64,000 nucleotides of DNA. Source: SAR86 cluster bacterium SAR86A. GTDB taxonomy: Bacteria; Pseudomonadota; Gammaproteobacteria; Magnimaribacterales; D2472. Of the stretch, positions 1-64,000 are shown in pieces (positions within the stretch are counted from its first letter, which is position 1; each line of letters begins with the position of its first letter). The notes under the pieces were generated by a model. The model searched no databases. It saw only the letters and a list, made by a program, of their open reading frames with translations, and had not been told where the DNA came from. A program made the translations under genes and the position numbers. The stretch is taken from assembly GCA_000252525.1 (NCBI GenBank), contig JH611156.1, forward strand, positions 348,785 through 412,784, written 5' to 3'.

Positions 1-105
1 CCCAGTGCAAAAGTTGTTGAAAATCAGGTCATCAGGAATTCCTTTAAGAATTTGATCAATACATTTATATCTATCTCTCAATATAGGAATGCTTTTATAT
101 TTTAA
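1..105 (+). pseudogene. Upstream reading frame of a UMF1-type MFS transporter, ending at an apparent frameshift
   Basis: Reading frame 1 is open from the window edge to a TAA at 103-105. Its peptide ends in ...SQYRNAFIF, which looks like the cytoplasmic loop and start of a membrane helix that precede the DGVHT segment in UMF1/Atg22-like MFS proteins. The continuation of that protein is in frame 2 (next entry). Removing one T from the TTTT run at 100-103 would join ...AFIF to NSIFLFIDGVHT. It is either a true frameshift or a base error. The 5' part of the gene lies outside the window. Confidence 0.5.
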
Positions 106-631
106 TAGCATTTTTTTATTTATTGATGGTGTTCATACTGTAGTTGCATTAGCTGCAACATTTGCTTTAAATCTTGGACTCGATTCAAGTTCAGTAATAA
201 TTGCACTTTTAATGGTGCAGTTTATAGCTTTTCCATCGACCTTAATGTGGGCATATGTTGGAGAAAAATATAGTGATAAGTTTGTTATCAATTTTTCAAT
301 ATTAATTTATATATTGATTATTATTTACACACTCTTTTTATCTAATGCCATGGAATTTTATATTCTTGCAGCTATGGTTGGATTTGTACAAGGAGGTATT
401 CAAGGATCTTCTCGTGGACTTTTTGCAAAGTTAATACCTCATGACAAAGCAGGAGAATTTTTTGGTCTCTTTAATACATTTGGCAAGGCAGGAGCTTTCA
501 TGGGTCCAGCTTTAGTTGGATTGTTTCTTGCTTTGTTTGAAAATGTTAGAATAAGTTTACTCCCAATACTTGTTCTGTTTGTGCTGGGACTGATTGTTCT
601 TTACTTTGTAAAAACTGATGAAACTTTTTAG
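89..631 (+). CDS. MFS transporter, UMF1/Atg22-like family, C-terminal half
   Basis: The 180-residue product carries about five or six hydrophobic helices and the UMF1-family stretch GGIQGSSRGLFAKLIP (about residues 102-117) followed by a FFGLFNTFGKAGAFMGP segment. Family members have about 400 residues and 12 helices, so this is only the C-terminal half. The upstream half continues in another frame from the window edge, which means the ATG at 89 is probably not a natural start. The substrate is unknown. It overlaps the next small gene by 14 bases, suggesting co-transcription. Confidence 0.7.
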   Translation: MLLYFNSIFLFIDGVHTVVALAATFALNLGLDSSSVIIALLMVQFIAFPSTLMWAYVGEKYSDKFVINFSILIYILIIIYTLFLSNAMEFYILAAMVGFVQGGIQGSSRGLFAKLIPHDKAGEFFGLFNTFGKAGAFMGPALVGLFLALFENVRISLLPILVLFVLGLIVLYFVKTDETF

Positions 632-806
632 TAAAAAATCAATAATCTTTTATAGCGTTCTTGGAGCGATTGTGGGATTCATGATTATTCCTTGGATAAG
701 AAGTTTATTAGATTATTCTGCAATTGTTGAAATTTTGATTACCACTGCAATCATTATTCCAATGTATGCGGTTCTTACTAGACTAATGAAAAATTTTCTT
801 AACTAG
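618..806 (+). CDS. Small two-helix membrane protein, unknown function
   Basis: A 62-residue protein with two hydrophobic segments (about residues 8-28 and 36-55) separated by a short polar turn, with basic residues at both ends. No family is recognised. It starts inside the end of the MFS gene (14-base overlap, +1 relative frame), so it is probably translationally coupled to it. Its stop overlaps the end of the convergent phosphodiesterase gene by 8 bases. Confidence 0.55.
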   Translation: MKLFSKKSIIFYSVLGAIVGFMIIPWIRSLLDYSAIVEILITTAIIIPMYAVLTRLMKNFLN

Positions 807-1533
807 TATCTAGGGTTTCAAAAAGAAGTTTAGGCTTATCAGTAATAATTCCATCTACACCAAGATCTATTAGATATTTAAAAGTCTTAACATCGTTAAT
901 AGTCCAAACCATAATTTTTAAACCTTTTGAGTGAACAAAATCAACAAATCTTTTTGTAACTATTTTTAATCCGTAGTACCTAATTGGAATTTGTAAACAA
1001 TCACCAACAATTTCTCCTTTATAAAGATTCCAACTTGATAAGAATGTTTGCAATACCTCATTAGGTCCCATCGAGATACATAATTCAGAATTTAAGGATC
1101 TTACTTTATTTAATCTATTACTGCTAAAACTTGCAATACAAACTCTATCCATCACGTTTAGTTCATGAATAACATTTAATGCAGGATCAACAACTTCATC
1201 AGTTTTAAAATCTATTTGAAAAAGAAGATTAGGAAACTGAATCAGAGTCTCAGACAATTTAGGTATCTTGTACTTTTCAAAAATTTGGAGCTCATCAATT
1301 TCCTTGCTTGATAATTCATTAAATTTTACTGATTTATTAAGAATTCTTTTCAAATCGTCATCATGGAAAATATATGGAACACCGTCAGAGGATGCTTGAA
1401 CATCTGTCTCAATGAATTCGCATCCTATTGATTGAGAATATTCAAAAGATTCTAATGTATTTTCAAAAGATTCCTCTGCACCGCCTCTATGAGCAAGGAC
1501 TTTCAACCCATCGTATTCAAGATATCTTTTCAT
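799..1533 (-). CDS. Glycerophosphodiester phosphodiesterase (GDPD family)
   Basis: This 244-residue enzyme should hydrolyse glycerophosphodiesters to sn-glycerol-3-phosphate and an alcohol, recycling phospholipid head groups. Family hallmarks are in order: LAHRGG (about residues 13-18), ENTLESF (24-30), ETDVQ with the metal-binding acidic pair, then DGVPYIFHDD, and IMVWTIND near the C terminus. There is no signal peptide, so it resembles cytoplasmic UgpQ rather than periplasmic GlpQ. It is divergent from the acyltransferase at 1598, another lipid enzyme. Confidence 0.85.
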   Translation of the reverse strand: MKRYLEYDGLKVLAHRGGAEESFENTLESFEYSQSIGCEFIETDVQASSDGVPYIFHDDDLKRILNKSVKFNELSSKEIDELQIFEKYKIPKLSETLIQFPNLLFQIDFKTDEVVDPALNVIHELNVMDRVCIASFSSNRLNKVRSLNSELCISMGPNEVLQTFLSSWNLYKGEIVGDCLQIPIRYYGLKIVTKRFVDFVHSKGLKIMVWTINDVKTFKYLIDLGVDGIITDKPKLLFETLDTS

Positions 1534-1542
1534 GCATCGATA

Positions 1543-1571
1543 TTGTATACATTATTAATGTAAAATATAAA
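1543..1571 (+). promoter_or_regulatory. Sigma-70 type promoter with an embedded palindrome
   Basis: TTGTAT (1543-1548) and TATAAA (1566-1571) are separated by 17 bases, giving a start site near 1578, about 20 bases before the GTG at 1598. A perfect inverted repeat TACATTA-T-TAATGTA occupies 1548-1562 inside the spacer, where a bound repressor would block polymerase. The region also serves as leader for the divergent phosphodiesterase gene. Assigned by pattern only. Confidence 0.4.
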
Positions 1572-1597
1572 GATCATTACAAATTCGAACTATCGAA

Positions 1598-2710
1598 GTG
1601 AACAAATTTGACTCCATAAGGCCTTATACAGATAACGAAGTAAACGAAGTTTTAGTAGATTTATCTAATAATCGTCGTTTTCTAAAAATGTTATTTGCAA
1701 ATGGTGAATATTCGTATCTAAGGCTTTTGCCTTTCTCAAGAAAAATATTGGGCTTCATACTAAGAAATAAAGTTAAAAGTATTCATGATGTTCAGTCATA
1801 TCAAAATTTTTTTGAAAGTATTGTTAATAGCGTGGTAGAAAACTCTATAAAGAATTTTACTGTAAATGGAATTGAAAATTTAAATCCAAATACTGGATAT
1901 TTGTTTGTATCAAACCATCGGGATATAACTCTTGATTCAGCATTATTAAATTTAACACTACATAAAAATAATCTTGGAACAACAAATAATGCGGTTGGAA
2001 ATAATTTGTTGAGTGAAAAATGGGCATCCGATCTCATGAGATTGAATAAAAGTTTTATCATTGATCGAAGCGATAAGTCTAAAAGAGAGATATATCAAAG
2101 CTTAAATCTTGCATCTGAATTTATCTGGGATTCAATTTCAAATAAAAATGAGTCAGTTTGGATAGCGCAAAAACAAGGAAGATCAAAAGATGGAAATGAC
2201 TTTACCGATCCGTCAGTTATCAAAATGATACATTTAAATGCACGTAAGAAAATGTCAGTAGATAAATACCTTAATTCACTTAAAGTGGTGCCAGTCTCTA
2301 TATCTTATGAAAAAGATCCTAATGATATAACTAAAGCTACTGAGCTTTATTTAACAGATTTAAACAGTGAGTATATTAAAGATTCTAAAGAAGATTTAAA
2401 AAGCATTTCAGACGGCATAAGAGGCCATAAGGGCGATGTAAACTTAAATATTGGTGAAGTGATGCATTTTAATAACGATTCATACGATGATTGTTCAGTA
2501 AAAATAACTGAAACAATAAAGCAATCCTATAAAAATCATGCGACAAATTATGCTGCAGCAATACTTCAAGGTAAAAATTTTGCTGCCAATGAATTTACCA
2601 ATGAAGAAATCGATGATGCTATAACTTATTTAAATAAAAGAATGGAGCAAATCAGTGGCGATGTTGAGCCATACTTTCTTCAACAATATTCAAATTCAGT
2701 AATTTCATAA
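1598..2710 (+). CDS. Glycerolipid-type acyltransferase (1-acyl-glycerol-3-phosphate acyltransferase-like)
   Basis: A 370-residue protein with GTG start. It has the PlsC-superfamily acceptor motif in the variant form SNHRDITLD (about residues 107-115) and a following block containing FIIDRSD and later WIAQKQGRSKDG, matching the FPEGTRS-type glycerol-phosphate binding loop. It probably transfers fatty acyl chains to a glycerolipid at the inner membrane. The H-to-D spacing is longer than the usual HX4D, as in a distinct family of larger PlsC-like proteins. Exact substrate unknown. It is divergent from the GDPD gene. Confidence 0.7.
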   Translation: MNKFDSIRPYTDNEVNEVLVDLSNNRRFLKMLFANGEYSYLRLLPFSRKILGFILRNKVKSIHDVQSYQNFFESIVNSVVENSIKNFTVNGIENLNPNTGYLFVSNHRDITLDSALLNLTLHKNNLGTTNNAVGNNLLSEKWASDLMRLNKSFIIDRSDKSKREIYQSLNLASEFIWDSISNKNESVWIAQKQGRSKDGNDFTDPSVIKMIHLNARKKMSVDKYLNSLKVVPVSISYEKDPNDITKATELYLTDLNSEYIKDSKEDLKSISDGIRGHKGDVNLNIGEVMHFNNDSYDDCSVKITETIKQSYKNHATNYAAAILQGKNFAANEFTNEEIDDAITYLNKRMEQISGDVEPYFLQQYSNSVIS

Positions 2711-2720
2711 TCGAACATAA

Positions 2721-2753
2721 AAAAAGAGCTGTTACTTTCATAACAGCTCTTTT
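2721..2753. terminator. Bidirectional rho-independent terminator
   Basis: Stem AAGAGCTGTTA (2724-2734) pairs with TAACAGCTCTT (2741-2751) around a six-base loop. It is flanked by an A-run on the left and a T-run on the right, so it can work on both strands. It lies between the convergent acyltransferase and amtB genes and is the only convergent junction in the window with an obvious hairpin. Confidence 0.85.
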
Positions 2754-2811
2754 AAAAATTTAATAAAGGCTAGTTAGTGGGGGGAGTACCTAGACAGCCC
2801 ATATATTAAAT

Positions 2812-4074
2812 TTATTTAAATTCTGGATAAGCTTCAATACCTATCTCAGAAACATCAAGACCAGCGTCTTGTTCTTCATCAGTTGCTCTAATTGGCATCA
2901 CCATATTAATAAACTTAACTACACCGTAGCTAGCAACATATGTAAATGCAGCAATCATAACAACACCAGTAAGTTGGCCAAGGAAATCAGCTCCACCTGT
3001 AAGACTTACCACGAGCACACCATAAATGCCCACAATACCGTGAGCAGATATAGCGCCTACAGGGTCATCGATTCCTCTTTTCTCTAAAAATAGAATAGAG
3101 AAGTAAACTATTATTCCTCCAATTGCTCCAACGATAACGGATGTACCACCACTTGGGCTTAGAGGATCAGCAGTAATTGAAACTAAACCTGCAATAGCGC
3201 CATTGATAGCCATCGTTACATCCATTTTGCCTGTTAAAGCAAGACTTAATAACAATGCAGCTACAACACCACCTGCTGCAGCCATATTTGTATTTAAAAA
3301 TACTTGGCTAACTGCAGTAGCACTGCTAACTTCAGAAACTTTTAATTCTGAACCACCATTAAATCCGAACCAACCTAACCATAGTATCCATGCACCAAGT
3401 GCAGCCATTGGTATGTTTGATCCAGGCATTGGGTTAACAGAACCATCATAATTATATTTACCTTTTCTTGGTCCTAAGACTGTAACTACAGCTAAAGCCG
3501 CTGCTGCACCACATAAGTGCACGGTACCTGAACCAGCGTAGTCGGAATATGAAATACCCATTCCTTCAAATCCGCCGCCCCAGTTCCAAAATCCTTGAGT
3601 AGGATAAATAAAACCAGTTAATACAACAGCAAATAAAAAGAATGGCAATAATTTCATTCTTCCAGCAACTGCTCCTGAAACAATTGACATTGCAGTAGCA
3701 ACAAAAACTACTTGGAAAAAGAAGTCAGCTTGATGAGAATAGTAACCAACAAAATCACCATCTGCTATTGAGCCATCTGCTCCATACATAATAGGATCTG
3801 CTTCAGTAGAAGTTGATAGACCCCATGAGGTATCAATACCAGGAAATAGTCCGAAAAATGAACTGCTGCCTGAATACATAAGAGCAAATCCGCAAACTAA
3901 GTACATAATACATGCTATTGAATAGAGACCTAGGTTCTTAGTAACAATTTCAGATACATCTTTCTTTTGCACTAACCCTGCTTCAAGCATGGTAAAACCA
4001 GCAGCCATCCACATTACTAATGCACCTGCCATGACAGCATAGAACGTATCAAGTGCAAATTTTAATTCTTCCAT
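2812..4074 (-). CDS. amtB: Ammonium channel AmtB
   Basis: A 420-residue, about 11-helix inner-membrane ammonium channel. The two pore histidines sit in GTVHLCGAAAA (about residue 185) and AISAHGIVGIYG (about residue 345). The GFNGGSEL segment is also typical. There is an acidic/aromatic insertion after helix 2 (about residues 75-110) containing several D and G residues, seen in some marine Amt proteins. The gene follows glnK by 12 bases in the torF-glnK-amtB order, as expected for a channel gated by PII. Expression probably depends on the sigma-54 promoter upstream of torF. Confidence 0.95.
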   Translation of the reverse strand: MEELKFALDTFYAVMAGALVMWMAAGFTMLEAGLVQKKDVSEIVTKNLGLYSIACIMYLVCGFALMYSGSSSFFGLFPGIDTSWGLSTSTEADPIMYGADGSIADGDFVGYYSHQADFFFQVVFVATAMSIVSGAVAGRMKLLPFFLFAVVLTGFIYPTQGFWNWGGGFEGMGISYSDYAGSGTVHLCGAAAALAVVTVLGPRKGKYNYDGSVNPMPGSNIPMAALGAWILWLGWFGFNGGSELKVSEVSSATAVSQVFLNTNMAAAGGVVAALLLSLALTGKMDVTMAINGAIAGLVSITADPLSPSGGTSVIVGAIGGIIVYFSILFLEKRGIDDPVGAISAHGIVGIYGVLVVSLTGGADFLGQLTGVVMIAAFTYVASYGVVKFINMVMPIRATDEEQDAGLDVSEIGIEAYPEFK

Positions 4075-4086
4075 AATTATTTCTCC

Positions 4087-5015
<929 letters not shown>

Positions 5016-5051
5016 TTAATTTCTCCTGTTAAAATATACTCACCTATATAG

Positions 5052-5069
5052 ATGCAATTTATATGCCAA
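5052..5069 (-). promoter_or_regulatory. Sigma-54 (RpoN) -24/-12 promoter of torF-glnK-amtB
   Basis: On the minus strand the sequence reads TTGGCATATAAATTGCAT. GG and GC are exactly ten bases apart, as required for RpoN, and both half-sites (TGGCA, TTGCA) are near consensus. Transcription would start near 5043, about 28 bases before the torF ATG and just ahead of its AGGAGA site. RpoN/NtrC control of glnK-amtB operons is well established in other proteobacteria. I did not find a clear NtrC site upstream. Confidence 0.7.
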
Positions 5070-5101
5070 AAATATAAATATTTTATTTTTTTAAAAAAAG
5101 T

Positions 5102-5107
5102 TATAAT
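5102..5107 (+). promoter_or_regulatory. -10 box of the SDR gene
   Basis: A perfect TATAAT lies 26 bases before the ATG at 5134, with a good ribosome site (TTGGAG) between them. No clear -35 hexamer is visible in the A/T runs upstream. The element points away from the sigma-54 promoter at 5052-5069. Confidence 0.4.
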
Positions 5108-5133
5108 TTTTAAACCAAAAAATTGGAGATACT

Positions 5134-5904
5134 ATGAACTTAGACAATAAAGTAGCACTTGTAACAGGCGGTGCGTCGGGACTTGGTCAAGCAACTGTTG
5201 AAAAATTCGTTGAGAAAGGTGCAAAGACAGTAATTTTAGATATTAATGAAGACAATGCTAATAAAATTATAGAAAACCTTGGTGATGACAATGTTATGTT
5301 TGTTTCTACCAACATAATGGAAGAAGAGCCTGTAGTAAATGCCATTAATCAGATTAAAGATAAATTTGGTGGATTGCACATAGCAGTCAATTGTGCAGGA
5401 ACTGGCTATCCAGGTAGGATTTTAGGCAAAGAGGCGCCACATCCACTTGATGCATTTCAATTTATTATCAACTTAAACTTAGTAGGAACGTTTAATGTTA
5501 TGAGAATTGCTGCAGAACTAATGGATAAAAATGAGCCTGATGAGAAAGGCGAGAAAGGAGTCATTATCAATACAGCTTCAGTAGCAGGCTATGAAGGTCA
5601 AATTGGACAATCAGCATACAGTGCCTCAAAAGCAGGAGTTATTGGATTAACACTCACTGCTGCAAGAGATCTCGCTAGACATGCCGTAAGGGTTTGTACA
5701 ATTGCTCCAGGTATTTTTGATACACCTTTGATGCAGTTAGCACCTGATAAAGTTAGAGATCCTTTGTTAGAGTCAACCCAATTCCCACATAGATTTGGAC
5801 AACCATCAGAATTTGCTGATTTAGCAGTTCACATTGTTGAAAATGCTTACTTAAACGGCGAAACAATTAGACTAGATTCTGGTATGAGGATGAAGCCTAG
5901 ATAG
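5134..5904 (+). CDS. SDR oxidoreductase, 3-hydroxyacyl-CoA dehydrogenase type 2 (HSD10-like)
   Basis: A 256-residue short-chain dehydrogenase. It has the NAD-binding TGGASGLG (residues 11-18), NCAGTG (about 87-92), catalytic Ser in NTASVAG and Tyr-Lys in YSASK (about 166-170). The PHPLDAFQFIINLNLVGTFNVMR region and the long loop before VIINTAS are characteristic of the HSD17B10/3-hydroxy-2-methylbutyryl-CoA dehydrogenase group. It therefore probably oxidises 3-hydroxyacyl-CoA in fatty acid or isoleucine breakdown. The gene is monocistronic, and its stop abuts that of the opposing small gene. Confidence 0.85.
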   Translation: MNLDNKVALVTGGASGLGQATVEKFVEKGAKTVILDINEDNANKIIENLGDDNVMFVSTNIMEEEPVVNAINQIKDKFGGLHIAVNCAGTGYPGRILGKEAPHPLDAFQFIINLNLVGTFNVMRIAAELMDKNEPDEKGEKGVIINTASVAGYEGQIGQSAYSASKAGVIGLTLTAARDLARHAVRVCTIAPGIFDTPLMQLAPDKVRDPLLESTQFPHRFGQPSEFADLAVHIVENAYLNGETIRLDSGMRMKPR

Positions 5905-6036
5905 TTATTGCACTGATACCCAGTAAGTTGTGGCTATCACAGCAACAACAATCAAAAAAAGGATAACTTTAGCATCACTTTTGCTATCTTGATTTGCCTC
6001 GTCTGAATCAAAGTATTCTTTATAATCGTCCTTCAT
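5905..6036 (-). CDS. Small membrane protein, 43 residues
   Basis: An open frame of 44 codons beginning ATG at 6036, two bases after the stop of the AcuI-like gene (TAATTATG). The product has a charged N-terminal half (MKDDYKEYFDSDE...) and one strongly hydrophobic helix (about residues 24-40, VILFLIVVAVIATTYWV). This layout suggests a single-pass inner-membrane protein with its acidic end in the cytoplasm. No family recognised. Its stop is directly adjacent to that of the convergent SDR gene. Confidence 0.55.
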   Translation of the reverse strand: MKDDYKEYFDSDEANQDSKSDAKVILFLIVVAVIATTYWVSVQ

Positions 6037-6038
6037 AA

Positions 6039-7022
6039 TTACTCTCCATGCTCAATGATAACTCGTCCAATTTGGCCGCCATTGAGAATTTTATCAACCT
6101 CAACACTTAAACCATCTAAATTAACTGTTTTGGTTTGCGTTGTTAAATCTATTGACCATTGATCTGCAAGCAGATCCCATAATTCTTTTTTTAAGGCTAA
6201 TGAAGATTCTGCAGAATCTATACCTGACAATTGAACACCTCTTAGTATGAAAGGGAACACAGATGAAGTAAACATTGCGCCAGCTACATTGCCGCAACAT
6301 GAAACAACGCCTTGATTTGAAATCATTGAAATCATCTTAGCAAGAATATCACCTCCAACTGTATCAACAGCAGCTCCATATATTGCTTTATCAAGGGCTT
6401 TTGCTGGTTCACTAATGTAATCATCTCTATTTATAATTTCAGTTGCTCCCATAGCCTCAAGGGTTTTGTTTTGATCTTTTTTACTTGTGATTGCATGAAC
6501 CTGATAACCTAGTTTTTTTAAAATTCCTACAGATATAGATCCAACACCTCCGGTTGAACCTGATACTAGTACAGGTAAGTCCTTTGAAATATTAGCATCA
6601 ACAATTTTTTTTACACAAGCCGCAGCTGTAATACCAGCAGTTCCATAACTCATAGCTTCGGAGCTATTTAATTTATCTGGAGACTTAACAACCCAGTTTG
6701 ATGGTAATTGAACAATTTGACCAAAACCACCAGGAACAGCCATACCAATTTTATATCCTGTTGCTATAACATTTTCGCCAACAGAGAAATCAGAAGAACC
6801 AGACTCAATAACCTCACCAGCAACATCAATTCCAGGTACAAAAGGATATGATTTAACAACGCCTCTAGCACCGCTTGCTGCTAAAGCATCTTTGTAGTTA
6901 AGAGAAGAGTGCTTTACTTTTATAATTAGGTGATCATTGATTAGATCTGGCTTTTCAAGTTCACATATTTTTCCAACAAATTTGCCATCATTTTCACTAA
7001 CTTGGTAAGCAGAATATTTCAT
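6039..7022 (-). CDS. acuI: Acryloyl-CoA reductase AcuI / YhdH-family quinone oxidoreductase
   Basis: A 327-residue zinc-free medium-chain dehydrogenase. It has the family motif SSLNYKDALAASG (about residues 39-51), PFVPGIDVAGEV (about 60-71), GYKIGMAVPGGFG, and the NADPH-binding loop SGSTGGVGS (about 154-162). YhdH/AcuI enzymes reduce acryloyl-CoA to propionyl-CoA with NADPH, detoxifying acrylate made from DMSP or other 3-carbon routes. It is followed by the 43-residue membrane protein and preceded by trxB (4-base gap), so the three are probably one operon. No DMSP lyase or demethylase is in the window. Confidence 0.85.
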   Translation of the reverse strand: MKYSAYQVSENDGKFVGKICELEKPDLINDHLIIKVKHSSLNYKDALAASGARGVVKSYPFVPGIDVAGEVIESGSSDFSVGENVIATGYKIGMAVPGGFGQIVQLPSNWVVKSPDKLNSSEAMSYGTAGITAAACVKKIVDANISKDLPVLVSGSTGGVGSISVGILKKLGYQVHAITSKKDQNKTLEAMGATEIINRDDYISEPAKALDKAIYGAAVDTVGGDILAKMISMISNQGVVSCCGNVAGAMFTSSVFPFILRGVQLSGIDSAESSLALKKELWDLLADQWSIDLTTQTKTVNLDGLSVEVDKILNGGQIGRVIIEHGE

Positions 7023-7026
7023 AATA

Positions 7027-7965
<939 letters not shown>

Positions 7966-7994
7966 TTACGAAATTATAATTGAATATAAAGAAA

Positions 7995-8023
7995 TTGTTA
8001 TGCATTATGCCTATAATTACAAT
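7995..8023 (+). promoter_or_regulatory. Possible promoter of ftsK
   Basis: TTGTTA (7995-8000) and TACAAT (8018-8023) are spaced by 17 bases, predicting a start near 8030 and a very short leader. There is no visible ribosome site before the ATG at 8044. A TATAAT-like box for trxB lies on the opposite strand nearer 7980. Assigned by pattern only. Confidence 0.35.
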
Positions 8024-8043
8024 AAAATTATGTTTATAGATTA

Positions 8044-10347
8044 ATGCCTCCATACATCAGAAATACTCTTTTAAATTTTTTTAGTTTTTTTCTAATAGCA
8101 TTTTCACTCTATATATTTATTTCACTAGTTTCATATGATGCAACTGACTCAGGATTTTTCAATAAAAACTCCAATGATGTAATCAATAATCTTGGCGGTC
8201 CTCTTGGAGCTTTGATATCTGATTTAATGTTTACCTTGATAGGATTTGGCAGCTACCTAGTCCTACTTATAGGATCAGTTTGGGCTATACAGAGTCTTTT
8301 TATTGATGATAAATATAACTCAGCTCTAAAAGTATTAGTAAGATTAGCTAGTTCATTTTTTATAATTTTAAGCTTTTGTGCAGTAGGTGCTTTTTATGTA
8401 ACGGAAAATTTTGGAGGAGTTATTGGTCTCAATGTATTAACTTTTTTATCATCTTTGATTGGTTATATTGGAACTTTAATATTTTTGATTGTTTTAACCA
8501 TCCCAGCTATGTCTTTTTCTTTTAATTTTTCATGGCTTAAAACAATTGATGTTTTAGGTAACTTAATAATTAACATATCAAAATTTTCACTAAATTTGAT
8601 AAAAAATATTTTTGCTTTTCTTTTAAAGTTTTTTAATTCTATAAGATCACTTTTATCAGAAATAAATCAATCTCTTAAATCTAGATCTATAAAAGAAAAT
8701 GTCAAAAAATCTTCTAAGCCAAAAATTTCATCTGAACCTCAAACTCCAAAAGAGAAAATAATTAATGATGTTTCAGCCGTATCTAAACAACCGGACTTAC
8801 CTATTAAGGATGAAACGCAATTAAAAGAGGTTCCAAAACTAAATACAGAAGAAGAAGATGAAAAAAAAGAAAAAACTGTTATGCCAAGCACTGAACTTCT
8901 TGACAGAGCATTAGATGATGGAAGTTCTCTATCAGAAACTGAGTTAAATCAAATAGCCTCATTGCTAGAAACTAAACTTGAAGAGTTTGGCATCGAAGCA
9001 ACTGTAGAGTCAGTTTTACCTGGACCAGTGGTTACTAGATTTGAAATACAGCCGGCACCTGGAACTAAAGCTAGCAAAATTACTAACATTGCTCAAGATA
9101 TAGCAAGATCATTATCTGTAAGTAGCGTAAGGGTAGTTGAGGTAATTGAGGGAAAGTCATTCGTTGGAATTGAAATCCCTAATAATAATAGAAAGATGGT
9201 GCGATTAACTGAAATCCTAAGCTCCAAAGCATTTAAATCATCTCCATCAAATTTAAGTGTTGCATTAGGTCAAGATATTTCTGGAAATCCAATCGTTGTT
9301 GATCTTGCAAAAATGCCGCATTTACTAGTTGCTGGAACAACTGGTTCTGGTAAATCGGTAGGTTTAAATGCAATGCTATTAAGTTTGCTATTCAAATCAG
9401 ACCCTGAGGAAGTGAGATTAATTTTAGTAGATCCAAAAATGCTAGAACTTGCAGTATATGATGGCATTCCTCATTTATTAACGCCGGTTATAACTGACAT
9501 GACTGATGCATCAAATGGATTGAGGTGGTGTGTTGCAGAAATGGATAGGCGATATAAATTAATGTCAATGATGGGTGTTAGAAACTTAGCTGGTTTTAAC
9601 AAAAAAGTTTTGGAAGCAGAAAAAAATGGCAAACAAATTCTTAATCCTCTTAAGGAAGACGAAGATGAATATCTTGAGGTTTTGCCATCTATTGTTGTAG
9701 TTGTTGATGAGTTTGCAGATATGATGATGCTTGTTGGAAAAAAAGTTGAACATCTCATCGCAAGAATAGCTCAAAAAGCAAGAGCAGCAGGCATTCATTT
9801 AATTTTGGCTACACAAAGACCATCTGTAGATGTAATAACAGGTCTTATAAAGGCTAATATCCCAACAAGGATTGGTTTCCAGGTATCAACAAAAATAGAT
9901 TCTCGGACTATTCTTGACCAAGGAGGAGCAGAACAATTACTAGGATATGGCGATATGCTATATCTTCCTCCTGGAGTAGGAGTTCCAGTGAGAGTTCATG
10001 GTGCATTTGTTGGAGATGATGAGGTTCATAGAGTAGTAAATGATTGGAAATCAAGAGCTGAACCAAATTACATTGATGAAATAACATCATCAACACAAGA
10101 TACAGGACCAATACCTGGCTGGTCTGGTTCGGAAACATCATCATCTGAAGAAACGGATGAGCTATATGACGAAGCAGTTAATTTTGTTATTGAATCAAGG
10201 AGAGCCTCTATCTCAGCAGTTCAAAGAAAATTAAGAATTGGATACAACAGGGCAGCTAGATTAATTGAAACAATGGAAGAGGCAGGCCTTGTTTCTGAGA
10301 TGAGTTCAAACGGTTCAAGAGAAGTTCTAGTTCCAAAGAGAGATTAG
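8044..10347 (+). CDS. ftsK: DNA translocase FtsK
   Basis: A 767-residue septal DNA pump. Four N-terminal membrane helices (about residues 10-165) are followed by a short charged linker (about 210-290), the alpha/beta RecA-like motor with Walker A GTTGSGKS (431-438) and Walker [10 protein letters not shown] (about 548-556), and a C-terminal winged-helix gamma domain (about 708-766) that reads KOPS sequences. The linker is much shorter than in E. coli FtsK (1329 residues), which is usual outside the enterics. It should move DNA at the septum and activate XerCD. Its stop overlaps the GTG of lolA by one base. Confidence 0.95.
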
Positions 10348-10832
10348 TGAAATATATTCTTTTTATATGGATGATAATTCCTTTAACTATTGAGTCATCA
10401 ACTTCAGAACAATTAAATGATTTTTTTGACAGTGATTTAACATTCACTCAGACAAGTTTAAACAAGAATAAAAATTTGATAGAGGAATCTGAAGGTATTT
10501 TTAAGAGGCTTGAGGATAATACGATCGTAATAGAAATATCGACACCATTTAGAGAAAATTATTTTATTGATAAAAATAAAATTGAAATTCATGACTTAGA
10601 TTTTGATCAAGTCAGAATAATCAGAAGAGAAGATATCAAGGAAAATATTTTTTTAGGATACTTAGTGGATGGCTTTGATGATTCGTACATATCCTCTGAG
10701 CTCAATGATTATGAATTTAAACTTAAGATTAATGAACAAAATATTGATCTTAAATTTATTAACAAAAATCATCTCCAAGTTAAGTTTAAAGATAATATGG
10801 ATATTAATAATTTAATAAATTTTTATAAATAA
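10347..10832 (+). CDS. lolA: Outer-membrane lipoprotein carrier LolA (divergent)
   Basis: A 161-residue protein with a GTG start and a hydrophobic signal peptide (about residues 1-18). Weak but recognisable LolA features follow: an early FTQTS segment, IFKRLEDNTIVIEISTPF as in the LolA GxFxLxRPxxFRW strand region, then alternating strands. It is shorter than typical LolA (about 180-200 mature residues), and the identification rests partly on position directly after ftsK, the conserved gammaproteobacterial place of lolA. It would carry lipoproteins across the periplasm from the LolC/D complex encoded at 61-63 kb. Confidence 0.7.
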   Translation: MKYILFIWMIIPLTIESSTSEQLNDFFDSDLTFTQTSLNKNKNLIEESEGIFKRLEDNTIVIEISTPFRENYFIDKNKIEIHDLDFDQVRIIRREDIKENIFLGYLVDGFDDSYISSELNDYEFKLKINEQNIDLKFINKNHLQVKFKDNMDINNLINFYK

Positions 10833-10833
10833 G

Positions 10834-11193
10834 ATGTTGTTAAACATAGTTATGGTTGGCCTTGGTGGAGCACTTGGAGCAGTTTCAAGATTTTTCACTA
10901 ACGAGATTTTTTCTATATATTTTCCAGACTCTTCATGGATTGCAACATTGACCGTAAATGTTATTGGATGTTTTTTTATTGGATTGGCATTAGGTTCGTT
11001 TGTTTCAAACAAAGACATATATTTTTATTTTTTCATAATAGGATTTCTTGGATCTTTTACTACGATGTCAGCATTTACTCATCAGGTTATTTTAATTTCT
11101 AATTCAAATATAATTTTTGCTGTTTCGTATATAATGCTTACAATCTTTTTGACAATTTTAGCAACTTATATTGGGGTCAGTTTTACAAAATAA
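10834..11193 (+). CDS. crcB: Fluoride channel CrcB/Fluc
   Basis: A 119-residue, four-helix protein of the Fluc family, which exports fluoride as a dual-topology dimer. It shows GGALGAVSRFF (about residues 10-20), TLTVNVIGCFFIG (about 39-51) with the conserved Asn, and GFLGSFTTMSAFT (about 70-82) with the central Na+-site/Phe-box motif. The gene sits one base after lolA and overlaps the serS start by one base. Confidence 0.93.
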   Translation: MLLNIVMVGLGGALGAVSRFFTNEIFSIYFPDSSWIATLTVNVIGCFFIGLALGSFVSNKDIYFYFFIIGFLGSFTTMSAFTHQVILISNSNIIFAVSYIMLTIFLTILATYIGVSFTK

Positions 11194-12440
11194 TGCTTGA
11201 TACAAAATTACTTAGAGAAAATTTTGATGAGGTAAAAAAATCTTTAGCTAATAGGGGCTTTGATCTTGATAAAAATCATTTTGATGAGATCGATAAGCAA
11301 AGAAAATCATTACAAATAGAAGTTGAAAACCTCCAATCTGAAAGAAAAAAACTCTCATCAGAATATGGTGAAAGAAAAAAATCTGGACAAGACACCGAAG
11401 AGATTAAAAGCAAAGTTGATAGCATTAATGCAACTTTAAAAGATAAAGAAGATGAACTTAATAATTATCTAGAGAAATTAAATGATTTTTTAATGGGTAT
11501 TCCAAACATCCCTGATGATAGTGTGCCAACCGGTAGTGACGAAAATGATAATGTTGTTATAAATAAATTTGGTGAAATATCTACAAAAAATGATTTAGAT
11601 CATTTAGAAATTACAAATGAAATAGATACTGAGTTGGCGGCTAAGTTGGCTGGTTCAAGATTTGCTGTTCTTAAGGGAGAAATTGCAAAACTGCAAAGAG
11701 CTTTAATTACATTTATGATTGATAACGCTATAAAAAATGGATACAAAGAATTTTATGTACCTTTTATGGCTAATGTTGAATCTTTAACAGGAACAGGCCA
11801 ACTACCAAAATTTGAAGAAGATCTATTCCAAAGTTCTGATAAATTATTTTTGATACCTACCGCAGAAGTACCATTAACGAATTTATTCAGAGATGAGTTT
11901 CTCAATCCAAAAGACCTACCAATAAAAGTAACATCGCATACTCCATGTTTTAGATCTGAAGCCGGCAGTTATGGCAAAGATACGCGAGGTTTAATAAGAC
12001 AACATCAGTTTGAGAAAATTGAATTAGTTCAAGTCACAAGTCCAGAAAACTCTATGGAGTGTTTAGATAATTTATTAGCAAATGCTTGTGAAATTCTTGA
12101 CCTTCTTGAACTTCCATACCAAGTTATAGAACTATGCACAGGAGATTTAGGATTTAGTTCATGTAAGACCTACGATATAGAAGTCTGGATGCCTAGCCAA
12201 AATAAATATCGAGAAATTTCTTCGTGTTCAAACTTCTCAGATTTTCAGGCTAGAAGAGCCAATATAAAGATTAAGGATGAAGGAAAAAATTATTTTGCAC
12301 ATACTATTAATGGCTCAGGTCTAGCAGTTGGTCGGACTTTGATTGCTTTAATAGAGAATAATTTTGATGGGTCTGATTCTATCAAAATACCAAAAAATCT
12401 TGAAAGTTATTTTGGTTCAAACACTATCAAAATAAATTGA
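11193..12440 (+). CDS. serS: Seryl-tRNA synthetase
   Basis: A 415-residue class II synthetase. The N-terminal long coiled-coil arm (about residues 25-105) that grips the tRNA-Ser variable arm is followed by the catalytic domain. That domain has motif 2 in FRSEAGSYGKDTRGLIRQHQF (about residues 251-271) and motif 3 in GSGLAVGRTLIALIEN (about 377-392). Length is normal. The substrate tRNA-Ser(UGA) is encoded at 49.6 kb. Confidence 0.97.
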   Translation: MLDTKLLRENFDEVKKSLANRGFDLDKNHFDEIDKQRKSLQIEVENLQSERKKLSSEYGERKKSGQDTEEIKSKVDSINATLKDKEDELNNYLEKLNDFLMGIPNIPDDSVPTGSDENDNVVINKFGEISTKNDLDHLEITNEIDTELAAKLAGSRFAVLKGEIAKLQRALITFMIDNAIKNGYKEFYVPFMANVESLTGTGQLPKFEEDLFQSSDKLFLIPTAEVPLTNLFRDEFLNPKDLPIKVTSHTPCFRSEAGSYGKDTRGLIRQHQFEKIELVQVTSPENSMECLDNLLANACEILDLLELPYQVIELCTGDLGFSSCKTYDIEVWMPSQNKYREISSCSNFSDFQARRANIKIKDEGKNYFAHTINGSGLAVGRTLIALIENNFDGSDSIKIPKNLESYFGSNTIKIN

Positions 12441-13399
12441 TAAAGAAATTATCAATCAAATCTTTTATTTTCTTAAGTGTATTTTCTGGTGTATTAACAG
12501 CTGATTCGTATAAATTTGGAGTTGGGTCTTGCCTTGATCAGGATTTTCCACAACCAATATGGAATCAGATTGAAGAAGAAGATTTAAATTACTTCATTTT
12601 TTTGGGAGATAACGTATATGGAGATGTCCCCAGTGGATCACTTTGGAAACTCCCACGGGCATATAAAAAACAAAAGAAATTATTTCCTGATTTTTTAAGT
12701 GAAATTGAAAAATTTGCTATATGGGATGACCATGATTATGGAAAAAATGATGGTGGTAGTGAATATAGACATAAAGAAAAAGCACAAAGATTATTTTTGG
12801 ATTTTTGGCAAATTCCAAAAGATGATGTCAGGCAAAGTAGAGAAGGTATATATTTTTCAAAAGATGCTAACTTTTTTGATAAAACTTTTAAATTGATTTT
12901 CCTTGATACAAGATATTTTAGGTCTAATTTAACAACTATTAATGGCGATTATGTTCAAAATAAGAATCCTGATGCAACTATTCTTGGATACGATCAATGG
13001 CAATGGCTTGAGCAAGAATTAAATAAAGATTTTGATTTTTTAATTATTTTTAGCTCAATTCAAATTCTTGCTGAGGATCATGAATATGAAAAATGGTCTA
13101 ATTTTCCGCTTGAAAGAGATAAACTCTTAAATTTAATCAATAATTATAAAGATAATACATTACTTTTTTCTGGTGACAGGCATCGCGCAGGAATATATAA
13201 AAAAAATAATTTATTTGAGATTACAGCTTCATCAATGAATAAACCTGGTTCATCATTTGTTGAAACAGATAAATATCTGATTGGAGAAACTTATCCTCAA
13301 GAGAATTTTGTTTTCATGGAAGTCTTTGAGAAAACCATATATGTTGGAATTAAGGACATGTATGGCAATACATTGAATTCAATTTCTGTTAATTATTAA
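12437..13399 (+). CDS. Secreted PhoD-like metallophosphatase
   Basis: A 320-residue protein starting with TTG inside the serS stop (TTGA overlap), so translation is coupled. A signal peptide (about residues 1-21, ending GVLTA) precedes a PhoD-type phosphodiesterase/alkaline phosphatase core: GSCLDQ, FIFLGDNVYGD (about 52-62), WDDHDYGKNDGG (about 96-107), LDTRYFR and FSGDRHRAG (about 249-257), with the expected metal ligands D, N, H and D. It is shorter than classical PhoD (over 500 residues) and matches the compact bacterial family. It probably frees phosphate from organic esters in the periplasm. Confidence 0.85.
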   Translation: MIKKLSIKSFIFLSVFSGVLTADSYKFGVGSCLDQDFPQPIWNQIEEEDLNYFIFLGDNVYGDVPSGSLWKLPRAYKKQKKLFPDFLSEIEKFAIWDDHDYGKNDGGSEYRHKEKAQRLFLDFWQIPKDDVRQSREGIYFSKDANFFDKTFKLIFLDTRYFRSNLTTINGDYVQNKNPDATILGYDQWQWLEQELNKDFDFLIIFSSIQILAEDHEYEKWSNFPLERDKLLNLINNYKDNTLLFSGDRHRAGIYKKNNLFEITASSMNKPGSSFVETDKYLIGETYPQENFVFMEVFEKTIYVGIKDMYGNTLNSISVNY

Positions 13400-13562
13400 A
13401 AAGTTTCTTTAATTTCATCAATATTTTCGAATTTTGCATTATTTTTGTCAGCAATTTGTGTCATTTGTTACAAACACGTAATTTTTTTCAGAATATTGTC
13501 CTATGCTATGTATAAATTTGTAAATCTGGATTAGAATCTAGTAAGTGAATAATTATTAACTC

Positions 13563-13569
13563 GAGAGGA
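13563..13569 (+). promoter_or_regulatory. Strong ribosome binding site of the Oar-like receptor
   Basis: GAGAGGA ends four bases before the ATG at 13574 and fixes the start. It is one of the best Shine-Dalgarno matches in the window, fitting high expression of an outer-membrane receptor. The rest of the 174-base gap contains a plausible TATAAA near 13510 but no confident -35 hexamer. Confidence 0.6.
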
Positions 13570-13573
13570 TACA

Positions 13574-16500
13574 ATGAAAAAAATTCTACTAGCGTTTTTA
13601 CCTGTATTATTACTAACAACATCTTTATCTGCGAACGTTGATACAACAGCAAGGATAAAAGGTACTGTTAATGTTTCTGGCGCATCTGTTGAAGCAACAC
13701 ATACCCCAACAAACACTACTAAAACTGTTGTAAGTTCTGCATCAGGTAACTTTAATATTAACTTTCTTCCAATAGGTGGACCTTACAAAATTAAGATTTC
13801 AAAAACTGGATATGCTACACAAACTATTGATGTTATGAGTCTAACAGTTGCAGAACCTCTTAAGATTGCTGTTAATCTTATTGCTGATGATATTGATGAA
13901 GTTCAAGTAATAGCATCTAAGGTTAGCACTTCAAAAGTAAACAGCGGTTCAGTTTTATCTAGTGAAAGAATTGCAAGCATACCAACTATTACAAGGAACA
14001 TTGCTGATTATCTTAAATTTGACCCTAGAGTCAGTGTGAATGGTGCCAACGCAAGAAGCACCGAGATCTCTGTATTAGGTAAAAATTCAAGACTTAATGA
14101 CTTTACCATTGACGGTGTTAGCTTCAATGATGCATTTGGTTTAAATGATAGTGGTTTTGCTACTATGAAAAATCCAATCAGTATTGATTTTGTTGATGAG
14201 ATTACTGTTGACATAACTCCATATGATGTTTCAAAAGGTAATGCAACAGGTGGAACAATTACAGCTGTAACCAAAGCTGGTACAAATGAATTCCATGGCT
14301 CTGTCTACACAACACAAAGGGATAAAAGTAATGTTGGTGATTTGCCAAATGGTGAAGAATATTCAGATTTTGATGAAGAAGCACTAGCAATAACTTTATC
14401 AGGACCAATAATTAAAGATAAGTTATTCTTCTTTATTGGTTATGAAGAAAGTGAGGACACACGTCCTAGTCTATGGGGAACATCAGACTCAAACGCTACA
14501 AACAAATGGGGTACTTCATCACAGACCATGGATGCAGTTGCTAAGCATATGTTAGATACATATGGTTATACAGCTGGTTCATATAACAGTATTACTTTTC
14601 CAACTACTCAAGAACAATTATTGGTTAAGTTAAATGGAAACATAAATGATAATCATGCAGCAGAGTTGATTTATCAGGTTACTGAAGATTCTTTCTACTC
14701 TAACTATGATAGTTCTGCAAATCCTGTGTTTTCAAATAACTATTATGAAATTCCACCTGAAACTGATAGGGTGACACTCAATATTTATTCAGATTGGACT
14801 GATCGTTTTTCAACTAGAATCAGATTCAGTGATCGTTTCTTCGAGCAAGATGCTAATTCAGGTGATGGTGGATATGGAGGTTTAATGCCTGAGTTCCACA
14901 TATATGGGCTGCCTAACAGAGAAATAATCTATGTAGGTGCGGATAGGTATAGAGGACATAACTTGATTGAAGTTGATCAGCAGTTAATGTCAATTAAGGG
15001 TAACCTTGATTTAGATGATCACTACATTACTTTTGGATATGAAACTGATTCATCCTCAATCTACAACTCTTTTATAAACAGATACACAGGTGAACTGAAT
15101 TTCAGCAGTCTTGATGATTTCTATGCAGGAAACTACAACAGAGTTGAAGTATTTGCTGTATCTATTGATTCAGGCGGACCTTATTCTTTAGTTAGAGATG
15201 ATCCTGCATTACCTGCAGCTCGATTCGATATCGATGAGACTATTATGTACATTCAGGACGAGTGGCAAGTTAGTGATACATTATCGCTTGTATTTGGTGT
15301 AAGACATTATGATTTTGATATACCACAACAAACTCTATTAAATACATCATATGAATCTAAATTTGGATTCAGAAATAATGCGACTGTAAGCTACACAATT
15401 ACACAACCAAGATTCTCGTTTGACATGGATGTGTCTGATTCACTCTTTGGCGATAGTGATAAGGTTGTTGCAGCATCTTTAACTGGTGGATATGGATTAT
15501 TTCATGGAAGACTACCTAAAGTATTCTTTAGTAACGGTTTTGGAAGAAGTAGTGTAGATTCTTTTTACAGTAGATTCGGTGGTGGTGGACCATCATCTGC
15601 TTGTGCTGGCCCAATACCAAATTTATCATCTGGTGCTGTTACAGGGGTAACAGATCCAAGATTCTTCTGGTATAGAAGTGCAGCATCAACTTGTGCACTT
15701 AAAGGAGCATCATCCAACTGGTATGGATACACTCATGGAACAGATCCTGACTTTGAAGGACCTTCTACCTGGAGAGGAAATCTTAAGTTAGACATGCTTA
15801 CTGCAAGTGGTTACGACATTTCTTTAGAATATAACAGAGATACTGTTAGAAAAGATGTTGATTTTAAAGACTACAGTTATTCAGAAAGATCAGTACTAGC
15901 TGATGGACGTCCTGTAACTTCAAGTAGAGAAAATACCTATATTACTAATACTACTTTTGGTGGAGGATACTCATTTACAACTGCTGTTCAGAAAGGATTT
16001 GAAAATGGAGTTGAGTTCTACTTTGGTTATACAAATATGGAACAAAGAGATGTTGCTGCTATGACATCAGCTCAACACAGTTCTTCATATGGTTATCAAC
16101 CAAGAGGCTATGGTGAGATTGTTCCTGCAGCAAGATCATCGTTTATGAATGAACATAAGTTTGTTCTAGCATTGTCCTATACAACTCAAATAATTGGAGA
16201 TAACGATACTACATTCTCATTATTAGGAATTAGAAAATCGGGAGAACCACACAGTATTACTTTCGGTGGTGATTCATTTAACGGAAGTGGAAGAGATGGT
16301 TATGACTTAGCATACATTCCAACAGGCGTTAACGATCCTAATGTGGTATTTGCATCTGCAGATGTTGCTAATGAGGTTATGGCATTTGTAAATTCAAAAG
16401 GATGTATCTCAGCATATGCTGGTACTATTATCCCGAGAAATACTTGTGATAATCCATGGCAAGGTAGAATAGATCTAAGAATTACTCAAGAAATTAAGCT

Positions 16501-16747
16501 TGGTGATAATGGACATAAACTAGTCGGTTATTTTGACATTCAAAATTTATATAATCTACTATCAAACTCAAGAGGTTGGGCTCAAGAAGTTAACTACAAC
16601 GTTAGCAGAGCTATTGATATCGATGGAGCTGATAGCAGTGGTAGATATTTAATTAGTGGTGTTGATACTGACGATAGTTATTTCTATTCAACTGCTAATG
16701 GACAATCAATGTGGCAAATCAACTTTGGTCTAGCTTATAGATTTTAA
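13574..16747 (+). CDS. Oar-like TonB-dependent outer-membrane receptor
   Basis: A 1057-residue protein. Signal peptide residues 1-20 (ending SLSAN) precede a carboxypeptidase-regulatory-like beta domain (about 25-105; IKGTVNVSGASVEATHT, then GPYKIKISKTGY). A plug domain follows (about 115-225, with GKNSRLNDFTIDGVSFND) and a 22-strand barrel ending in an aromatic residue (GLAYRF). This layout is typical of Oar/SusC-like receptors that import large or peptidic substrates using ExbB/ExbD/TonB energy. The cysteines around residues 676 and 701 may form a disulphide in an outer loop. Substrate unknown. Confidence 0.9.
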   Translation: MKKILLAFLPVLLLTTSLSANVDTTARIKGTVNVSGASVEATHTPTNTTKTVVSSASGNFNINFLPIGGPYKIKISKTGYATQTIDVMSLTVAEPLKIAVNLIADDIDEVQVIASKVSTSKVNSGSVLSSERIASIPTITRNIADYLKFDPRVSVNGANARSTEISVLGKNSRLNDFTIDGVSFNDAFGLNDSGFATMKNPISIDFVDEITVDITPYDVSKGNATGGTITAVTKAGTNEFHGSVYTTQRDKSNVGDLPNGEEYSDFDEEALAITLSGPIIKDKLFFFIGYEESEDTRPSLWGTSDSNATNKWGTSSQTMDAVAKHMLDTYGYTAGSYNSITFPTTQEQLLVKLNGNINDNHAAELIYQVTEDSFYSNYDSSANPVFSNNYYEIPPETDRVTLNIYSDWTDRFSTRIRFSDRFFEQDANSGDGGYGGLMPEFHIYGLPNREIIYVGADRYRGHNLIEVDQQLMSIKGNLDLDDHYITFGYETDSSSIYNSFINRYTGELNFSSLDDFYAGNYNRVEVFAVSIDSGGPYSLVRDDPALPAARFDIDETIMYIQDEWQVSDTLSLVFGVRHYDFDIPQQTLLNTSYESKFGFRNNATVSYTITQPRFSFDMDVSDSLFGDSDKVVAASLTGGYGLFHGRLPKVFFSNGFGRSSVDSFYSRFGGGGPSSACAGPIPNLSSGAVTGVTDPRFFWYRSAASTCALKGASSNWYGYTHGTDPDFEGPSTWRGNLKLDMLTASGYDISLEYNRDTVRKDVDFKDYSYSERSVLADGRPVTSSRENTYITNTTFGGGYSFTTAVQKGFENGVEFYFGYTNMEQRDVAAMTSAQHSSSYGYQPRGYGEIVPAARSSFMNEHKFVLALSYTTQIIGDNDTTFSLLGIRKSGEPHSITFGGDSFNGSGRDGYDLAYIPTGVNDPNVVFASADVANEVMAFVNSKGCISAYAGTIIPRNTCDNPWQGRIDLRITQEIKLGDNGHKLVGYFDIQNLYNLLSNSRGWAQEVNYNVSRAIDIDGADSSGRYLISGVDTDDSYFYSTANGQSMWQINFGLAYRF

Positions 16748-16768
16748 ACATTGATATTAAATGACATG

Positions 16769-16795
16769 AGGGCAGTTTATACTGCCCTTTTTTTT
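16769..16795 (+). terminator. Rho-independent terminator after the Oar-like receptor
   Basis: AGGGCAGT (16769-16776) pairs with ACTGCCCT (16781-16788) around TTAT, followed by a run of T. It ends the receptor transcript 22 bases after its stop. Confidence 0.9.
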
Positions 16796-16809
16796 GTTAA
16801 AATTTATAA

Positions 16810-17712
16810 ATGACTAATCAAGTTCCAGAACTTTCTTTTAAAGATATTGAAAAGGGAGATACTTTTTCAATAAATATATTAAAGGATGCATTATCAAACC
16901 ATGGTTTTTTTTCAATTACTGATCATGGTCTTTCACAAGATCTAATTGACAGATGTTACGCTTGTTCAAAGGATTTCTTCGATTTAGATTTTCAAGAAAA
17001 AGAGGCCTATAGTTCCGTTGGTTCTAAAGGAGCCAGGGGGTATACACCAAAAGGAATTGAGACCGCTGTTGGTGAAAAAATTGCTGATCAAAAAGAATTC
17101 TGGCATCACGGACCTGTAATTGATGATTCTTATGATAAAAAAATTCCTCCAAATATCTATATAAATGAAGTACCAAATTTTAATGAGAATTTTGACCAAC
17201 TTTATAATGAACTTCATAAAATTGGATCAAGAGTTCTATCTGTAATATCTTTATCACTTGGCCTAGATAAAGACTATTTTTCGCCATGGATTGATAAAGG
17301 AAATTCACTTTTAAGATCAATTCATTATCCGCCAGTGCAAGGAAATACAAACCCACATAGAGCAAGAGCGCATACAGATATAAATCTAATAACTTTATTA
17401 ATTGGTGCTGAGGAGGGTGGACTAGAAGTACTAAATAAAGACGGATCATGGATTAAAGTTGAACCAAGTTCGAATGCAATAGTATGTAATATTGGAGATA
17501 TGATGCAATTAGTTACTGATAAACAGCTTGTAAGTACTACTCATAGGGTTATTCAAGACTTAGAACAAGAATCTAAAGCAAGATACAGTATTCCTTTTTT
17601 TCTTCATCCAGCACCATCAATTAATCTAAAATCAGTTTTTAGAGAAAATGATGATGGAATATTGGCTGATGATTTCCTTGATGAGAGACTCAAAGCTATT
17701 AAGCTATACTAA
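16810..17712 (+). CDS. 2-oxoglutarate/Fe(II)-dependent oxygenase, isopenicillin N synthase-like family
   Basis: A 300-residue cytoplasmic protein. An N-terminal DIOX_N region (GFFSITDHGLSQDLIDRCY, about residues 32-50) is followed by the catalytic jelly-roll: iron ligands H188 and D190 (AHTDINLITLL) and H245 (TTHRVI), and R258 in RYSIPFF for 2-oxoglutarate. All catalytic residues are present. The family oxidises many small molecules, and the substrate cannot be told from sequence. The nucleoside transporter starts six bases downstream, so a nucleobase/nucleoside or other imported solute is one possibility. Confidence 0.85.
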   Translation: MTNQVPELSFKDIEKGDTFSINILKDALSNHGFFSITDHGLSQDLIDRCYACSKDFFDLDFQEKEAYSSVGSKGARGYTPKGIETAVGEKIADQKEFWHHGPVIDDSYDKKIPPNIYINEVPNFNENFDQLYNELHKIGSRVLSVISLSLGLDKDYFSPWIDKGNSLLRSIHYPPVQGNTNPHRARAHTDINLITLLIGAEEGGLEVLNKDGSWIKVEPSSNAIVCNIGDMMQLVTDKQLVSTTHRVIQDLEQESKARYSIPFFLHPAPSINLKSVFRENDDGILADDFLDERLKAIKLY

Positions 17713-17718
17713 TTTATT

Positions 17719-18975
17719 ATGGATATTTTATACATCATACAAATCCTAATTGGATTTGTTGGTTTAGTTTTGATTGCTTTTCCTTTTTCATCAAACATAA
17801 AGATTATTAATTACAGACACATTATTTATGCAATATTATTCCAACTAGTTCTTGCATTTATTTTAATAAAAATACCTGTAATAACTAATTTATTTTCTTA
17901 TTTGGCTGATGGTGTTGCTGCACTTCAAGTTGCAACAGGAAAGGGTACAGAATTTGTATTTGGTTATCTTGGTGGTGGCGCTTTGCCATACGAATTATCA
18001 CAAAAAGGATCGGCCTTAATATTTGCCTTTTCTATTCTTCCGTTCATTATCGTTATGTCATCCATTACAGCTACGCTTTGGTATTGGGGTATTTTGCCAT
18101 TTATTGTTAACGTTTTTTCCAAAATTTGTCAGAAACTATTCAATATCGGTGGACCTATAGGCTTAGGTGCTGCTGCAAATGTTATTGTTGGACAGGTAGA
18201 GGCCCCGTTATTAATAAGGCCGTACCTTGCAAAACTATCTAATAAAGAACTACTAATATTAATGACCGCAGGCATGTCTACCGTTGCAGGTTCAATAATG
18301 GTTGCGCTTGTAAGTATGTTACAAATTCAATTTAATGATTTAAATTTAATTCAACACTTTCTAACTGCTTCAATTTTATCGGTTCCAGCTGCAATACTTT
18401 TTGCAAACGTGTTAATGCCATCTAATGAAGTAACTGATTTTGAAGGAGATGAAACTCCAAAGATTTATGAAAATACAATGGATGCAATTACTAAAGGCAC
18501 TAGAGATGGAACTGATATTGCCATTGGAGTGGGGTCAATTTTAATAGTTTTTATAGCTTTGGTTTATCTTGTTGATTCATTACTGGGAATATTTTCTATT
18601 GGTAGTCAAAGTCTGTCTCTTCAAATGATACTAGGTTATCTTTTTGCACCAATTGCATGGTTGATGGGTGTTCCTTGGGATGAAGCAATAGTATCTGGAA
18701 AATTACTCGGCATAAAGACAGCACTTAATGAATTCGTTGCATATGCCGAGCTCGCAAATTTACAAGATGGTATCTTGTCTGATAGATCTAAATTAATTAC
18801 TCTTTATGGATTATGTGGTTTTGCTAACTTCTCATCTGTTGGAATTCTTGTTTCTGGTATAGGTGCAATGTCACCTGAAAGAAAACCAGATTTGATTAAA
18901 GTTTCACTGAGGGCGTTGATTGGAGCCACCCTTGCATCATGTATGACTGGAACGGTAATAGCTGTCTTTATTTAG
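17719..18975 (+). CDS. nupC: Concentrative nucleoside transporter (CNT/NupC family)
   Basis: A 418-residue inner-membrane symporter. It shows the CNT gate region and the signature GQVEAPLLIRPYLAKLS (about residues 157-173), MSTVAGSIM, and the C-terminal GFANFSSVGILVSG (about 372-385). It should import nucleosides with Na+ or H+. It is co-directional with the 2OG oxygenase (6-base gap). Its TAG stop is shared with the opposing tspO gene. Confidence 0.92.
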   Translation: MDILYIIQILIGFVGLVLIAFPFSSNIKIINYRHIIYAILFQLVLAFILIKIPVITNLFSYLADGVAALQVATGKGTEFVFGYLGGGALPYELSQKGSALIFAFSILPFIIVMSSITATLWYWGILPFIVNVFSKICQKLFNIGGPIGLGAAANVIVGQVEAPLLIRPYLAKLSNKELLILMTAGMSTVAGSIMVALVSMLQIQFNDLNLIQHFLTASILSVPAAILFANVLMPSNEVTDFEGDETPKIYENTMDAITKGTRDGTDIAIGVGSILIVFIALVYLVDSLLGIFSIGSQSLSLQMILGYLFAPIAWLMGVPWDEAIVSGKLLGIKTALNEFVAYAELANLQDGILSDRSKLITLYGLCGFANFSSVGILVSGIGAMSPERKPDLIKVSLRALIGATLASCMTGTVIAVFI

Positions 18976-19418
18976 TTATTTATAACTATAAATAAATTTA
19001 AATACGAAGCAAACAACAACCAAAGAATGTATGGTACATATAGCAATCCAGCTAATTTATCCATTTTTAGTACTTTATAAACAATATTAATATTTATATA
19101 AATTAAGAGCCATATATCAATTAGTGAAATAAGTGGTAAATGAAAAGAGAAGAATAGCCATGACCAGATTGCATTTAAAAATAATTGAACGTAAAAAAGA
19201 TTTTTTATTATCTCAAATGTTCTCCATGCTGTAATACCCATTAGTAAATACAATATAGGCCAAACAATTCCAAATACATATCCTGGAGGATTTAAATCAG
19301 ACTTAATAAGTCCTTGATACCACATATCAGTTCCAGTATTTGCAGACGCAAAACTTCCAACAATTAGTGTTAATGGGATAAGTAATACAAGATTTGCTTT
19401 TGAATTGAGTCTGAACAT
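18972..19418 (-). CDS. tspO: TspO/MBR family tryptophan-rich sensory protein
   Basis: A five-helix membrane protein with the conserved WYQGLIKSDLNPPGYVFGIVWP stretch (about residues 32-53), and YLLMGITAWR in helix 2. TspO proteins bind porphyrins and affect tetrapyrrole and stress responses. The ATG at 19418 overlaps the stop of the upstream 47-residue gene (TGATG), favouring it over a GTG one codon earlier. The 3' end shares four bases with nupC. Confidence 0.9.
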   Translation of the reverse strand: MFRLNSKANLVLLIPLTLIVGSFASANTGTDMWYQGLIKSDLNPPGYVFGIVWPILYLLMGITAWRTFEIIKNLFYVQLFLNAIWSWLFFSFHLPLISLIDIWLLIYININIVYKVLKMDKLAGLLYVPYILWLLFASYLNLFIVINN

Positions 19419-19561
19419 CACCTTTTTCTAAAGAATCTGCTAATAGTATTAGAGATATCTCTAAAAAGGTTTGAGCCTTTAGGCCTTGCTTCAATAAAAA
19501 TATAAAAGCCTACAAAGGCTAGTGAAATAAAGAAAACCCAAACTGCGTCGTATTCACCCAT
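19418..19561 (-). CDS. Small membrane protein (47 residues) coupled to TspO
   Basis: An ATG at 19561 opens 48 codons. The product begins MGEYDAVWVFFISL, has one hydrophobic helix (about residues 7-23, WVFFISLAFVGFYIFIE) and a basic tail ending ISRFFRKR. Its TGA overlaps the tspO ATG. The inner end of its reading frame (AGAAAAAGG) supplies a ribosome site for tspO. No family recognised. The tight coupling suggests a TspO-related or translational-leader role. Confidence 0.5.
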   Translation of the reverse strand: MGEYDAVWVFFISLAFVGFYIFIEARPKGSNLFRDISNTISRFFRKR

Positions 19562-19602
19562 ATGTTAATTATAATTGGATTAAAGTATTTAACCTATTTA
19601 AA

Positions 19603-20718
19603 TTACTGTTTTTCTACGATAATTGAGCATACTGAATAACCTGCACCAAAAGAACAGATGATACCTTTATCACCTTTTTCAAGATCATTATGAAGATTAA
19701 AAGCAAACATTGATCCAGCACTTGCGAGGTTACCAAATTTCTCGATTGGCAATGGAGCCAGTGATGTATCAAAATCATCAGTACCAATAACCTTAGAAAC
19801 TATTAAATTGACCATTCTTGAATTTGCTTGATGTAACCAAAATTTAGATACTTCGGAAGGATTAATATTATTATCTTTCAGATGTGTGGTAATGAACTCG
19901 GCAACCATTGGGCAAACTTCTTTAAATACACTGTTACCATTTTGATAAAATAATAAATCTTCAATAGATTTTTCGTCACTTGCAGCTCTTACTAAATAAC
20001 TCCAGTCACTTCTAATGTTATTAGAAAACTTTGTAATTAATTTTCTATCTAAGATTTTATATTGATTATTAGATTTTTTATTATTAGAAATAACAGTGGC
20101 AACACAACCATCACCAAATATAAAATGAATATCTCTCTTAGCATAATTTACAAATGGAGTTGATATTTCTGGATTTATCACAAGAACTGTATTTGCCAGA
20201 CCTGAAGCTATATCACTATAAGCATTATTGATAGCGAATGTTGTTGAAGAACAACCAACAAGCATATCATAAGCATATCCTTGGATTCCTAGTTCATTTT
20301 GGATCTCTATGGCTACCGATGGATAATTCCTTGCAGCATGTGATGTTCCCAAGATAACACCATCAATATCATCAGGCCCCACATTCGCCTGATCCATTGC
20401 CTTTTTTGCAGCATCAATTCCAGCTTTTGCATGAATTGATAATCTAGATTCATCTTCGTGAACAACTCTTGGCATCATCGTGTTGATGTCTAAGATATTT
20501 TTTTTATCAATTACATGCCGAGTTTTGATACCTGATGCTTTTTCAATGAACGCAGATGATGAATATTCCATTGCTTCAATATTCCCTTGCTCAATATCAT
20601 TTTTATTATGATTATTGAAGTTATCAACATAACTATTAAATGAAGAAACAATTTCATCATTTGTAATAATATCTTCAGGAAACCAAATACCTGTACCTGC
20701 AATATGGACGTCACTCAT
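19603..20718 (-). CDS. Beta-ketoacyl-ACP synthase III (FabH-like, long form)
   Basis: A 371-residue thiolase-fold condensing enzyme. The Cys-His-Asn triad is visible: C156 in VGCSSTTF, His in FWLHQANSR (about residue 302) and Asn in GNLASAGS (about 337). Housekeeping FabH has about 320 residues; here an extra segment near residues 28-85 lengthens the N-terminal half. This matches long FabH-like proteins that use medium-chain acyl-CoA or act in specialised pathways. The gene is alone, 39 bases from a divergent hydrolase, without other fatty-acid genes. Confidence 0.85.
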   Translation of the reverse strand: MSDVHIAGTGIWFPEDIITNDEIVSSFNSYVDNFNNHNKNDIEQGNIEAMEYSSSAFIEKASGIKTRHVIDKKNILDINTMMPRVVHEDESRLSIHAKAGIDAAKKAMDQANVGPDDIDGVILGTSHAARNYPSVAIEIQNELGIQGYAYDMLVGCSSTTFAINNAYSDIASGLANTVLVINPEISTPFVNYAKRDIHFIFGDGCVATVISNNKKSNNQYKILDRKLITKFSNNIRSDWSYLVRAASDEKSIEDLLFYQNGNSVFKEVCPMVAEFITTHLKDNNINPSEVSKFWLHQANSRMVNLIVSKVIGTDDFDTSLAPLPIEKFGNLASAGSMFAFNLHNDLEKGDKGIICSFGAGYSVCSIIVEKQ

Positions 20719-20757
20719 AAATATTTCAAAATAATTTATATGAGTTTATTATAAATT

Positions 20758-21651
20758 ATGAATTTAAACACCTCTATAGATAAAAAATACATCTACCGTT
20801 ATCTATCAAGTAATAAACAAATCAATGGAATGTTTCATATAAGTCATGGTATGGCTGAACATATTGGAAGATATAACTGGTTAATTAATAAACTTAACGA
20901 AGATGGATATCATGTTATAGCAATTGACCATAGAGGCCATGGAAAAAGAATAGAAGATAATCTTAAAGGTTATTTTGCTGATAAAGATGGTTGGGATCAT
21001 GTCGTAAATGACTTAGTAGATATAATCGAGGAATCTTCAAGAGAATTTCCTGATCTTAAACAATATCTTATTGGTCATAGTATGGGATCATGGATTGCTC
21101 TTGGAGCAATACAAAAGGGTATTAATATTGATTGTTGTGTTCTATCTGGATCCTCAAAAGTACCAAAAAATTTAATTAAATTTCAAAGAATTATTATTTC
21201 ATTTCTTATCACCTTTTTTGGTAAGAAAAGCACAGGTTATTTTCTTGATCGAATGATTTTAGGAGAATATAACAAATCATTTTCACCTAATAGAACACCA
21301 AAAGACTGGATATCTTCAGATAACCAGAATGTCGATGAATATATTGCTGATCCTTTATGTGGTTTTCCAGTTACAAATGGTTTATGGAATGATTTATCAT
21401 CTGGTTTTTTAAGAGTTTTTGATGGTAGAAATTATGAAATGAGCAAAAACATACCTTTATTAATAATTTCAGGAACCCATGATCCAGTTGGTGGTAATAG
21501 TAAAGGTGTTAAAAAATTACATGAATTTCTGAGTAATATATTTGAAAATGTTGAGCTTGAATTAATAAATAATGCAAGACACGAGGTATTTAGTGAAATA
21601 AATAAAGAAAATAATTACAATATGCTCCTTAATTTCATCGAAAAAATATGA
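20758..21651 (+). CDS. Alpha/beta hydrolase, monoacylglycerol lipase/lysophospholipase type
   Basis: A 297-residue serine hydrolase. The oxyanion region ISHGMAEHIGRY (about residues 28-39), DHRGHGKR (57-64) and nucleophile elbow GHSMG with S108 are typical of the lysophospholipase PldB/monoglyceride lipase group. The acid and base appear as D in ISGTHDPVGG (about residue 244) and H in NARHEVF (about 275). No signal peptide. It overlaps the next gene by four bases (ATGA). Confidence 0.8.
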   Translation: MNLNTSIDKKYIYRYLSSNKQINGMFHISHGMAEHIGRYNWLINKLNEDGYHVIAIDHRGHGKRIEDNLKGYFADKDGWDHVVNDLVDIIEESSREFPDLKQYLIGHSMGSWIALGAIQKGINIDCCVLSGSSKVPKNLIKFQRIIISFLITFFGKKSTGYFLDRMILGEYNKSFSPNRTPKDWISSDNQNVDEYIADPLCGFPVTNGLWNDLSSGFLRVFDGRNYEMSKNIPLLIISGTHDPVGGNSKGVKKLHEFLSNIFENVELELINNARHEVFSEINKENNYNMLLNFIEKI

Positions 21652-22676
21652 AGAAAATTCTATTAATTCTAATATCAATAAATATCTCAGCTATACACGC
21701 CGATATGGAACGAGTTGATATGCTTTTTGATAAGGAAGAAAGACATTACTTTGTATATATCCCCAAGGAACAGTCAAACCAAACAGATAAAATTGTTATT
21801 GGTCTTCATGGATATACTGGATCTGCAACAGGTTTTGAAATGGAAACTACAGGAGGTTTTAACAACAGTGCTGAAAAATATAATTTTATTGCTGTATATC
21901 CTCAAGGTTCGTATTTTTATGAGCAGAAACTAGAAAGAGGAAAGATCTCTTCTGAATATATTTCGTCTTGGAATGATCTAACTGGCTCAAAAACAAAGAC
22001 ACCATTTGGTGAGACTTGTGCTGAAGATGCAGTTGTTTATCCAAAATATCCAAATTGTATCGGTACTGATGCTGGAAGATGTGCTTGGACAAGCTGTGGT
22101 GATGACATGGGGTTTATTAAACAAATTATTGATGATGTTAAAAAAAGATTTGATTTAAAAAAAATATATGTAGTTGGTATGAGTAATGGAGGCAAAATGG
22201 CTCATGCATTAGCATGTGAATTTTCAAAAGACATTTCTGGTGTTATCAATGTAGTAGGATCTCCCCAAAATGGTCTTGCATGTGAACCAAAAACTCCAAT
22301 CAATTACATTATTTATGCTGGTGCAGAAGATAAAGTCGTCCCTCCGTTCAATGTTGTTTCATTTGATAAGTATTTTTACACACCAGTGTCAACGTTGGTT
22401 AATAAATGGACAACTTCTTTTAACTGTAAAAAGAAAGAATTTTTAACAAATATTGAATTCGATAACATCAAAGAGCAAATATATTCTGATTGTGACGACG
22501 GTGTTAGAATTGTAAGCTTGCTCAATACTGAACAAGGACATTCTTGGCCTGGTACTGAAGAATATATGGGATTTTGTAGAACAAAATACCAAACTGAAAT
22601 CGATTTAGAGCCTTGTTCAAATACCATAAATGAGTGGGGAAACGATTTTTTACTTCAAAGGCTGTTTTCTCAATAG
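21648..22676 (+). CDS. Secreted PHB-depolymerase/feruloyl-esterase-like hydrolase (LpqC type)
   Basis: A 342-residue esterase. The signal peptide covers about residues 1-18. The catalytic elbow is GMSNGGKMA (Ser near residue 180), after VIGLHGYTGSATGFE and AVYPQGS, which match the Esterase_PHB/LpqC family. His is in EQGHSWPGTEEY near residue 295. Several cysteines (CAEDAVVYPKYPNC, CAWTSC) suggest disulphides in the periplasm. It probably cleaves short-chain esters or polyester oligomers. It is translated with the preceding hydrolase. Confidence 0.8.
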   Translation: MKKILLILISINISAIHADMERVDMLFDKEERHYFVYIPKEQSNQTDKIVIGLHGYTGSATGFEMETTGGFNNSAEKYNFIAVYPQGSYFYEQKLERGKISSEYISSWNDLTGSKTKTPFGETCAEDAVVYPKYPNCIGTDAGRCAWTSCGDDMGFIKQIIDDVKKRFDLKKIYVVGMSNGGKMAHALACEFSKDISGVINVVGSPQNGLACEPKTPINYIIYAGAEDKVVPPFNVVSFDKYFYTPVSTLVNKWTTSFNCKKKEFLTNIEFDNIKEQIYSDCDDGVRIVSLLNTEQGHSWPGTEEYMGFCRTKYQTEIDLEPCSNTINEWGNDFLLQRLFSQ

Positions 22677-22705
22677 TTTTGCTCTAGTTTTATTAACGCA
22701 TTTCC

Positions 22706-22733
22706 TTGAAATACTTTTCTATAGAGGTATTAT
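22706..22733 (+). promoter_or_regulatory. Promoter of the second TonB-dependent receptor
   Basis: TTGAAA (22706-22711) and TATTAT (22728-22733) are 16 bases apart, with a start near 22740 and a TAGGGGAA ribosome site before the ATG at 22769. No B12 box or other riboswitch landmark is visible. Confidence 0.5.
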
Positions 22734-22768
22734 TGTAATTACCACATTTTAAGAGTAGGGGAATTTAC

Positions 22769-25159
22769 ATGTCACGAATACAACTAAAACCACTTTTTGA
22801 AAAAAAAGTTGATCCTTTAACTTCTCTATTAAGAGATATTTTTAAAGATAATAACTACGCAATGTCATGGCTTGGTGCTTTATCAATTGGTATTGGAGTA
22901 TCAAATACTAACAATGTCAATGCACAAGATAGCGTTGAGGAAGTCATAGTTACAGCCTCAAAAAAAGAACAAAACATTCAGGACGTGGCCATGAGTGTTC
23001 AAGCAATTTCATCTTCTGAGCTTGAAGCAAAGAATATTAAAAATTTAGAGGATATTGCATCCATTTCACCTGCTGTGACTTTTAATAATGTTGGCCCTGG
23101 TAAATCAAATTTTTATATAAGAGGCGTCTCCGATGGTGCAATTATGAACAGTTATGCTTCACCTGAAGCAACAACAGCTCTATACATTGATGAACAACCA
23201 TTAACCGCCGCTAGTCTTACTCCAGATCTTCATATTTATGATATCGAAAGAGTTGAGGTGCTTATGGGACCTCAGGGTACCTTATATGGATCAAGTTCAA
23301 CATCAGGTAATATAAAAATCATTACAAAAAAACCTGATCCATCTGGATTTGATATGGGTGCTGATGTTGAATACGGCTCTATCGAAGATGGAACAAATGA
23401 TAAATCGCTTGAAGCATTTATAAACATACCTCTTGGGTCTAGTTTAGCAGCAAGGGTAAGTACTTATGATGTTCAAGATGGTGGTTGGATTGACAATAAA
23501 AAGGCTGACTATACTTATCAAAATTATGGAATAAATTACACAATAAATAATTACACAGCACCATATGCAGTAGCAAAGGATGATTATAATGATGCATCGA
23601 AAACTGGAAGCAGAATCAGACTTGCAACAGATTTTGATAACTTCAATTTAGATCTATCATTTTTAACACAAGAATCTCAATACAATGGTTCTTATGAAAC
23701 AGATCCATTAACTGATGATCAATCTTCTCCAATGCCAAAGAGAAGTAATACTAGATTTTCAGCAGAAAGATATGATGACGAGTTCGATCAAATGTCTTTA
23801 ACTCTAACAGGTTCTATCTCAGATAACATAGATATGATATTAACCTCTTCAATATTTGAAAGAGATACAGCATATACATATGACTATGCTAGTTATGTTG
23901 AATATTATGCTTATGCAGCATATCCAACCTATGTTTGTGATTACTACGATTATTACTACTACGGAAATATCTCAAATTGTAGAGATCCTCGTATGACATA
24001 TGCTCAAACAAATGAGATTGAAAGAACTTCTACTGAATTTAGACTTCAATCAAATAATGAATCAGGCTTTAATTGGATACTTGGTGCTTTTAAAGAAACT
24101 AATGAAAAAGTTACTGATGTTGATTATCTCCAACCTGGAAGTATCTATCCTACTTTTTGGGAAGCTGATTTAGTTAGAAAGGGCGATATAGATGCAATAT
24201 TTGGTGAAGCCTATTTTGATATTTCTGATAAAACTGAACTCACTGTTGGTCTTAGAAATTATGATCAAAAGATGAATCTTGTTGCAAGTGATGGTTACTA
24301 TGGATCCTACTCATTTGGTATTAGTAATCTTAACTTTAAATCATCAGAGAGTGGAACAATTCCAAAAGTATCAATATCTCATGATATTTCAGACGATGTT
24401 ATGGTTTATGGAAGTTACTCTGAAGGTTTTAGACCCTCTGGAGTGAATAGACCAAGACCATCTCAGGCGGGTTTAATACCTGAAACTTACGATGCAGACT
24501 ACTTAGATAGTTATGAGGTTGGTGTTAAGTCATCATTGCAAGATGGGAAACTTATTTTAAATGGGGCTCTGTATAGAATGGATTGGACAGATTATCAGAC
24601 TTCAACTTATAACTCTGATATTACCTCTGTTGCATATACTGAAAATGTTGGTAATGCTGAAATTAACGGACTGGAGTTAAATTTAGTTTATTCATTTGAT
24701 GATTCAACTAGCATGACATTTTATATGAATAAAATGGATCCAACATTATCTGAAGACTATTATTATGTGTCTGGAGAGCTTGGTGCTAACTCTGGTAATA
24801 GACTAGCTTATATGCCTGAACTCTCATACTATTTATCTTTTGATAAGAATTTTGTTTTGAGTAATGGTAAGCCAGGATTTGTAAACCTAGATTACTCATA
24901 TACTGGCGATAGAAATTCAACCTATGAAAATTCACCAATTTTAATACCATCTTATAGCATAGCTAATCTTAGAGCAGGTATCGAAAATGAGAATTCAACA
25001 ATAGAATTTTACGTCACAAATATCTTTGATAAGGATGCTCTTCTTTCAACCTATGATGACTTCTCAGCAGTGGGAAGTTCTGGCTATGCCGGTTTTGGTT
25101 ATAGAGATACTAGAACCAAGCCACAGGTTGTTGGTATAAGAATAAGATATAGATATTAA
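22769..25159 (+). CDS. TonB-dependent outer-membrane receptor
   Basis: A 796-residue receptor. An unusually long polar N-terminus (about 33 residues) precedes a hydrophobic signal stretch (MSWLGALSIGIGVSNT) and cleavage before the TonB box SVEEVIVTASKK (about residues 55-66). The plug (about 70-185) contains RVEVLMGPQGTLYGSSSTSG, and the barrel ends in IRIRYRY. Residues 368-398 form an extraordinary Tyr-rich loop (15 Tyr in 31) bracketed by cysteines. It is related to the receptor at 33.7 kb. The ligand is unknown. It shares its stop with the opposing hydrolase. Confidence 0.9.
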   Translation: MSRIQLKPLFEKKVDPLTSLLRDIFKDNNYAMSWLGALSIGIGVSNTNNVNAQDSVEEVIVTASKKEQNIQDVAMSVQAISSSELEAKNIKNLEDIASISPAVTFNNVGPGKSNFYIRGVSDGAIMNSYASPEATTALYIDEQPLTAASLTPDLHIYDIERVEVLMGPQGTLYGSSSTSGNIKIITKKPDPSGFDMGADVEYGSIEDGTNDKSLEAFINIPLGSSLAARVSTYDVQDGGWIDNKKADYTYQNYGINYTINNYTAPYAVAKDDYNDASKTGSRIRLATDFDNFNLDLSFLTQESQYNGSYETDPLTDDQSSPMPKRSNTRFSAERYDDEFDQMSLTLTGSISDNIDMILTSSIFERDTAYTYDYASYVEYYAYAAYPTYVCDYYDYYYYGNISNCRDPRMTYAQTNEIERTSTEFRLQSNNESGFNWILGAFKETNEKVTDVDYLQPGSIYPTFWEADLVRKGDIDAIFGEAYFDISDKTELTVGLRNYDQKMNLVASDGYYGSYSFGISNLNFKSSESGTIPKVSISHDISDDVMVYGSYSEGFRPSGVNRPRPSQAGLIPETYDADYLDSYEVGVKSSLQDGKLILNGALYRMDWTDYQTSTYNSDITSVAYTENVGNAEINGLELNLVYSFDDSTSMTFYMNKMDPTLSEDYYYVSGELGANSGNRLAYMPELSYYLSFDKNFVLSNGKPGFVNLDYSYTGDRNSTYENSPILIPSYSIANLRAGIENENSTIEFYVTNIFDKDALLSTYDDFSAVGSSGYAGFGYRDTRTKPQVVGIRIRYRY

Positions 25160-26028
25160 TTTAGAATTTTCTTAAAGACATCTTCTAACTGGTCAGGATC
25201 CTCAAAATAGGGGAAATGACCAGTTTCTTTTAATATAAATACGTCTTCTTCTGGATTAACATTTTTTAAGATAATATTTTCTGCATCAAATCTTGCAAGT
25301 TTATCTTTATCACAAAAAATGTATTTAACATTTTGAATATTCGATATTTGATCATCTTTTAATCTAAAGTTTGTACATGATTTTAAATCAATAGAGCTAA
25401 TTTCTTTTTCAGTTTGGTTAAATAGTCTCTTTAAAGGATATAGTTTGATTTCTCTCTCAGGATCATCTTCAACTGTTTTAGTCCCGTAAGGCGATTTAAT
25501 GACACCTTTGGATCTTCCGTAAAAACCAGACCCCTTTACTCCAAAACCCAACGTCTTTATTTCTGTTTCAGGCATTTTATAAATTCCGTACTTCATAAGA
25601 AACTCAACGCATTGATCTAGATTTCCTTTTGCATAATCCAAAAGCAAGTCACCAACTAAAAATGGATAGGCTATATTCATGCATATTGTCATATCATTTT
25701 CGTATTGTGTTGAAAGATCAAGGGCAATTAATCCACCCCAGCTATGTCCGGATAGAATAAGATTTTTTAAATTGAGCTCATTTAAAACTTCAATACATAA
25801 TTTTGTGTGACTTTCGACGTCATAAAAAAGAGGGCCTGTTGTATAACCGTGTCCAGGTAGATCAATTGCAATAATATTGTATTCGTCAACAAATGAATCC
25901 ATTTTAAACATTGAAAGTATTCTATGATCCATTCCTGCTCCTGGTATGAATAAAATACTTTTCTTAGAGGTGTCAATCTCCATCTTAGAAAATATATGAA
26001 CTTTATGATTTTTTAATTGAATAAACAT
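25156..26028 (-). CDS. Alpha/beta hydrolase
   Basis: A 290-residue serine hydrolase with LFIPGAGMDHR (oxyanion, about residues 26-36), DLPGHGYT, nucleophile elbow SGHSWGG (S96), and a C-terminal His in KETGHFPYFEDP (about residue 272). No signal peptide. It follows the BCCT transporter on the same strand, its ATG lying 26 bases inside that gene. An alternative ATG at about 25983 would remove the overlap, but the N-terminal strand MFIQLKNHKVHIF fits the fold. Substrate unknown; possibly an ester taken up by the transporter. Confidence 0.8.
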   Translation of the reverse strand: MFIQLKNHKVHIFSKMEIDTSKKSILFIPGAGMDHRILSMFKMDSFVDEYNIIAIDLPGHGYTTGPLFYDVESHTKLCIEVLNELNLKNLILSGHSWGGLIALDLSTQYENDMTICMNIAYPFLVGDLLLDYAKGNLDQCVEFLMKYGIYKMPETEIKTLGFGVKGSGFYGRSKGVIKSPYGTKTVEDDPEREIKLYPLKRLFNQTEKEISSIDLKSCTNFRLKDDQISNIQNVKYIFCDKDKLARFDAENIILKNVNPEEDVFILKETGHFPYFEDPDQLEDVFKKILN

Positions 26029-27475
26029 TTCTTAGTACTGAGTACATTAACAATATATTAATAAATAGCAATGGAATGGAGAAAATAACCATTATCCATT
26101 TAAATGAATCAACACCATTTAAAAACATTAGTAATGTTGGTTGAACGACTAATAATAATGAAAACAATAGTCTCAAGGATTTAGAGCTTGTTATGTCTGA
26201 ACTTTTCATTGATGCTGACGCAAGAACATAAGCTGTAGAGTCATATGTTGTACATAAAAATATAACTATGATTAATGCAAATGAAACCAACATTATTTCT
26301 CCATATGGTACTTGTGAGATAGTCTCTACAACAAGTTGCTCTCTGGACAGGAGATTATTAGCTATAATTGAGGGACTATCTAGAGTATTATTTTCAAAGA
26401 GTGAAATCGATAAATTTGATAAAATTAGCATACTAAATATACAACCAAAGCTCCCAATAAATATCGTTCCCAATATAATTTCTCTAAGAGTTTTATTGTT
26501 GGATATGTTTACTAAAAATGTTCCTACCATTGGTGCTAGTGCATACCACCATGCCCAATAAAAAACTGTCCAATCTATACTGATATTTGTACCTGTCGTT
26601 AAACTCATATCAATATATCTTGAAAAGAAAAACGACATCGTATTAATTGAATTTTCTATTATGTAAGTTGTTGGACCTATTACTAAAATTATTGCTAAAA
26701 AAGAGATAACTAAAACCATATTGATATTACTCAATCTTTTAATACCATTTTGAACTCCAACATATGCACTTGTTGCAAAAATTGCAGAACAAATCAATAT
26801 TGTTGTTAAATCTAATGTAATACTTCTATTTATATTTAAAATTTCAGAAATTACTGATGAGATCAAAGGAAAAGATAGACCAAGTCCAACTCCTGCTCCA
26901 CAAATAATTGCTCCAATAAACAAAACATCTAATAAGAATTTTATTATTTTGTTTTCAAAAAATAGTATTCCAGAAAAAGTGAGCTTTGACTTAGGCTTTA
27001 GACTTAAAGCTAGACCAAATGCTACTACAGGCAAACAATAAATTGCCCATGCAGTAAAACCCCAATGAAAAAGTGGATAAGATCTGGAGTACATCATAAT
27101 ATTCTCATCCTCCATTTGATCATTCTTAAGTATATTAAAGTACTCAATCCATTCCACAGTCGACCAATATAGAAGAGTTGCCCCAATTCCTGCAGCAAAA
27201 AGCATAGAACTCCATGATAAAAGTGAATAAGTCGGCCTGTTATTTAATTTTAATTTGATTGTGCCGTACCTTGAAATGGCAAGTAAAAGTAAAACAATTA
27301 GAAGAATAAAGCTCCCATACATAAAAAATGACTCGAACTTTACTGAAAGATCGTAATAGACTGAATTAAGTATTTTTGATGTTGAGGACGGGTCTAGTAA
27401 TACAAATATTGATAACACCAATGACAGTAAAATAGTTATACTTATCACTGATAAGTTCCAATTTGGATTAATCAT
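26003..27475 (-). CDS. BCCT-family transporter (divergent)
   Basis: About 490 residues and 12 helices of the betaine/choline/carnitine transporter family. HWGFTAWAIYCLP (helix 4) and DWTVFYWAWWYALAPMVGTF (helix 8) are clear. The usual second Trp of WAWWxxWxPF is Leu here, the following FIARISRGR is changed to FLVNISNNK, and the conserved WxxxFG is lost, so specificity probably differs from glycine betaine. The ATG at 27475 is preferred over an upstream TTG at 27505, which would overlap the divergent gene. It is likely in an operon with the downstream hydrolase. Confidence 0.88.
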   Translation of the reverse strand: MINPNWNLSVISITILLSLVLSIFVLLDPSSTSKILNSVYYDLSVKFESFFMYGSFILLIVLLLLAISRYGTIKLKLNNRPTYSLLSWSSMLFAAGIGATLLYWSTVEWIEYFNILKNDQMEDENIMMYSRSYPLFHWGFTAWAIYCLPVVAFGLALSLKPKSKLTFSGILFFENKIIKFLLDVLFIGAIICGAGVGLGLSFPLISSVISEILNINRSITLDLTTILICSAIFATSAYVGVQNGIKRLSNINMVLVISFLAIILVIGPTTYIIENSINTMSFFFSRYIDMSLTTGTNISIDWTVFYWAWWYALAPMVGTFLVNISNNKTLREIILGTIFIGSFGCIFSMLILSNLSISLFENNTLDSPSIIANNLLSREQLVVETISQVPYGEIMLVSFALIIVIFLCTTYDSTAYVLASASMKSSDITSSKSLRLLFSLLLVVQPTLLMFLNGVDSFKWIMVIFSIPLLFINILLMYSVLRNVYSIKKS

Positions 27476-27483
27476 TTTTTTAT

Positions 27484-29442
27484 ATGCCTGAATTAAATAA
27501 TGCAAAATTTGCCTTTGATAACGCAGTAAAATTACTCAATGATAATAATCTAAAAGAGTCTGTTGAACAACTAAATGAAATTATTAAGATTGAGCCAAAT
27601 CATATAAAGTCACTCAATCTTTTAGGCGATATTTATATCAAGCTTAATAAACCAAAAGAGTCACTTCATTTTGTAAATAAAGTACTTAACATCGAAAAAT
27701 TTAACAAATTCAATCTTGAGAAAAAATATAAATTATTATTATTTTTAGGCAATGAATCCAGTTCGCATGAAACCTTAGAATTACTTCACAAAAAACATCC
27801 TTCTATAAATACTGCAAGAGAGTTATCTAACTATTACCTTAAAATAGATGATGAAGAAAAATCAGATAACGTCATACAAGATTTTTTTGAATCTGATAAA
27901 ACTTATTCAGAGTTATATAAAGGTATTAGACATGTTAAGGCTGGTCGTTTCAAACTTGCTGAGGAAGCATACAAAAAAGTATTAAAAAAAGATAAAAACA
28001 ATATTGATGCCTTAAGGCTTTTAGGACTTTTAGCATTCAAAAACAAAAACTATACAATCGCAGAAAACTTATTTATTAAAGCAATTAAAATTGATCAGCA
28101 CTTTCATCTATTATGGGACAACCTAGCAAAGGTTTATCGAATTCAGAATAAATTAGATAAATCAAAAAAAGCATTTCAAAATTTAATAAAACTTGATCCT
28201 TATAATCTAGAAGCTCTGATTGCGTTGGGTACTATATATGTAAAGCTTGCAGATTATAATGCTGGTATTGATACTTACAGAGAAGTACTTAAATTAAAAG
28301 ATTCAAATCCAAGAGTATATTTAAGCATGGGACATGCTTTGAAGACTATTGGTAAAAGAAAGGAATGTGAAGAGGCTTATCATAAAGCTATAGAACTTTT
28401 TCCTTTATGTGGGGAAGGTTATTGGAGTCTTGCAAACCTTAAAACATATGAATTTTCTGACAAACAGATATTTAAAATGGAAAATTCACTAGAAGATAAA
28501 ATTCATGAACAAGAAAAAATACAAATGCTTTTTGCACTTGGCAAGGCTTATGAATCAAGAAAAAATTATAAAAAATCATTTGAATATTATGAAAAGGGTA
28601 ATTGGATGCAGCGAAAACTAGTTGACTACAATGCGCATGAAAACTCAAATAATATCGATTCAATAATTTCTTTTTTTGAAGAAAATTATGACAACATAAA
28701 TTTTTCATCTGGATTTGATACAAATGAACCGATCTTTATTCTAGGTTTACCTAGAGCTGGATCCACTTTATTAGAGCAGATTTTATCAGCCCATCCTGAA
28801 GTTGAGGGAACTCAAGAGTTGCATAATATTATGACTATTGGTAGAAGAATTAAATCTATTAATAATTCAGATAATTATTTGAATAATCTTTTAAATCTAG
28901 ATGAAACAAAGTTAAAAATGTATGGAAAAATGTACATAGATGAAACCAAGTGGGCAAGAAGAGAGAAAGTTTTATTTATTGATAAGATGCCCAATAACTT
29001 TCCTCATATTGGACTTATAAAAATGATACTCCCTAATGCAAAAATTATTGATGCTAGAAGGAATCCAATGGATGGTTGTTTCAGTTGCTTTAAGCAATAT
29101 TTTGCAAAAGGTCAGCATTTTACTTATGACTTAGATGATATTGCTAGATATTACAAAGATTATGTAAGACTGATGAATTTTTGGAATGAGTATTTCCCAA
29201 ATGATATACATACAGTTATATATGAGGATGTTATAAATAATCCAGAGGACGAAGTCCGCAAAATGTTGAATTATTTAAATCTTCCATTTGAAAAGGCTTG
29301 TATGGATTTCTATAAATCATCAAGACCAGTAAAAACAGCAAGTTCTGAACAAGTAAGACAACCTATTTATAAATCAGCTCTAAATTATTGGAAAAATTTC
29401 GAGGAAGATCTATCAATTTTATCAAATCACTTTAATGAATAA
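27484..29442 (+). CDS. TPR-repeat sulfotransferase
   Basis: A 652-residue protein. At least eight tetratricopeptide repeats (about residues 5-390) are followed by a sulfotransferase domain. The PAPS 5'-phosphosulfate loop is in FILGLPRAGSTLLEQ (about residues 419-433), the 3'-phosphate site in DARRNPMDGCFSCFKQYF, and the C-terminal SSEQVRQPIYKSAL block is conserved. It should transfer sulfate from PAPS to a substrate presented on the TPR arm, perhaps a carbohydrate, peptide or lipid. The paralogue at 36.2 kb has the same layout. The start codon is only eight bases from the divergent BCCT start. Confidence 0.85.
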   Translation: MPELNNAKFAFDNAVKLLNDNNLKESVEQLNEIIKIEPNHIKSLNLLGDIYIKLNKPKESLHFVNKVLNIEKFNKFNLEKKYKLLLFLGNESSSHETLELLHKKHPSINTARELSNYYLKIDDEEKSDNVIQDFFESDKTYSELYKGIRHVKAGRFKLAEEAYKKVLKKDKNNIDALRLLGLLAFKNKNYTIAENLFIKAIKIDQHFHLLWDNLAKVYRIQNKLDKSKKAFQNLIKLDPYNLEALIALGTIYVKLADYNAGIDTYREVLKLKDSNPRVYLSMGHALKTIGKRKECEEAYHKAIELFPLCGEGYWSLANLKTYEFSDKQIFKMENSLEDKIHEQEKIQMLFALGKAYESRKNYKKSFEYYEKGNWMQRKLVDYNAHENSNNIDSIISFFEENYDNINFSSGFDTNEPIFILGLPRAGSTLLEQILSAHPEVEGTQELHNIMTIGRRIKSINNSDNYLNNLLNLDETKLKMYGKMYIDETKWARREKVLFIDKMPNNFPHIGLIKMILPNAKIIDARRNPMDGCFSCFKQYFAKGQHFTYDLDDIARYYKDYVRLMNFWNEYFPNDIHTVIYEDVINNPEDEVRKMLNYLNLPFEKACMDFYKSSRPVKTASSEQVRQPIYKSALNYWKNFEEDLSILSNHFNE

Positions 29443-30118
29443 ATTTAATTATCCGAAATTAGAAAGGGTTGATACAGAAATTGGTAGACATTATAGAGAT
29501 TCAAACAACAATTTAGTTCCAAGCGTAACTACTGTTTTATCTGGCACCTCAGATAATAAAGATGGCATTGAAAAGTGGAGAAAAAAAGTTGGAGACATTG
29601 AAGCAGATCGGATCATGAAGCAAAGCACTGATATTGGTACGGCAGTCCATGAGGCCATTGAAAAATTTTTGGGTAATAATGATTGGGATCATTTTCAAGA
29701 CACTAGTGATCAGATCATGGCTAGAAAAATGACTTCTAAATTTGTTGATTTAGGCCTAAACAAAATCTCACAAGTCTGGGGACTAGAAGTAGGTTTAATT
29801 TTAGATAATTTATATGCTGGGACCGCTGATTGTGTAGGAACCTATGGTGACGTTCCTTCGTTGATAGACTTTAAGACCGCTCGGCGCATAAAAAAAAGAG
29901 AATGGATTGAAGATTACTTTCTTCAAGGATGTGCATATGCAAATGCACATAATGTGATGTTTAATACTGAAATAAAGCAAATTGTAATTTTAATGGTTGA
30001 TAGGGACTTAATGTTCAAAGAATTTATTGTTAGATCAGATGAATTTACATTTCTCACTGAAAAATGGAAAAAAAGACTTATAACTTTCAAAAACAAATAT
30101 AGCGACATAAGAGGATAA
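29435..30118 (+). CDS. Phage-type PD-(D/E)XK exonuclease (MGME1/Cas4-like fold)
   Basis: A 227-residue nuclease. Conserved residues lie in order: H72 (GTAVHEAIEKF), E118 (WGLEVGL), D132 (AGTADCVG), D145-x-K147 (LIDFKTA) and Q164 in YFLQGCAYANAH, the RecB/MGME1-like signature. It resembles single-gene exonucleases of marine T7-like phages and mitochondrial MGME1. The cysteine cluster of Cas4 iron-sulfur proteins is missing. It overlaps the TPR-sulfotransferase by eight bases and is two bases before the S51 peptidase, so it is embedded in a bacterial-type transcript. Role unknown, possibly DNA repair. Confidence 0.7.
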   Translation: MNKFNYPKLERVDTEIGRHYRDSNNNLVPSVTTVLSGTSDNKDGIEKWRKKVGDIEADRIMKQSTDIGTAVHEAIEKFLGNNDWDHFQDTSDQIMARKMTSKFVDLGLNKISQVWGLEVGLILDNLYAGTADCVGTYGDVPSLIDFKTARRIKKREWIEDYFLQGCAYANAHNVMFNTEIKQIVILMVDRDLMFKEFIVRSDEFTFLTEKWKKRLITFKNKYSDIRG

Positions 30119-30120
30119 TA

Positions 30121-30819
30121 ATGAGACAAATTATTGCAATTGGTGGTGGAGGATTTGGAAGAGAAATCAAAGATCTTAAAATTGAGAAGTATATTGTAGA
30201 ACAATGTCGGAGTGAGAATCCAAATATATGTTTTATCCCAACTGCAACAGGTGATGATCAAGGCTATATAGATAATTTTTATAAAGCCTTTGATTCATTA
30301 GGTTGTAAAACTTCACATATAAATTTCTTCAAAAGAACAATTAATTTAGAAGATCATATCAAAGATCAAGATATTTTTTTTATTGGTGGCGGTAATACTA
30401 AAAGCATGCTTGCTGTCTGGCGAGATTGGGGCTTAGACAAGCTTTTATATAATGCTTATAAGAAAGGAGCTATTTTAAGTGGTGTCAGTGCAGGAGCAAT
30501 TTGTTGGTTTGAACAGGGCATTACTGACTCTTGGAAAGAACATCAGGCTATAATTCCATGCCTAGGTTTTGTTAAAGGTATATGTTGTCCGCATTATGAT
30601 GAGGAGCCAGAGCGGATTCCTTTTGTAAAAAAAATTTTAGAAGGCAATGAAATCGATGAATGTATTGCGATTGAAGGTTTTTGCGCACTTCATTTAATTA
30701 ATGATTTGCCAACATATTCTGTAAGCTTTGGAAATGGTAATAATTGTTTTTTAGTTAATAGAAAAAAATCTATAATACAGCATAACAAACTTAAAAATAT
30801 AGAGGAAATACAATTATGA
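30121..30819 (+). CDS. Peptidase S51 family (dipeptidase E-like)
   Basis: A 232-residue cytoplasmic serine peptidase. The nucleophile S123 is in SGVSAGAICWF, and the preceding IGGGNTKSMLAVW (about residues 88-100) and CPHYDEEPER are family-typical. PepE relatives cleave alpha-aspartyl dipeptides, but this subgroup is broader. It could process imported peptides. It overlaps the next gene by four bases. Confidence 0.85.
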   Translation: MRQIIAIGGGGFGREIKDLKIEKYIVEQCRSENPNICFIPTATGDDQGYIDNFYKAFDSLGCKTSHINFFKRTINLEDHIKDQDIFFIGGGNTKSMLAVWRDWGLDKLLYNAYKKGAILSGVSAGAICWFEQGITDSWKEHQAIIPCLGFVKGICCPHYDEEPERIPFVKKILEGNEIDECIAIEGFCALHLINDLPTYSVSFGNGNNCFLVNRKKSIIQHNKLKNIEEIQL

Positions 30820-31193
30820 AGATAGCGAATGCATTATCTATAGTCCTAGGCGTAGTCTTGTTTTTGATAGCTGCTCAATGGATATTTACGCCTGCAACTG
30901 CTGCTGAAACATTAAGTATGCCATTTTTGGAGGGCGATGCTCGAAATACTCAAATAAGAGACTTTACAGCATTTTTCTTAGCTACTTCAATAATGTGTTT
31001 TTTGTCTTTTTTTACAAAAAAGTATGAATTTATATTTTGTTGTGGATTAGTTTATATGTTTGCAGCAATATTTAATGTTATTTCAAGTATCTATCATGGA
31101 GCTCCACTTGGCTTATCATCTCTTATATCAGAAATAGTTTTTACATCTATGGCATACATAGCTGCTTTAAATTTTAAAAAAGCTCATAAATAG
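30816..31193 (+). CDS. Four-helix membrane protein, unknown function
   Basis: A 125-residue protein with four hydrophobic segments (about residues 6-24, 50-66, 70-92, 98-118). The layout resembles DUF4345-type small membrane proteins, with IRDFTAFFLATSIMCF in the second helix. No function can be assigned. Translationally coupled to the S51 peptidase (ATGA), and overlapping the convergent nitroreductase by ten bases. Confidence 0.65.
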   Translation: MKIANALSIVLGVVLFLIAAQWIFTPATAAETLSMPFLEGDARNTQIRDFTAFFLATSIMCFLSFFTKKYEFIFCCGLVYMFAAIFNVISSIYHGAPLGLSSLISEIVFTSMAYIAALNFKKAHK

Positions 31194-31735
31194 GATACAA
31201 AATCATCAATTTCAAGATTAGGAATTTTTTTCTTGTTGCCAACCTCTGTTCCAACATATAAATAACCTAATATTTCTTGATGATCTTTAAGGTTTAGATT
31301 TTCCTGAACAACTTTGTTAAATGCCATTTTGCCAGTTCTCCAAATACATGCATAATTCATTGCATTTAATGCAAGCATTATATTTTGAGCAGCAGCAGCG
31401 GTTGATAATTTTTGCTCGATAGGTGGTACTTTAGGATGCTCCTTAAAGGTATTAACAAGAATTATTATCATTGGTGCTCTGTAGGGAGCATTTTTATATT
31501 TTTCTAGAACTTCATCAGCTATATTAGGAATCGTCTTTCCAAAATTAAAAAAAATATCTGACAACTTATCTAGGCCATCTTCTTTTACTTCAATAAAACT
31601 ACTAGTTCTTAGCCATGCATGATCAGGTGCTCGAAGAGCAGCTTTGTATACCGTTTCCATTTCATCTTTAGATGGAATTGGATTTGATAATGTTCTTGCA
31701 GATACTCTATTAAGTATATTATCTAATGCATCCAT
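31184..31735 (-). CDS. Nitroreductase-family flavoprotein (YdjA-like)
   Basis: A 183-residue FMN enzyme. The start RVSARTLSNPIPSKDEM, then AALRAPDHAWLRT (about residues 33-45), and AAAAQNIMLALNAMNYACIWRTG (about 113-135) match YdjA, a compact nitroreductase lacking helices of larger relatives. It uses NAD(P)H to reduce nitro or quinone-like compounds; the natural substrate is unknown. Alone on this strand. Confidence 0.88.
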   Translation of the reverse strand: MDALDNILNRVSARTLSNPIPSKDEMETVYKAALRAPDHAWLRTSSFIEVKEDGLDKLSDIFFNFGKTIPNIADEVLEKYKNAPYRAPMIIILVNTFKEHPKVPPIEQKLSTAAAAQNIMLALNAMNYACIWRTGKMAFNKVVQENLNLKDHQEILGYLYVGTEVGNKKKIPNLEIDDFVSYL

Positions 31736-31794
31736 TAAATTCTTTTATTTTTGAGGTTAATATATAAAAAAATGTAATTATATAGAGAAAATTT

Positions 31795-31947
31795 ATGTTA
31801 TATCAAATCGGTTTAATAGTATTGATTGTTTATGTAGCTCTTGTGTTATCAAAAAGATTTAATTCAACTAAAAATGGTAATGATTTAATTTATGAAGATG
31901 AAATGGATGACGAAGAGTTAAGTTCTATCGACGAAGAAATTCACTAA
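31795..31947 (+). CDS. Small membrane protein, 50 residues, with acidic tail
   Basis: An ATG at 31795 with TAGAGAAA about 6 bases before it opens 51 codons. A single helix (about residues 3-18, YQIGLIVLIVYVALVL) is followed by KRF and a very acidic tail (EDEMDDEELSSIDEEIH). The layout mirrors the 43-residue protein at 5.9 kb with inverted charge order. Its TAA shares bases 31944-31947 with the stop of the opposing BCCT gene. No family recognised. Confidence 0.5.
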   Translation: MLYQIGLIVLIVYVALVLSKRFNSTKNGNDLIYEDEMDDEELSSIDEEIH

Positions 31948-33434
31948 TTGATGATTTCTTCTTTTAAGGACTTAAGGAATTGTTTACAAGCAAATACAAC
32001 AATTAGAGCAAATGGAACTCCCGTAATTACAACTGAGGTTTGAAGGGCAGTCAATCCACCAGCGTAGAGCAAAACAGCAGCTAAAACTCCTAGTAAGATC
32101 GCCCAAGTAATTCTTGAAAGCATAGGCGAATCATCATTTATATTTGACTGACTCTTTGATGAAAGCATTGAGGCAACTAATGCTCCTGAATCAGATGAGG
32201 TGACAAAAAAAGTAACAATTAATATTAAAGATAGTATAGATAAAAATTGAGCTATTGGATAAACATCAAATAATGTAAATAAAGCTACTGGCAGGTTACT
32301 GCTTACCATTTCGCTAATTTGACTAGTTTCGTTTATTACCTGATAAATTGCAGCATTTCCAAATACTCCCATCCATATAAAAACTATTGCAGATGGAACG
32401 AATAAAACACCAATAATAAATTCTTTAATCGATCTTCCATAGGAAATTCTTGCTATAAATAGTGAAACAAATGGAGCCCATGCAAACCACCAAGCATAAT
32501 AGAATAGGGTCCATCCATTTTGCCAAGATGTATCATTGTAAACTTCTGTCCATGTAGCTGATTGAATCAATGTATTTAAGTAAGCACCAAAATTCTGAAT
32601 CAACGCATTTATGATAAATATCGTAGGCCCAAGAATAAATATAAACAACAACAGAGATATTGCTAATACCATATTAATTTGGGAAAGTTTTTTAATACCA
32701 GAGTCTAAACCTAATGAAACACTTACAAGACCAATTGCAGTGATGAAGGCAATAATCATTAGTTGATTTATGAAATTTTCATTTATTTCAAATACATGGT
32801 TTAAACCTGCACTAATTTGAACTGTACCCAATCCAAGAGAAGTTGTAACTCCAAATACAGTTGTGAGTATGGCAATGACATCTATAGTGATAGCAAGATT
32901 TTTATTTGAAGCAACCTTCGATCCTAAAAGAGAACTTACTCTAAAGGGTAGATTTTTATTATATGAAGCAAAAGCAAAACATAATCCTAATGATGAATAA
33001 ATTGCCCATCCATGTAGTCCCCAATGTAAATTTGCTAATCCAATTGCTTTACCAGCATTATATGAAACGTTGCCATCAATCATTCCTGGATATGAATTTA
33101 AATGCATTATAGGTTCAGCTACACCATAAAAGAGAAGACCAATTCCTAGACCTGCACTAAATAGCATTGCGATCCAATTGGTATATGAATAAGCAGGAGT
33201 AGCACCTGAGCCTCCTAATTTAATATCTTTATACCTAGTAAATAAAAGATATATGGAAAATACTAAAAAACCATTAGCCAATAAAATAATCATCCAACCA
33301 AGATATTTAGACAAAAAAGTTTGTAAATTTAAGAAAAAAACCTCTGAAACAGATGAATTTAATGAAACTACAGTCGTTATAAAGATTATTGAAGCAACAG
33401 CAGTGAAAAATCGAGATTTACTAATATTATTCAT
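31944..33434 (-). CDS. BCCT-family betaine/choline-type transporter
   Basis: A 496-residue, 12-helix transporter with canonical family signatures: HWGLHGWAIYSSLGL in helix 4 and GWTLFYYAWWFAWAPFVSLFIARISYGRSIKEF in helix 8, then WMGVFGNAAIY. The aromatic box that binds trimethylammonium or dimethylsulfonium groups is intact, unlike in the paralogue at 26 kb. Likely substrates are glycine betaine, choline or DMSP, imported with Na+ or H+. Divergent from the TonB receptor at 33.7 kb. Confidence 0.92.
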   Translation of the reverse strand: MNNISKSRFFTAVASIIFITTVVSLNSSVSEVFFLNLQTFLSKYLGWMIILLANGFLVFSIYLLFTRYKDIKLGGSGATPAYSYTNWIAMLFSAGLGIGLLFYGVAEPIMHLNSYPGMIDGNVSYNAGKAIGLANLHWGLHGWAIYSSLGLCFAFASYNKNLPFRVSSLLGSKVASNKNLAITIDVIAILTTVFGVTTSLGLGTVQISAGLNHVFEINENFINQLMIIAFITAIGLVSVSLGLDSGIKKLSQINMVLAISLLLFIFILGPTIFIINALIQNFGAYLNTLIQSATWTEVYNDTSWQNGWTLFYYAWWFAWAPFVSLFIARISYGRSIKEFIIGVLFVPSAIVFIWMGVFGNAAIYQVINETSQISEMVSSNLPVALFTLFDVYPIAQFLSILSLILIVTFFVTSSDSGALVASMLSSKSQSNINDDSPMLSRITWAILLGVLAAVLLYAGGLTALQTSVVITGVPFALIVVFACKQFLKSLKEEIIN

Positions 33435-33668
33435 TTTTTAGGTTTTAAGTGAAACATAATTGAATTCAATAATCCAGTTATAAGATTTTTATATTAATTA
33501 ATATCAGTATCAGTTATATGTATATTGCATGATATTTTTAAGATGTTATTATTACCCCAAGACCGATTTACAGAAATTGCTGGTCTATAAATATGGCTAA
33601 ACTTCTCTAGGGGGGAATGTCTCTGGGGGTACCAGGCTTGTTTATTTTGCAATTTATATTAACTAACT
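33435..33668. other. 234-base intergenic leader with G-runs and a hairpin
   Basis: This is the longest gap in the window, between the divergent BCCT and TonB-receptor genes. It contains an imperfect hairpin (AGACC 33560-33564 with GGTCT 33582-33586; inner ATTT/AAAT) and two G-runs (33610-33615 and 33625-33629) that stand out in AT-rich DNA. A CCCC at 33555-33558 could pair with either G-run. No known riboswitch motif was recognised. It probably carries the promoters of both genes. Confidence 0.35.
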
Positions 33669-33680
33669 ATGAGGATTCAT

Positions 33681-36176
33681 ATGTTTAATTTAATTAAAAC
33701 AAAAGAACAACTTAATAATTTAAAAAATAAGGTTTCTTTGGGTGTTCTTGGTGCAGTTGCTGCGATGATACCGCAAACAGCTGAATCACAAGAGCGGCAA
33801 ATAGAAGAGGTTGTTGTTTCTGCTACTAAGAAGGATGAAAGTGCTTCTAAAATACCAGTTACAGTTACAGCTTTGACTGAAGAGACTCTTAAAGAAATGA
33901 ATGTTTCTAATTTTGACGAGTATGTCGAATATTTACCAAACGTAACAAGTGGTGGACGAGGTCCAGGACAGTCGACTATTTACATTAGAGGTTTGGCAGT
34001 TGACTCAGTTAACGTCATGCTTGCTACAGCAGCTGGTTCACAACCAAATGTTGCTTTATACATTGATGAGCAACCAGCTCAAGTTCCTGGAAGAAATCTT
34101 GACGTATATGTTGCTGATATGGAAAGGGTTGAAGTATTGCCTGGACCACAAGGAACATTATTTGGAGCAAGTTCACAGGCTGGTACTGTAAGACTTATTA
34201 CAAATAAACCAAAATTCGATACTTTTGAAGGTGGCTTTAATACGTCAACCTTTGCTACTTATAGCGGTGATCCAAGTAATTCACTTGATGCTTTTATAAA
34301 TATACCTATTAATGATGCCTGGTCCATTAGAGGTGTATTCTATAATTCAACACAAGGTGGATATATTGATAATGTTGGGGGAACAGTTTCTTCACAAGGA
34401 AAAGGATCTTTTGCTTCTTTAGTCCCAGTTGGAAGATTTAAAACTACAGATAATTCTGAGTTGGTTGAGAAAAACTTTAACGAGGCAACTTATGAAGGTT
34501 TTAGATTGTCATCAAGAATGGCCTTTAATGATAATTGGGAACTTCTTGTAACTCACATTGATCAACAACTAGAATCTGACGGTGTTTGGGACTATGACCC
34601 AGCTGTTGGTGATCTTGAAGTAATGAGGTTCCAACCAGACACTTTAGAAGATTCTTTTGATCAAACTGCTATTACTCTTGATGGAAGAATGGGTATGTTA
34701 GATGTTTTATACACTGGTTCATTCTTAAACAGAGAAGCAGACCAAACAGTTGATTACACTGGATATATTAATACCGGTGCTTATATGCCTTATTATACTT
34801 GCGCATATTGGGGTTCACAGCTAGCAAATGCTGGAATGATTCCGACTTGTGGAAGTTCTGAAGTAAGAGTAGATGTTGTTGATGAGAATGAAAGAACAAC
34901 TCATGAGTTCAGAGTTAGCACTAATGAGTTGAGTGAACTACCTTTCTCATTTACAGCAGGTGTTTTTATTGAAGAAAGTGTACTAGATACTCAAAATGAT
35001 TTTGGATACCTAGGATTTTTAGATTTAATTCCATTATTAGGATACGCAGTTCCTAATAACCAAATTATTTCTGGTGTTTATGCAAATAACCCTAATCCTA
35101 GACCTCCAGAATACAGATTCTTTAATGATATAACCAGAACTGATGAGCAGATTGCTTACTTTGCTGAAGTTACACTTCCAATAACAGATCAGCTAAGCTT
35201 TACTCTTGGAATGAGAGATTATGAGCTTGATTTAGATTATGAGGGACAATCTAAATTTGGTCTTTTAACAAGTAATTCTCAATCGGGAAGGGACTACAAT
35301 AGTACAGCTGGACATACTGATCAGCCAATAACTGAAAATGATACTATTACAAAGTTCACTGCAAGTTATCAAAAAGATGAAAATACTCTCATGTACTTTA
35401 CTAGATCCGAAGGTTATAGACCTGGTGGCTGGAACAGAAATGCTGGTGTAACTCCAAAATGTAGAGGATATGCTACAACTGATCCAAACTATTGTGGTGG
35501 TAGCCCAGGTGACGGTACATACAGAGCTGACATACCATTAGCTTATAAATCTGACGAAGTGTTGAATACTGAAATCGGTATTAAGACTCTTCTAATGGAT
35601 GGAGCAATGAGACTTAATGCAACATACTACAACATTGAATGGACAGGTATTCAGGTATCACAGTTTGATCCAGTTCATGTTAACTTTATTACGTTTGTTG
35701 AGAATGCAGCTAACGCTGATATAAGTGGTGTAGAGGCAGATATGCTTTGGTATCCTAGTGATACTTTGACTGTTGCAGCAGCGATTTCACTAAATGATAC
35801 TGAAATTGTTGAAGACGTTGCTAAAACAATTCCAATTGTTGATATTGGTAATGCTCTACCTTTAGCACCAAAAAGACAGTGGAATGTTAGACTTAGAAAA
35901 GATATGGGAGCAAATGATGGTTACTTACAAGTAGTCTATAAGAGTGCTTCTGAAACATACAACTCTTTTGAGGCAGCAAAGGTTAAAGATCAACCTTCAT
36001 ATGAAATAATTGACTTAGCTTATGGTATGACAATTAATGATGTTGATGTTGAATTCTTTATCAGAAATGCTGGTGATGAAAGAGCAAACCTTTACTATAA
36101 TGATCAGGATGATATTCCAAGAATAACAACCAATAGACCTAGAAATATGGGTGTAAGATTATCTTATAGTTTCTAA
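33681..36176 (+). CDS. TonB-dependent outer-membrane receptor
   Basis: About 831 residues from ATG 33681, preferred over the ATG at 33669 because GAGG lies seven bases before it. The N-terminal polar stretch and hydrophobic signal (VSLGVLGAVAAMIPQTAES) precede the TonB box IEEVVVSATKKD. The plug has RVEVLPGPQGTLFGASSQAG and the barrel ends MGVRLSYSF. It is related throughout to the receptor at 22.8 kb, including a Cys-bracketed loop (CAYWGSQLANAGMIPTC) at the position of that protein's Tyr-rich loop. It sits next to a BCCT transporter, so both may serve one solute class. Confidence 0.9.
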   Translation: MFNLIKTKEQLNNLKNKVSLGVLGAVAAMIPQTAESQERQIEEVVVSATKKDESASKIPVTVTALTEETLKEMNVSNFDEYVEYLPNVTSGGRGPGQSTIYIRGLAVDSVNVMLATAAGSQPNVALYIDEQPAQVPGRNLDVYVADMERVEVLPGPQGTLFGASSQAGTVRLITNKPKFDTFEGGFNTSTFATYSGDPSNSLDAFINIPINDAWSIRGVFYNSTQGGYIDNVGGTVSSQGKGSFASLVPVGRFKTTDNSELVEKNFNEATYEGFRLSSRMAFNDNWELLVTHIDQQLESDGVWDYDPAVGDLEVMRFQPDTLEDSFDQTAITLDGRMGMLDVLYTGSFLNREADQTVDYTGYINTGAYMPYYTCAYWGSQLANAGMIPTCGSSEVRVDVVDENERTTHEFRVSTNELSELPFSFTAGVFIEESVLDTQNDFGYLGFLDLIPLLGYAVPNNQIISGVYANNPNPRPPEYRFFNDITRTDEQIAYFAEVTLPITDQLSFTLGMRDYELDLDYEGQSKFGLLTSNSQSGRDYNSTAGHTDQPITENDTITKFTASYQKDENTLMYFTRSEGYRPGGWNRNAGVTPKCRGYATTDPNYCGGSPGDGTYRADIPLAYKSDEVLNTEIGIKTLLMDGAMRLNATYYNIEWTGIQVSQFDPVHVNFITFVENAANADISGVEADMLWYPSDTLTVAAAISLNDTEIVEDVAKTIPIVDIGNALPLAPKRQWNVRLRKDMGANDGYLQVVYKSASETYNSFEAAKVKDQPSYEIIDLAYGMTINDVDVEFFIRNAGDERANLYYNDQDDIPRITTNRPRNMGVRLSYSF

Positions 36177-36194
36177 AGGTAATAGAAATTAATC

Positions 36195-36219
36195 AAAAGG
36201 CCAGTTTATCTGGCCTTTT
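36195..36219 (+). terminator. Rho-independent terminator after the TonB receptor
   Basis: AAAAGGCCAG (36195-36204) pairs with CTGGCCTTTT (36210-36219) around TTTAT, followed by more T. It separates the receptor from the TPR-sulfotransferase that starts at 36236. Confidence 0.9.
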
Positions 36220-36235
36220 TTAATATAATAAATAA

Positions 36236-38191
36236 ATGATTTCAAAAGAATCAACAGTCAAAAAAATTCAAAAAGAGATTTCTTCTCAAAAATATGATGA
36301 AGCAATAAAGCTTATTGAACATAATAAAAGAGACTTAGTTGAGATTGATTATTGGTATTATTTATCTTTATGTTCAAGATATTCAAAAAAATATAATGAA
36401 GCCTTAGTAATTTTGAATAACGTTATTAAAATTGATCCTAGTTATGCAAGAGCTTACCAAGAATTTGGACATAATTATTTCAAACTTAATAATTATAAAA
36501 TGTCTCTAAAAAGCTACTTAAGAGCTGTTAGATATAACCCTACACTTCATGCGTCATGGCTTGGAATTCTTGGAATTAAAAATGTTGAACAAAACATAAT
36601 TGATTTAGCTACTCAAAATGTTTTGTATCTTAAAAATTTACCTCCAGAACTAAAGTCTGTAAGCAGCTTTATTTATGAAGGAAAGTATAAAAAAGCAGAT
36701 CATCTTTGTAGAGATTTTCTTAAAAATCATCCACATCACATCGAAGCTATGCGATTGCTAGCAAAAATTGGAAAGGAGCTGCATGTTTATGATGATAGTG
36801 AGTTTCTTTTAGAAAGCTGCTTGATGTTTGATAAAGATAATTTTGATGTAGCACTTGATTATATAGATGTCCTTATTAAGAGACAAAAATATGCTAAAGC
36901 TCTTGAGGAGGCTGAAAAGTTATATTCAAAAGATAAAGATAACTTGAGATTTATGATTGCGTATGCAGTAACTCTTCAACAAACAAATAAACAAGAAGAA
37001 GCTCTTGAACTTTATAACAAAATTTTAAATATTGATAAAAAAAATCCAGAAATTTTAGTATCAAAAGGACATCTTCAAAAAACATTTGGAGATTTAAAAG
37101 GCTCTATAGATTCCTATAAAAAATCTTACAAAATCGACCAGTATTATGGAGATGCATATTGGAGTTTGGCCAATTTAAAAACATATCAATTTAATGATGA
37201 AGAGATAATGCAACTTGAAAAAATGACTCAAGATGAATTCATCAATGACAATGAAAAAATTTATATGAGTTTTGCTTTGGGTAAAGCCTTTGAAGACAGA
37301 GGTGAATATGATAAATCCTTTACAAATTATCAAAATGGTAATTCTCTTAAAAAAGAGTTTACCAAATTTGATTTAAAACTTTTTGACGAGGAATGTAAGA
37401 ATCAAAAAGAAGTATGCACACGTGATTTATTTGATTCTAAGGCAGATTGGGGTCTAGAAACAAAGGAACCTATATTTGTTCTAGGACTCCCAAGAGTTGG
37501 CTCTACATTAATTGAACAAATCTTGGCCTCACATTCCATGGTTGAGGCAACTCATGAATTACCAAATATTTTAGCTTTATCACATAAATTGAATCTTAGA
37601 AAAGTACAAGAAAAAACCTCGAGATATCCTGAAATATTATTATCTTTATCCGCACCTCAACTTAAGATGATAGGAGAGCAGTATATTAAAGACGCTGAAA
37701 TTTTTAGAACAAATAAACCTTTTTTTATAGATAAAATGCCAAATAATTTTAGGCATATTGGACTTATTAAATTAATTTTACCTAATGCAAAAATTATAGA
37801 CATAAGAAGAAATTCAATGTCAGCATGTTTTTCATGTTACAAACAACTTTTTGCTGAAGGTCAAGAATTTACATATGACTTTGGTGACTTAGCTGGATAC
37901 TATAATAATTATGTTGAGTTAATGGAACACTGGAATCAGGTTTTACCAAATCAAATTTTATCTATCAAATATGAAGATCTTGTAAACGATTTTGAAAATT
38001 CAGTTAATAAAATCCTTAATTATTGCAATTTAGATTTTGAAGACGAATGTTTAAGTTTTTATAAAAATAAAAGATCTGTAAGAACACCTAGTTCTGAACA
38101 AGTTAGGCAACCAATATACAAAAAAGGTCTAGATTATTGGAAAAATTATGATGTTTATTTAGGAGATCTTAAAAGAGATTTAAAGTATTGA
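36236..38191 (+). CDS. TPR-repeat sulfotransferase (second copy)
   Basis: A 651-residue paralogue of the protein at 27.5 kb with the same architecture: TPR array (about residues 15-390) then sulfotransferase. PAPS-binding VLGLPRVGSTLIEQ is near residues 419-432, followed by DIRRNSMSACFSCYKQLF and the C-terminal SSEQVRQPIYKKGLDYWKNY. The similarity is strongest in the catalytic half and lower in the TPR arm, as expected if the two recognise different acceptors. It begins only 17 bases after the terminator hairpin. Confidence 0.85.
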   Translation: MISKESTVKKIQKEISSQKYDEAIKLIEHNKRDLVEIDYWYYLSLCSRYSKKYNEALVILNNVIKIDPSYARAYQEFGHNYFKLNNYKMSLKSYLRAVRYNPTLHASWLGILGIKNVEQNIIDLATQNVLYLKNLPPELKSVSSFIYEGKYKKADHLCRDFLKNHPHHIEAMRLLAKIGKELHVYDDSEFLLESCLMFDKDNFDVALDYIDVLIKRQKYAKALEEAEKLYSKDKDNLRFMIAYAVTLQQTNKQEEALELYNKILNIDKKNPEILVSKGHLQKTFGDLKGSIDSYKKSYKIDQYYGDAYWSLANLKTYQFNDEEIMQLEKMTQDEFINDNEKIYMSFALGKAFEDRGEYDKSFTNYQNGNSLKKEFTKFDLKLFDEECKNQKEVCTRDLFDSKADWGLETKEPIFVLGLPRVGSTLIEQILASHSMVEATHELPNILALSHKLNLRKVQEKTSRYPEILLSLSAPQLKMIGEQYIKDAEIFRTNKPFFIDKMPNNFRHIGLIKLILPNAKIIDIRRNSMSACFSCYKQLFAEGQEFTYDFGDLAGYYNNYVELMEHWNQVLPNQILSIKYEDLVNDFENSVNKILNYCNLDFEDECLSFYKNKRSVRTPSSEQVRQPIYKKGLDYWKNYDVYLGDLKRDLKY

Positions 38192-38214
38192 TCTTATGAA
38201 AAAATCAATTAGGA

Positions 38215-38220
38215 TATAAT
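38215..38220 (+). promoter_or_regulatory. -10 box of the MAPEG gene
   Basis: TATAAT lies 17 bases before the ATG at 38238, with AGAGAGGA as ribosome site right after it. No good -35 hexamer at 16-18 bases was found. Confidence 0.35.
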
Positions 38221-38237
38221 TTAGAGAGGAAAATATT

Positions 38238-38618
38238 ATGGTTGAATTATTAGTTTATGTCTTACTTTTTTATGTTTTACATCTTTTCTTAAGAATGAGC
38301 TTTTCTTTGCACAAAGTCCCTTTCTTAGAATGGACTTATACTGGTGGAGATATTTCTAATATGACAGATCTGTCTGCCAGAATGACATTAGCAGCAGATA
38401 ATCTAAGACAATCGCTACCAGTTTTCCTCGTATTTTGTGTTTTGTCTCTAATTAATAATGTTGATAATCTAATGCTAGCTAAAGTATGGTTTGGCTTCAG
38501 AATACTTTACCTAATTGGAGCGATGTTGAACTTATATAGATTTCCTTTAATTAGACCAGTGATATGGCTACCTTCAATAGTGGCTTTAGTAATGATGGGT
38601 TTAAATATTATAAGTTAA
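38238..38618 (+). CDS. MAPEG-family membrane protein
   Basis: A 126-residue, four-helix protein. The MAPEG pattern is visible as ARMTLAADNLRQSLPVFLVF (about residues 46-65), where the Asn and the following polar residue match the glutathione-site motif, and WFGFRILYLIGAMLNLYRFPLIRP (about 82-105). Bacterial members are often uncharacterised; human relatives are membrane glutathione transferases and eicosanoid enzymes. Its stop is shared with the opposing gene. Confidence 0.8.
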   Translation: MVELLVYVLLFYVLHLFLRMSFSLHKVPFLEWTYTGGDISNMTDLSARMTLAADNLRQSLPVFLVFCVLSLINNVDNLMLAKVWFGFRILYLIGAMLNLYRFPLIRPVIWLPSIVALVMMGLNIIS

Positions 38619-38947
38619 TCTAACTTTCTCTCAGAGCGTTTTTTTCCTCTGTGAACACAGCTCAAATTTGAAGTTTTTTCATCAATAATTGATACTATTT
38701 CATGATTAAACATGCAGTAAGACTGTATTATGTCAGTAATGTATATTTTACTAACAGCTTTCTCAAGAAAGCTTGTAACTGATATGATGTCATTTTTTTG
38801 GCATTGCTCGATTTTACTAATTGCATCTTTATATGCATCATCATTAGACTGAAATCTAAGAGTAATTAGAACAGAACATTTATTATCAAAATCTGCACTT
38901 AACGGCAAACTTACCATTATAAAAAATAATCCTATTAACTTATTCAT
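38615..38947 (-). CDS. Small secreted cysteine-containing protein, unknown function
   Basis: A 110-residue protein with a signal peptide (about residues 1-18, ending PLSAD) and four later cysteines (positions about 23, 49, 78 and 97) that could form two disulphides. The C-terminal tail is very basic (RGKKRSERKLD). No family recognised. Confidence 0.6.
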   Translation of the reverse strand: MNKLIGLFFIMVSLPLSADFDNKCSVLITLRFQSNDDAYKDAISKIEQCQKNDIISVTSFLEKAVSKIYITDIIQSYCMFNHEIVSIIDEKTSNLSCVHRGKKRSERKLD

Positions 38948-38991
38948 ATATAAAGTATATATTAATATGTAAATTCCTAAATTAATTATTC

Positions 38992-40671
38992 ATGAAACAA
39001 TTTAATTACATTTTTCTTATTATTCTCTCACTGAATGTAACTGGATACGACAGGATTACAGGATTAGAGTTTGCAAGTAGATCTGAGGTAATAGCCACAA
39101 ATGGAATGGCAGCAACAAGCCATCCACTTGCTACTCAAACAGCAATATCAATCCTTAAAAATGGTGGCAATGCTATTGATGCTGCTATTGCTGCAAATGC
39201 TGTACTTGGTTTAGTAGAGCCAACTGGATGCGGTATAGGGGGAGATTTATTTGCAATTATATGGAGTGCAGACGAAAAAAAACTTTTTGGACTAAATTCA
39301 TCTGGACCAGCTCCTAAAAATATTTCAATAAATAAACTTAAACAAAAGGGCTTAGAAAAAATTCCTCCCTATGGACCTTTGCCTGTAACTGTTCCAGGAG
39401 CTGTCGCTGGATGGGTAAGCATTCATAAAAAATTTGGATTATTAGAGTTTAATAAATTATTTAACGATGCAATTAATTATGCTGAAAATGGTTTCCCAGT
39501 AACTGAATTAGTTTCTTATTACCTTGAAAGATCATCTGAAATATTTGCTGCATATCCAAATTTTAAAGATGTATGGATGCCTAATGGTAAAACTCCAAAA
39601 AAAGGTGAGATTTTTATTAACAAAAATTTGGCAGAAAATTATAAGGAAATTGCTAACACTTATGGAAAAAGTTTTTATAGTGGCAAAATAGCTGAAAACA
39701 TCGTCAATACTGTTAACGCTCAGGGTGGCTTTTTCAGTATGTCAGATCTAAATTCTTTTGAACCAGAGTGGATAAATCCTGTTTCAACTAATTATAGGGG
39801 CTATGATGTATGGGAACTACCTCCAAATGGTCAAGGTATTGCAGCTCTTCAAATTTTAAATATTTTAGAGAGATTTGATATTGAAAGTATGGGATTTGGA
39901 ACTTCAGATTACATCCATCTTTTTACAGAAGCTAAGAAAGTTGTATATGAAGATAGAGCAAAATATTATGCTGATACTAATTTTTCTGATATTCCAGTAG
40001 AAAAACTTATTTCTAAAGAATATGCAAATGAGAGATCAAAATTAATTAATCTAAAGAAATCATCGAAATTGTTTAATCCTGGAAATTTAGAAAATGGAGA
40101 TACAATTTATTTAACTGTTGCAGATAGTTTTGGAAACATGGTTTCTTTAATACAAAGCAATTATAGAGGAATGGGTTCAGGCGTAGTTCCTGATAATACA
40201 GGTTTCATGCTTCAAGACAGAGGTGAAATGTTTAGTCTAGACCCGAATCATATGAATTCATTAATGCCTGGCAAAAGACCCTTTCATACAATAATACCTG
40301 CATTTGTTACTAAGAATGATAAACCTTTTATAAGTTTTGGTTTAATGGGTGGAGCAATGCAACCGCAAGGACATGCGCAAATAATAGTTAATCTAGTCGA
40401 TTTCAAAATGAATCTTCAGGAAGCAGGAGATGCTCCAAGAATAAGACATGTTGGATCATCTCAACCTACGGGTGAAAAAATGTTAGACGGTGGATATTTG
40501 AGCTTAGAAAAATCTTTTGACAAGAATGAAATTAGTAAATTAAAAAAAATGGGTCATAAATTTCAATATGATCTTGGTGGTTTTGGAGGTTACCAGGCGA
40601 TAATGATCAAGGATGGAGTATATTATGGTGCATCTGAGAGCAGAAAAGATGGACACGCTTCTGGGTATTAA
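38992..40671 (+). CDS. ggt: Gamma-glutamyltransferase
   Basis: A 559-residue periplasmic Ntn-hydrolase precursor that should cleave itself and then hydrolyse or transfer gamma-glutamyl groups of glutathione. A signal peptide lies at about residues 1-18. The large subunit starts ATNGMAATSHPLATQTAISILKNGGNAIDAAIA, and the nucleophile Thr of the small subunit is in NGDTIYLTVADS (about residue 369), replacing the usual TTH by DTIYL as in the YwrD-like branch. GGAMQPQGHAQ is also typical. It could supply glutamate and cysteinylglycine from dissolved glutathione. Confidence 0.93.
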   Translation: MKQFNYIFLIILSLNVTGYDRITGLEFASRSEVIATNGMAATSHPLATQTAISILKNGGNAIDAAIAANAVLGLVEPTGCGIGGDLFAIIWSADEKKLFGLNSSGPAPKNISINKLKQKGLEKIPPYGPLPVTVPGAVAGWVSIHKKFGLLEFNKLFNDAINYAENGFPVTELVSYYLERSSEIFAAYPNFKDVWMPNGKTPKKGEIFINKNLAENYKEIANTYGKSFYSGKIAENIVNTVNAQGGFFSMSDLNSFEPEWINPVSTNYRGYDVWELPPNGQGIAALQILNILERFDIESMGFGTSDYIHLFTEAKKVVYEDRAKYYADTNFSDIPVEKLISKEYANERSKLINLKKSSKLFNPGNLENGDTIYLTVADSFGNMVSLIQSNYRGMGSGVVPDNTGFMLQDRGEMFSLDPNHMNSLMPGKRPFHTIIPAFVTKNDKPFISFGLMGGAMQPQGHAQIIVNLVDFKMNLQEAGDAPRIRHVGSSQPTGEKMLDGGYLSLEKSFDKNEISKLKKMGHKFQYDLGGFGGYQAIMIKDGVYYGASESRKDGHASGY

Positions 40672-40702
40672 ATAATTTTATTTTTTCGAGTATGATTACG
40701 TC

Positions 40703-41818
40703 ATGAAAGAACAGTCATTTATTCCACCTTCAAGAATGTTAATGGGCCCTGGTCCATCTGATGTAAGTGCTCGAGTTCTTGAAGCAATGGCTAGACCAAC
40801 TATAGGGCATTTAGATCCACAGTTCATATCCATGATGGATGAGATTAAAAAACTTCTTCAATACACATTCATAACATCAAATGAGTTAACTTTTGCAGTC
40901 TCAGCTCCTGGAATGGCTGGTATGGAATGTTGTTTTGCAAATTTAGTTGAAGAAAATGACAAAGTAATCATTTGTAAAAATGGTTTCTTTGGTGAAAGAA
41001 TGAAAGAAAATGTTGAAAGATTTGGAGGCATCCCAGTTATGGTAAATGATGATTGGGGACAAAAAATCGACTTAAATAAAGTCGAAGAATGTTTAAAAGA
41101 AAATCCTGATACTAAGATTGTTGCATTTGTCCATGCAGAAACATCTACAGGAGCCTTATCAGATCCTAAATCCTTAACAGAGTTAGCTCATAACTATAAC
41201 TGTTTATCTATTGTTGATACAGTAACCGGCTTGGCTGGAGTGCCATTGAAAGTTGATGAGTGGAATATTGATGCCATCTATTCTGGAACACAAAAATGCC
41301 TATCAGCATCTCCAGGTCTTTCTCCAATAAGTTTTAGCGAGGCTGCTAAAGAAAAAATAATGAGTAGGAAATCAAAAGTTAAAAGCTGGTTTTTAGATCT
41401 AAATCTAATTATGTCTTATTGGGAAGGCGAAGGTGGAAGATCATATCACCATACAGCCCCAATTAACGCTTTGTATGGACTTCATGAAGCTTTACTTATA
41501 CTTAAAGAGATTGGAATTGAAAATTCATGGAAAAAACATATGGATAATCATCTTATATTGAGAAACGGCCTAGAGGAACTAGGAATTGAGTATTTGGTAA
41601 AAGAGGAAGATAGGTTACCGCAGCTAAATTCAATTTTTATACCTGATGGTGTTGACGATTTAGCTGCCAGAAAAAGACTTTTAAATGATTTTAATCTTGA
41701 AATTGGAGCTGGCCTTGGTGTTCTTGCTGGTAAAATTTGGAGAATTGGACTTATGGGCCAATCTAGCAATAAAAAAAATATTGAACACTGTCTAGATTCA
41801 ATTAAACAAGTAATCTAG
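40703..41818 (+). CDS. Class V aminotransferase (alanine/serine-glyoxylate aminotransferase family)
   Basis: A 371-residue PLP enzyme. The start GPGPSDVSARVLEAM and the PLP-binding Lys198 in GTQKCLSASPGLSPI, with SIVDTVTGLAG providing the Asp for the pyridine nitrogen, identify the AGT/SGT group. It probably moves an amino group between serine or alanine and glyoxylate, linking one-carbon and glycine metabolism. It follows ggt by 31 bases. Its TAG is shared with the opposing gene (CTAG). Confidence 0.9.
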   Translation: MKEQSFIPPSRMLMGPGPSDVSARVLEAMARPTIGHLDPQFISMMDEIKKLLQYTFITSNELTFAVSAPGMAGMECCFANLVEENDKVIICKNGFFGERMKENVERFGGIPVMVNDDWGQKIDLNKVEECLKENPDTKIVAFVHAETSTGALSDPKSLTELAHNYNCLSIVDTVTGLAGVPLKVDEWNIDAIYSGTQKCLSASPGLSPISFSEAAKEKIMSRKSKVKSWFLDLNLIMSYWEGEGGRSYHHTAPINALYGLHEALLILKEIGIENSWKKHMDNHLILRNGLEELGIEYLVKEEDRLPQLNSIFIPDGVDDLAARKRLLNDFNLEIGAGLGVLAGKIWRIGLMGQSSNKKNIEHCLDSIKQVI

Positions 41819-42552
41819 TTTAATTCTAAACAATCACCAGAGTTGGCATATGTCTTTATACTTTTTGATATTTCATCAAATTCATAATTATTAATTTTAA
41901 GAAAATTACTAATTAATCCAGTAGTATCTTGAGGTTTATTACCTGTAATAAATAGATTTTCTGACTCAAGCAGGTTGCAGGCTGACAGTGTCTTTGATGA
42001 AATCATTCCAAGTGATATTAGTCCAAATAATTTAACATTGTCTGCTGTAAGAATTGCAACATCAGCTTTTATTTTATTTTTTTTAATGTATCTAAAATTA
42101 ACAACATGGCCTTCATGAAAAATTTTGTTTCTATTCTTATCCTCAATAAGAATAGAAAATGTAGATTTATAGTACGGATAGCTTGTTGGCAATGACTTAA
42201 CATTCATTCCACATATCTCAGTTCCTTGTTCATTAAGAATAAAAATTGGATTCTGAATATTTCTATTTAATAGAAATCTTTTTACAATTTTTGAGGTATA
42301 GATAGGAACTTTATTATCAAAGAATTTTATAGATTCAACATGAAGATGGTCTTCAAATGGAGCAGTGATAATAATCGCACCGATTTTTTTTAGTTCACTG
42401 TTAGTTAAACAAGTAGCTATTTTCTTTTTTCTTTGAATAAAAAATGATTTATCAGGTTGAAGACTATTAGTTAACCATGGATCGATGATTATTGATTTAT
42501 TTTTTTCTTCAATATACCAAGTTTGATAATTATCAGCTTTGATTAATTTCAT
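41815..42552 (-). CDS. MBL-fold (UlaG-like) protein with degenerate metal site
   Basis: A 245-residue protein beginning NYQTWYIEEKNKSIIIDPWL, as in the UlaG/metallo-beta-lactamase superfamily, and containing IITAPFEDHLHVES where active enzymes have an HxHxDH motif. The first two His are replaced (APFEDH), though D-H remain. The later His is in HEGHVVN (about residue 149) and Asp in AILTADN. Metal binding is therefore probably partial, and a hydrolytic role is uncertain. Divergent from the signalling cluster. Confidence 0.65.
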   Translation of the reverse strand: MKLIKADNYQTWYIEEKNKSIIIDPWLTNSLQPDKSFFIQRKKKIATCLTNSELKKIGAIIITAPFEDHLHVESIKFFDNKVPIYTSKIVKRFLLNRNIQNPIFILNEQGTEICGMNVKSLPTSYPYYKSTFSILIEDKNRNKIFHEGHVVNFRYIKKNKIKADVAILTADNVKLFGLISLGMISSKTLSACNLLESENLFITGNKPQDTTGLISNFLKINNYEFDEISKSIKTYANSGDCLELN

Positions 42553-42708
42553 TATAAAAATATAAACTAGTTATAAGTTAACTAAAAGTTTTAGGCGTAT
42601 TATAAATTTTCTCTTTTATACAAGCTATACCACTAAGTTTTATATGTTTTTTCTTTACGTGTATTAAAAAAAACACTATATTTAATGATTATTGTTAATA
42701 GGCGATTT

Positions 42709-43188
42709 ATGGCATTTGACTCAATAATTTTAATTCTCCAAACTCTTGGACCTTTCACAGTTTTGGTTACTGTATATTTCCTTGTTACAGAGCTAAAAGA
42801 ACAAAATAAAGTTGCTAGAGCTAATGCGAGACAAAACATTGCAGACTCACATCAGAAGCTTGCACTTGCAGGTATGAAAAAAGACATCGTAGCTGTAAAA
42901 ATTAAATTAAGAAATAACGAAGAGCTTTCAAAGGAAGAAAATTCTGTTTATTTAACATATTTTAGTTTGATGTTGAGAGCTCGTGAAAATCAACATTATC
43001 AGCATAAAATAGGAATGTTAGATGAGGATGAATGGTCATCAATGTTGATTTCTTTCAAAACACTTTTTAAAGAACCAAAACATCTTGAAATATGGGAATA
43101 TATAAAAATTACATTTTCAGAGGATTTTGTTGAACTTGTTGATGAACAAATAAGACAATCTCAAATATATGGACAAGATTCAGCATAA
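42709..43188 (+). CDS. Membrane-anchored protein at the head of the signalling operon
   Basis: 159 residues from ATG 42709, chosen because AGGCG lies six bases before it (an upstream ATG at 42685 adds eight residues). One N-terminal helix (about residues 3-24) is followed by a soluble alpha-helical domain rich in charged residues (KEQNKVARANARQNIADSHQK onward). Similar single-helix proteins (DUF6082-like layout) have no established function. It overlaps the PAS-EAL gene by 20 bases, so it probably belongs to the same c-di-GMP operon and may be a membrane anchor or sensor. Confidence 0.65.
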   Translation: MAFDSIILILQTLGPFTVLVTVYFLVTELKEQNKVARANARQNIADSHQKLALAGMKKDIVAVKIKLRNNEELSKEENSVYLTYFSLMLRARENQHYQHKIGMLDEDEWSSMLISFKTLFKEPKHLEIWEYIKITFSEDFVELVDEQIRQSQIYGQDSA

Positions 43189-44272
43189 AGATAAAGAATT
43201 AGATTACTTAACAAGGTCTCTTTTACATCATCCGAGCCCATATATTATTTATGAACTGGACGGTTCTATTGCTTGGGCAAACATGGCTGCTATTTATATA
43301 TTTGAATTAGATCAACTTAATGAAATTTCAATTAAAAAAATCGATGACGAAATTAAAAATAATTTTGGTGACTTAGATTCAATTGCACTTTACTACGATA
43401 CACCAATAGAAATCTCATTAAGAAAAATATCTTTCTTTATGAGAACAAGGGTTCATATGATTCCAATGACTGACGATACTGGGATTATGCTAATTGAATT
43501 GTTATGTTCATCAAGAGACGGACTGAATGCCTTAAGAGAAACAATTCAATGTATAGAAAATAACAGAATCGAGTTGGCATACCAAAAACAATATGATCTA
43601 AACACTAATAAAGTCACCGGTGTTGAAGCGCTATTGAGAATGCAAGATGGAGAGGGCGGTTATTTTGCAAATGATAGAGTAATTCCTCTTATTGAGGGTG
43701 AAAAATTATTTTCTTTAATAGTTTTAGAGTCATTAAATCAAGTCAAAAAGTTTTTTGAGGTCAAGGATTCATTGGGCTTAAAAGATACAACTTTATATTT
43801 GAATGTTTCTGCTCACACAATAATGCATCAAGAATTTTGTAAAATTTTTACAAAGTTTGTGAAAGATAATGATATTAAACCAAATGAATTTGGTCTTGAA
43901 ATAACTGAAACAGCTGAATTAGAGGACATAAAAAAAGCAAGCGAATCATTGGGAAGATTAAAAAATGAAGGTATTAAGATTGCTTTAGATGATTTTGGAG
44001 CTGGTTATGCTTCATTAAAGTACATAAAAGATTTACCAATAGATGTTGTAAAGCTGGATAGAGACTTTACTTCAAACATAACAGATGAAGCAACTTCAAA
44101 ATTAGTAAAATTTGTTGCAGAAGTATGTGATGAATTAAAACTTGAAATGATTGGTGAAGGAATTGAAACAGAAGAAGAAAAAAATAAAATGATTGATTTA
44201 GGATGCACTATTGGCCAGGGCTATTTAATGCACATGCCTAGTTTTGTAGATGAGTTTGAGATAGAGAAATAA
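43169..44272 (+). CDS. PAS-EAL cyclic-di-GMP phosphodiesterase
   Basis: A 367-residue cytoplasmic protein. The N-terminal PAS-like fold (about residues 14-118; SPYIIYELDGSIAWAN) precedes an EAL domain (about 125-365). Catalytic residues are present: E153 in VEALL, Asn in LYLNVSAHT, Glu in LEITET, the DD of ALDDFGAGYASL, Lys in VVKLDRDF, Glu in GEGIETEEE and Gln in IGQGYLM. It should therefore be an active c-di-GMP hydrolase. One base separates it from the HisKA-REC-GGDEF gene. Confidence 0.9.
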   Translation: MDKIQHKDKELDYLTRSLLHHPSPYIIYELDGSIAWANMAAIYIFELDQLNEISIKKIDDEIKNNFGDLDSIALYYDTPIEISLRKISFFMRTRVHMIPMTDDTGIMLIELLCSSRDGLNALRETIQCIENNRIELAYQKQYDLNTNKVTGVEALLRMQDGEGGYFANDRVIPLIEGEKLFSLIVLESLNQVKKFFEVKDSLGLKDTTLYLNVSAHTIMHQEFCKIFTKFVKDNDIKPNEFGLEITETAELEDIKKASESLGRLKNEGIKIALDDFGAGYASLKYIKDLPIDVVKLDRDFTSNITDEATSKLVKFVAEVCDELKLEMIGEGIETEEEKNKMIDLGCTIGQGYLMHMPSFVDEFEIEK

Positions 44273-44273
44273 G

Positions 44274-45755
44274 ATGGTAAGTAAATCAGGCGCAAGAGAC
44301 ATAATCCTTTCACAAATTAAACAAGATTTTGTTACTCCTGCCAATGCAATTTTTGATTATCTTGATATTGTTGAAAAAGCTTTATCAAAATTAGATGTTC
44401 CTTCTGATGATGAGCTAGATCAAATAAAATCTTCCTGTACAAAATTAATTAATCAATATGATGAGGCTTTTAATTTATATACAAACCAAAACTCATCAAA
44501 GTCACAAAAATCGCCAGAAGAATATTCTGAATTAAGACATAATTTAAGGACTCCTCTAAATGCAATAATAGGTTATGGTGAAATACTTATCGAAGATTTT
44601 GAAGAAGATCTTCCTGAAAGTAGAACGAGAAGAATTATAATCAATGATTTAAAACATATTATTGATTTAGCAAGAAGTACTGAAAAGGCTATTGAAACAT
44701 TTGTAGATTTTATTAGAGGAGAAGATGTTGAAATGGAGGATGCATCTTCCTCAAATATTGAAAGTGCTGAAGCTTTATTTAAATCCCTGGGAGATATTGA
44801 ATACTCCATTTCTTTAAGTGATGAAATAAAAGCATCAGATATATTAATTGTTGATGATAATAAAACTAATTGTGAAGTTCTCGAAAGAAGATTATCTATG
44901 AGCGGGCTTAAATCTCGAACTGCATATGATGGTGAAACTGCGCTTGCAGAAGTTAAGAAAAAAACGCCTGACTTAATTTTATTAGATGTGATTCTACCAG
45001 ATATCAATGGTTTAGAGCTTTTAAAGAGATTTAGATCAAAGCATACTAATGAATCTTTGCCGGTCATAATGGTTTCTGCATTTGATGATGTTGATAGTAT
45101 TGCAAAATGTATACAATTAGGTGCTCAGGATTATTTACCTAAACCAATTAACGGTACAGTTCTACTTGCTAAAGTTGTTTCATCCCTTGAACGAAAATTA
45201 TTACGTGAAAGAGAAAAAGAGCTTGTTAACGAGTTGCATATTCAAGCAACTACAGATCAATTAACTGGAATAGCCAATAGACGAGTTATTTTTGACACGA
45301 TTCAAAATGCTTCTGTAAGAGAAAAAAGAAAAGACTATAAACCATTTATGATAATCATATTTGATATTGATTTCTTTAAAAATGTTAATGACACCTATGG
45401 GCATGCTGGTGGTGATGAAATACTTAAATCTTTTGCTACTCTTTTAAATACTGAGATATCCGAACCAAATCAAGTTGGAAGAATAGGTGGTGAAGAGTTC
45501 TTAGCAATTCTGTATATTGACGAAGATACAGCCGAAACTTTCATTAAAGATTTGATAAATAAAATACAAAAAAATAGTATTGAGTATGAAAATCAAACTA
45601 TAAATATTACTTCAAGTGGTGGAGTTGCTTTCTCTAACGAAAGTGAGAATGCATCCGATCTTGTTAATAAAGCTGATAAAAGACTTTACATGGCAAAAAA
45701 ATCTGGTAGAAATAGATTTGTGCTTAATAATTCTGAGATAAGTGGTGAAAAATGA
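44274..45755 (+). CDS. HisKA-like phosphoacceptor - receiver - GGDEF diguanylate cyclase
   Basis: A 493-residue protein. A helical dimerisation domain carries H89 in LRHNLRTPLNAIIGYGE (about residues 60-148) but no ATPase domain follows. A receiver domain comes next (about 187-305; acidic pair 194-195, phospho-Asp D238, Lys290), then a GGDEF domain (about 325-490) with an intact GGEEF active site (405-409). The usual inhibitory RxxD site is SEPN at 396-399, so feedback inhibition by c-di-GMP is probably lost. The gene overlaps the next receiver gene by four bases. It may work as a phosphorelay intermediate controlling its own cyclase. Confidence 0.88.
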   Translation: MVSKSGARDIILSQIKQDFVTPANAIFDYLDIVEKALSKLDVPSDDELDQIKSSCTKLINQYDEAFNLYTNQNSSKSQKSPEEYSELRHNLRTPLNAIIGYGEILIEDFEEDLPESRTRRIIINDLKHIIDLARSTEKAIETFVDFIRGEDVEMEDASSSNIESAEALFKSLGDIEYSISLSDEIKASDILIVDDNKTNCEVLERRLSMSGLKSRTAYDGETALAEVKKKTPDLILLDVILPDINGLELLKRFRSKHTNESLPVIMVSAFDDVDSIAKCIQLGAQDYLPKPINGTVLLAKVVSSLERKLLREREKELVNELHIQATTDQLTGIANRRVIFDTIQNASVREKRKDYKPFMIIIFDIDFFKNVNDTYGHAGGDEILKSFATLLNTEISEPNQVGRIGGEEFLAILYIDEDTAETFIKDLINKIQKNSIEYENQTINITSSGGVAFSNESENASDLVNKADKRLYMAKKSGRNRFVLNNSEISGEK

Positions 45756-46111
45756 AAATACTATATGTTGAAGATAATGAAATGAATAGAGATATGCTTT
45801 CAAGAAGACTATCTAGAAGAGGGTATGAAGTTCTTTTAGCTTTTGATGGTCAAGCTGGATTGGATATGATGAAATCAGAGAAACCCGATTTAGTTTTAAT
45901 GGATATGGGTTTACCGGTTGTGGATGGTTGGGATGCTACTACTCAGGCTAAAGCTGATCCAGAAATTAGCTCTATTCCAATAATAGCTCTAACAGCTCAT
46001 GCTTTAGAATCTGATAAACAAAAAGCACTTGATTGCGGGGCTGATGATTTTGATACAAAGCCAGTAGACTTTAAAAGACTTCTATCTAAAATTGATTCTT
46101 TTTTAGCTTAA
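45752..46111 (+). CDS. Stand-alone receiver domain (DivK-like)
   Basis: A 119-residue response regulator with no output domain. The phospho-Asp D51 is in VLMDMGLP, the acidic pair is E7-D8, and the conserved Lys is in DTKPVD (about residue 104). Similar single-domain receivers pass phosphate or bind kinases. It ends the EAL/GGDEF operon, and its TAA is shared with the opposing hybrid kinase gene. Confidence 0.9.
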   Translation: MKILYVEDNEMNRDMLSRRLSRRGYEVLLAFDGQAGLDMMKSEKPDLVLMDMGLPVVDGWDATTQAKADPEISSIPIIALTAHALESDKQKALDCGADDFDTKPVDFKRLLSKIDSFLA

Positions 46112-49086
46112 GACTCTTTTATCAATCCTGAAATAGTTTTTGATAAATTTTCCATGGACGATTCATCTTTTTTAACTAGACCAACGACTTTATCTTTAAG
46201 AAGCTCAGATTGAACATCTGTTAAATCTTTACCAGAATATACAAGTACAGGCGCTCTATTATCTTCTGGCGTATCTTTAATATAGTTATCTAAGAATTCG
46301 AAACCATCCATTCTTGGCATCTCTAAATCAAGAACAATCAAAGAGGGATTGTCTTTAGTTCTTTCAAGTCCTTCTTTGCCATCTCTAGCATCTATTGGCC
46401 TTACACCAATATCATCTAATAATCGTGTCATCAAATCTCTGACGTCCTTATCATCATCAATGACAAGAACTTTTTTGTCCTTTGTAGTTGATCCCAATAT
46501 CCTTTTTACTGTATTCAGAAACAGCTCTCTATCAATTGGTTTGGTCATGTACTCATTTGCACCTAATGACTCAGCCATGTTTGATTGGTCTAGCTGACTG
46601 ACCATAATTACAGGAATGTCTTTCAATTCATTATCAGTTTTACATTCTTTTAAAATAGACCAACCATCTCTTCCTGGCATTAAAACGTCTAAGAGAATTA
46701 ACTTTGGTTTGACCTCTCTAATTAAATCCATGCCTTTTTCACCATTAGTGGCGCCCAAAAGGGTTAAGTTTAACTTCGATATAGTCCTTTTAATTAAGCC
46801 ATGCATAGCCGTATCATCATCAACTAGCACAACAAGATTTTCATCAGAGTCAATGTTTATTAATCCTTGATCAACTTCGTCTTCATATTCTGGACATTCC
46901 CTTGGCACAATAATAGAGAAAACAGATCCTACACCTTCCTCACTAGTTACTGTAACGTCGCCACCCATAAGTTCTGCAAATTTTTTGGATATAGGTAATC
47001 CAAGTCCCGTTCCACCGTAATTAGCTGAGGTTGATCTTTCTGCTTGAGTATACTCTTCAAATACTTTAGCAACACCTTCTGGACTCATACCAGCACCTGT
47101 ATCAGTTACAGAAAAATTGATATTCTCAACACTATTAACCTCTTCAGACTTTATATCTAAGGTAACTGTTCCGTTTTTGGTAAATTTAAAAGCATTACTT
47201 AAGAAATTTGTTAAACATTGTCTTAATTTTGTTTCATCTTGCGACATTGCTCCCATAGCTCCATCAAAATTAATTACAAATTGATTATCATTTTTTGAGG
47301 CAAGTGGCGCAGAAACATCTTTGATTGTGTCTATCATGTTTTCTATTTCAAAATTTGTTACAAAAAGCTCCATCTTTCCAGCTTCAATTTTTGACAAATC
47401 AAGGATGTTATTAATTAGTGATAAAAGGTGAGAACCAGCTGAGGTAATTTTCTTAAGATCAGGTAGTAAATCTTCATAACCTAAATCTTCACAATCTTCA
47501 TATAACATTTCACCATAACCTAAAATTGCATTTAATGGTGTTCTGAGTTCGTGACTCATGTTTGCAAAAAACTTAGTTTTCTGATCACTTGCGTCTCTAG
47601 CTTCGTCTCTAGCCGTTTCCATCTCATGTGTTCTTGCATCAATTAAAGCATTCACTTCATCTGACATCCTAGAAAAAGCTATTAACATTAATTCGACTGA
47701 GGCTTCTTCACTAGAATTTTTATCAGAACTTTCTGCTAATTTCTTCATTTTTTCTAGATCATTAACTATTAGTGTTCTTGCATCACCCTCTAATTGATCT
47801 GCAAGTTTTGACATTTTTTCAATAATAACCTCATCTCTCTCATGTCTTCTTTTAGATTGTTCCTCTCTGATAGTTTCCATCTCAACTAAATGTGATTTAT
47901 AGCTTTTCAAGGCGGTTGACAAGTGTCCAACTTCATCTGTTTCAGAGACAAATATTCCTTTTCGTTCAGGCATCTCCTGCGAACTATCGCCTTGAGTTAA
48001 TCCTTCCAGAACCTCAATAGCTTTTGTAATACTGCCAAATGTTCTCGTAGTAACAAATGCAATAAGAGAAATAATTAGAATTACAGAAAAAATAGCCACA
48101 ACATATGTGATATTTAGAACATTAGTTGCTCTTAGAATATTCTCTCTTTCGTCTTTAAAAATAAATAACTGAGCAGCATCTGCTGATAAATATGAACTTA
48201 ATGGAAGTAGAGTTATTGATGTCCCAAGTTCAGTATCTTGAGTTGAATATCTTGCACCAATATTTTCTCTATATTGTGAAGCTTGATCTGTTAACTTATC
48301 AAAGTTTTCAGTTCCAAATACATTATTTTCATCATTACCATAGCTTGTAAAATAATCATCAAGTGAGATTAAGCTTTCTGGTGTTTTTATAGCAGTTCTA
48401 ACCTCAAATTCATCTTCAAAAACTTCAAGCGATTTCCTTATATCTACTCCGAGCACAATAATTGATAATGTTTCCCCTTCAACTTTTACTGGAAAGGCGT
48501 ATCCTTGGTTAAGGGTAGAGGATTGATTGTTTGATATATCCTCAATCTTTACTATATTTTGTTTTGGTCTTAAAGATATATCCTTTAAAAAAGAATCTAG
48601 ATTAACAAAAAAATCAGGCCTAGCATTTGGAGAACATGGATCAATACCTTGAAGGTCAAGTGCACTTCCACAATATATTCTTTGACCAGAAGGGAAATAA
48701 GCCATAACGTAACTTAAATATCCAAAATCTAACTCTTCTTCAAAAAATAATTCAATAATGTATTGGGCATCACCAATTCTATCTGAGGTAATTGTGTCTA
48801 AGAATGGGTTAGTATATTTACCGCTAGATAATACTTCATCCATGAATATTTCTGAATCTGGATCCCAATATGAAGCATTTGCTCCAAAGGTTGGTTGCCA
48901 CTTAGCCATTGACTCAAAGGATTGATTATAAGTTTGGTACCATGCAGCATCATATAAAGTTAACAATGATTCACTAGATGACTCTTGTTGAATATTTTCT
49001 CTATAACCAAAAGAAAAAATAAATATTGCGGCTACTAATATATTACCAACAACCCCAAAAAGAAGTAATTGAAGTCTAATTGGCAT
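46108..49086 (-). CDS. Membrane hybrid histidine kinase with two receivers
   Basis: A 992-residue sensor kinase. One helix near residues 7-27, a large periplasmic sensor region (about 28-325), a second helix (about 328-350) and HAMP are followed by HisKA with phospho-His in ANMSHELRTPLN (about residue 510). The HATPase has GTGLGLPISKKF (about 694). REC1 follows (Asp in LILLDVLMPG, about 799), then REC2 (Asp in LIVLDLEMP, about 917). All catalytic motifs look intact. It probably feeds the convergent operon containing the HisKA-REC-GGDEF and single receiver proteins. The sensed signal is unknown. Confidence 0.92.
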   Translation of the reverse strand: MPIRLQLLLFGVVGNILVAAIFIFSFGYRENIQQESSSESLLTLYDAAWYQTYNQSFESMAKWQPTFGANASYWDPDSEIFMDEVLSSGKYTNPFLDTITSDRIGDAQYIIELFFEEELDFGYLSYVMAYFPSGQRIYCGSALDLQGIDPCSPNARPDFFVNLDSFLKDISLRPKQNIVKIEDISNNQSSTLNQGYAFPVKVEGETLSIIVLGVDIRKSLEVFEDEFEVRTAIKTPESLISLDDYFTSYGNDENNVFGTENFDKLTDQASQYRENIGARYSTQDTELGTSITLLPLSSYLSADAAQLFIFKDERENILRATNVLNITYVVAIFSVILIISLIAFVTTRTFGSITKAIEVLEGLTQGDSSQEMPERKGIFVSETDEVGHLSTALKSYKSHLVEMETIREEQSKRRHERDEVIIEKMSKLADQLEGDARTLIVNDLEKMKKLAESSDKNSSEEASVELMLIAFSRMSDEVNALIDARTHEMETARDEARDASDQKTKFFANMSHELRTPLNAILGYGEMLYEDCEDLGYEDLLPDLKKITSAGSHLLSLINNILDLSKIEAGKMELFVTNFEIENMIDTIKDVSAPLASKNDNQFVINFDGAMGAMSQDETKLRQCLTNFLSNAFKFTKNGTVTLDIKSEEVNSVENINFSVTDTGAGMSPEGVAKVFEEYTQAERSTSANYGGTGLGLPISKKFAELMGGDVTVTSEEGVGSVFSIIVPRECPEYEDEVDQGLINIDSDENLVVLVDDDTAMHGLIKRTISKLNLTLLGATNGEKGMDLIREVKPKLILLDVLMPGRDGWSILKECKTDNELKDIPVIMVSQLDQSNMAESLGANEYMTKPIDRELFLNTVKRILGSTTKDKKVLVIDDDKDVRDLMTRLLDDIGVRPIDARDGKEGLERTKDNPSLIVLDLEMPRMDGFEFLDNYIKDTPEDNRAPVLVYSGKDLTDVQSELLKDKVVGLVKKDESSMENLSKTISGLIKES

Positions 49087-49101
49087 TTTAAAAAAAAGTG
49101 A

Positions 49102-49467
49102 TTATTGCAACTTAAAAACCACAGTTAATTGAACATTTCTTACAGGAACTGCTTTTTCTTCAAATAATGGTGGTTCATATATAAGTTTTCTGACAGCTTT
49201 TATTGATGCTCTATCAAAAATACCACCTGGATTACTTTCAACTACGTATGGATCAAGAACTGCTCCATATTCATCAACATTAAATTTAAGAACTACGGAT
49301 CCTTCAATTCCTAATCTAATTGCTTGTCTTGGATATTCAGGCATGAGTTGGTTCATTCTGACTAGTTTTATTCTAGTTTCATCGTCAACATAACCATATT
49401 CGGCAGAAAAAGATTCGAAAGATACAATTAAAAATGCTGATAAAAATAAGTATTTAAATTTTTTCAT
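49102..49467 (-). CDS. Short periplasmic TonB C-terminal domain protein
   Basis: A 121-residue protein: a signal peptide or anchor (about residues 1-22), then a TonB_C fold with MPEYPRQAIRLGIEGSVVLKFNVDEYGAVLDPYVVESNPGG and the YEPPLF segment. The proline-rich spacer of true TonB is missing, so it cannot span the periplasm in the usual way. It may be a periplasmic adaptor. It precedes the hybrid kinase on the same strand by 15 bases, so the two may be co-transcribed. Confidence 0.8.
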   Translation of the reverse strand: MKKFKYLFLSAFLIVSFESFSAEYGYVDDETRIKLVRMNQLMPEYPRQAIRLGIEGSVVLKFNVDEYGAVLDPYVVESNPGGIFDRASIKAVRKLIYEPPLFEEKAVPVRNVQLTVVFKLQ

Positions 49468-49585
49468 ATGCTATTTCACCTAAAAATAAGCTGTTTTCGT
49501 AAAATATTTTACACTGCAGTCAATTTTATCTCCAGTGAATATTTCAAAAATAGATAAATAAAGAACATACTGCAGGCTAATTCTA

Positions 49586-49613
49586 TTGCTAATAGAACAA
49601 AAAACTTTAAAAT
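49586..49613 (+). promoter_or_regulatory. Promoter of tRNA-Ser
   Basis: TTGCTA (49586-49591) and TAAAAT (49608-49613) are 16 bases apart, followed by a G+C-richer stretch (CTCGAG) before the tRNA start at 49628, as in stringently controlled stable-RNA promoters. Confidence 0.5.
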
Positions 49614-49627
49614 ATCTCGAGTTATTC

Positions 49628-49719
49628 GGAGGGATGGCAGAGTCTGGTTTATTGTAGCGGTCTTGAAAACCGTCGTGCCTTCATCGGCACCGTGGGTTCG
49701 AATCCCACTCCCTCCGCCA
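49628..49719 (+). tRNA. tRNA-Ser (anticodon UGA)
   Basis: The acceptor stem GGAGGGA (49628-49634) pairs with TCCCTCC (49709-49715), followed by G and an encoded CCA. The anticodon loop CTTGAAA gives anticodon TGA, flanked by a GCGGT/ACCGT-type stem, and GTTCGAATCC is the T-arm. The long class II variable arm (about 49675-49690) is as expected for serine tRNA. It reads UCA-type codons and is charged by SerS at 11.2 kb. Confidence 0.97.
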
Positions 49720-49726
49720 AATTAAG

Positions 49727-50143
49727 ATGAGTGTAGATTACAAAAAATTTTTCAGAGAAATACCAGAATTTTTAAAAGTTTTGGGTTTTGAAAATGGTTA
49801 CTATGATGAAAATAATCATGAGTGGGTAACAGAATTCTTACCTTCAGAAGATTTAACTCATTCTAATGGATCAATAGTGCAGGGTGGTTTTGTTACAGGA
49901 ATGCTTGATGCAGCAATGGCACAATGTATTATGTTTAAATCAAATGGTGAAGATCTACCATTAACTCTGGATATTGACGTTAAATTTTTAAATTCATGTA
50001 TACCTGATCATAAAGTAACATCTAGAGCAAAGATTATTAAACAAGGTAAATCCATCGTGTTTACATCAGCAAATCTTTTTCAAAAAGATGATCTTATAGC
50101 AACCGCAAGCGCGAGTAACAAAATTATTAAGTTCAAATTATAA
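49727..50143 (+). CDS. PaaI-type hotdog thioesterase
   Basis: A 138-residue single hotdog domain with GSIVQGGFVTGMLDAAMAQC (about residues 45-64), the PaaI catalytic region, then DIDVKFLNSC and ITTRAK-like strands. It should hydrolyse acyl-CoA thioesters. It begins seven bases after the tRNA's CCA and precedes the HD-domain gene by 24 bases. Confidence 0.85.
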   Translation: MSVDYKKFFREIPEFLKVLGFENGYYDENNHEWVTEFLPSEDLTHSNGSIVQGGFVTGMLDAAMAQCIMFKSNGEDLPLTLDIDVKFLNSCIPDHKVTSRAKIIKQGKSIVFTSANLFQKDDLIATASASNKIIKFKL

Positions 50144-50167
50144 TAATACTTTTGCTATAATCTTTTA

Positions 50168-50740
50168 ATGACTGAAAAAAGAGCAAAATTCACTCAAATG
50201 AAAGATGGAGATGCTGAAGACTACTCTATCATAGCTGCAAGTAATGCAAAGGATTATGATCATTTGGCGGATAAAGTCCTTACTCATTTAAAAATGCTTG
50301 AAAACGATTATGGTGGATTTCAGGTTGATAGGTTAACTCACTCTTTACAAACAGCTACACGCGCTTACAGAGACGGTAGAGATGATGAATACGTAGTATG
50401 TGCCTTAATTCATGATATTGGAGATAACTTAGCACCTGCTAATCATGCTGAATTTGCTGCAACAATCCTTCAACCCTTTGTATCTGAAGAGAATTACTGG
50501 ATCGTAAAACATCATGGAATATTTCAGGGGTATTATTTTTTTGAATTCTTGGGATTAGATAAAAATATGAGAGACAAGTTTATAAAAAGTCCATATTTCG
50601 AAAGCTGCAAAGAATTTTGTGAAAAGTATGATCAATCTAGTTTTGACCCTGAATACGATACACTTGATTTAGAATTCTTTATACCTATGGTAAAAGAGTT
50701 GTTTAAAAAACCTAAAAGATCAATATATTTGCAGTCCTAA
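50168..50740 (+). CDS. HD-domain protein, probable diiron oxygenase (PhnZ/MIOX-like) or phosphohydrolase
   Basis: A 190-residue HD-superfamily protein. Ligand pattern H58, H82-D83, H93, H116 and D155 (HSLQTATRAYRDG, CALIHDIGD, ANHAEFAA, VKHHGIFQGYYF, CEKYDQ) fits the six-ligand mixed-valent diiron arrangement of PhnZ and myo-inositol oxygenase better than simple HD phosphatases. If correct it would oxidise a C-C or C-P bond; phosphonate use would suit phosphate-poor sea water. No phosphonate genes are nearby, so this is inference. It is directly followed by DUF3089 (one-base gap). Confidence 0.65.
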   Translation: MTEKRAKFTQMKDGDAEDYSIIAASNAKDYDHLADKVLTHLKMLENDYGGFQVDRLTHSLQTATRAYRDGRDDEYVVCALIHDIGDNLAPANHAEFAATILQPFVSEENYWIVKHHGIFQGYYFFEFLGLDKNMRDKFIKSPYFESCKEFCEKYDQSSFDPEYDTLDLEFFIPMVKELFKKPKRSIYLQS

Positions 50741-51835
50741 ATGACCGATTATCATTTCAAGAAATTCCTTGATCAAGTCACTCCTTTAGAAAATTTCGAT
50801 GATGAAATACCTCCCGAAGCACCAAATTACGCAGATTTAGTATATTGGGCAGCCACACCTGATCAGGAAGCTCAACAATTTTTCATACCTGATGATTCGT
50901 TTAAGGTTAATAAAAAAGGAAATCCTGTAGATGTATTTTATATTCATCCGACTGGCTTTTATGAAAAGAAATGGAATTCGAATATGGATAGAAAAAGATC
51001 TGCATTTGAAAGAACTGAAATCATGCTGGGAAATCAAGCTTCTGTATTTAATGAATCTTGCAACATATATGCTCCAGAATATAGACAAGCGACTTACTTT
51101 TCTTTTTTTGATAAAAATAAGAATGGAATAAAAGCATTAGACTTAGCCTATTCTGATATAGAGAATGCTTTTGATTATTTTATTGAGCATTTTAATGACG
51201 ATAAACCATTTATAATTGCAGGTCACAGCCAAGGAGCCCTTCATACGCATAGATTAATTAAACAGAGGATTGAAAATTCTTCATTACAAAAACGTTTTAT
51301 ATGCGCATATGCAATTGGTTATATGATTCCTGAAAAATCGTTTAATGATTTATTTCCAACAATAAAAAAATCTGAATCCAATATTGATACTAATTGTTTA
51401 GTTACTTGGTCTACAGTTGTTGAAGGATTTCAAAGAAGTAGAGAAAAAACACCCTTTTGGACACCAGCTGGATGGACTGCGGAACCAATGTATCAAAAAA
51501 TAGTCTCTACAAATCCATTCTCTTGGACAAATGATTCAGATTGGCATATTTCTTCTATAAATAAGTCAATCATCAATAAATCGAAAGACTATAATTTTAC
51601 TGATCAAATTAGTACAGAACATACAGGTGCTAAAAAATCTATTGGACTTACGAGGATTCAAGATTTTAGTGCTGCTGTTAATGTTGATTCGGGATTGGTT
51701 GAAACCAAGGGCCCCCTAATCGATAACATAAAAAAAATGAAGTTTTTTAGTGGAGATCTTCACTCATTTGACATGATGCTTTTTTGGGGTACATTAAGGC
51801 AAAATGTTAAAGACAGAATCAAAAACTTCCATTAA
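50741..51835 (+). CDS. DUF3089 alpha/beta hydrolase
   Basis: A 364-residue protein of the DUF3089 family. The start PNYADLVYWAATP, FYIHPTGFYEKKWN (about residues 65-78), CNIYAPEYRQATYFSFF and nucleophile elbow IIAGHSQGALHTH (Ser near residue 162) are characteristic. No signal peptide is seen. The substrate of the family is unknown. The downstream hydrolase starts 32 bases inside its end. Confidence 0.82.
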   Translation: MTDYHFKKFLDQVTPLENFDDEIPPEAPNYADLVYWAATPDQEAQQFFIPDDSFKVNKKGNPVDVFYIHPTGFYEKKWNSNMDRKRSAFERTEIMLGNQASVFNESCNIYAPEYRQATYFSFFDKNKNGIKALDLAYSDIENAFDYFIEHFNDDKPFIIAGHSQGALHTHRLIKQRIENSSLQKRFICAYAIGYMIPEKSFNDLFPTIKKSESNIDTNCLVTWSTVVEGFQRSREKTPFWTPAGWTAEPMYQKIVSTNPFSWTNDSDWHISSINKSIINKSKDYNFTDQISTEHTGAKKSIGLTRIQDFSAAVNVDSGLVETKGPLIDNIKKMKFFSGDLHSFDMMLFWGTLRQNVKDRIKNFH

Positions 51836-52802
51836 AACTAAATTATTAATCCTAGCAATTATGTTTACGAATTCTAATCTTTTCTCTTATGATGAGGGAA
51901 TTGCAAAATCTGGAAATATCGAAATATATTACAGAGATTATGGTCCTGCAGATGGAGAGCCAATTCTTTTGGTTCAAGGAATCGGAGGCCAGCTAATAAA
52001 TTGGCCACAACACTTAATAGAATTTTTAATAGAAAATAATTTTAGACCAATTGTTTATGACAATAGGGATACTGGATTGTCATCAAGAATTCAAAACGAT
52101 TCATTTAATAAAGATAATGTTAATAAAACGATAATTAGGAACTACATAAGATATTACTTGAGATTGCCAATAAAATCTGAATACACAATTGATGATATGG
52201 CAGATGATGGTGTTTCAGTTTTAGATCATTTAAATATTGAAAATGCTCATATCTTAGGGATATCAATGGGAGGAATGATTGCTCAAATAATGGCTTCCTC
52301 TTATCCAGAAAAAACTAAAACGTTTACCCTAATAGCCTCGACTGCCTCAACTCCATCTCCGTTTAATGGTCCAAGCAAAGATGTAAGAAGATTATTTATT
52401 GAAAGGACAAAGAATGTAGACGCAACGATTGAAGAAAGGGTAAATAGAACTAAAAAGTTGTTTAAATTAATTGGTTACCAAGGAATTGATCTAGATACTC
52501 AAGAATTTTCCGATAATGTTAAATTGTCAATAGAGAGAGGTGGTGTTGACGATACAGGATTTGGAAGACAGCTCACAGCAATTTTGGGCTCAAAAAATAG
52601 AATTGAAAAAGTTAGATCTATATCAGCACCTACTTTAATTATCCATGGAAAAGAGGATCCTCTAATTGGTGTAAAAAATGCTTACAGATCAAATAAATTA
52701 ATTAAGGGTAGTAAATTAGTAATTATTGATAATATGCGTCACCTTATTGAGCCACCAGTATTTGATCAATTTAAAAGCGATCTCTTGGCACACCTAAAAT
52801 AA
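51804..52802 (+). CDS. Secreted alpha/beta hydrolase
   Basis: A 332-residue hydrolase with an N-terminal signal-like stretch (TKLLILAIMFTNSNLFS, about residues 12-28). Fold motifs are LLVQGIGGQLINW (about 55-67), YDNRDTGLSS, nucleophile GISMGGMIAQ (Ser near residue 155), and a C-terminal DxxxLIG acid (GKEDPLIG) and His in NMRHLIE. It overlaps the DUF3089 gene by 32 bases; the alternative ATG at 51861 would drop the signal peptide, so the first start is preferred. Confidence 0.78.
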   Translation: MLKTESKTSIKTKLLILAIMFTNSNLFSYDEGIAKSGNIEIYYRDYGPADGEPILLVQGIGGQLINWPQHLIEFLIENNFRPIVYDNRDTGLSSRIQNDSFNKDNVNKTIIRNYIRYYLRLPIKSEYTIDDMADDGVSVLDHLNIENAHILGISMGGMIAQIMASSYPEKTKTFTLIASTASTPSPFNGPSKDVRRLFIERTKNVDATIEERVNRTKKLFKLIGYQGIDLDTQEFSDNVKLSIERGGVDDTGFGRQLTAILGSKNRIEKVRSISAPTLIIHGKEDPLIGVKNAYRSNKLIKGSKLVIIDNMRHLIEPPVFDQFKSDLLAHLK

Positions 52803-52806
52803 ATAA

Positions 52807-54192
52807 ATGCTAACAAGAAGCTTCAAAATTAATTACTCTATTGGATCAATACCTAATGGTATTAAAACTGATACCTTTACCTTTTTTCTTTTATTTTTTT
52901 ATAGCAACATTATTGGTCTTAATCCTGGACTAGCTGGTACTGCAATCTTTATAGCTTTGTGCGTAGATGCAGTTACTGATCCTTTAATGGGAACTATTTC
53001 AGATAGAACAAATACTACATTAGGAAGAAGGCATCCATTCATGTTTATATCATTTATTCCTATGTCTCTTGGATATATTTTATTATTTGCTCCTCGTCAA
53101 GATTGGGATATGTCGCAAAACGATCTTTTTGTATGGATGACAATTTTTACTATCATCACACGAATAGGCATGACTTTATTCGATATCCCTCATAGAGCTT
53201 TTGGTGGTGAAGTAACAAAAAATTATGAGGATAGAACACTGTTGATGTCATGGAGAGAAATGGTTGCTTGGATAGCAGGTTTAAGTAATGCGTTCTTAGG
53301 ATATGGAGTTTTCTTTGCATCAACTTCAGAATATCCACAAGGCCAATTGAATCCTGATGCTTGGTTTCCCTTTGCAGTTACAGGAGCAATTATAATGATC
53401 ATTACAGTTCTATATTGTTCATACACAACAAAAGATAAAGCAAAAAATCTTTCAAAATGGTCTGGCTCAGTTTCATTAGGTTCAATCTTAAAGGAATTAA
53501 AAATAGCACTTGGTAATAAATCCTTTATGATATTTTTCTTTGGAAATTTGTGCTTATCATTAGCATGGGGACTTGCTAATACGTTAACCCTATTTGTTAA
53601 CACATATTTTTGGGATTTTGAGGCGACTCAAATAAAGTATTTTTTACCTGTATATTTTGTAGCAACTATATTTGCTTTCTTACTAACACCTAAAATGGTG
53701 AAATTATTTGATAAAAAATATATTGTTTTAATCTGTATTGGCATGGTCGGATTATTATCTCCTGCTGCATTTATTTTTTATAATCTTGGTTTAACACCAG
53801 AAAAAGGTAGTTATGAACTTGTTTTCTTTATCAGCACTTTTTTATTAGTTTTGATCACATTTAATATTATGGGAATAATGGTGCGTGATTCAATGGTAGG
53901 AGATATTGCTGATGAGGTTGAACTCCAAAGTGGAAGGAGACAAGAAGGAATATTATTTGCAGCTGTTGGTTTCATGCAAAAACTAAATGCTGGATTGGGA
54001 ACTTTTTTTGCTGGGCAAGTTCTAAACTTTATTAATTTTGATCGCTTAAATCATACAGCTGAACAAGCATACACACTTGCATTTGTTCAAGGCCCTGTAA
54101 CCACCTTGTTAATGATACTTCCTATTATAATTTTTTCTTTTTATTCACTGTCAGCTAAAAAGCATCAACAAATCTTGAGAGAGATTGGATAG
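52807..54192 (+). CDS. GPH-type glycoside-cation symporter (MelB-like MFS)
   Basis: A 461-residue transporter with about 12 helices. The cytoplasmic loop signature GRRHPFMFIS (about residues 76-85) and DAVTDPLMGTISDRT (about 57-71) mark the MelB/GPH family, which imports sugars with Na+ or H+. Helix 1 region PNGIKTDTFTFFLLFFY and DMVGDIADEVELQSGRRQEG-like motif (about residues 363-385) are also typical. It follows the secreted hydrolase by four bases. Substrate unknown, perhaps a glycoside or other released product. Confidence 0.85.
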   Translation: MLTRSFKINYSIGSIPNGIKTDTFTFFLLFFYSNIIGLNPGLAGTAIFIALCVDAVTDPLMGTISDRTNTTLGRRHPFMFISFIPMSLGYILLFAPRQDWDMSQNDLFVWMTIFTIITRIGMTLFDIPHRAFGGEVTKNYEDRTLLMSWREMVAWIAGLSNAFLGYGVFFASTSEYPQGQLNPDAWFPFAVTGAIIMIITVLYCSYTTKDKAKNLSKWSGSVSLGSILKELKIALGNKSFMIFFFGNLCLSLAWGLANTLTLFVNTYFWDFEATQIKYFLPVYFVATIFAFLLTPKMVKLFDKKYIVLICIGMVGLLSPAAFIFYNLGLTPEKGSYELVFFISTFLLVLITFNIMGIMVRDSMVGDIADEVELQSGRRQEGILFAAVGFMQKLNAGLGTFFAGQVLNFINFDRLNHTAEQAYTLAFVQGPVTTLLMILPIIIFSFYSLSAKKHQQILREIG

Positions 54193-54195
54193 GTT

Positions 54196-55629
54196 CTATA
54201 TCAGCTTATCAAAACACTTGATAATTCTTTTCCAAAGCTTATCAATATCATCATTTGAATCATGCATTGAATAATTTTCAATAAAAGTTCTTAGAACAGA
54301 ATCAACATCATTTATTTTTAATTCAGAACTTTTATTAAATTTATTGCTTAAAAGTTCTAACTGAACTTGATTTTTAATTTTTTGATCTTTCTTTAATGAA
54401 TCTATTCCAGCAAGAACCTCAAGTTTTATGCACTGGTATAAAAGCATATTTTTATCAGTTTTTTTATTTTGAAAAGATTGATTAATTTCCTTACTAAAAA
54501 TATTCGGAGCTTTATCTATATCAGCTTGTTTATTTAAGACATCAAATATATTTTTATAAGCATCAATTTTTTTCCCTTTAATTTTTATAAATTGGTCTTC
54601 TTTAGCTTTTCTGATACTTTTAGAAATGGTCTTATATTCTTCAGATCTTTTTGTAAGTTCAAAGGTTGGCAATTCTTTAATAACAGTATTTATATCAATG
54701 TCACCTTTCAATAGTTCGTCATTAAGATTTTTAAGTTTAAGTTTTTCTTCTTCAATTTTTTTATTTTTTTCTATAAATAATTTATCTGCACATGCATTAA
54801 ATTTATTCCATAGTTTTTGCTCATATTTTTTTCCAGTTGGTCCAATATTAGACCATTCGTTCTTGATTTTTTTAAATTGTTGAATTGCAACATCATTATT
54901 TTCGTTATCTATTTCATCAACTTTTTTAATAAGGTCTTCTTTTAATTTTTTATTTTGACCTTCTTGAGTTTTTATCTCGTTAATAATAGGTTGTCTTGAA
55001 TCAAAAAATTGTTTTTTCAGTTTATCAAGGTCGCTGTCCAAAACTGGAGCAAATTTTTGCCAATCATCATAAGTAGATCTTAAAAACTTTGAAAGTGAAA
55101 TAATCGTTGGCCATTTTTTTTGATGCTCTTCAACGTAATTATTTATTTTAAAAATTATATTTTTTCTGTTTTCTGCATTATTAATTTTAATTTGTTTAAT
55201 TTCTTCAAAATAATCTTTGCATGATTCCCAAGCTTTATTTGATAAATCATTAAATTTATTCCATTGGTTTTTTGAAGCAGACTTGCCAGATATATCTAAT
55301 AATTGCCATTGTCTTTGGAGATTATGAATTGCATGAGCATGTTTCTTGGGCTCTTTAATTGGATTAGAAACTAATTTATTCACTTCATTTATCAAGTTAT
55401 CTCTTTTTGGATTTGTTGCAAATGAAGACATCTCATCAAAATATTTTGACTCATTTAATACGTAGTTGATTTTATGTCTAAGTTTATTTGAAACTTTATT
55501 TAGGCTTTTTGAGGCTTTTAAAACCTCTCTAAGAACTTTTTGGCCATTTCTTATAGATCCATTAGAAAAAAGCTGTTCAGCTTTTTCTAATTCACGAAAT
55601 AAATCTTTACTAGTTTCCACAATAATCAC
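54196..55629 (-). CDS. DUF349 repeat protein
   Basis: A 477-residue, highly charged, helical protein with repeated DUF349-type segments: WQLLDISGKSASKNQWNKFND (about residues 110-130), and FKKIKNEWSNIGPTGKKYEQKLWNKFN (about 250-275). DUF349 proteins are widespread in gammaproteobacteria with no settled function; a link to translation or cell-envelope stress has been proposed for some. No membrane segments. It is divergent from trpS, 24 bases apart. Confidence 0.85.
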   Translation of the reverse strand: MIIVETSKDLFRELEKAEQLFSNGSIRNGQKVLREVLKASKSLNKVSNKLRHKINYVLNESKYFDEMSSFATNPKRDNLINEVNKLVSNPIKEPKKHAHAIHNLQRQWQLLDISGKSASKNQWNKFNDLSNKAWESCKDYFEEIKQIKINNAENRKNIIFKINNYVEEHQKKWPTIISLSKFLRSTYDDWQKFAPVLDSDLDKLKKQFFDSRQPIINEIKTQEGQNKKLKEDLIKKVDEIDNENNDVAIQQFKKIKNEWSNIGPTGKKYEQKLWNKFNACADKLFIEKNKKIEEEKLKLKNLNDELLKGDIDINTVIKELPTFELTKRSEEYKTISKSIRKAKEDQFIKIKGKKIDAYKNIFDVLNKQADIDKAPNIFSKEINQSFQNKKTDKNMLLYQCIKLEVLAGIDSLKKDQKIKNQVQLELLSNKFNKSSELKINDVDSVLRTFIENYSMHDSNDDIDKLWKRIIKCFDKLI

Positions 55630-55653
55630 TTATGAAGTTTATAATTATACATA

Positions 55654-56646
55654 ATGAAAAAACGAATTCTAACTGGAATAACTACAACTGGCACTCCACA
55701 TATTGGTAATTATATAGGAGCTATTAGACCAGCTCTTGAAATGGCAAAAGATTCAAGCGAGTCCTTTTTCTTTCTTGCAGATTATCATTCTATTATTAAA
55801 AATAATAATTCAGAGGATATTAAAAATTCCGTTAAAAATATAGCCTTGGCTTGGCTTGCATGTGGACTAAATCCTAATAAAACTATTTTTTATAAACAGT
55901 CGGATGTACCTGAGATACTTGAATTAACTTGGATTCTTAACTGTGTAACCGCAAAAGGGCTTATGAATAGGGCTCATGCATATAAAGCGGCAATTTCACT
56001 AAATAAAGAAGATCCTGATAAAGGAATTAATATGGGTCTTTTTTCATATCCAGTATTAATGTCTGCTGATATTTTAATGTTTGATTCAACACATGTTCCA
56101 GTTGGATCAGATCAAATTCAGCACCTAGAAATGACCAGAGATATTGCTCAGAGATTTAATCATTTATATAAACCTATATTAACTATCCCTGAGCCTATGA
56201 TTCAAGACAGTGAAAATACTGTACCTGGCCTTGATGGAAGGAAAATGAGTAAATCATATAACAATGTCATTCCTCTATTAGGAAGTGAGAAAGAGTTACG
56301 CAAGTCAGTAATGAAAATAATTACAAATTCATTAGAACCTGGTGAACCAAAAGATATTAACGATTGCACTGTTTTTGCATTATATGAATATTTTGCTTCA
56401 GAAGGTCAGATTGATGATTTAAAAAAATCCTATAAAGATGGCATAAGCTGGGGTGATGCTAAGGAAATATTGTTTAAATTAATCAATGAAGAACTGAATC
56501 CAATAAGAGCTAAATTTGAAGAGCTTAAAAATAATAATGATTATTTAAACGATGTATTACACGAGGGGGCTAAAAAAGCACGTGTGCTTGCTCAAGAAAA
56601 AATCCTAGCAATTAAAGAAATTATTGGTATATCAAAAATTAATTAA
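55654..56646 (+). CDS. trpS: Tryptophanyl-tRNA synthetase
   Basis: A 330-residue class I synthetase. The HIGH motif is GTPHIGNYIGAI (about residues 12-23) and the KMSKS motif is GRKMSKSYNNV (about 197-207). Also present is GSDQIQHLEMTRDIAQRF for tRNA and tryptophan binding. Length and layout are standard for bacterial TrpS. The next gene overlaps its stop by one base (TAATG). Confidence 0.97.
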   Translation: MKKRILTGITTTGTPHIGNYIGAIRPALEMAKDSSESFFFLADYHSIIKNNNSEDIKNSVKNIALAWLACGLNPNKTIFYKQSDVPEILELTWILNCVTAKGLMNRAHAYKAAISLNKEDPDKGINMGLFSYPVLMSADILMFDSTHVPVGSDQIQHLEMTRDIAQRFNHLYKPILTIPEPMIQDSENTVPGLDGRKMSKSYNNVIPLLGSEKELRKSVMKIITNSLEPGEPKDINDCTVFALYEYFASEGQIDDLKKSYKDGISWGDAKEILFKLINEELNPIRAKFEELKNNNDYLNDVLHEGAKKARVLAQEKILAIKEIIGISKIN

Positions 56647-57836
56647 TGTCTATTTCAGGCTCTTCATGGTTGAAATTTGGCCTGTTTACAGTAGGCCTTG
56701 GTCAGTCATTTGTTTTTGTTCTAGTTCCACCTCTTGCAAGAGATTTAGGCTTAAGTGAAATACAAACTTCTTCAATTTTTGCAATATCAGCTTTGGCATG
56801 GGCAACAACAAGCGCATTCTGGGGAAGAACAAGTGATAAATATGGAAGAAGAAATATAGCAATTCTTGGGCTTGTAGGGTATTCAATATCTTTAATTGCA
56901 TTAATTACGCCTCTTTTTTTGGCACAGAAAAATTTACTTAGTGTTACTTTACTGTTTCCAGCTCTTGTACTGGGAAGATTGATAAATGGTCTTGTTGGAT
57001 CAGCCACAAGACCTGCATCTTTTGCATATATTGCTGATATAACCTCAAAAGATAATCGAACAGTCAAATTTGCAAGATTAGAGTCAAGCTTTCTGCTTGG
57101 AACTGTAGCGGGGCCATTAGTGGGCGGTTTTCTATTTTTAATTAGTAATGAAACACCTTTTTATGTTTTTTCTATGCTTGCATTTATTGCTGCGATAGGA
57201 ATTTATAGAAAACTAGATTCAGTAACTAAAAAAAAGAACACCGTTAAAAAACTTAACAAAATTAATTGGTACTCCTCGACAATTTGGCCCTTTCTTGCAT
57301 TTGCTGCAGTTTTAAGTCTATGTCAAGCATCCTTACTTCAATCTATTGGGTTTTATATCACCGATTTGTATAGTGATTTTGATAATTTACCAACATTAAT
57401 AAGTATGACTTTCGCTCTTTTATCTATTTCAACAATTGTAAGTCAATACATATTCACAGATGCATTCCCGATGAATAATTTTAATCTTTTATTATTTGGA
57501 ACATTACTTTTAATATTTTCATATTTCACAATGGCGTTTTATCAAACAATTTCAGTGTATTATTTATCTATTATCGTTCTTGGTTTTGGATTTGGTATGA
57601 CTAGACCCGCATTAGCATCTTCGTTATCCCTCGCACAATCGCCTGAAAATCAAGGATCTGCTGCAGGATATTTAGGATCTGTTATACCGATTGGCCATAT
57701 GACAACTCCTTTCATAGCAATGCCAATTTATTCAATCAATCCTGCATACTTGTATTATTTTAGTTCAGTCTTATGTATAACTTTAATAATATTTATAATA
57801 AGCCAACCTATACTTAAAAAATCAGGATCTTTATGA
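56646..57836 (+). CDS. MFS transporter, 12-helix, unknown substrate
   Basis: A 396-residue MFS protein. The loop 2-3 motif WGRTSDKYGRRN (about residues 58-69) is clear, as is the helix-4/5 region GLVGSATRPASFAYIADIT. The second half repeats ALASSLSLAQSPENQGSAAGYLG. It resembles multidrug/drug-H+ type exporters, but the substrate is open. It sits between trpS and hemH in one transcript (four-base overlap with hemH). Confidence 0.82.
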   Translation: MSISGSSWLKFGLFTVGLGQSFVFVLVPPLARDLGLSEIQTSSIFAISALAWATTSAFWGRTSDKYGRRNIAILGLVGYSISLIALITPLFLAQKNLLSVTLLFPALVLGRLINGLVGSATRPASFAYIADITSKDNRTVKFARLESSFLLGTVAGPLVGGFLFLISNETPFYVFSMLAFIAAIGIYRKLDSVTKKKNTVKKLNKINWYSSTIWPFLAFAAVLSLCQASLLQSIGFYITDLYSDFDNLPTLISMTFALLSISTIVSQYIFTDAFPMNNFNLLLFGTLLLIFSYFTMAFYQTISVYYLSIIVLGFGFGMTRPALASSLSLAQSPENQGSAAGYLGSVIPIGHMTTPFIAMPIYSINPAYLYYFSSVLCITLIIFIISQPILKKSGSL

Positions 57837-58831
57837 AAAAAACTCTTCTTATTGTTAACTTAGGTACCCCAGATAAGCCCAATTACTTTAGTGTTTTCAA
57901 ATATCTAAGACAGTTTTTAATGGATGGTAGAGTAATAAATGTAAATCCAATTATCAGATTTTTTTTAGTAAATTTAATAATTGTACCTTTTAGATCTTTT
58001 TCATCATCAAAGATCTATCGACAAGTTTGGGATAAAGAGACAGGATCACCGCTTCTTTATAATACCAAAAAATTAGCTGAAAAATTGAACTCAAAACTAC
58101 CAGATTATGATGTTGAGTTTGCCATGCGATATCAAAATCCATCTCTTGAAAAAGTTATAAATAAGATTCTATTAAAAAATCCTGACGAAATTATTATATT
58201 ACCTCTATTTCCTCACTATGCAGCAGCAACAACAGGCTCGGTATATGAGGAGGTTTCAAGGATAATTTCAAAAAAATGGGTTGTTCCAAAAATAAAATTT
58301 ATTAGCCAGTTTTATGACAATGAAAAATTTATAAATGCTTGGATTGAAAAAGCTAATAAATTCGATATAAATGCATATGACAAAATTATTTTTAGTTATC
58401 ACGGTATTCCGAATAGTCATGTAGATAATGTTTATGAAGATTCTGTGTGTAGTGACCATGATTGTGAAATTAAGATTACTGAAAAAAATAAATTTTGTTA
58501 CAAAGCCACAACTTATGAAACAACTAAGATTTTAGCTAGTAAACTTAATATAAAAGATGATAATTACATAGTTACATTTCAATCAAGATTGACTAATAAA
58601 TGGTTAACTCCATTTACTGATGAAGTTCTTGAATCTTTAGCTAAAGAAGGAAAGAAAAATATTTTAATTTTTTCACCAGCTTTTACTGCTGATTGTTTAG
58701 AAACAATCATTGAATTAGGTGATGAATACAAAGAACTATTTATAGAAGCTGGAGGGGATAATCTTGATTATGTAGAGTCATTAAATTATTCAGATACTTG
58801 GGCAGATGCTATTATAGATATTATTAAATAG
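57833..58831 (+). CDS. hemH: Ferrochelatase
   Basis: A 332-residue enzyme inserting Fe2+ into protoporphyrin IX, the last step of heme synthesis. It has LLIVNLGTPDKP at the start, GSPLLYNTKKLAEKL (about residues 67-81), FAMRYQNPSL (about 95-104), the catalytic His in SYHGIPNSH (about residue 187) and the Glu in DCLETIIELG (about 290). No C-terminal membrane helix is present. It overlaps the preceding MFS gene by four bases. Confidence 0.95.
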   Translation: MKKTLLIVNLGTPDKPNYFSVFKYLRQFLMDGRVINVNPIIRFFLVNLIIVPFRSFSSSKIYRQVWDKETGSPLLYNTKKLAEKLNSKLPDYDVEFAMRYQNPSLEKVINKILLKNPDEIIILPLFPHYAAATTGSVYEEVSRIISKKWVVPKIKFISQFYDNEKFINAWIEKANKFDINAYDKIIFSYHGIPNSHVDNVYEDSVCSDHDCEIKITEKNKFCYKATTYETTKILASKLNIKDDNYIVTFQSRLTNKWLTPFTDEVLESLAKEGKKNILIFSPAFTADCLETIIELGDEYKELFIEAGGDNLDYVESLNYSDTWADAIIDIIK

Positions 58832-58842
58832 GCAAATTAATT

Positions 58843-59715
58843 ATGTTTACAAAAGATTTATTAAAAAATAAAAGAATTTTGATTACTGGAGGCGGAACTG
58901 GTCTTGGTAAAGAAATGGCTTCTCACTTTGCAGAGTATGGAGCGGATATTTATATATGTGGTAGAAGAGATAATGTGCTTCAAGATACTGCAGAAGAAAT
59001 AAAAGAAAAATTTAAAGTAAATGTGCACACACAAACTCTTGATATTAGAGCATCTAAAGATGTAGATGATTATGTTCAAAACATATTTGATGAGGGTCCT
59101 CTTGATGGACTTGTAAATAATGCTGCAGGAAATTTTATTTCACCTACTAAAGATTTATCTCATAAAGGTTTTGATGCAATCGCTAATATCGTTTTTCATG
59201 GTACTTTTTATATGACTCATTCGGTTGGCAAAAGATGGATAGAGCAGGGTGTTAAAGGTTCGATTATCAATATTCTTACAACTTGGATATGGACTGGTTC
59301 ACCGTATGTTGTTCCTTCAGCTATGTCAAAATCAGGAATCCATGCAATGACACAGTCATTGGCAGCAGAGTGGGGAAAATATGGAATTAAAATTAATGGT
59401 ATTGCACCAGGACCATTTCCTACAAAAGGAGCTTGGGATAGATTAATGCCTGGTGGTGGAGATCAAAAAAGTTATACATCAACAGTTCCGCTTGGCAGAG
59501 TTGGTGAAATGTCAGAATTACAAAATCTAGCTACATTTTTAATGTCAGATGGTTGTGATTACCTCACTGGTCAAACTATAGGTCTTGATGGTGGTCAATA
59601 TTTAACTGGTGGTGGGACTTTTTCACAGCTTGATGCGTTATCTGATGATGACTGGAATAATATGAGAGAATTAATTAGGTCTGCAAATAACAAAGACAAA
59701 GCAGACAGGAGTTAG
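58843..59715 (+). CDS. 2,4-dienoyl-CoA reductase-type SDR
   Basis: A 290-residue short-chain reductase. NADP-binding TGGGTGLGKE (residues 15-24) and NNAAGNFISPT (about 91-101) are clear. The usual catalytic YxxxK is VVPSAMSKSG, with Ser in place of Tyr, and AAEWGKYGIKINGIAPGP follows; this is the pattern of mitochondrial DECR1-type 2,4-dienoyl-CoA reductases, which use a different Tyr-Ser set. It should reduce polyunsaturated acyl-CoA during beta-oxidation. Unlike E. coli FadH it is not an iron-sulfur flavoprotein. It follows hemH by 11 bases. Confidence 0.85.
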   Translation: MFTKDLLKNKRILITGGGTGLGKEMASHFAEYGADIYICGRRDNVLQDTAEEIKEKFKVNVHTQTLDIRASKDVDDYVQNIFDEGPLDGLVNNAAGNFISPTKDLSHKGFDAIANIVFHGTFYMTHSVGKRWIEQGVKGSIINILTTWIWTGSPYVVPSAMSKSGIHAMTQSLAAEWGKYGIKINGIAPGPFPTKGAWDRLMPGGGDQKSYTSTVPLGRVGEMSELQNLATFLMSDGCDYLTGQTIGLDGGQYLTGGGTFSQLDALSDDDWNNMRELIRSANNKDKADRS

Positions 59716-59724
59716 GGTGAGTTT

Positions 59725-61152
59725 ATGAATACATATGAAGAGATGAACAATGTTCTAAAAGATCAAAAGGAGTATTTTATTAAAAATGGTTCTCCATCCG
59801 TAGATCTTAGAATTGATAGACTGCAGAGGCTTAAAAGTTTGATTATGGATAATAGATATGACTTTGTTGATGCTTTGAATGCCGATTTTGGTAACAGATC
59901 TAAAAACGCCTCTATGTTATCTGATGTATATGGAATAATGCCTGCAATCAATTTAGCCATAAAAAATGTAAAAAAATGGAACAAGATTGAAAAGAAATCG
60001 TCAAATTTCCCTTTTGGATTATTGGGTGCAAAGTCATATATTAAATATGAACCTCTTGGAACAGTTGGCATGATTTCTCCTTGGAATTTTCCAGTGAACC
60101 TAGCTTTTGTTCCACTTGTTTCTATTTTTGCAGCAGGTAATCAGGTTATGCATAAACCCAGTGAGCATACGCCTATTACCTCATCTCTGTTAAAAGATTT
60201 ATGTGATAAAGCATATGATCAGAACGAATTTGCAACATTTTTAGGTGGACCTGATGTTGGTGAGGCATTCACTAAACTGAATTTTGATCATCTTTTATAT
60301 ACAGGAGGTGGATCAGTAGCTAAGCATGTTATGAGCGCAGCTTCCCAAAATTTAGTTCCATGTACACTTGAATTAGGTGGTAAGTCACCTGTTGTTGTTG
60401 GTAAATCTGCTGACTTGAAAACAACAGCTAAAAGAATAATGTTTGGTAAAACACTTAATGCTGGTCAAATTTGTCTAGCACCAGATTATGTTGTTGTTCA
60501 TAAAGATCAAAAAGATGATTTTATTAATGAAACTAAAAATGCTGTATCTGACTATTTTCCAGATTTAAAAGATAATGATGATTACACTTCTATTATAAAT
60601 CAAAATCATTATGACAGACTTCAGGACTTACTTAACGATGCTGTTGAAAAGGGTGCAACTATTGATGAAATTAATCCTGCAAATGAGGATTTTAGTCAAC
60701 AAGAACATTTCAAAATTCCACCAACAATTGTTTCAAATACCACTGATGACATGAAAATCATGCAGGAGGAAATATTTGGACCACTTTTACCAGTAGTTGA
60801 GTATGACGAGATAGATGAGGCTACTAAGTTAATTAACTCTAAAGATAGACCACTTGGATTATATTATTTTGGCAATGATCAATCAGAGCAAGACAACATT
60901 CTTAATAAAACTTCATCTGGTGGTGTAACTGTCAATAATGTAATAAGTCATCTTCAACAAAATGATCTCTCTTTTGGTGGTGTTGGACCATCTGGTATGG
61001 GTAGATATAAATCATTTGAGGGATTCAAAAATTTCTCTAATCCAAGGGCTTACTATAAAGATGTAAGCTTCAAGCTAGATAAAGTTTTTGATGCTGTAAG
61101 ACCACCTTATAAAGAAAATATTGAGAAAGTATTAAAACAATTAATGAAATAG
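59725..61152 (+). CDS. Aldehyde dehydrogenase, coniferyl-aldehyde dehydrogenase group
   Basis: A 475-residue NAD(P)+-dependent dehydrogenase. PWNFPVNLAFVPL (about residues 119-131), the general-base Glu in TLELGGKSP (about residue 218) and the catalytic Cys in NAGQICLAPDYV (about residue 252) are intact. The long C-terminal SGGVTVNNVISHLQQNDLSFGGVG block places it in the class 3/coniferyl aldehyde group. It probably oxidises fatty or aromatic aldehydes and follows the dienoyl-CoA reductase by nine bases. Confidence 0.88.
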   Translation: MNTYEEMNNVLKDQKEYFIKNGSPSVDLRIDRLQRLKSLIMDNRYDFVDALNADFGNRSKNASMLSDVYGIMPAINLAIKNVKKWNKIEKKSSNFPFGLLGAKSYIKYEPLGTVGMISPWNFPVNLAFVPLVSIFAAGNQVMHKPSEHTPITSSLLKDLCDKAYDQNEFATFLGGPDVGEAFTKLNFDHLLYTGGGSVAKHVMSAASQNLVPCTLELGGKSPVVVGKSADLKTTAKRIMFGKTLNAGQICLAPDYVVVHKDQKDDFINETKNAVSDYFPDLKDNDDYTSIINQNHYDRLQDLLNDAVEKGATIDEINPANEDFSQQEHFKIPPTIVSNTTDDMKIMQEEIFGPLLPVVEYDEIDEATKLINSKDRPLGLYYFGNDQSEQDNILNKTSSGGVTVNNVISHLQQNDLSFGGVGPSGMGRYKSFEGFKNFSNPRAYYKDVSFKLDKVFDAVRPPYKENIEKVLKQLMK

Positions 61153-61156
61153 GATT

Positions 61157-62386
61157 GTGTCCTCAATTTCTTTTAACTTAGGGTATAGATATTTAAGATC
61201 TAAAAAAGGTGGAATATTCTCTTTTACCACCATTCTAGCAATATTAGGGCTATCCATAGGTGTAGCAAGCCTAATAATAGTTACCTCTGTCATGAACGGC
61301 TTTCAAAAAGAACTTGAAAATAGAATTTTGGGTGTAATTCCCCATGCAATTGTTTATAACGATGATTCCATTGAAAATTACGAAGAACTAATTGAGAAAA
61401 TAAATGCAAATAATGATGTTTATGAATCATCACCATATATTGAAATTCAAGCCCTCATATCATCATCAAGTGAAAATCAACCAGTCAGTTTAATAGGCAT
61501 CGAACCTGATAAAGAAAAAGAAATTTCTATATTGCCACAATATATGATCATTGGAGATTTTGAAAATCTTAATAATAAAAATAGTGTAATTATTGGTTCA
61601 TCGTTAGCTGCAAATCTTGGAGCATATGTAGGAGATAATATAGTTATTACAACGCCTGACATAAAATCAACCATTATCGGCTCCTATCCTTTATCAGTAA
61701 CTCTTGAAATTGTTGGAATCTATGAATTAAGAACAGAAATTGATCAATACCTTGTATTGACTTCTCATAAAACTGCACAAAAATTAAAAAAATTTAGTAC
61801 TGATCAAACTGAATCTATAAGGATAAAAACTACAGATCTTTTTAAAGCAGATCTAATTGGTTCGAATATTGCTCTTGAACTTGGTAATTCTTTCTACATA
61901 TCATCGTGGAAAGACACACATGGAACATTATTTGAGGCAATTAAATTTGAAAAACTATTAATTAGCTTGATGTTATTTCTAATTGTGGCTGTTGCATCAA
62001 TTTTAGTTTTATCAACAATCGTAATGACTGTTAAATCAAAAGAAAGAGAAGTTGCGATACTCAGAACGTTAGGTGCAAGCTCTAACCAGTTGACTTTAAT
62101 TTTCTTCACTCAAGGTATTTTATTAAGTGTCATAGGTATCTTTATCGGAGTTATGATTGGATATCTATTTACAATAAACATTAACAATATAATCAATATA
62201 TTGGAGGCGATGCTTGGTAGAAATCTTTTAGAGGCATATTTCATAAATTATTTTCCTTATTTTATCGACCATAAACAGATACTTTTTATATGTCTTATTT
62301 CTTTAATTTTAAGCATTAGCGCTTCTTTTCTCCCTTCTTTGAGAGCTACGAAGCTAAATCCAGTGGAAATTCTACGACATGAGTAA
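61157..62386 (+). CDS. lolC: Lipoprotein-releasing ABC transporter permease (LolC/LolE/LolF type)
   Basis: A 409-residue FtsX-like permease. It has a first helix (about residues 20-45), a large periplasmic domain (about 50-265), and three C-terminal helices (about 265-290, 315-345 and 370-392) with the ERVVAILRTLGASSNQL-like coupling segment. It starts with GTG. With LolD it extracts outer-membrane lipoproteins and hands them to LolA. Only one such permease precedes lolD, so it may form a homodimer (LolF type). It overlaps lolD by eight bases. Confidence 0.88.
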   Translation: MSSISFNLGYRYLRSKKGGIFSFTTILAILGLSIGVASLIIVTSVMNGFQKELENRILGVIPHAIVYNDDSIENYEELIEKINANNDVYESSPYIEIQALISSSSENQPVSLIGIEPDKEKEISILPQYMIIGDFENLNNKNSVIIGSSLAANLGAYVGDNIVITTPDIKSTIIGSYPLSVTLEIVGIYELRTEIDQYLVLTSHKTAQKLKKFSTDQTESIRIKTTDLFKADLIGSNIALELGNSFYISSWKDTHGTLFEAIKFEKLLISLMLFLIVAVASILVLSTIVMTVKSKEREVAILRTLGASSNQLTLIFFTQGILLSVIGIFIGVMIGYLFTININNIINILEAMLGRNLLEAYFINYFPYFIDHKQILFICLISLILSISASFLPSLRATKLNPVEILRHE

Positions 62387-63059
62387 GCTTGAATGTAAAG
62401 ATTTATCAAAATCGTTCTCGATTTCAGGAGATACTATTGAGGTTATTAATAACATAAATCTTTCAATTACCGAGGGTGACAAAGTTGCAATTACAGGTAA
62501 ATCAGGGGCTGGTAAGTCCACTTTACTTCAAATCTTAGCATCTCTTGATAGCCCAACTTCTGGAAGAGTCTATTTAGATAAAACAGACTTTGCTTCTTTG
62601 AGTAATGATGGCCTATCACAGATTAGATTACATAATTTTGGTTTCGTCTATCAATTTCATCATCTTTTAGATGACTTATCTGTTGAGGAGAACATCTCAA
62701 TTCCTCTTAGCCTCAAAAATGAATTAAATTCTGAATCAAAAATACTTGTTAATAAAATAATGAAAGAATTAGACATTTATGAAAGAAAAAATCATCTTCC
62801 ATGGAAATTATCTGGTGGTGAAAAACAAAGAGTAGCAATAGCTAGAGCTATTGTTACAAAACCTAAATTTTTATTTCTTGATGAGCCTACAGGTAATTTA
62901 GATAGAAAAAATGCATCAATAATCCAATCTTTAATTTTTGAAATGTCTGACAAATACGGTATTGCATTAATTTCTGCAACTCATGATAATGATTTTATAA
63001 GTTCTTTTGAAAACATATATGAAATTAGTGGAACAAAATTGAATAAGATCTATGAATGA
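62379..63059 (+). CDS. lolD: Lipoprotein-releasing ATPase LolD
   Basis: A 226-residue ABC ATPase. Walker A GKSGAGKST (about residues 40-48), Q-loop VYQFHHLLDDLSVEEN (about 89-104; the LolD-specific FQFHHLL), signature LSGGEKQRVAIARA (about 144-157), Walker B FLFLDEPTGNLD and H-loop SATHD (about 206) are all intact. It powers the LolC-type permease encoded just upstream. Confidence 0.95.
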   Translation: MSKLECKDLSKSFSISGDTIEVINNINLSITEGDKVAITGKSGAGKSTLLQILASLDSPTSGRVYLDKTDFASLSNDGLSQIRLHNFGFVYQFHHLLDDLSVEENISIPLSLKNELNSESKILVNKIMKELDIYERKNHLPWKLSGGEKQRVAIARAIVTKPKFLFLDEPTGNLDRKNASIIQSLIFEMSDKYGIALISATHDNDFISSFENIYEISGTKLNKIYE

Positions 63060-63651
63060 GTTTATAACAGCAGGCGGGATATTTATGTGGCCATTGCTGG
63101 CATGCAGCGTTTTAATAATAGCTTTTTCTATTGAAAGATCATGGTTTCTTCAAAAAAGACTTATTTGCCCAGATGGTTTATCTAATCAAATTAAAACATT
63201 AATGGATAACGATATGATTGATAAAAGACATGCTGAGGAAATATCAAATCTATCATCATTAGGTTTTTTGTTAATTAATTGCATTAAATATAAAAACTTA
63301 CCTAGAGAAAATTTAGAATCCAAAATTGAAGAAAAGGCCACAGAAGTTCAATATTCTCTTGAGAGAAACTTAACTATGCTAGGTACAACTGCAACGATAA
63401 GCCCGTTAATTGGTTTATTAGGAACGGTGGTTGGAATGATAACAGCATTTACTGGACTTACTGAAACCTCTGGAGCAAATCCTGATTTACTTGCTGCAGG
63501 CATTTCTCAAGCCTTAATCACAACAGCATTTGGTTTGTTGATAGCTGTACCAGGTCTAGTTCTTCACAAGTATTTTGAACATAAAATTAAATATTTGCTT
63601 ATTAGCCTGCAAACCGAAGTATCTGATTTTATCGATATTATCAATAAATGA
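63052..63651 (+). CDS. exbB: ExbB/TolQ-type proton channel subunit
   Basis: A 199-residue protein with three helices (about residues 10-28, 105-128, 150-172). The MotA/TolQ/ExbB signature is LTMLGTTATISPLIGLLGTVVGMITAF (about 103-129), with the conserved Thr in the third helix region ALITTAFGLLIAVPG. It forms the proton-driven motor with ExbD and energises TonB, hence the receptors in this window. Overlaps lolD by eight bases and exbD by four. Confidence 0.92.
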   Translation: MNEFITAGGIFMWPLLACSVLIIAFSIERSWFLQKRLICPDGLSNQIKTLMDNDMIDKRHAEEISNLSSLGFLLINCIKYKNLPRENLESKIEEKATEVQYSLERNLTMLGTTATISPLIGLLGTVVGMITAFTGLTETSGANPDLLAAGISQALITTAFGLLIAVPGLVLHKYFEHKIKYLLISLQTEVSDFIDIINK

Positions 63652-64000
63652 AATTCTTAAATCAAAAAGATTCAAATTTTTCAATTGAAATAACACCCCT
63701 TATAGATATTGTTTTTTTATTAGTTATTTTTTTTGTTGTAACCTCAAAAGTTGGAGACTCTCAATTTCTCAATCTAGACTTACCTAAAACTGAATCATTT
63801 CAATACAATACTGTCCAAACGAGTAATGAAATAATGATTTATGAAGATGGATCAATTTATATTAATGAAAATTATTTTAATATTAATGATTTAAACGATA
63901 TTGAGGATGCTATTTTTCGATTGGAGAATGCTGGTGAATCTTTAATACTGAGCGCTCATAGTAACTCTCTTCATGTTTGGGTTATAACAATAATGGATAT
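63648..64000 (+). CDS. exbD: ExbD/TolR-type motor subunit (partial)
   Basis: The first 117 codons are in the window; the gene runs off the right edge. One N-terminal helix (about residues 18-37) contains EITPLIDIVFLLVIFFVV with the conserved proton-conducting Asp (D20), followed by a periplasmic domain. The ATG lies four bases inside the exbB end. In related genomes msbA/lpxK often follow, which cannot be checked here. Confidence 0.92.
   Translation, partial: MKFLNQKDSNFSIEITPLIDIVFLLVIFFVVTSKVGDSQFLNLDLPKTESFQYNTVQTSNEIMIYEDGSIYINENYFNINDLNDIEDAIFRLENAGESLILSAHSNSLHVWVITIMD

Follow-up and report, generated by a model that had tools for sequence, protein, structure and literature searches.

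In enteric bacteria, the glnK-amtB genes lie behind a promoter of the GG-N10-GC type, with NtrC as the activator. SAR86 cluster bacterium SAR86A resembles these bacteria in that a GG-N10-GC element precedes its genes for PII and the ammonium channel and in possessing NtrC, but differs in that torF comes first, the genome is small (1.25 Mb; 91.9% complete), a single full activator was found, and the search for an enhancer recognised none in the window, i.e. the whole 64,000-nucleotide stretch of DNA analysed here (C1:348785-412784 of the SAR86A genome, G000). According to the available excerpts of PMC3023670, the nlmA(orf1)-glnK-amtB operon of Herbaspirillum seropedicae depends on NtrC and is strongly induced when nitrogen is limiting. 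There, as in SAR86A, a gene for an envelope protein precedes glnK and amtB in one operon, so that nitrogen control of such a gene has a precedent; H. seropedicae is, however, a betaproteobacterium, and NtrC control was measured there, whereas it is only predicted in SAR86. NtrC proteins without GAFTGA, acting with sigma-70, are described for Caulobacter and Rhodobacter capsulatus (PMC10274813, excerpts available). The excerpts of PMC9277239 deal with charge in marine Amt proteins; on sigma-54/NtrC control of torF-glnK-amt they contain nothing. Full-text literature on SAR86 together with sigma-54, NtrC or rpoN yielded no article about SAR86, judged by title, and none was found on 'glnK amtB' together with TorF.

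We consider it very likely that the element at 5052-5069 of the window functions as a sigma-54 promoter for torF-glnK-amt and is activated by NtrC when nitrogen is short. Promoters of this kind are known; what is new is the proposed erosion series of the circuit in related families.

The torF-glnK-amt operon and the site upstream

The earlier note on this DNA had placed the site ahead of a PII-ammonium channel operon, and the family matches bear this out. The features of the region are the following:

5052..5069, minus strand: predicted sigma-54 promoter, -24/-12 elements TTGGCATATAAATTGCAT (sequence; conserved before torF in 49/50 SAR86 loci)
5042, minus strand: expected transcription start (+1), placed by spacing from the GC (sigma-54 consensus)
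5023..5027, minus strand: AGGAG ribosome-binding site of torF (read from sequence)
4425..5015, minus strand: torF, 196 aa, TorF family putative porin (Gcw_chp; TIGR02001, PF09694)
4087..4425, minus strand: glnK, 112 aa, PII protein (PF00543, E 5e-32), T-loop Tyr51 (read from sequence)
2812..4074, minus strand: amt, 420 aa, ammonium transporter, marine subtype (TIGR03644)
5134..5904, plus strand: short-chain dehydrogenase gene, divergent, outside the operon (PF00106, E 7e-50)
5102..5107, plus strand: TATAAT, likely sigma-70 -10 box of the divergent gene (sequence; inference)

TorF and Amt exceed their curated cut-offs (TIGR02001, 92.7 bits, cut-off 47.15; TIGR03644, 555 bits, cut-off 514). GlnK obtained 170.5 bits with NF007946, below the curated equivalog cut-off of 181; its PII status comes from PF00543, and the gene is named glnK here because it is placed before amt. 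The torF and glnK genes overlap by 1 base, and a 12-base gap separates glnK from amt. Going by its family name, TorF may be an outer-membrane pore. A TATAAT-like block on the plus strand is seen again in many relatives. A 1.9-kb piece at G000:C1:346843-348764 (L295:3843-5765) carries another copy of glnK and amt together with an end of torF; it has 20-base runs of N on both sides, the window beginning right after the second run, and is probably a scaffolding artefact or a strain variant rather than a true duplication.

Read from 5069 to 5052 on the minus strand, the window sequence is TTGGCATATAAATTGCAT, with GG at 5067-5066 and GC at 5055-5054 and, as had been claimed, exactly ten bases in between; the -24/-12 core GG-N10-GC, with TTGGCA and TTGC, is present before torF. 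The end of this 18-mer lies 36 bases from the torF ATG (5015-5013), and the distance of 37 given previously is right for the 17-mer. If the C of the GC is taken as -12, the +1 of torF would fall at about 5042, where the earlier note had 5043.

A match of this kind could in principle arise by chance in AT-rich intergenic DNA, torF-glnK-amt being read from a sigma-70 promoter, and the loose scans agree with such an origin: at 3 mismatches the consensus matched the window 57 times vs 46.4 expected, which is no enrichment and makes a loose match in the window uninformative, and 12 of the 16 one-mismatch genome sites examined (L016-L031) fall inside genes, for which reason loose scans were discarded as evidence. 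With 2 mismatches, the genome gave 357 matches to the consensus and 59 to the reversed pattern. Since the loose scan is not enriched, the case must rest on the strict form of the site and on its conservation. The window contains the strict form, TTGGCAYNNNNWTTGCW, a single time, and none of 40 order-3 Markov copies of the window contains it; searching the whole SAR86A genome for more GG-N10-GC sites, as had been proposed, turned up the strict form 4 times.

Conservation of the site before torF

By glnK, the closest relatives with a name belong to SAR86. Among 80 glnK loci from named genomes, 51 were taken as SAR86 (L043-L091, L097 and L115), some of them from records titled just Proteobacteria or Gammaproteobacteria; omission of L091, which ends short of torF, left 50 SAR86 torF loci. 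The site is found before torF in 49 of them, at a distance of 27-50 bases, and the 50th (L087) has a run of N there. The ten positions of TTGGCA and TTGC are invariant; they are fixed by the search pattern, yet no readable locus failed. The columns flanking the site drift among these loci, and retention of the site amid such drift argues against the chance match, a reading that, given the conservation, appears already close to refuted and that we regard as extremely improbable.

Strict sites over the genus and the candidate regulon

Further evidence against a chance origin comes from the genus as a whole: the strict pattern occurs at 94 sites in 34 genomes vs 0 for the reversed control, with at least one strict site in 33 of the 34. 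Of 93 distinct sites, 73 precede seven recurring targets, assigned by position relative to genes:

torF-glnK-amt: 29 of 93 distinct sites
128-135-aa protein, upstream of msrB in G000: 18 of 93
TonB-receptor-like protein, named from sequence: 8 of 93
36-aa ORF: 6 of 93
second amtB: 5 of 93
small secreted protein, about 93 aa: 5 of 93
glutamine synthetase: 2 of 93

The other 20 distinct sites, inside genes or before non-recurring genes, are regarded as chance or unproven. All 4 strict sites of SAR86A precede recurring targets (torF, a 129-aa gene, the TonB receptor and the 36-aa ORF). The pattern TGGCA-N6-TTGCW has 8 sites in this genome; four at which the stricter pattern failed (L005, L007, L010 and L011) are intragenic or sit at a gene end and are not claimed. 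The TonB-receptor-like gene is divergent from a permease-like gene wherever the flank was read. The 129-aa protein (site G000:C1:213249, L013; gene L006:1543-1932) has no Pfam or NCBIfam family match; its predicted structure (pLDDT 84, pTM 0.78) matches MarR-type regulators in Foldseek (best E 9.3e-4), so that a MarR-type fold is predicted.

Sigma-54 and NtrC in SAR86A

The earlier note predicted that this organism keeps RpoN and an NtrC-type activator, and both are there. What it predicted for the genome was borne out throughout, and its reading of the site is well supported. RpoN (421 aa) is complete, with AID, CBD and DBD domains, and scores above the TIGR02395 cut-off; NtrB (NF008293, 270.8 vs 240) and NtrC (TIGR01818, 637.6 vs 558.6) pass their curated cut-offs. 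NtrC has a receiver, an AAA+ domain and a Fis-type HTH, its loop reads GSFTGA, likewise in 9/9 NtrCs read in the genus, and the ntrB-ntrC pair is glnA-linked, lying downstream of a 323-aa glutamine synthetase gene. A scan of the genome for the sigma-54 activator domain found one full domain, in NtrC (E 2.9e-74), the remainder being two weak pieces in a single 748-aa frame.

With this machinery, nitrogen shortage would be signalled by PII through NtrB, leading to phosphorylated NtrC. As the sole full enhancer-binding protein found in the genome, NtrC would bind upstream of the torF site and, at the expense of ATP, open the sigma-54 polymerase waiting at 5052-5069, and the opened promoter would raise TorF, GlnK and Amt together. 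Both the binding of NtrC upstream of torF and the response to ammonium are predictions from sequence.

No convincing NtrC enhancer was recognised upstream of torF in the window, the best candidate agreeing at 7 of 10 positions, and some other boxes of relatives do have a perfect TGCAC-N7-GTGCA palindrome 33-75 bases upstream, a motif found in none of the shuffled controls. Both observations would suit a real sigma-54 promoter at which NtrC nitrogen control is secondary, the operon being mainly sigma-70-driven or NtrC acting without a bound enhancer. Against this stand the facts that no second full enhancer-binding protein was found beside NtrC, that NtrC carries a Fis-type HTH and that the targets are nitrogen and uptake genes, and we judge a secondary role of NtrC to be unlikely. 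Shared inverted repeats upstream of 80 sites are mainly A/T runs.

Some other upstream regions may be mentioned here. The region upstream of glnA in SAR86A (L216:8529-8673) contains NtrC-like TGCAC/GTGCA repeats without a sigma-54 box; two relatives (L125, L151) do carry a sigma-54 box upstream of glnA. Upstream of glnK-amt in f3g8, a genus within one of the rpoN-less families considered below, two TTAGTGCAAA-like half-sites lie 42 bases apart with no sigma-54 box left (L277, L279), and these are perhaps NtrC sites working with sigma-70.

The rpoN-less sister families

In 60 genomes of the order, rpoN was found in 35/36 genomes of family f1, 7/8 of f2, 1/8 of f3 (a fragment) and 0/8 of f4; G010 (85% complete) and G057 (82%) may be without it owing to gaps in their assemblies. 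A full-length RpoN model run on 19 genomes matched only G036, the positive control, and the fragment in G037. This remnant is a 78-codon ORF corresponding to the C-terminal end of RpoN (L294:2356-2592), flanked by lptB-like and mgtE-like genes, and SAR86A has rpoN in the same place. The earlier statement that many streamlined marine bacteria have lost RpoN thus holds for two families within SAR86, the one group tested.

The site before glnK-amt is absent in 6/6 f3 genomes (8-9 of 12 positions), for which adjacency to amt was read in G037, G040 and G055 and assumed via a shared upstream tRNA in G043, G046 and G049; in each of the 8 f2 genomes, one or more glnK-amt copies are preceded by a site scoring 11-12 of 12. 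As an internal control, the glnB-type copies beside a waaA-like gene show no site, with 9 of 12 at best (G000, G034, G035). The strict pattern is also found in some rpoN-less f3 and f4 genomes, and single matches without conservation therefore mean little.

A similar distribution is seen for the 36-aa ORF, which encodes the microprotein MTDYILRVIHFCKTEPLWAFAFFMCGYIIGETYFIL and lies outside the window at G000:C1:505367-505477 (L009:1528-1638), flanked by a tRNA-like sequence on one side and on the other by a 302-aa gene in opposing orientation. A model built from six copies finds matches in 49 of the 151 genomes of the order (E 0.01). The pN/pS of 0.31 (11 f1 copies) and the differences by codon position (478/298/918) are as expected of a coding ORF; the product, without match in Pfam or NCBIfam, is probably a single membrane helix. 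Loci for a comparison of upstream regions were obtained from 30 of the 49 matching genomes: the site precedes the ORF in 15/15 f1 loci (score 11-12 of 12) and in 0/15 f3/f4 loci (12 f3 and 3 f4, scoring just 7-8 of 12). That rpoN-less families lack the site both before glnK-amt and before the microprotein gene is a third point against a chance match, family-level contrasts of this sort depending on few loss events. Relatives of the microprotein persist even where rpoN and PII are lost.

NtrC in the rpoN-less relatives

Two different alterations of NtrC were found in f3. In f3g8, GAFKGA stands in place of GAFTGA in 14/14 genomes read (L285-L288, L339-L348), and in f3g9 the protein is reduced to 256-258 aa with receiver and HTH, the whole AAA+ domain being deleted (3/3; L289, L290, L291). 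GAFTGA is kept in f3g5 (2/2 NtrCs) and f3g19 (6/6). No full NtrC was found in G154, the g8 genome G074 and the f2 genome G048, and neither full NtrC nor PII was found in 8/8 f4 genomes; G095, G103 and G162 were left out of the loop counts. The search for rpoN covered 4/14 g8 genomes, 3/3 g9, 1/2 g5 and 0/6 g19, and found it in none of the 3 f3g9 genomes. In the NtrC tree, g9 falls outside g8+g5+g19 (support 1.0; f3 clade 0.92; g8 weakly supported, 0.28), so that the two lesions look separate. A rule of the form 'no rpoN, no GAFTGA' was rejected because f3g5 and f3g19 keep the motif. Its retention by the f3g5 NtrC, also in G037 with just an rpoN remnant, means that GAFTGA alone is no proof of sigma-54 use and that the decay follows no strict rule.

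The altered proteins resemble the NtrCs of Caulobacter and R. capsulatus in that the sigma-54 contact loop is altered or lost; in those bacteria, however, a stretch around GAFTGA has been deleted, and Caulobacter has further activators that retain the motif (PMC10274813, excerpts available), whereas the SAR86 lesions are a T to K replacement in f3g8 and complete loss of the AAA+ domain in f3g9, both in genomes that lack rpoN. We moderately favour the view that the sigma-54/NtrC circuit was dismantled in steps within SAR86 and that the 36-aa microprotein was one of its targets and outlived it. In such a series, f1 and f2 would have retained rpoN, NtrC and the boxes; f3 would have lost rpoN, along with the boxes before glnK-amt and the microprotein gene, its NtrC being hit by two different lesions, replacement of the contact threonine (T to K) in f3g8 and removal of the AAA+ motor in f3g9, where the remaining receiver and Fis-type HTH would work with sigma-70; and f4 would have lost NtrC and PII altogether.

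Significance for SAR86

SAR86 bacteria abound in surface seawater but are difficult to grow in the laboratory, and the literature has little to say about the regulation of nitrogen uptake in such streamlined cells. Because the circuit is whole and comprises a single full activator and few conserved targets, much of the regulon is readable from sequence, and a regulon read in this way can be tested in field metatranscriptomes. The sister families constitute a natural rpoN knockout, and the altered NtrCs of the rpoN-less families make it possible to test directly how an enhancer-binding protein may turn into a sigma-70 regulator.

Follow-up and report, generated by a model that had tools for sequence, protein, structure and literature searches.

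A TonB-dependent receptor and a TPR-armed sulfotransferase form a gene pair across Alpha- and Gammaproteobacteria, including SAR86, that may act in tyrosine sulfation of a receptor loop

Introduction

Tyrosine sulfation in bacteria has been documented for RaxX of Xanthomonas, and bacterial TPST genes have been called sparse in a review (PMC9372746). The enzyme, RaxST, is a cytoplasmic sulfotransferase whose gene lies beside that of its exported target RaxX (PMC6637879, PMC9372746). No description of a TonB-dependent receptor (TBDR) with a sulfotransferase (ST), of a sulfotransferase in SAR86, or of tyrosine sulfation of an outer-membrane protein was present in the literature searched, which included few subscription journals. 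Here we characterize two gene sets of SAR86A (genome, 1.25 Mb), in a window of 64,000 nucleotides (the whole stretch of DNA analysed, from contig JH611156.1; coordinates count from its first letter). In SAR86 and in many other Pseudomonadota, a receptor of this kind adjoins its own TPR-armed sulfotransferase and has a Tyr-rich loop that is absent from its nearest relatives lacking an ST. These bacteria may therefore carry out tyrosine sulfation on receptors of their own surface, an activity that would be new.

Two sets of three gene families in SAR86A

Both BCCT transporter genes, both TPR-sulfotransferases and two TBDRs lie within 15.4 kb (Table 1). All six are open reading frames whose places and Pfam families agree with the original prediction, which had put two BCCT genes, two related receptors and two paralogous TPR-sulfotransferases within 16 kb. 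The clustering exceeds chance: the genome encodes only these two BCCTs and these two TPR-STs, and of all its TBDRs, TBDR1 and TBDR2 match each other best (279 bits; next best, ≤108). The Plug domain was matched at 2e-16 and 5e-16, and the AlphaFold model of TBDR1 is a TonB receptor barrel (nearest structure FyuA, 4epa; TMt 0.89). The gene order is TBDR1–hydrolase–BCCT1–ST1 in set A and BCCT2–TBDR2–ST2 in set B, and the BCCT gene is directed away from the ST side in both, as had been noted. The hydrolase gene also lies next to BCCT1 in most set-A loci of SAR86. Translation of BCCT1 may in fact begin at an ATG at 27475. In PDB searches, the nearest solved relative of BCCT1 was the DMSP transporter DddT, and those of BCCT2 were a trimethylamine transporter and choline/betaine BCCTs. 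The genes between the sets, which also include a nitroreductase gene, are all common neighbours in relatives; the linker genes are conserved neighbours but probably not part of the mechanism proposed below.

Table 1 Features of the two gene sets (window coordinates)
Feature	Position	Strand	Basis
TBDR1, TonB-dependent receptor, partner of ST1	22769–25159	+	Pfam Plug and barrel; AlphaFold model
Tyr-rich loop of TBDR1, residues 372–409, opening with D372-x3-Y376 (23882–23896); proposed sulfation site	23882–23995	+	
Alpha/beta hydrolase, overlapping BCCT1	25156–26028	−	Pfam Abhydrolase_6/1
BCCT1 transporter	26003–27505	−	Pfam BCCT, 323 bits (cut-off 27); PDB search
ST1, TPR superhelix and sulfotransferase domain (~28729–29439), 652 aa	27484–29442	+	Pfam TPR and Sulfotransfer_3
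Linker genes, common to relatives	29435–31193	+	Family calls; neighbour survey
Phage-type exonuclease (linker)	29435–30118	+	
Peptidase S51 (linker)	30121–30819	+	
Small membrane protein (linker)	30816–31193	+	
BCCT2 transporter	31944–33434	−	Pfam BCCT, 531 bits (cut-off 27); PDB search
TBDR2, partner of ST2	33669–36176	+	Pfam Plug; co-variation with ST2
Tyr-rich loop of TBDR2, opening with DYTGY (residues 362–366)	34752–34859	+	Motif READQTVDYTGY, aligned with TBDR1 R365/D372/Y376
ST2, TPR-sulfotransferase of set B, 651 aa	36236–38191	+	Pfam TPR and Sulfotransfer_3

The description of the locus as a duplicated set is loose: the same three families occur twice, but a recent local duplication is not supported. 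Recent tandem duplication was rejected because the copies are only 27% (TBDR), 30% (BCCT) and 37% (ST) identical, the gene order differs and ST1 and ST2 fall in different clades of the ST family tree.

The sulfotransferases

ST1 and ST2 match Sulfotransfer_3 (1e-44 and 8e-46 in the pair) and contain the PAPS-binding 5′ and 3′ motifs. The PRxGST, DKxPNNF and RR motif residues of the PAPS site are invariant in 45 STs and, judged from these sequences, the donor site is intact. The dN/dS ratios are ~0.05–0.13, values that are rough because dS is near saturation. A profile of the ST domain searched against the PDB matched TPST1/2 at 4e-12 to 1e-8, including a C-terminal S-x-x-QV-x-x-P stretch; TPST1 scored 3.8e-12 and CurM, of a polyketide pathway, 4.1e-12, with SULTs far weaker. 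Whole-protein phmmer and Foldseek searches of ST1 were dominated by TPR matches and barely informed on the ST domain. The ST1 model (pLDDT 91) has a TPR arm nearest to that of O-GlcNAc transferase, an enzyme that acts on protein substrates.

Linkage and co-variation of receptor and sulfotransferase

The three families are not independently scattered in relatives, the outcome that would have spoken against the original prediction: of the 55 STs in 40 loci of the SAR86 family, 54 are no more than 6 kb from a BCCT gene and 54 no more than 3.5 kb from a TBDR. In the 14 genomes that are at least 90% complete and have BCCT matches, reading by hand placed 20 of 21 BCCT genes ~5 kb or less from a TPR-ST. 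Sets A and B lie at separate places of the genome in genus g5, each still complete, and some relatives carry a third module, the extra gene of which was considered as another transporter and rejected, being a carboxylesterase. Beyond SAR86, the linkage centres on two of the families. Among partner-clade TBDRs in a 398-genome sample, 40 of 41 have an ST within 6 kb, and in the reverse direction 40 of 47 STs are paired with a TBDR. The ST–TBDR pair spans both classes, and the BCCT is optional: near-constant in SAR86, it is nearby in 8 of 70 non-SAR86 loci and was rejected there as an obligatory partner. The uptake part of the predicted ‘combined uptake and sulfation set’ is the weaker one, as outside SAR86 the BCCT is a frequent companion but not a required one.

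Receptor and sulfotransferase also vary together, with a phylum-wide mirror correlation of r = 0.895 (74 pairs). At locus B, r(TBDR2,ST2) is 0.974 versus 0.28 for r(TBDR2,BCCT2), and two TBDR2/ST2 alleles swap jointly while BCCT2 stays (53–88% identity). These correlations indicate that the TBDR–ST pair co-evolves. Because the genes are neighbours, their co-replacement may reflect physical linkage, and the two might be co-transferred as a linked block while serving unrelated processes. Adjacency and exchange as a block fit such an account, as does the position of second-tier TPR-STs beside quite different TBDR families; we nevertheless regard it as very unlikely, as the near-complete retention across 398 genomes and two classes, at r ≈ 0.90, is hard to obtain by linkage alone, and the Tyr-rich loop described next is specific to receptors with an ST.

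A tyrosine-rich loop in the paired receptors

In ST-adjacent receptors, the motif R-x6-D-x3-Y (‘DYSDY’) opens a Tyr-rich, extracellular-type loop. In TBDR1, this loop has 15 Tyr in one 30-residue stretch, the maximum of the genome, and the model places it on the long-loop, predicted extracellular side of the barrel; R365, D372 and Y376 are invariant in alignments of 30 and 38 sequences. Tyr content is 17% within the loop versus 4.7% elsewhere. Of 73 ST-adjacent TBDRs, 70 have both D and Y, versus 7 of 41 for the controls (Fisher p = 1e-18); outside SAR86 the count is 57 of 59, and among the closest controls 3 of 18. The nearest TBDR relatives without an ST mostly have R..DASAL and 0–1 Tyr. One subtype of the motif, D-[AST]-[ST]-x-Y, retains a single core Tyr, which counts against loop sulfation. 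Given that the partner TBDRs are one clade, motif and ST may be co-inherited without mutual action; L199/L239 is an independent case that supports the link between them, whereas L240 and L205 do not.

The loop could instead bind ligand, for example as an aromatic cage for BCCT-imported quaternary-ammonium groups, with the ST sulfating a surface glycan, a lipid or an imported small molecule of the same receptor. Indeed, the BCCT neighbours have trimethylamine/choline/betaine and DMSP transporters among their relatives, some sets come with hydrolase and carboxylesterase genes, CurM is as near to the ST domain as TPST1, and SAR86 has been proposed to use membrane lipids, phosphatidylcholine among them (PMC11582366). 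We consider this doubtful, given that D-x3-Y and the Tyr-rich loop are also seen where no BCCT lies near the pair (62 of 70 non-SAR86 loci lack one), the ST co-varies with the receptor rather than with the transporter, and the modelled TPR arm suggests a protein substrate. Moreover, BCCT substrates are small enough to pass porins.

Our best reading, to which we assign a probability of roughly 0.5, is that the cytoplasmic TPR-ST acts on its partner receptor ahead of export, sulfating tyrosines of the loop. The core unit would comprise two genes, for a TBDR and its dedicated TPR-armed ST. The TPR superhelix would grip the unfolded precursor of the partner receptor, and the ST would sulfate tyrosines in one acidic, Tyr-rich segment ahead of Sec export, as RaxST does on RaxX; this segment would then become an extracellular loop of the barrel, where sulfotyrosines, combining negative charge with an aromatic ring, could determine ligand binding or shield the receptor from phages and bacteriocins. 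BCCT and hydrolase genes would be add-ons for the transport or processing of small quaternary-ammonium or sulfonium solutes. The original suggestion that sulfate transfer may modify the receptors thus gains specific support from the TBDR–ST co-replacement and the Tyr loop motif, whereas we infer the modification itself: the action of the ST on the receptor, tyrosine as acceptor, the timing before export and the role.

Sulfate activation in SAR86

Canonical APS kinase was found in 0 of 106 SAR86-family genomes (best match, 37 bits) versus 33 of 33 non-SAR86 genomes with the pair (221–243 bits), and a survey gave no support for sulfate incorporation in SAR86 (PMC11582366), which leaves SAR86 without an evident PAPS donor, counts against the loop-sulfation reading and raises a clear question on sulfate activation. 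Canonical sulfate assimilation was rejected, as the CysH/CysD profile had one strong match only (genome G057, beside NeuB- and Wzz-like genes) and sulfate permease occurs in few genomes. The SAR86 enzyme may use a non-canonical donor, or a very small kinase/nucleotidyltransferase pair may have replaced APS kinase, although we think this less likely than not. SAR86 encodes a 136-aa APS-kinase-like protein (an assignment to TsaE was rejected) that overlaps a 129-aa nucleotidyltransferase; the PDB matches of the kinase-like profile are mostly APS kinases, and a phage family fuses the kinase-like and nucleotidyltransferase parts. However, the kinase match is limited to the first ~83 residues, the pair is without any tie to the ST genes, and NAD-type salvage is possible because the nucleotidyltransferase profile is nearest to NMN adenylyltransferase. 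The broadest proposal, that receptor-loop tyrosine sulfation is widespread in bacteria, with a TPR-ST for each receptor, and is fed in SAR86 by an unrecognised minimal sulfate-activating pair in place of APS kinase, seems unlikely as a whole.

Significance and comparison with known systems

If loop sulfation holds, an exposed loop would bear a chemical modification throughout a whole TBDR clade of Alpha- and Gammaproteobacteria, in hosts that include SAR86, among the commonest surface-ocean groups, and sequence-based prediction of receptor ligands, phage receptors and bacteriocin targets would change. The pair is directly testable in culturable hosts (Alteromonas, Colwellia, Caulobacter and Sphingomonas relatives).

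The pair resembles RaxST–RaxX in having a sulfotransferase gene beside that of an exported protein, PAPS-type motifs and a tyrosine in acidic context (here the proposed acceptor). The RaxST target, however, is a 60-residue secreted precursor, whereas the gene next to the TPR-ST encodes an outer-membrane receptor, and the module occurs in two classes, Alpha- and Gammaproteobacteria; we know of no TPR arm in RaxST. Metazoan TPST1 and TPST2 rank with the best solved structures that the ST domain profile matches, S-x-x-QV-x-x-P included, but are Golgi membrane enzymes that have no TPR arm and very low sequence identity to the STs described here. O-GlcNAc transferase and SPINDLY, top structure matches of the ST1 model through the TPR arm, share the arrangement of a long TPR superhelix with a transferase at the C-terminal end, which in their case is a glycosyltransferase and not a sulfotransferase. 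The siderophore receptors FyuA, FhuA and Fiu have the same plug and barrel fold; to our knowledge none is paired with a sulfotransferase, and the D-x3-Y motif with its Tyr-rich loop distinguishes the ST-paired clade.

Gene sets and their conservation

The original prediction placed two BCCT transporters, two TonB-dependent receptors (TBDRs) and two TPR-sulfotransferases (STs) in one duplicated cluster, and all six genes are present as described. The source genome (1.25 Mb, SAR86-type) encodes only two BCCTs and two TPR-STs, all within the cluster (a third, stand-alone ST lies elsewhere), and each of TBDR1 and TBDR2 has the other as its top match within the TBDR complement of the genome; the clustering is therefore not due to chance. 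The copies, which share 27% (TBDR), 30% (BCCT) and 37% (ST) identity, are old, as judged from sequence.

Coordinates of the features discussed
Feature	Position	Strand
TBDR1	window 22769-25159	+
alpha/beta hydrolase	window 25156-26028	-
BCCT1	window 26003-27505	-
ST1	window 27484-29442	+
phage-type exonuclease (phrog_298)	window 29435-30118	
BCCT2	window 31944-33434	-
TBDR2	window 33669-36176	+
ST2	window 36236-38191	+
APS-kinase-like protein (136 aa), overlapping NMN-adenylyltransferase-like nucleotidyltransferase (129 aa)	G000:C1 ~772794-773586 (L095:10794-11586)	
PAPS-reductase-domain protein, SAR86 genome G057	L093:1441-2034	
umuD/umuC-like gene pair, two copies	L085:11078-12768 and 15953-17589	

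TPR-ST matches (E<1e-40, counted manually) occur in 81 of 107 family genomes, many of which carry two at a constant spacing of 8–9 kb. Across 40 loci from relatives, module A (TBDR1, hydrolase, BCCT1 and ST1) and module B (BCCT2, TBDR2 and ST2) recur; in genus g5 they occupy distinct genome positions, each whole. Loci that lack ST1 show a module C (a TBDR and a shorter ST of ~530 aa, with a carboxylesterase in some genomes). The predicted association of the three families held among SAR86-family loci selected by their ST, with a BCCT within 6 kb of 54 of 55 STs and a TBDR within 3.5 kb of 54 of 55. Stops or frame changes that break ST2 or adjoining genes (L039, L040, G044, G092 and G038) may be draft-assembly errors. 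Most SAR86 relatives retain the exonuclease between ST1 and the gene for a peptidase S51, and one genome repeats a near-identical umuD/umuC-like pair ~5 kb apart.

Receptor and sulfotransferase as the core pair

Locus B (module B) exists as two allele types, between which TBDR2 and ST2 switch jointly: identity to the window is 61–93% (TBDR) with 57–81% (ST) in type 1 and 37–40% with 40–41% in type 2, and BCCT2 remains at 53–88% throughout. Distance matrices correlate at r=0.974 for TBDR2–ST2 versus r=0.28 for TBDR2–BCCT2 (24 loci), and sequence comparison identifies receptor and ST as the core pair. Because TBDR2 and ST2 adjoin, this co-variation alone does not prove interaction; bare genomic linkage as the whole explanation is, in our judgement, unlikely. 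The mirror-tree correlation over 74 TBDR–ST pairs was 0.895.

Searching a genome collection yielded 80 named loci (from taxa such as Caulobacter, Hyphomonas, Kordiimonas, Sphingomonas, Alteromonas, Colwellia, Glaciecola, Halieaceae, Woeseiaceae, Lysobacter and Dyella), and 73 TBDRs lay within 2.5 kb of an ST. Across 398 Pseudomonadota genomes, 40 of 41 partner-clade TBDRs (score >600 bits) were within 6 kb of an ST and, conversely, 40 of 47 high-scoring STs were near such a TBDR. A BCCT gene accompanied the pair at 8 of 70 non-SAR86 loci; the 53 control loci (TBDRs without an adjoining ST), which are shorter than the pair loci, had none. In the ST tree, ST1 forms a SAR86 clade, and ST2 clusters with STs from Sphingomonadaceae, Colwellia, Alteromonas and Neptunicella, encoded at loci that likewise include a BCCT. 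More distant TPR-STs adjoin other TonB receptor families (L199, L228, L234, L235, L237, L238, L239 and L240); the L239/L199 receptor has a Tyr-rich loop of its own, and L238 contains a BCCT.

Tyrosine-rich receptor loop

TBDR1 carries 15 Tyr within 30 residues, far exceeding every other receptor in the genome, and ST-paired TBDRs at SAR86 loci share a Tyr-rich stretch at the equivalent position. R365, D372 and Y376 are invariant in partner-receptor alignments (30 and 38 sequences; mean column identity, 29–30%). Both D and Y were present in 70 of 73 ST-adjacent TBDRs, compared with 7 of 41 controls (3 of the 18 closest relatives), using a profile built from part of the partner set, which favours alignment of those members; the majority of partners lie outside it. 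Of the three exceptions, one has E in place of D, one belongs to a very divergent pair, and one (L106, 933 aa) is probably a neighbour of the ST and not its partner. Most of the closest control relatives have DASAL or similar, with 0–2 Tyr.

AlphaFold modelled TBDR1 with a pLDDT of 83, although confidence is low within the loop. Residues 373–409 connect strands 354–372 and 410–428 on the side with alternating long loops and short turns, from which we infer an extracellular position. Sulfation of this loop is the likeliest function of the ST (probability of roughly 0.5); that the ST instead sulfates a ligand or glycan seems rather unlikely.

Sulfate donor

Canonical APS kinase was found in all 33 non-SAR86 genomes carrying the pair and in none of 106 SAR86-family genomes, in which PAPS reductase/CysD and sulfate permease are likewise absent or rare. 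A published survey also found sulfate incorporation in SAR86 unsupported, the one exception being a family with a putative permease (PMC11582366). The G057 locus encodes a clear PAPS-reductase-domain protein adjoining NeuB- and Wzz-like genes. APS-kinase-profile matches the size of the 136-aa protein occur in 91 of 106 family genomes, and in phage family phrog_10255 the APS-kinase-like and nucleotidyltransferase proteins are fused. By sequence, the 136-aa/129-aa pair is a candidate replacement for APS kinase; a role in NAD-type salvage is equally possible. The donor question is separate and cuts across all three functional readings.

Sulfotransferase enzyme

Donor-site motif residues are invariant in 45 STs, and ST dN/dS is 0.05–0.13 (dS near saturation). 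Inspection by eye revealed no evident signal peptide at the ST N terminus. The interest of the finding lies in a widespread module and a precise prediction that is testable in culturable strains. The ST1 model (pLDDT 91) shows a TPR superhelix followed by the sulfotransferase domain; among solved structures, the TPR arm best matches O-GlcNAc transferase and SPINDLY, and the sulfotransferase domain profile best matches TPST1 and CurM, with TPST2 close behind.
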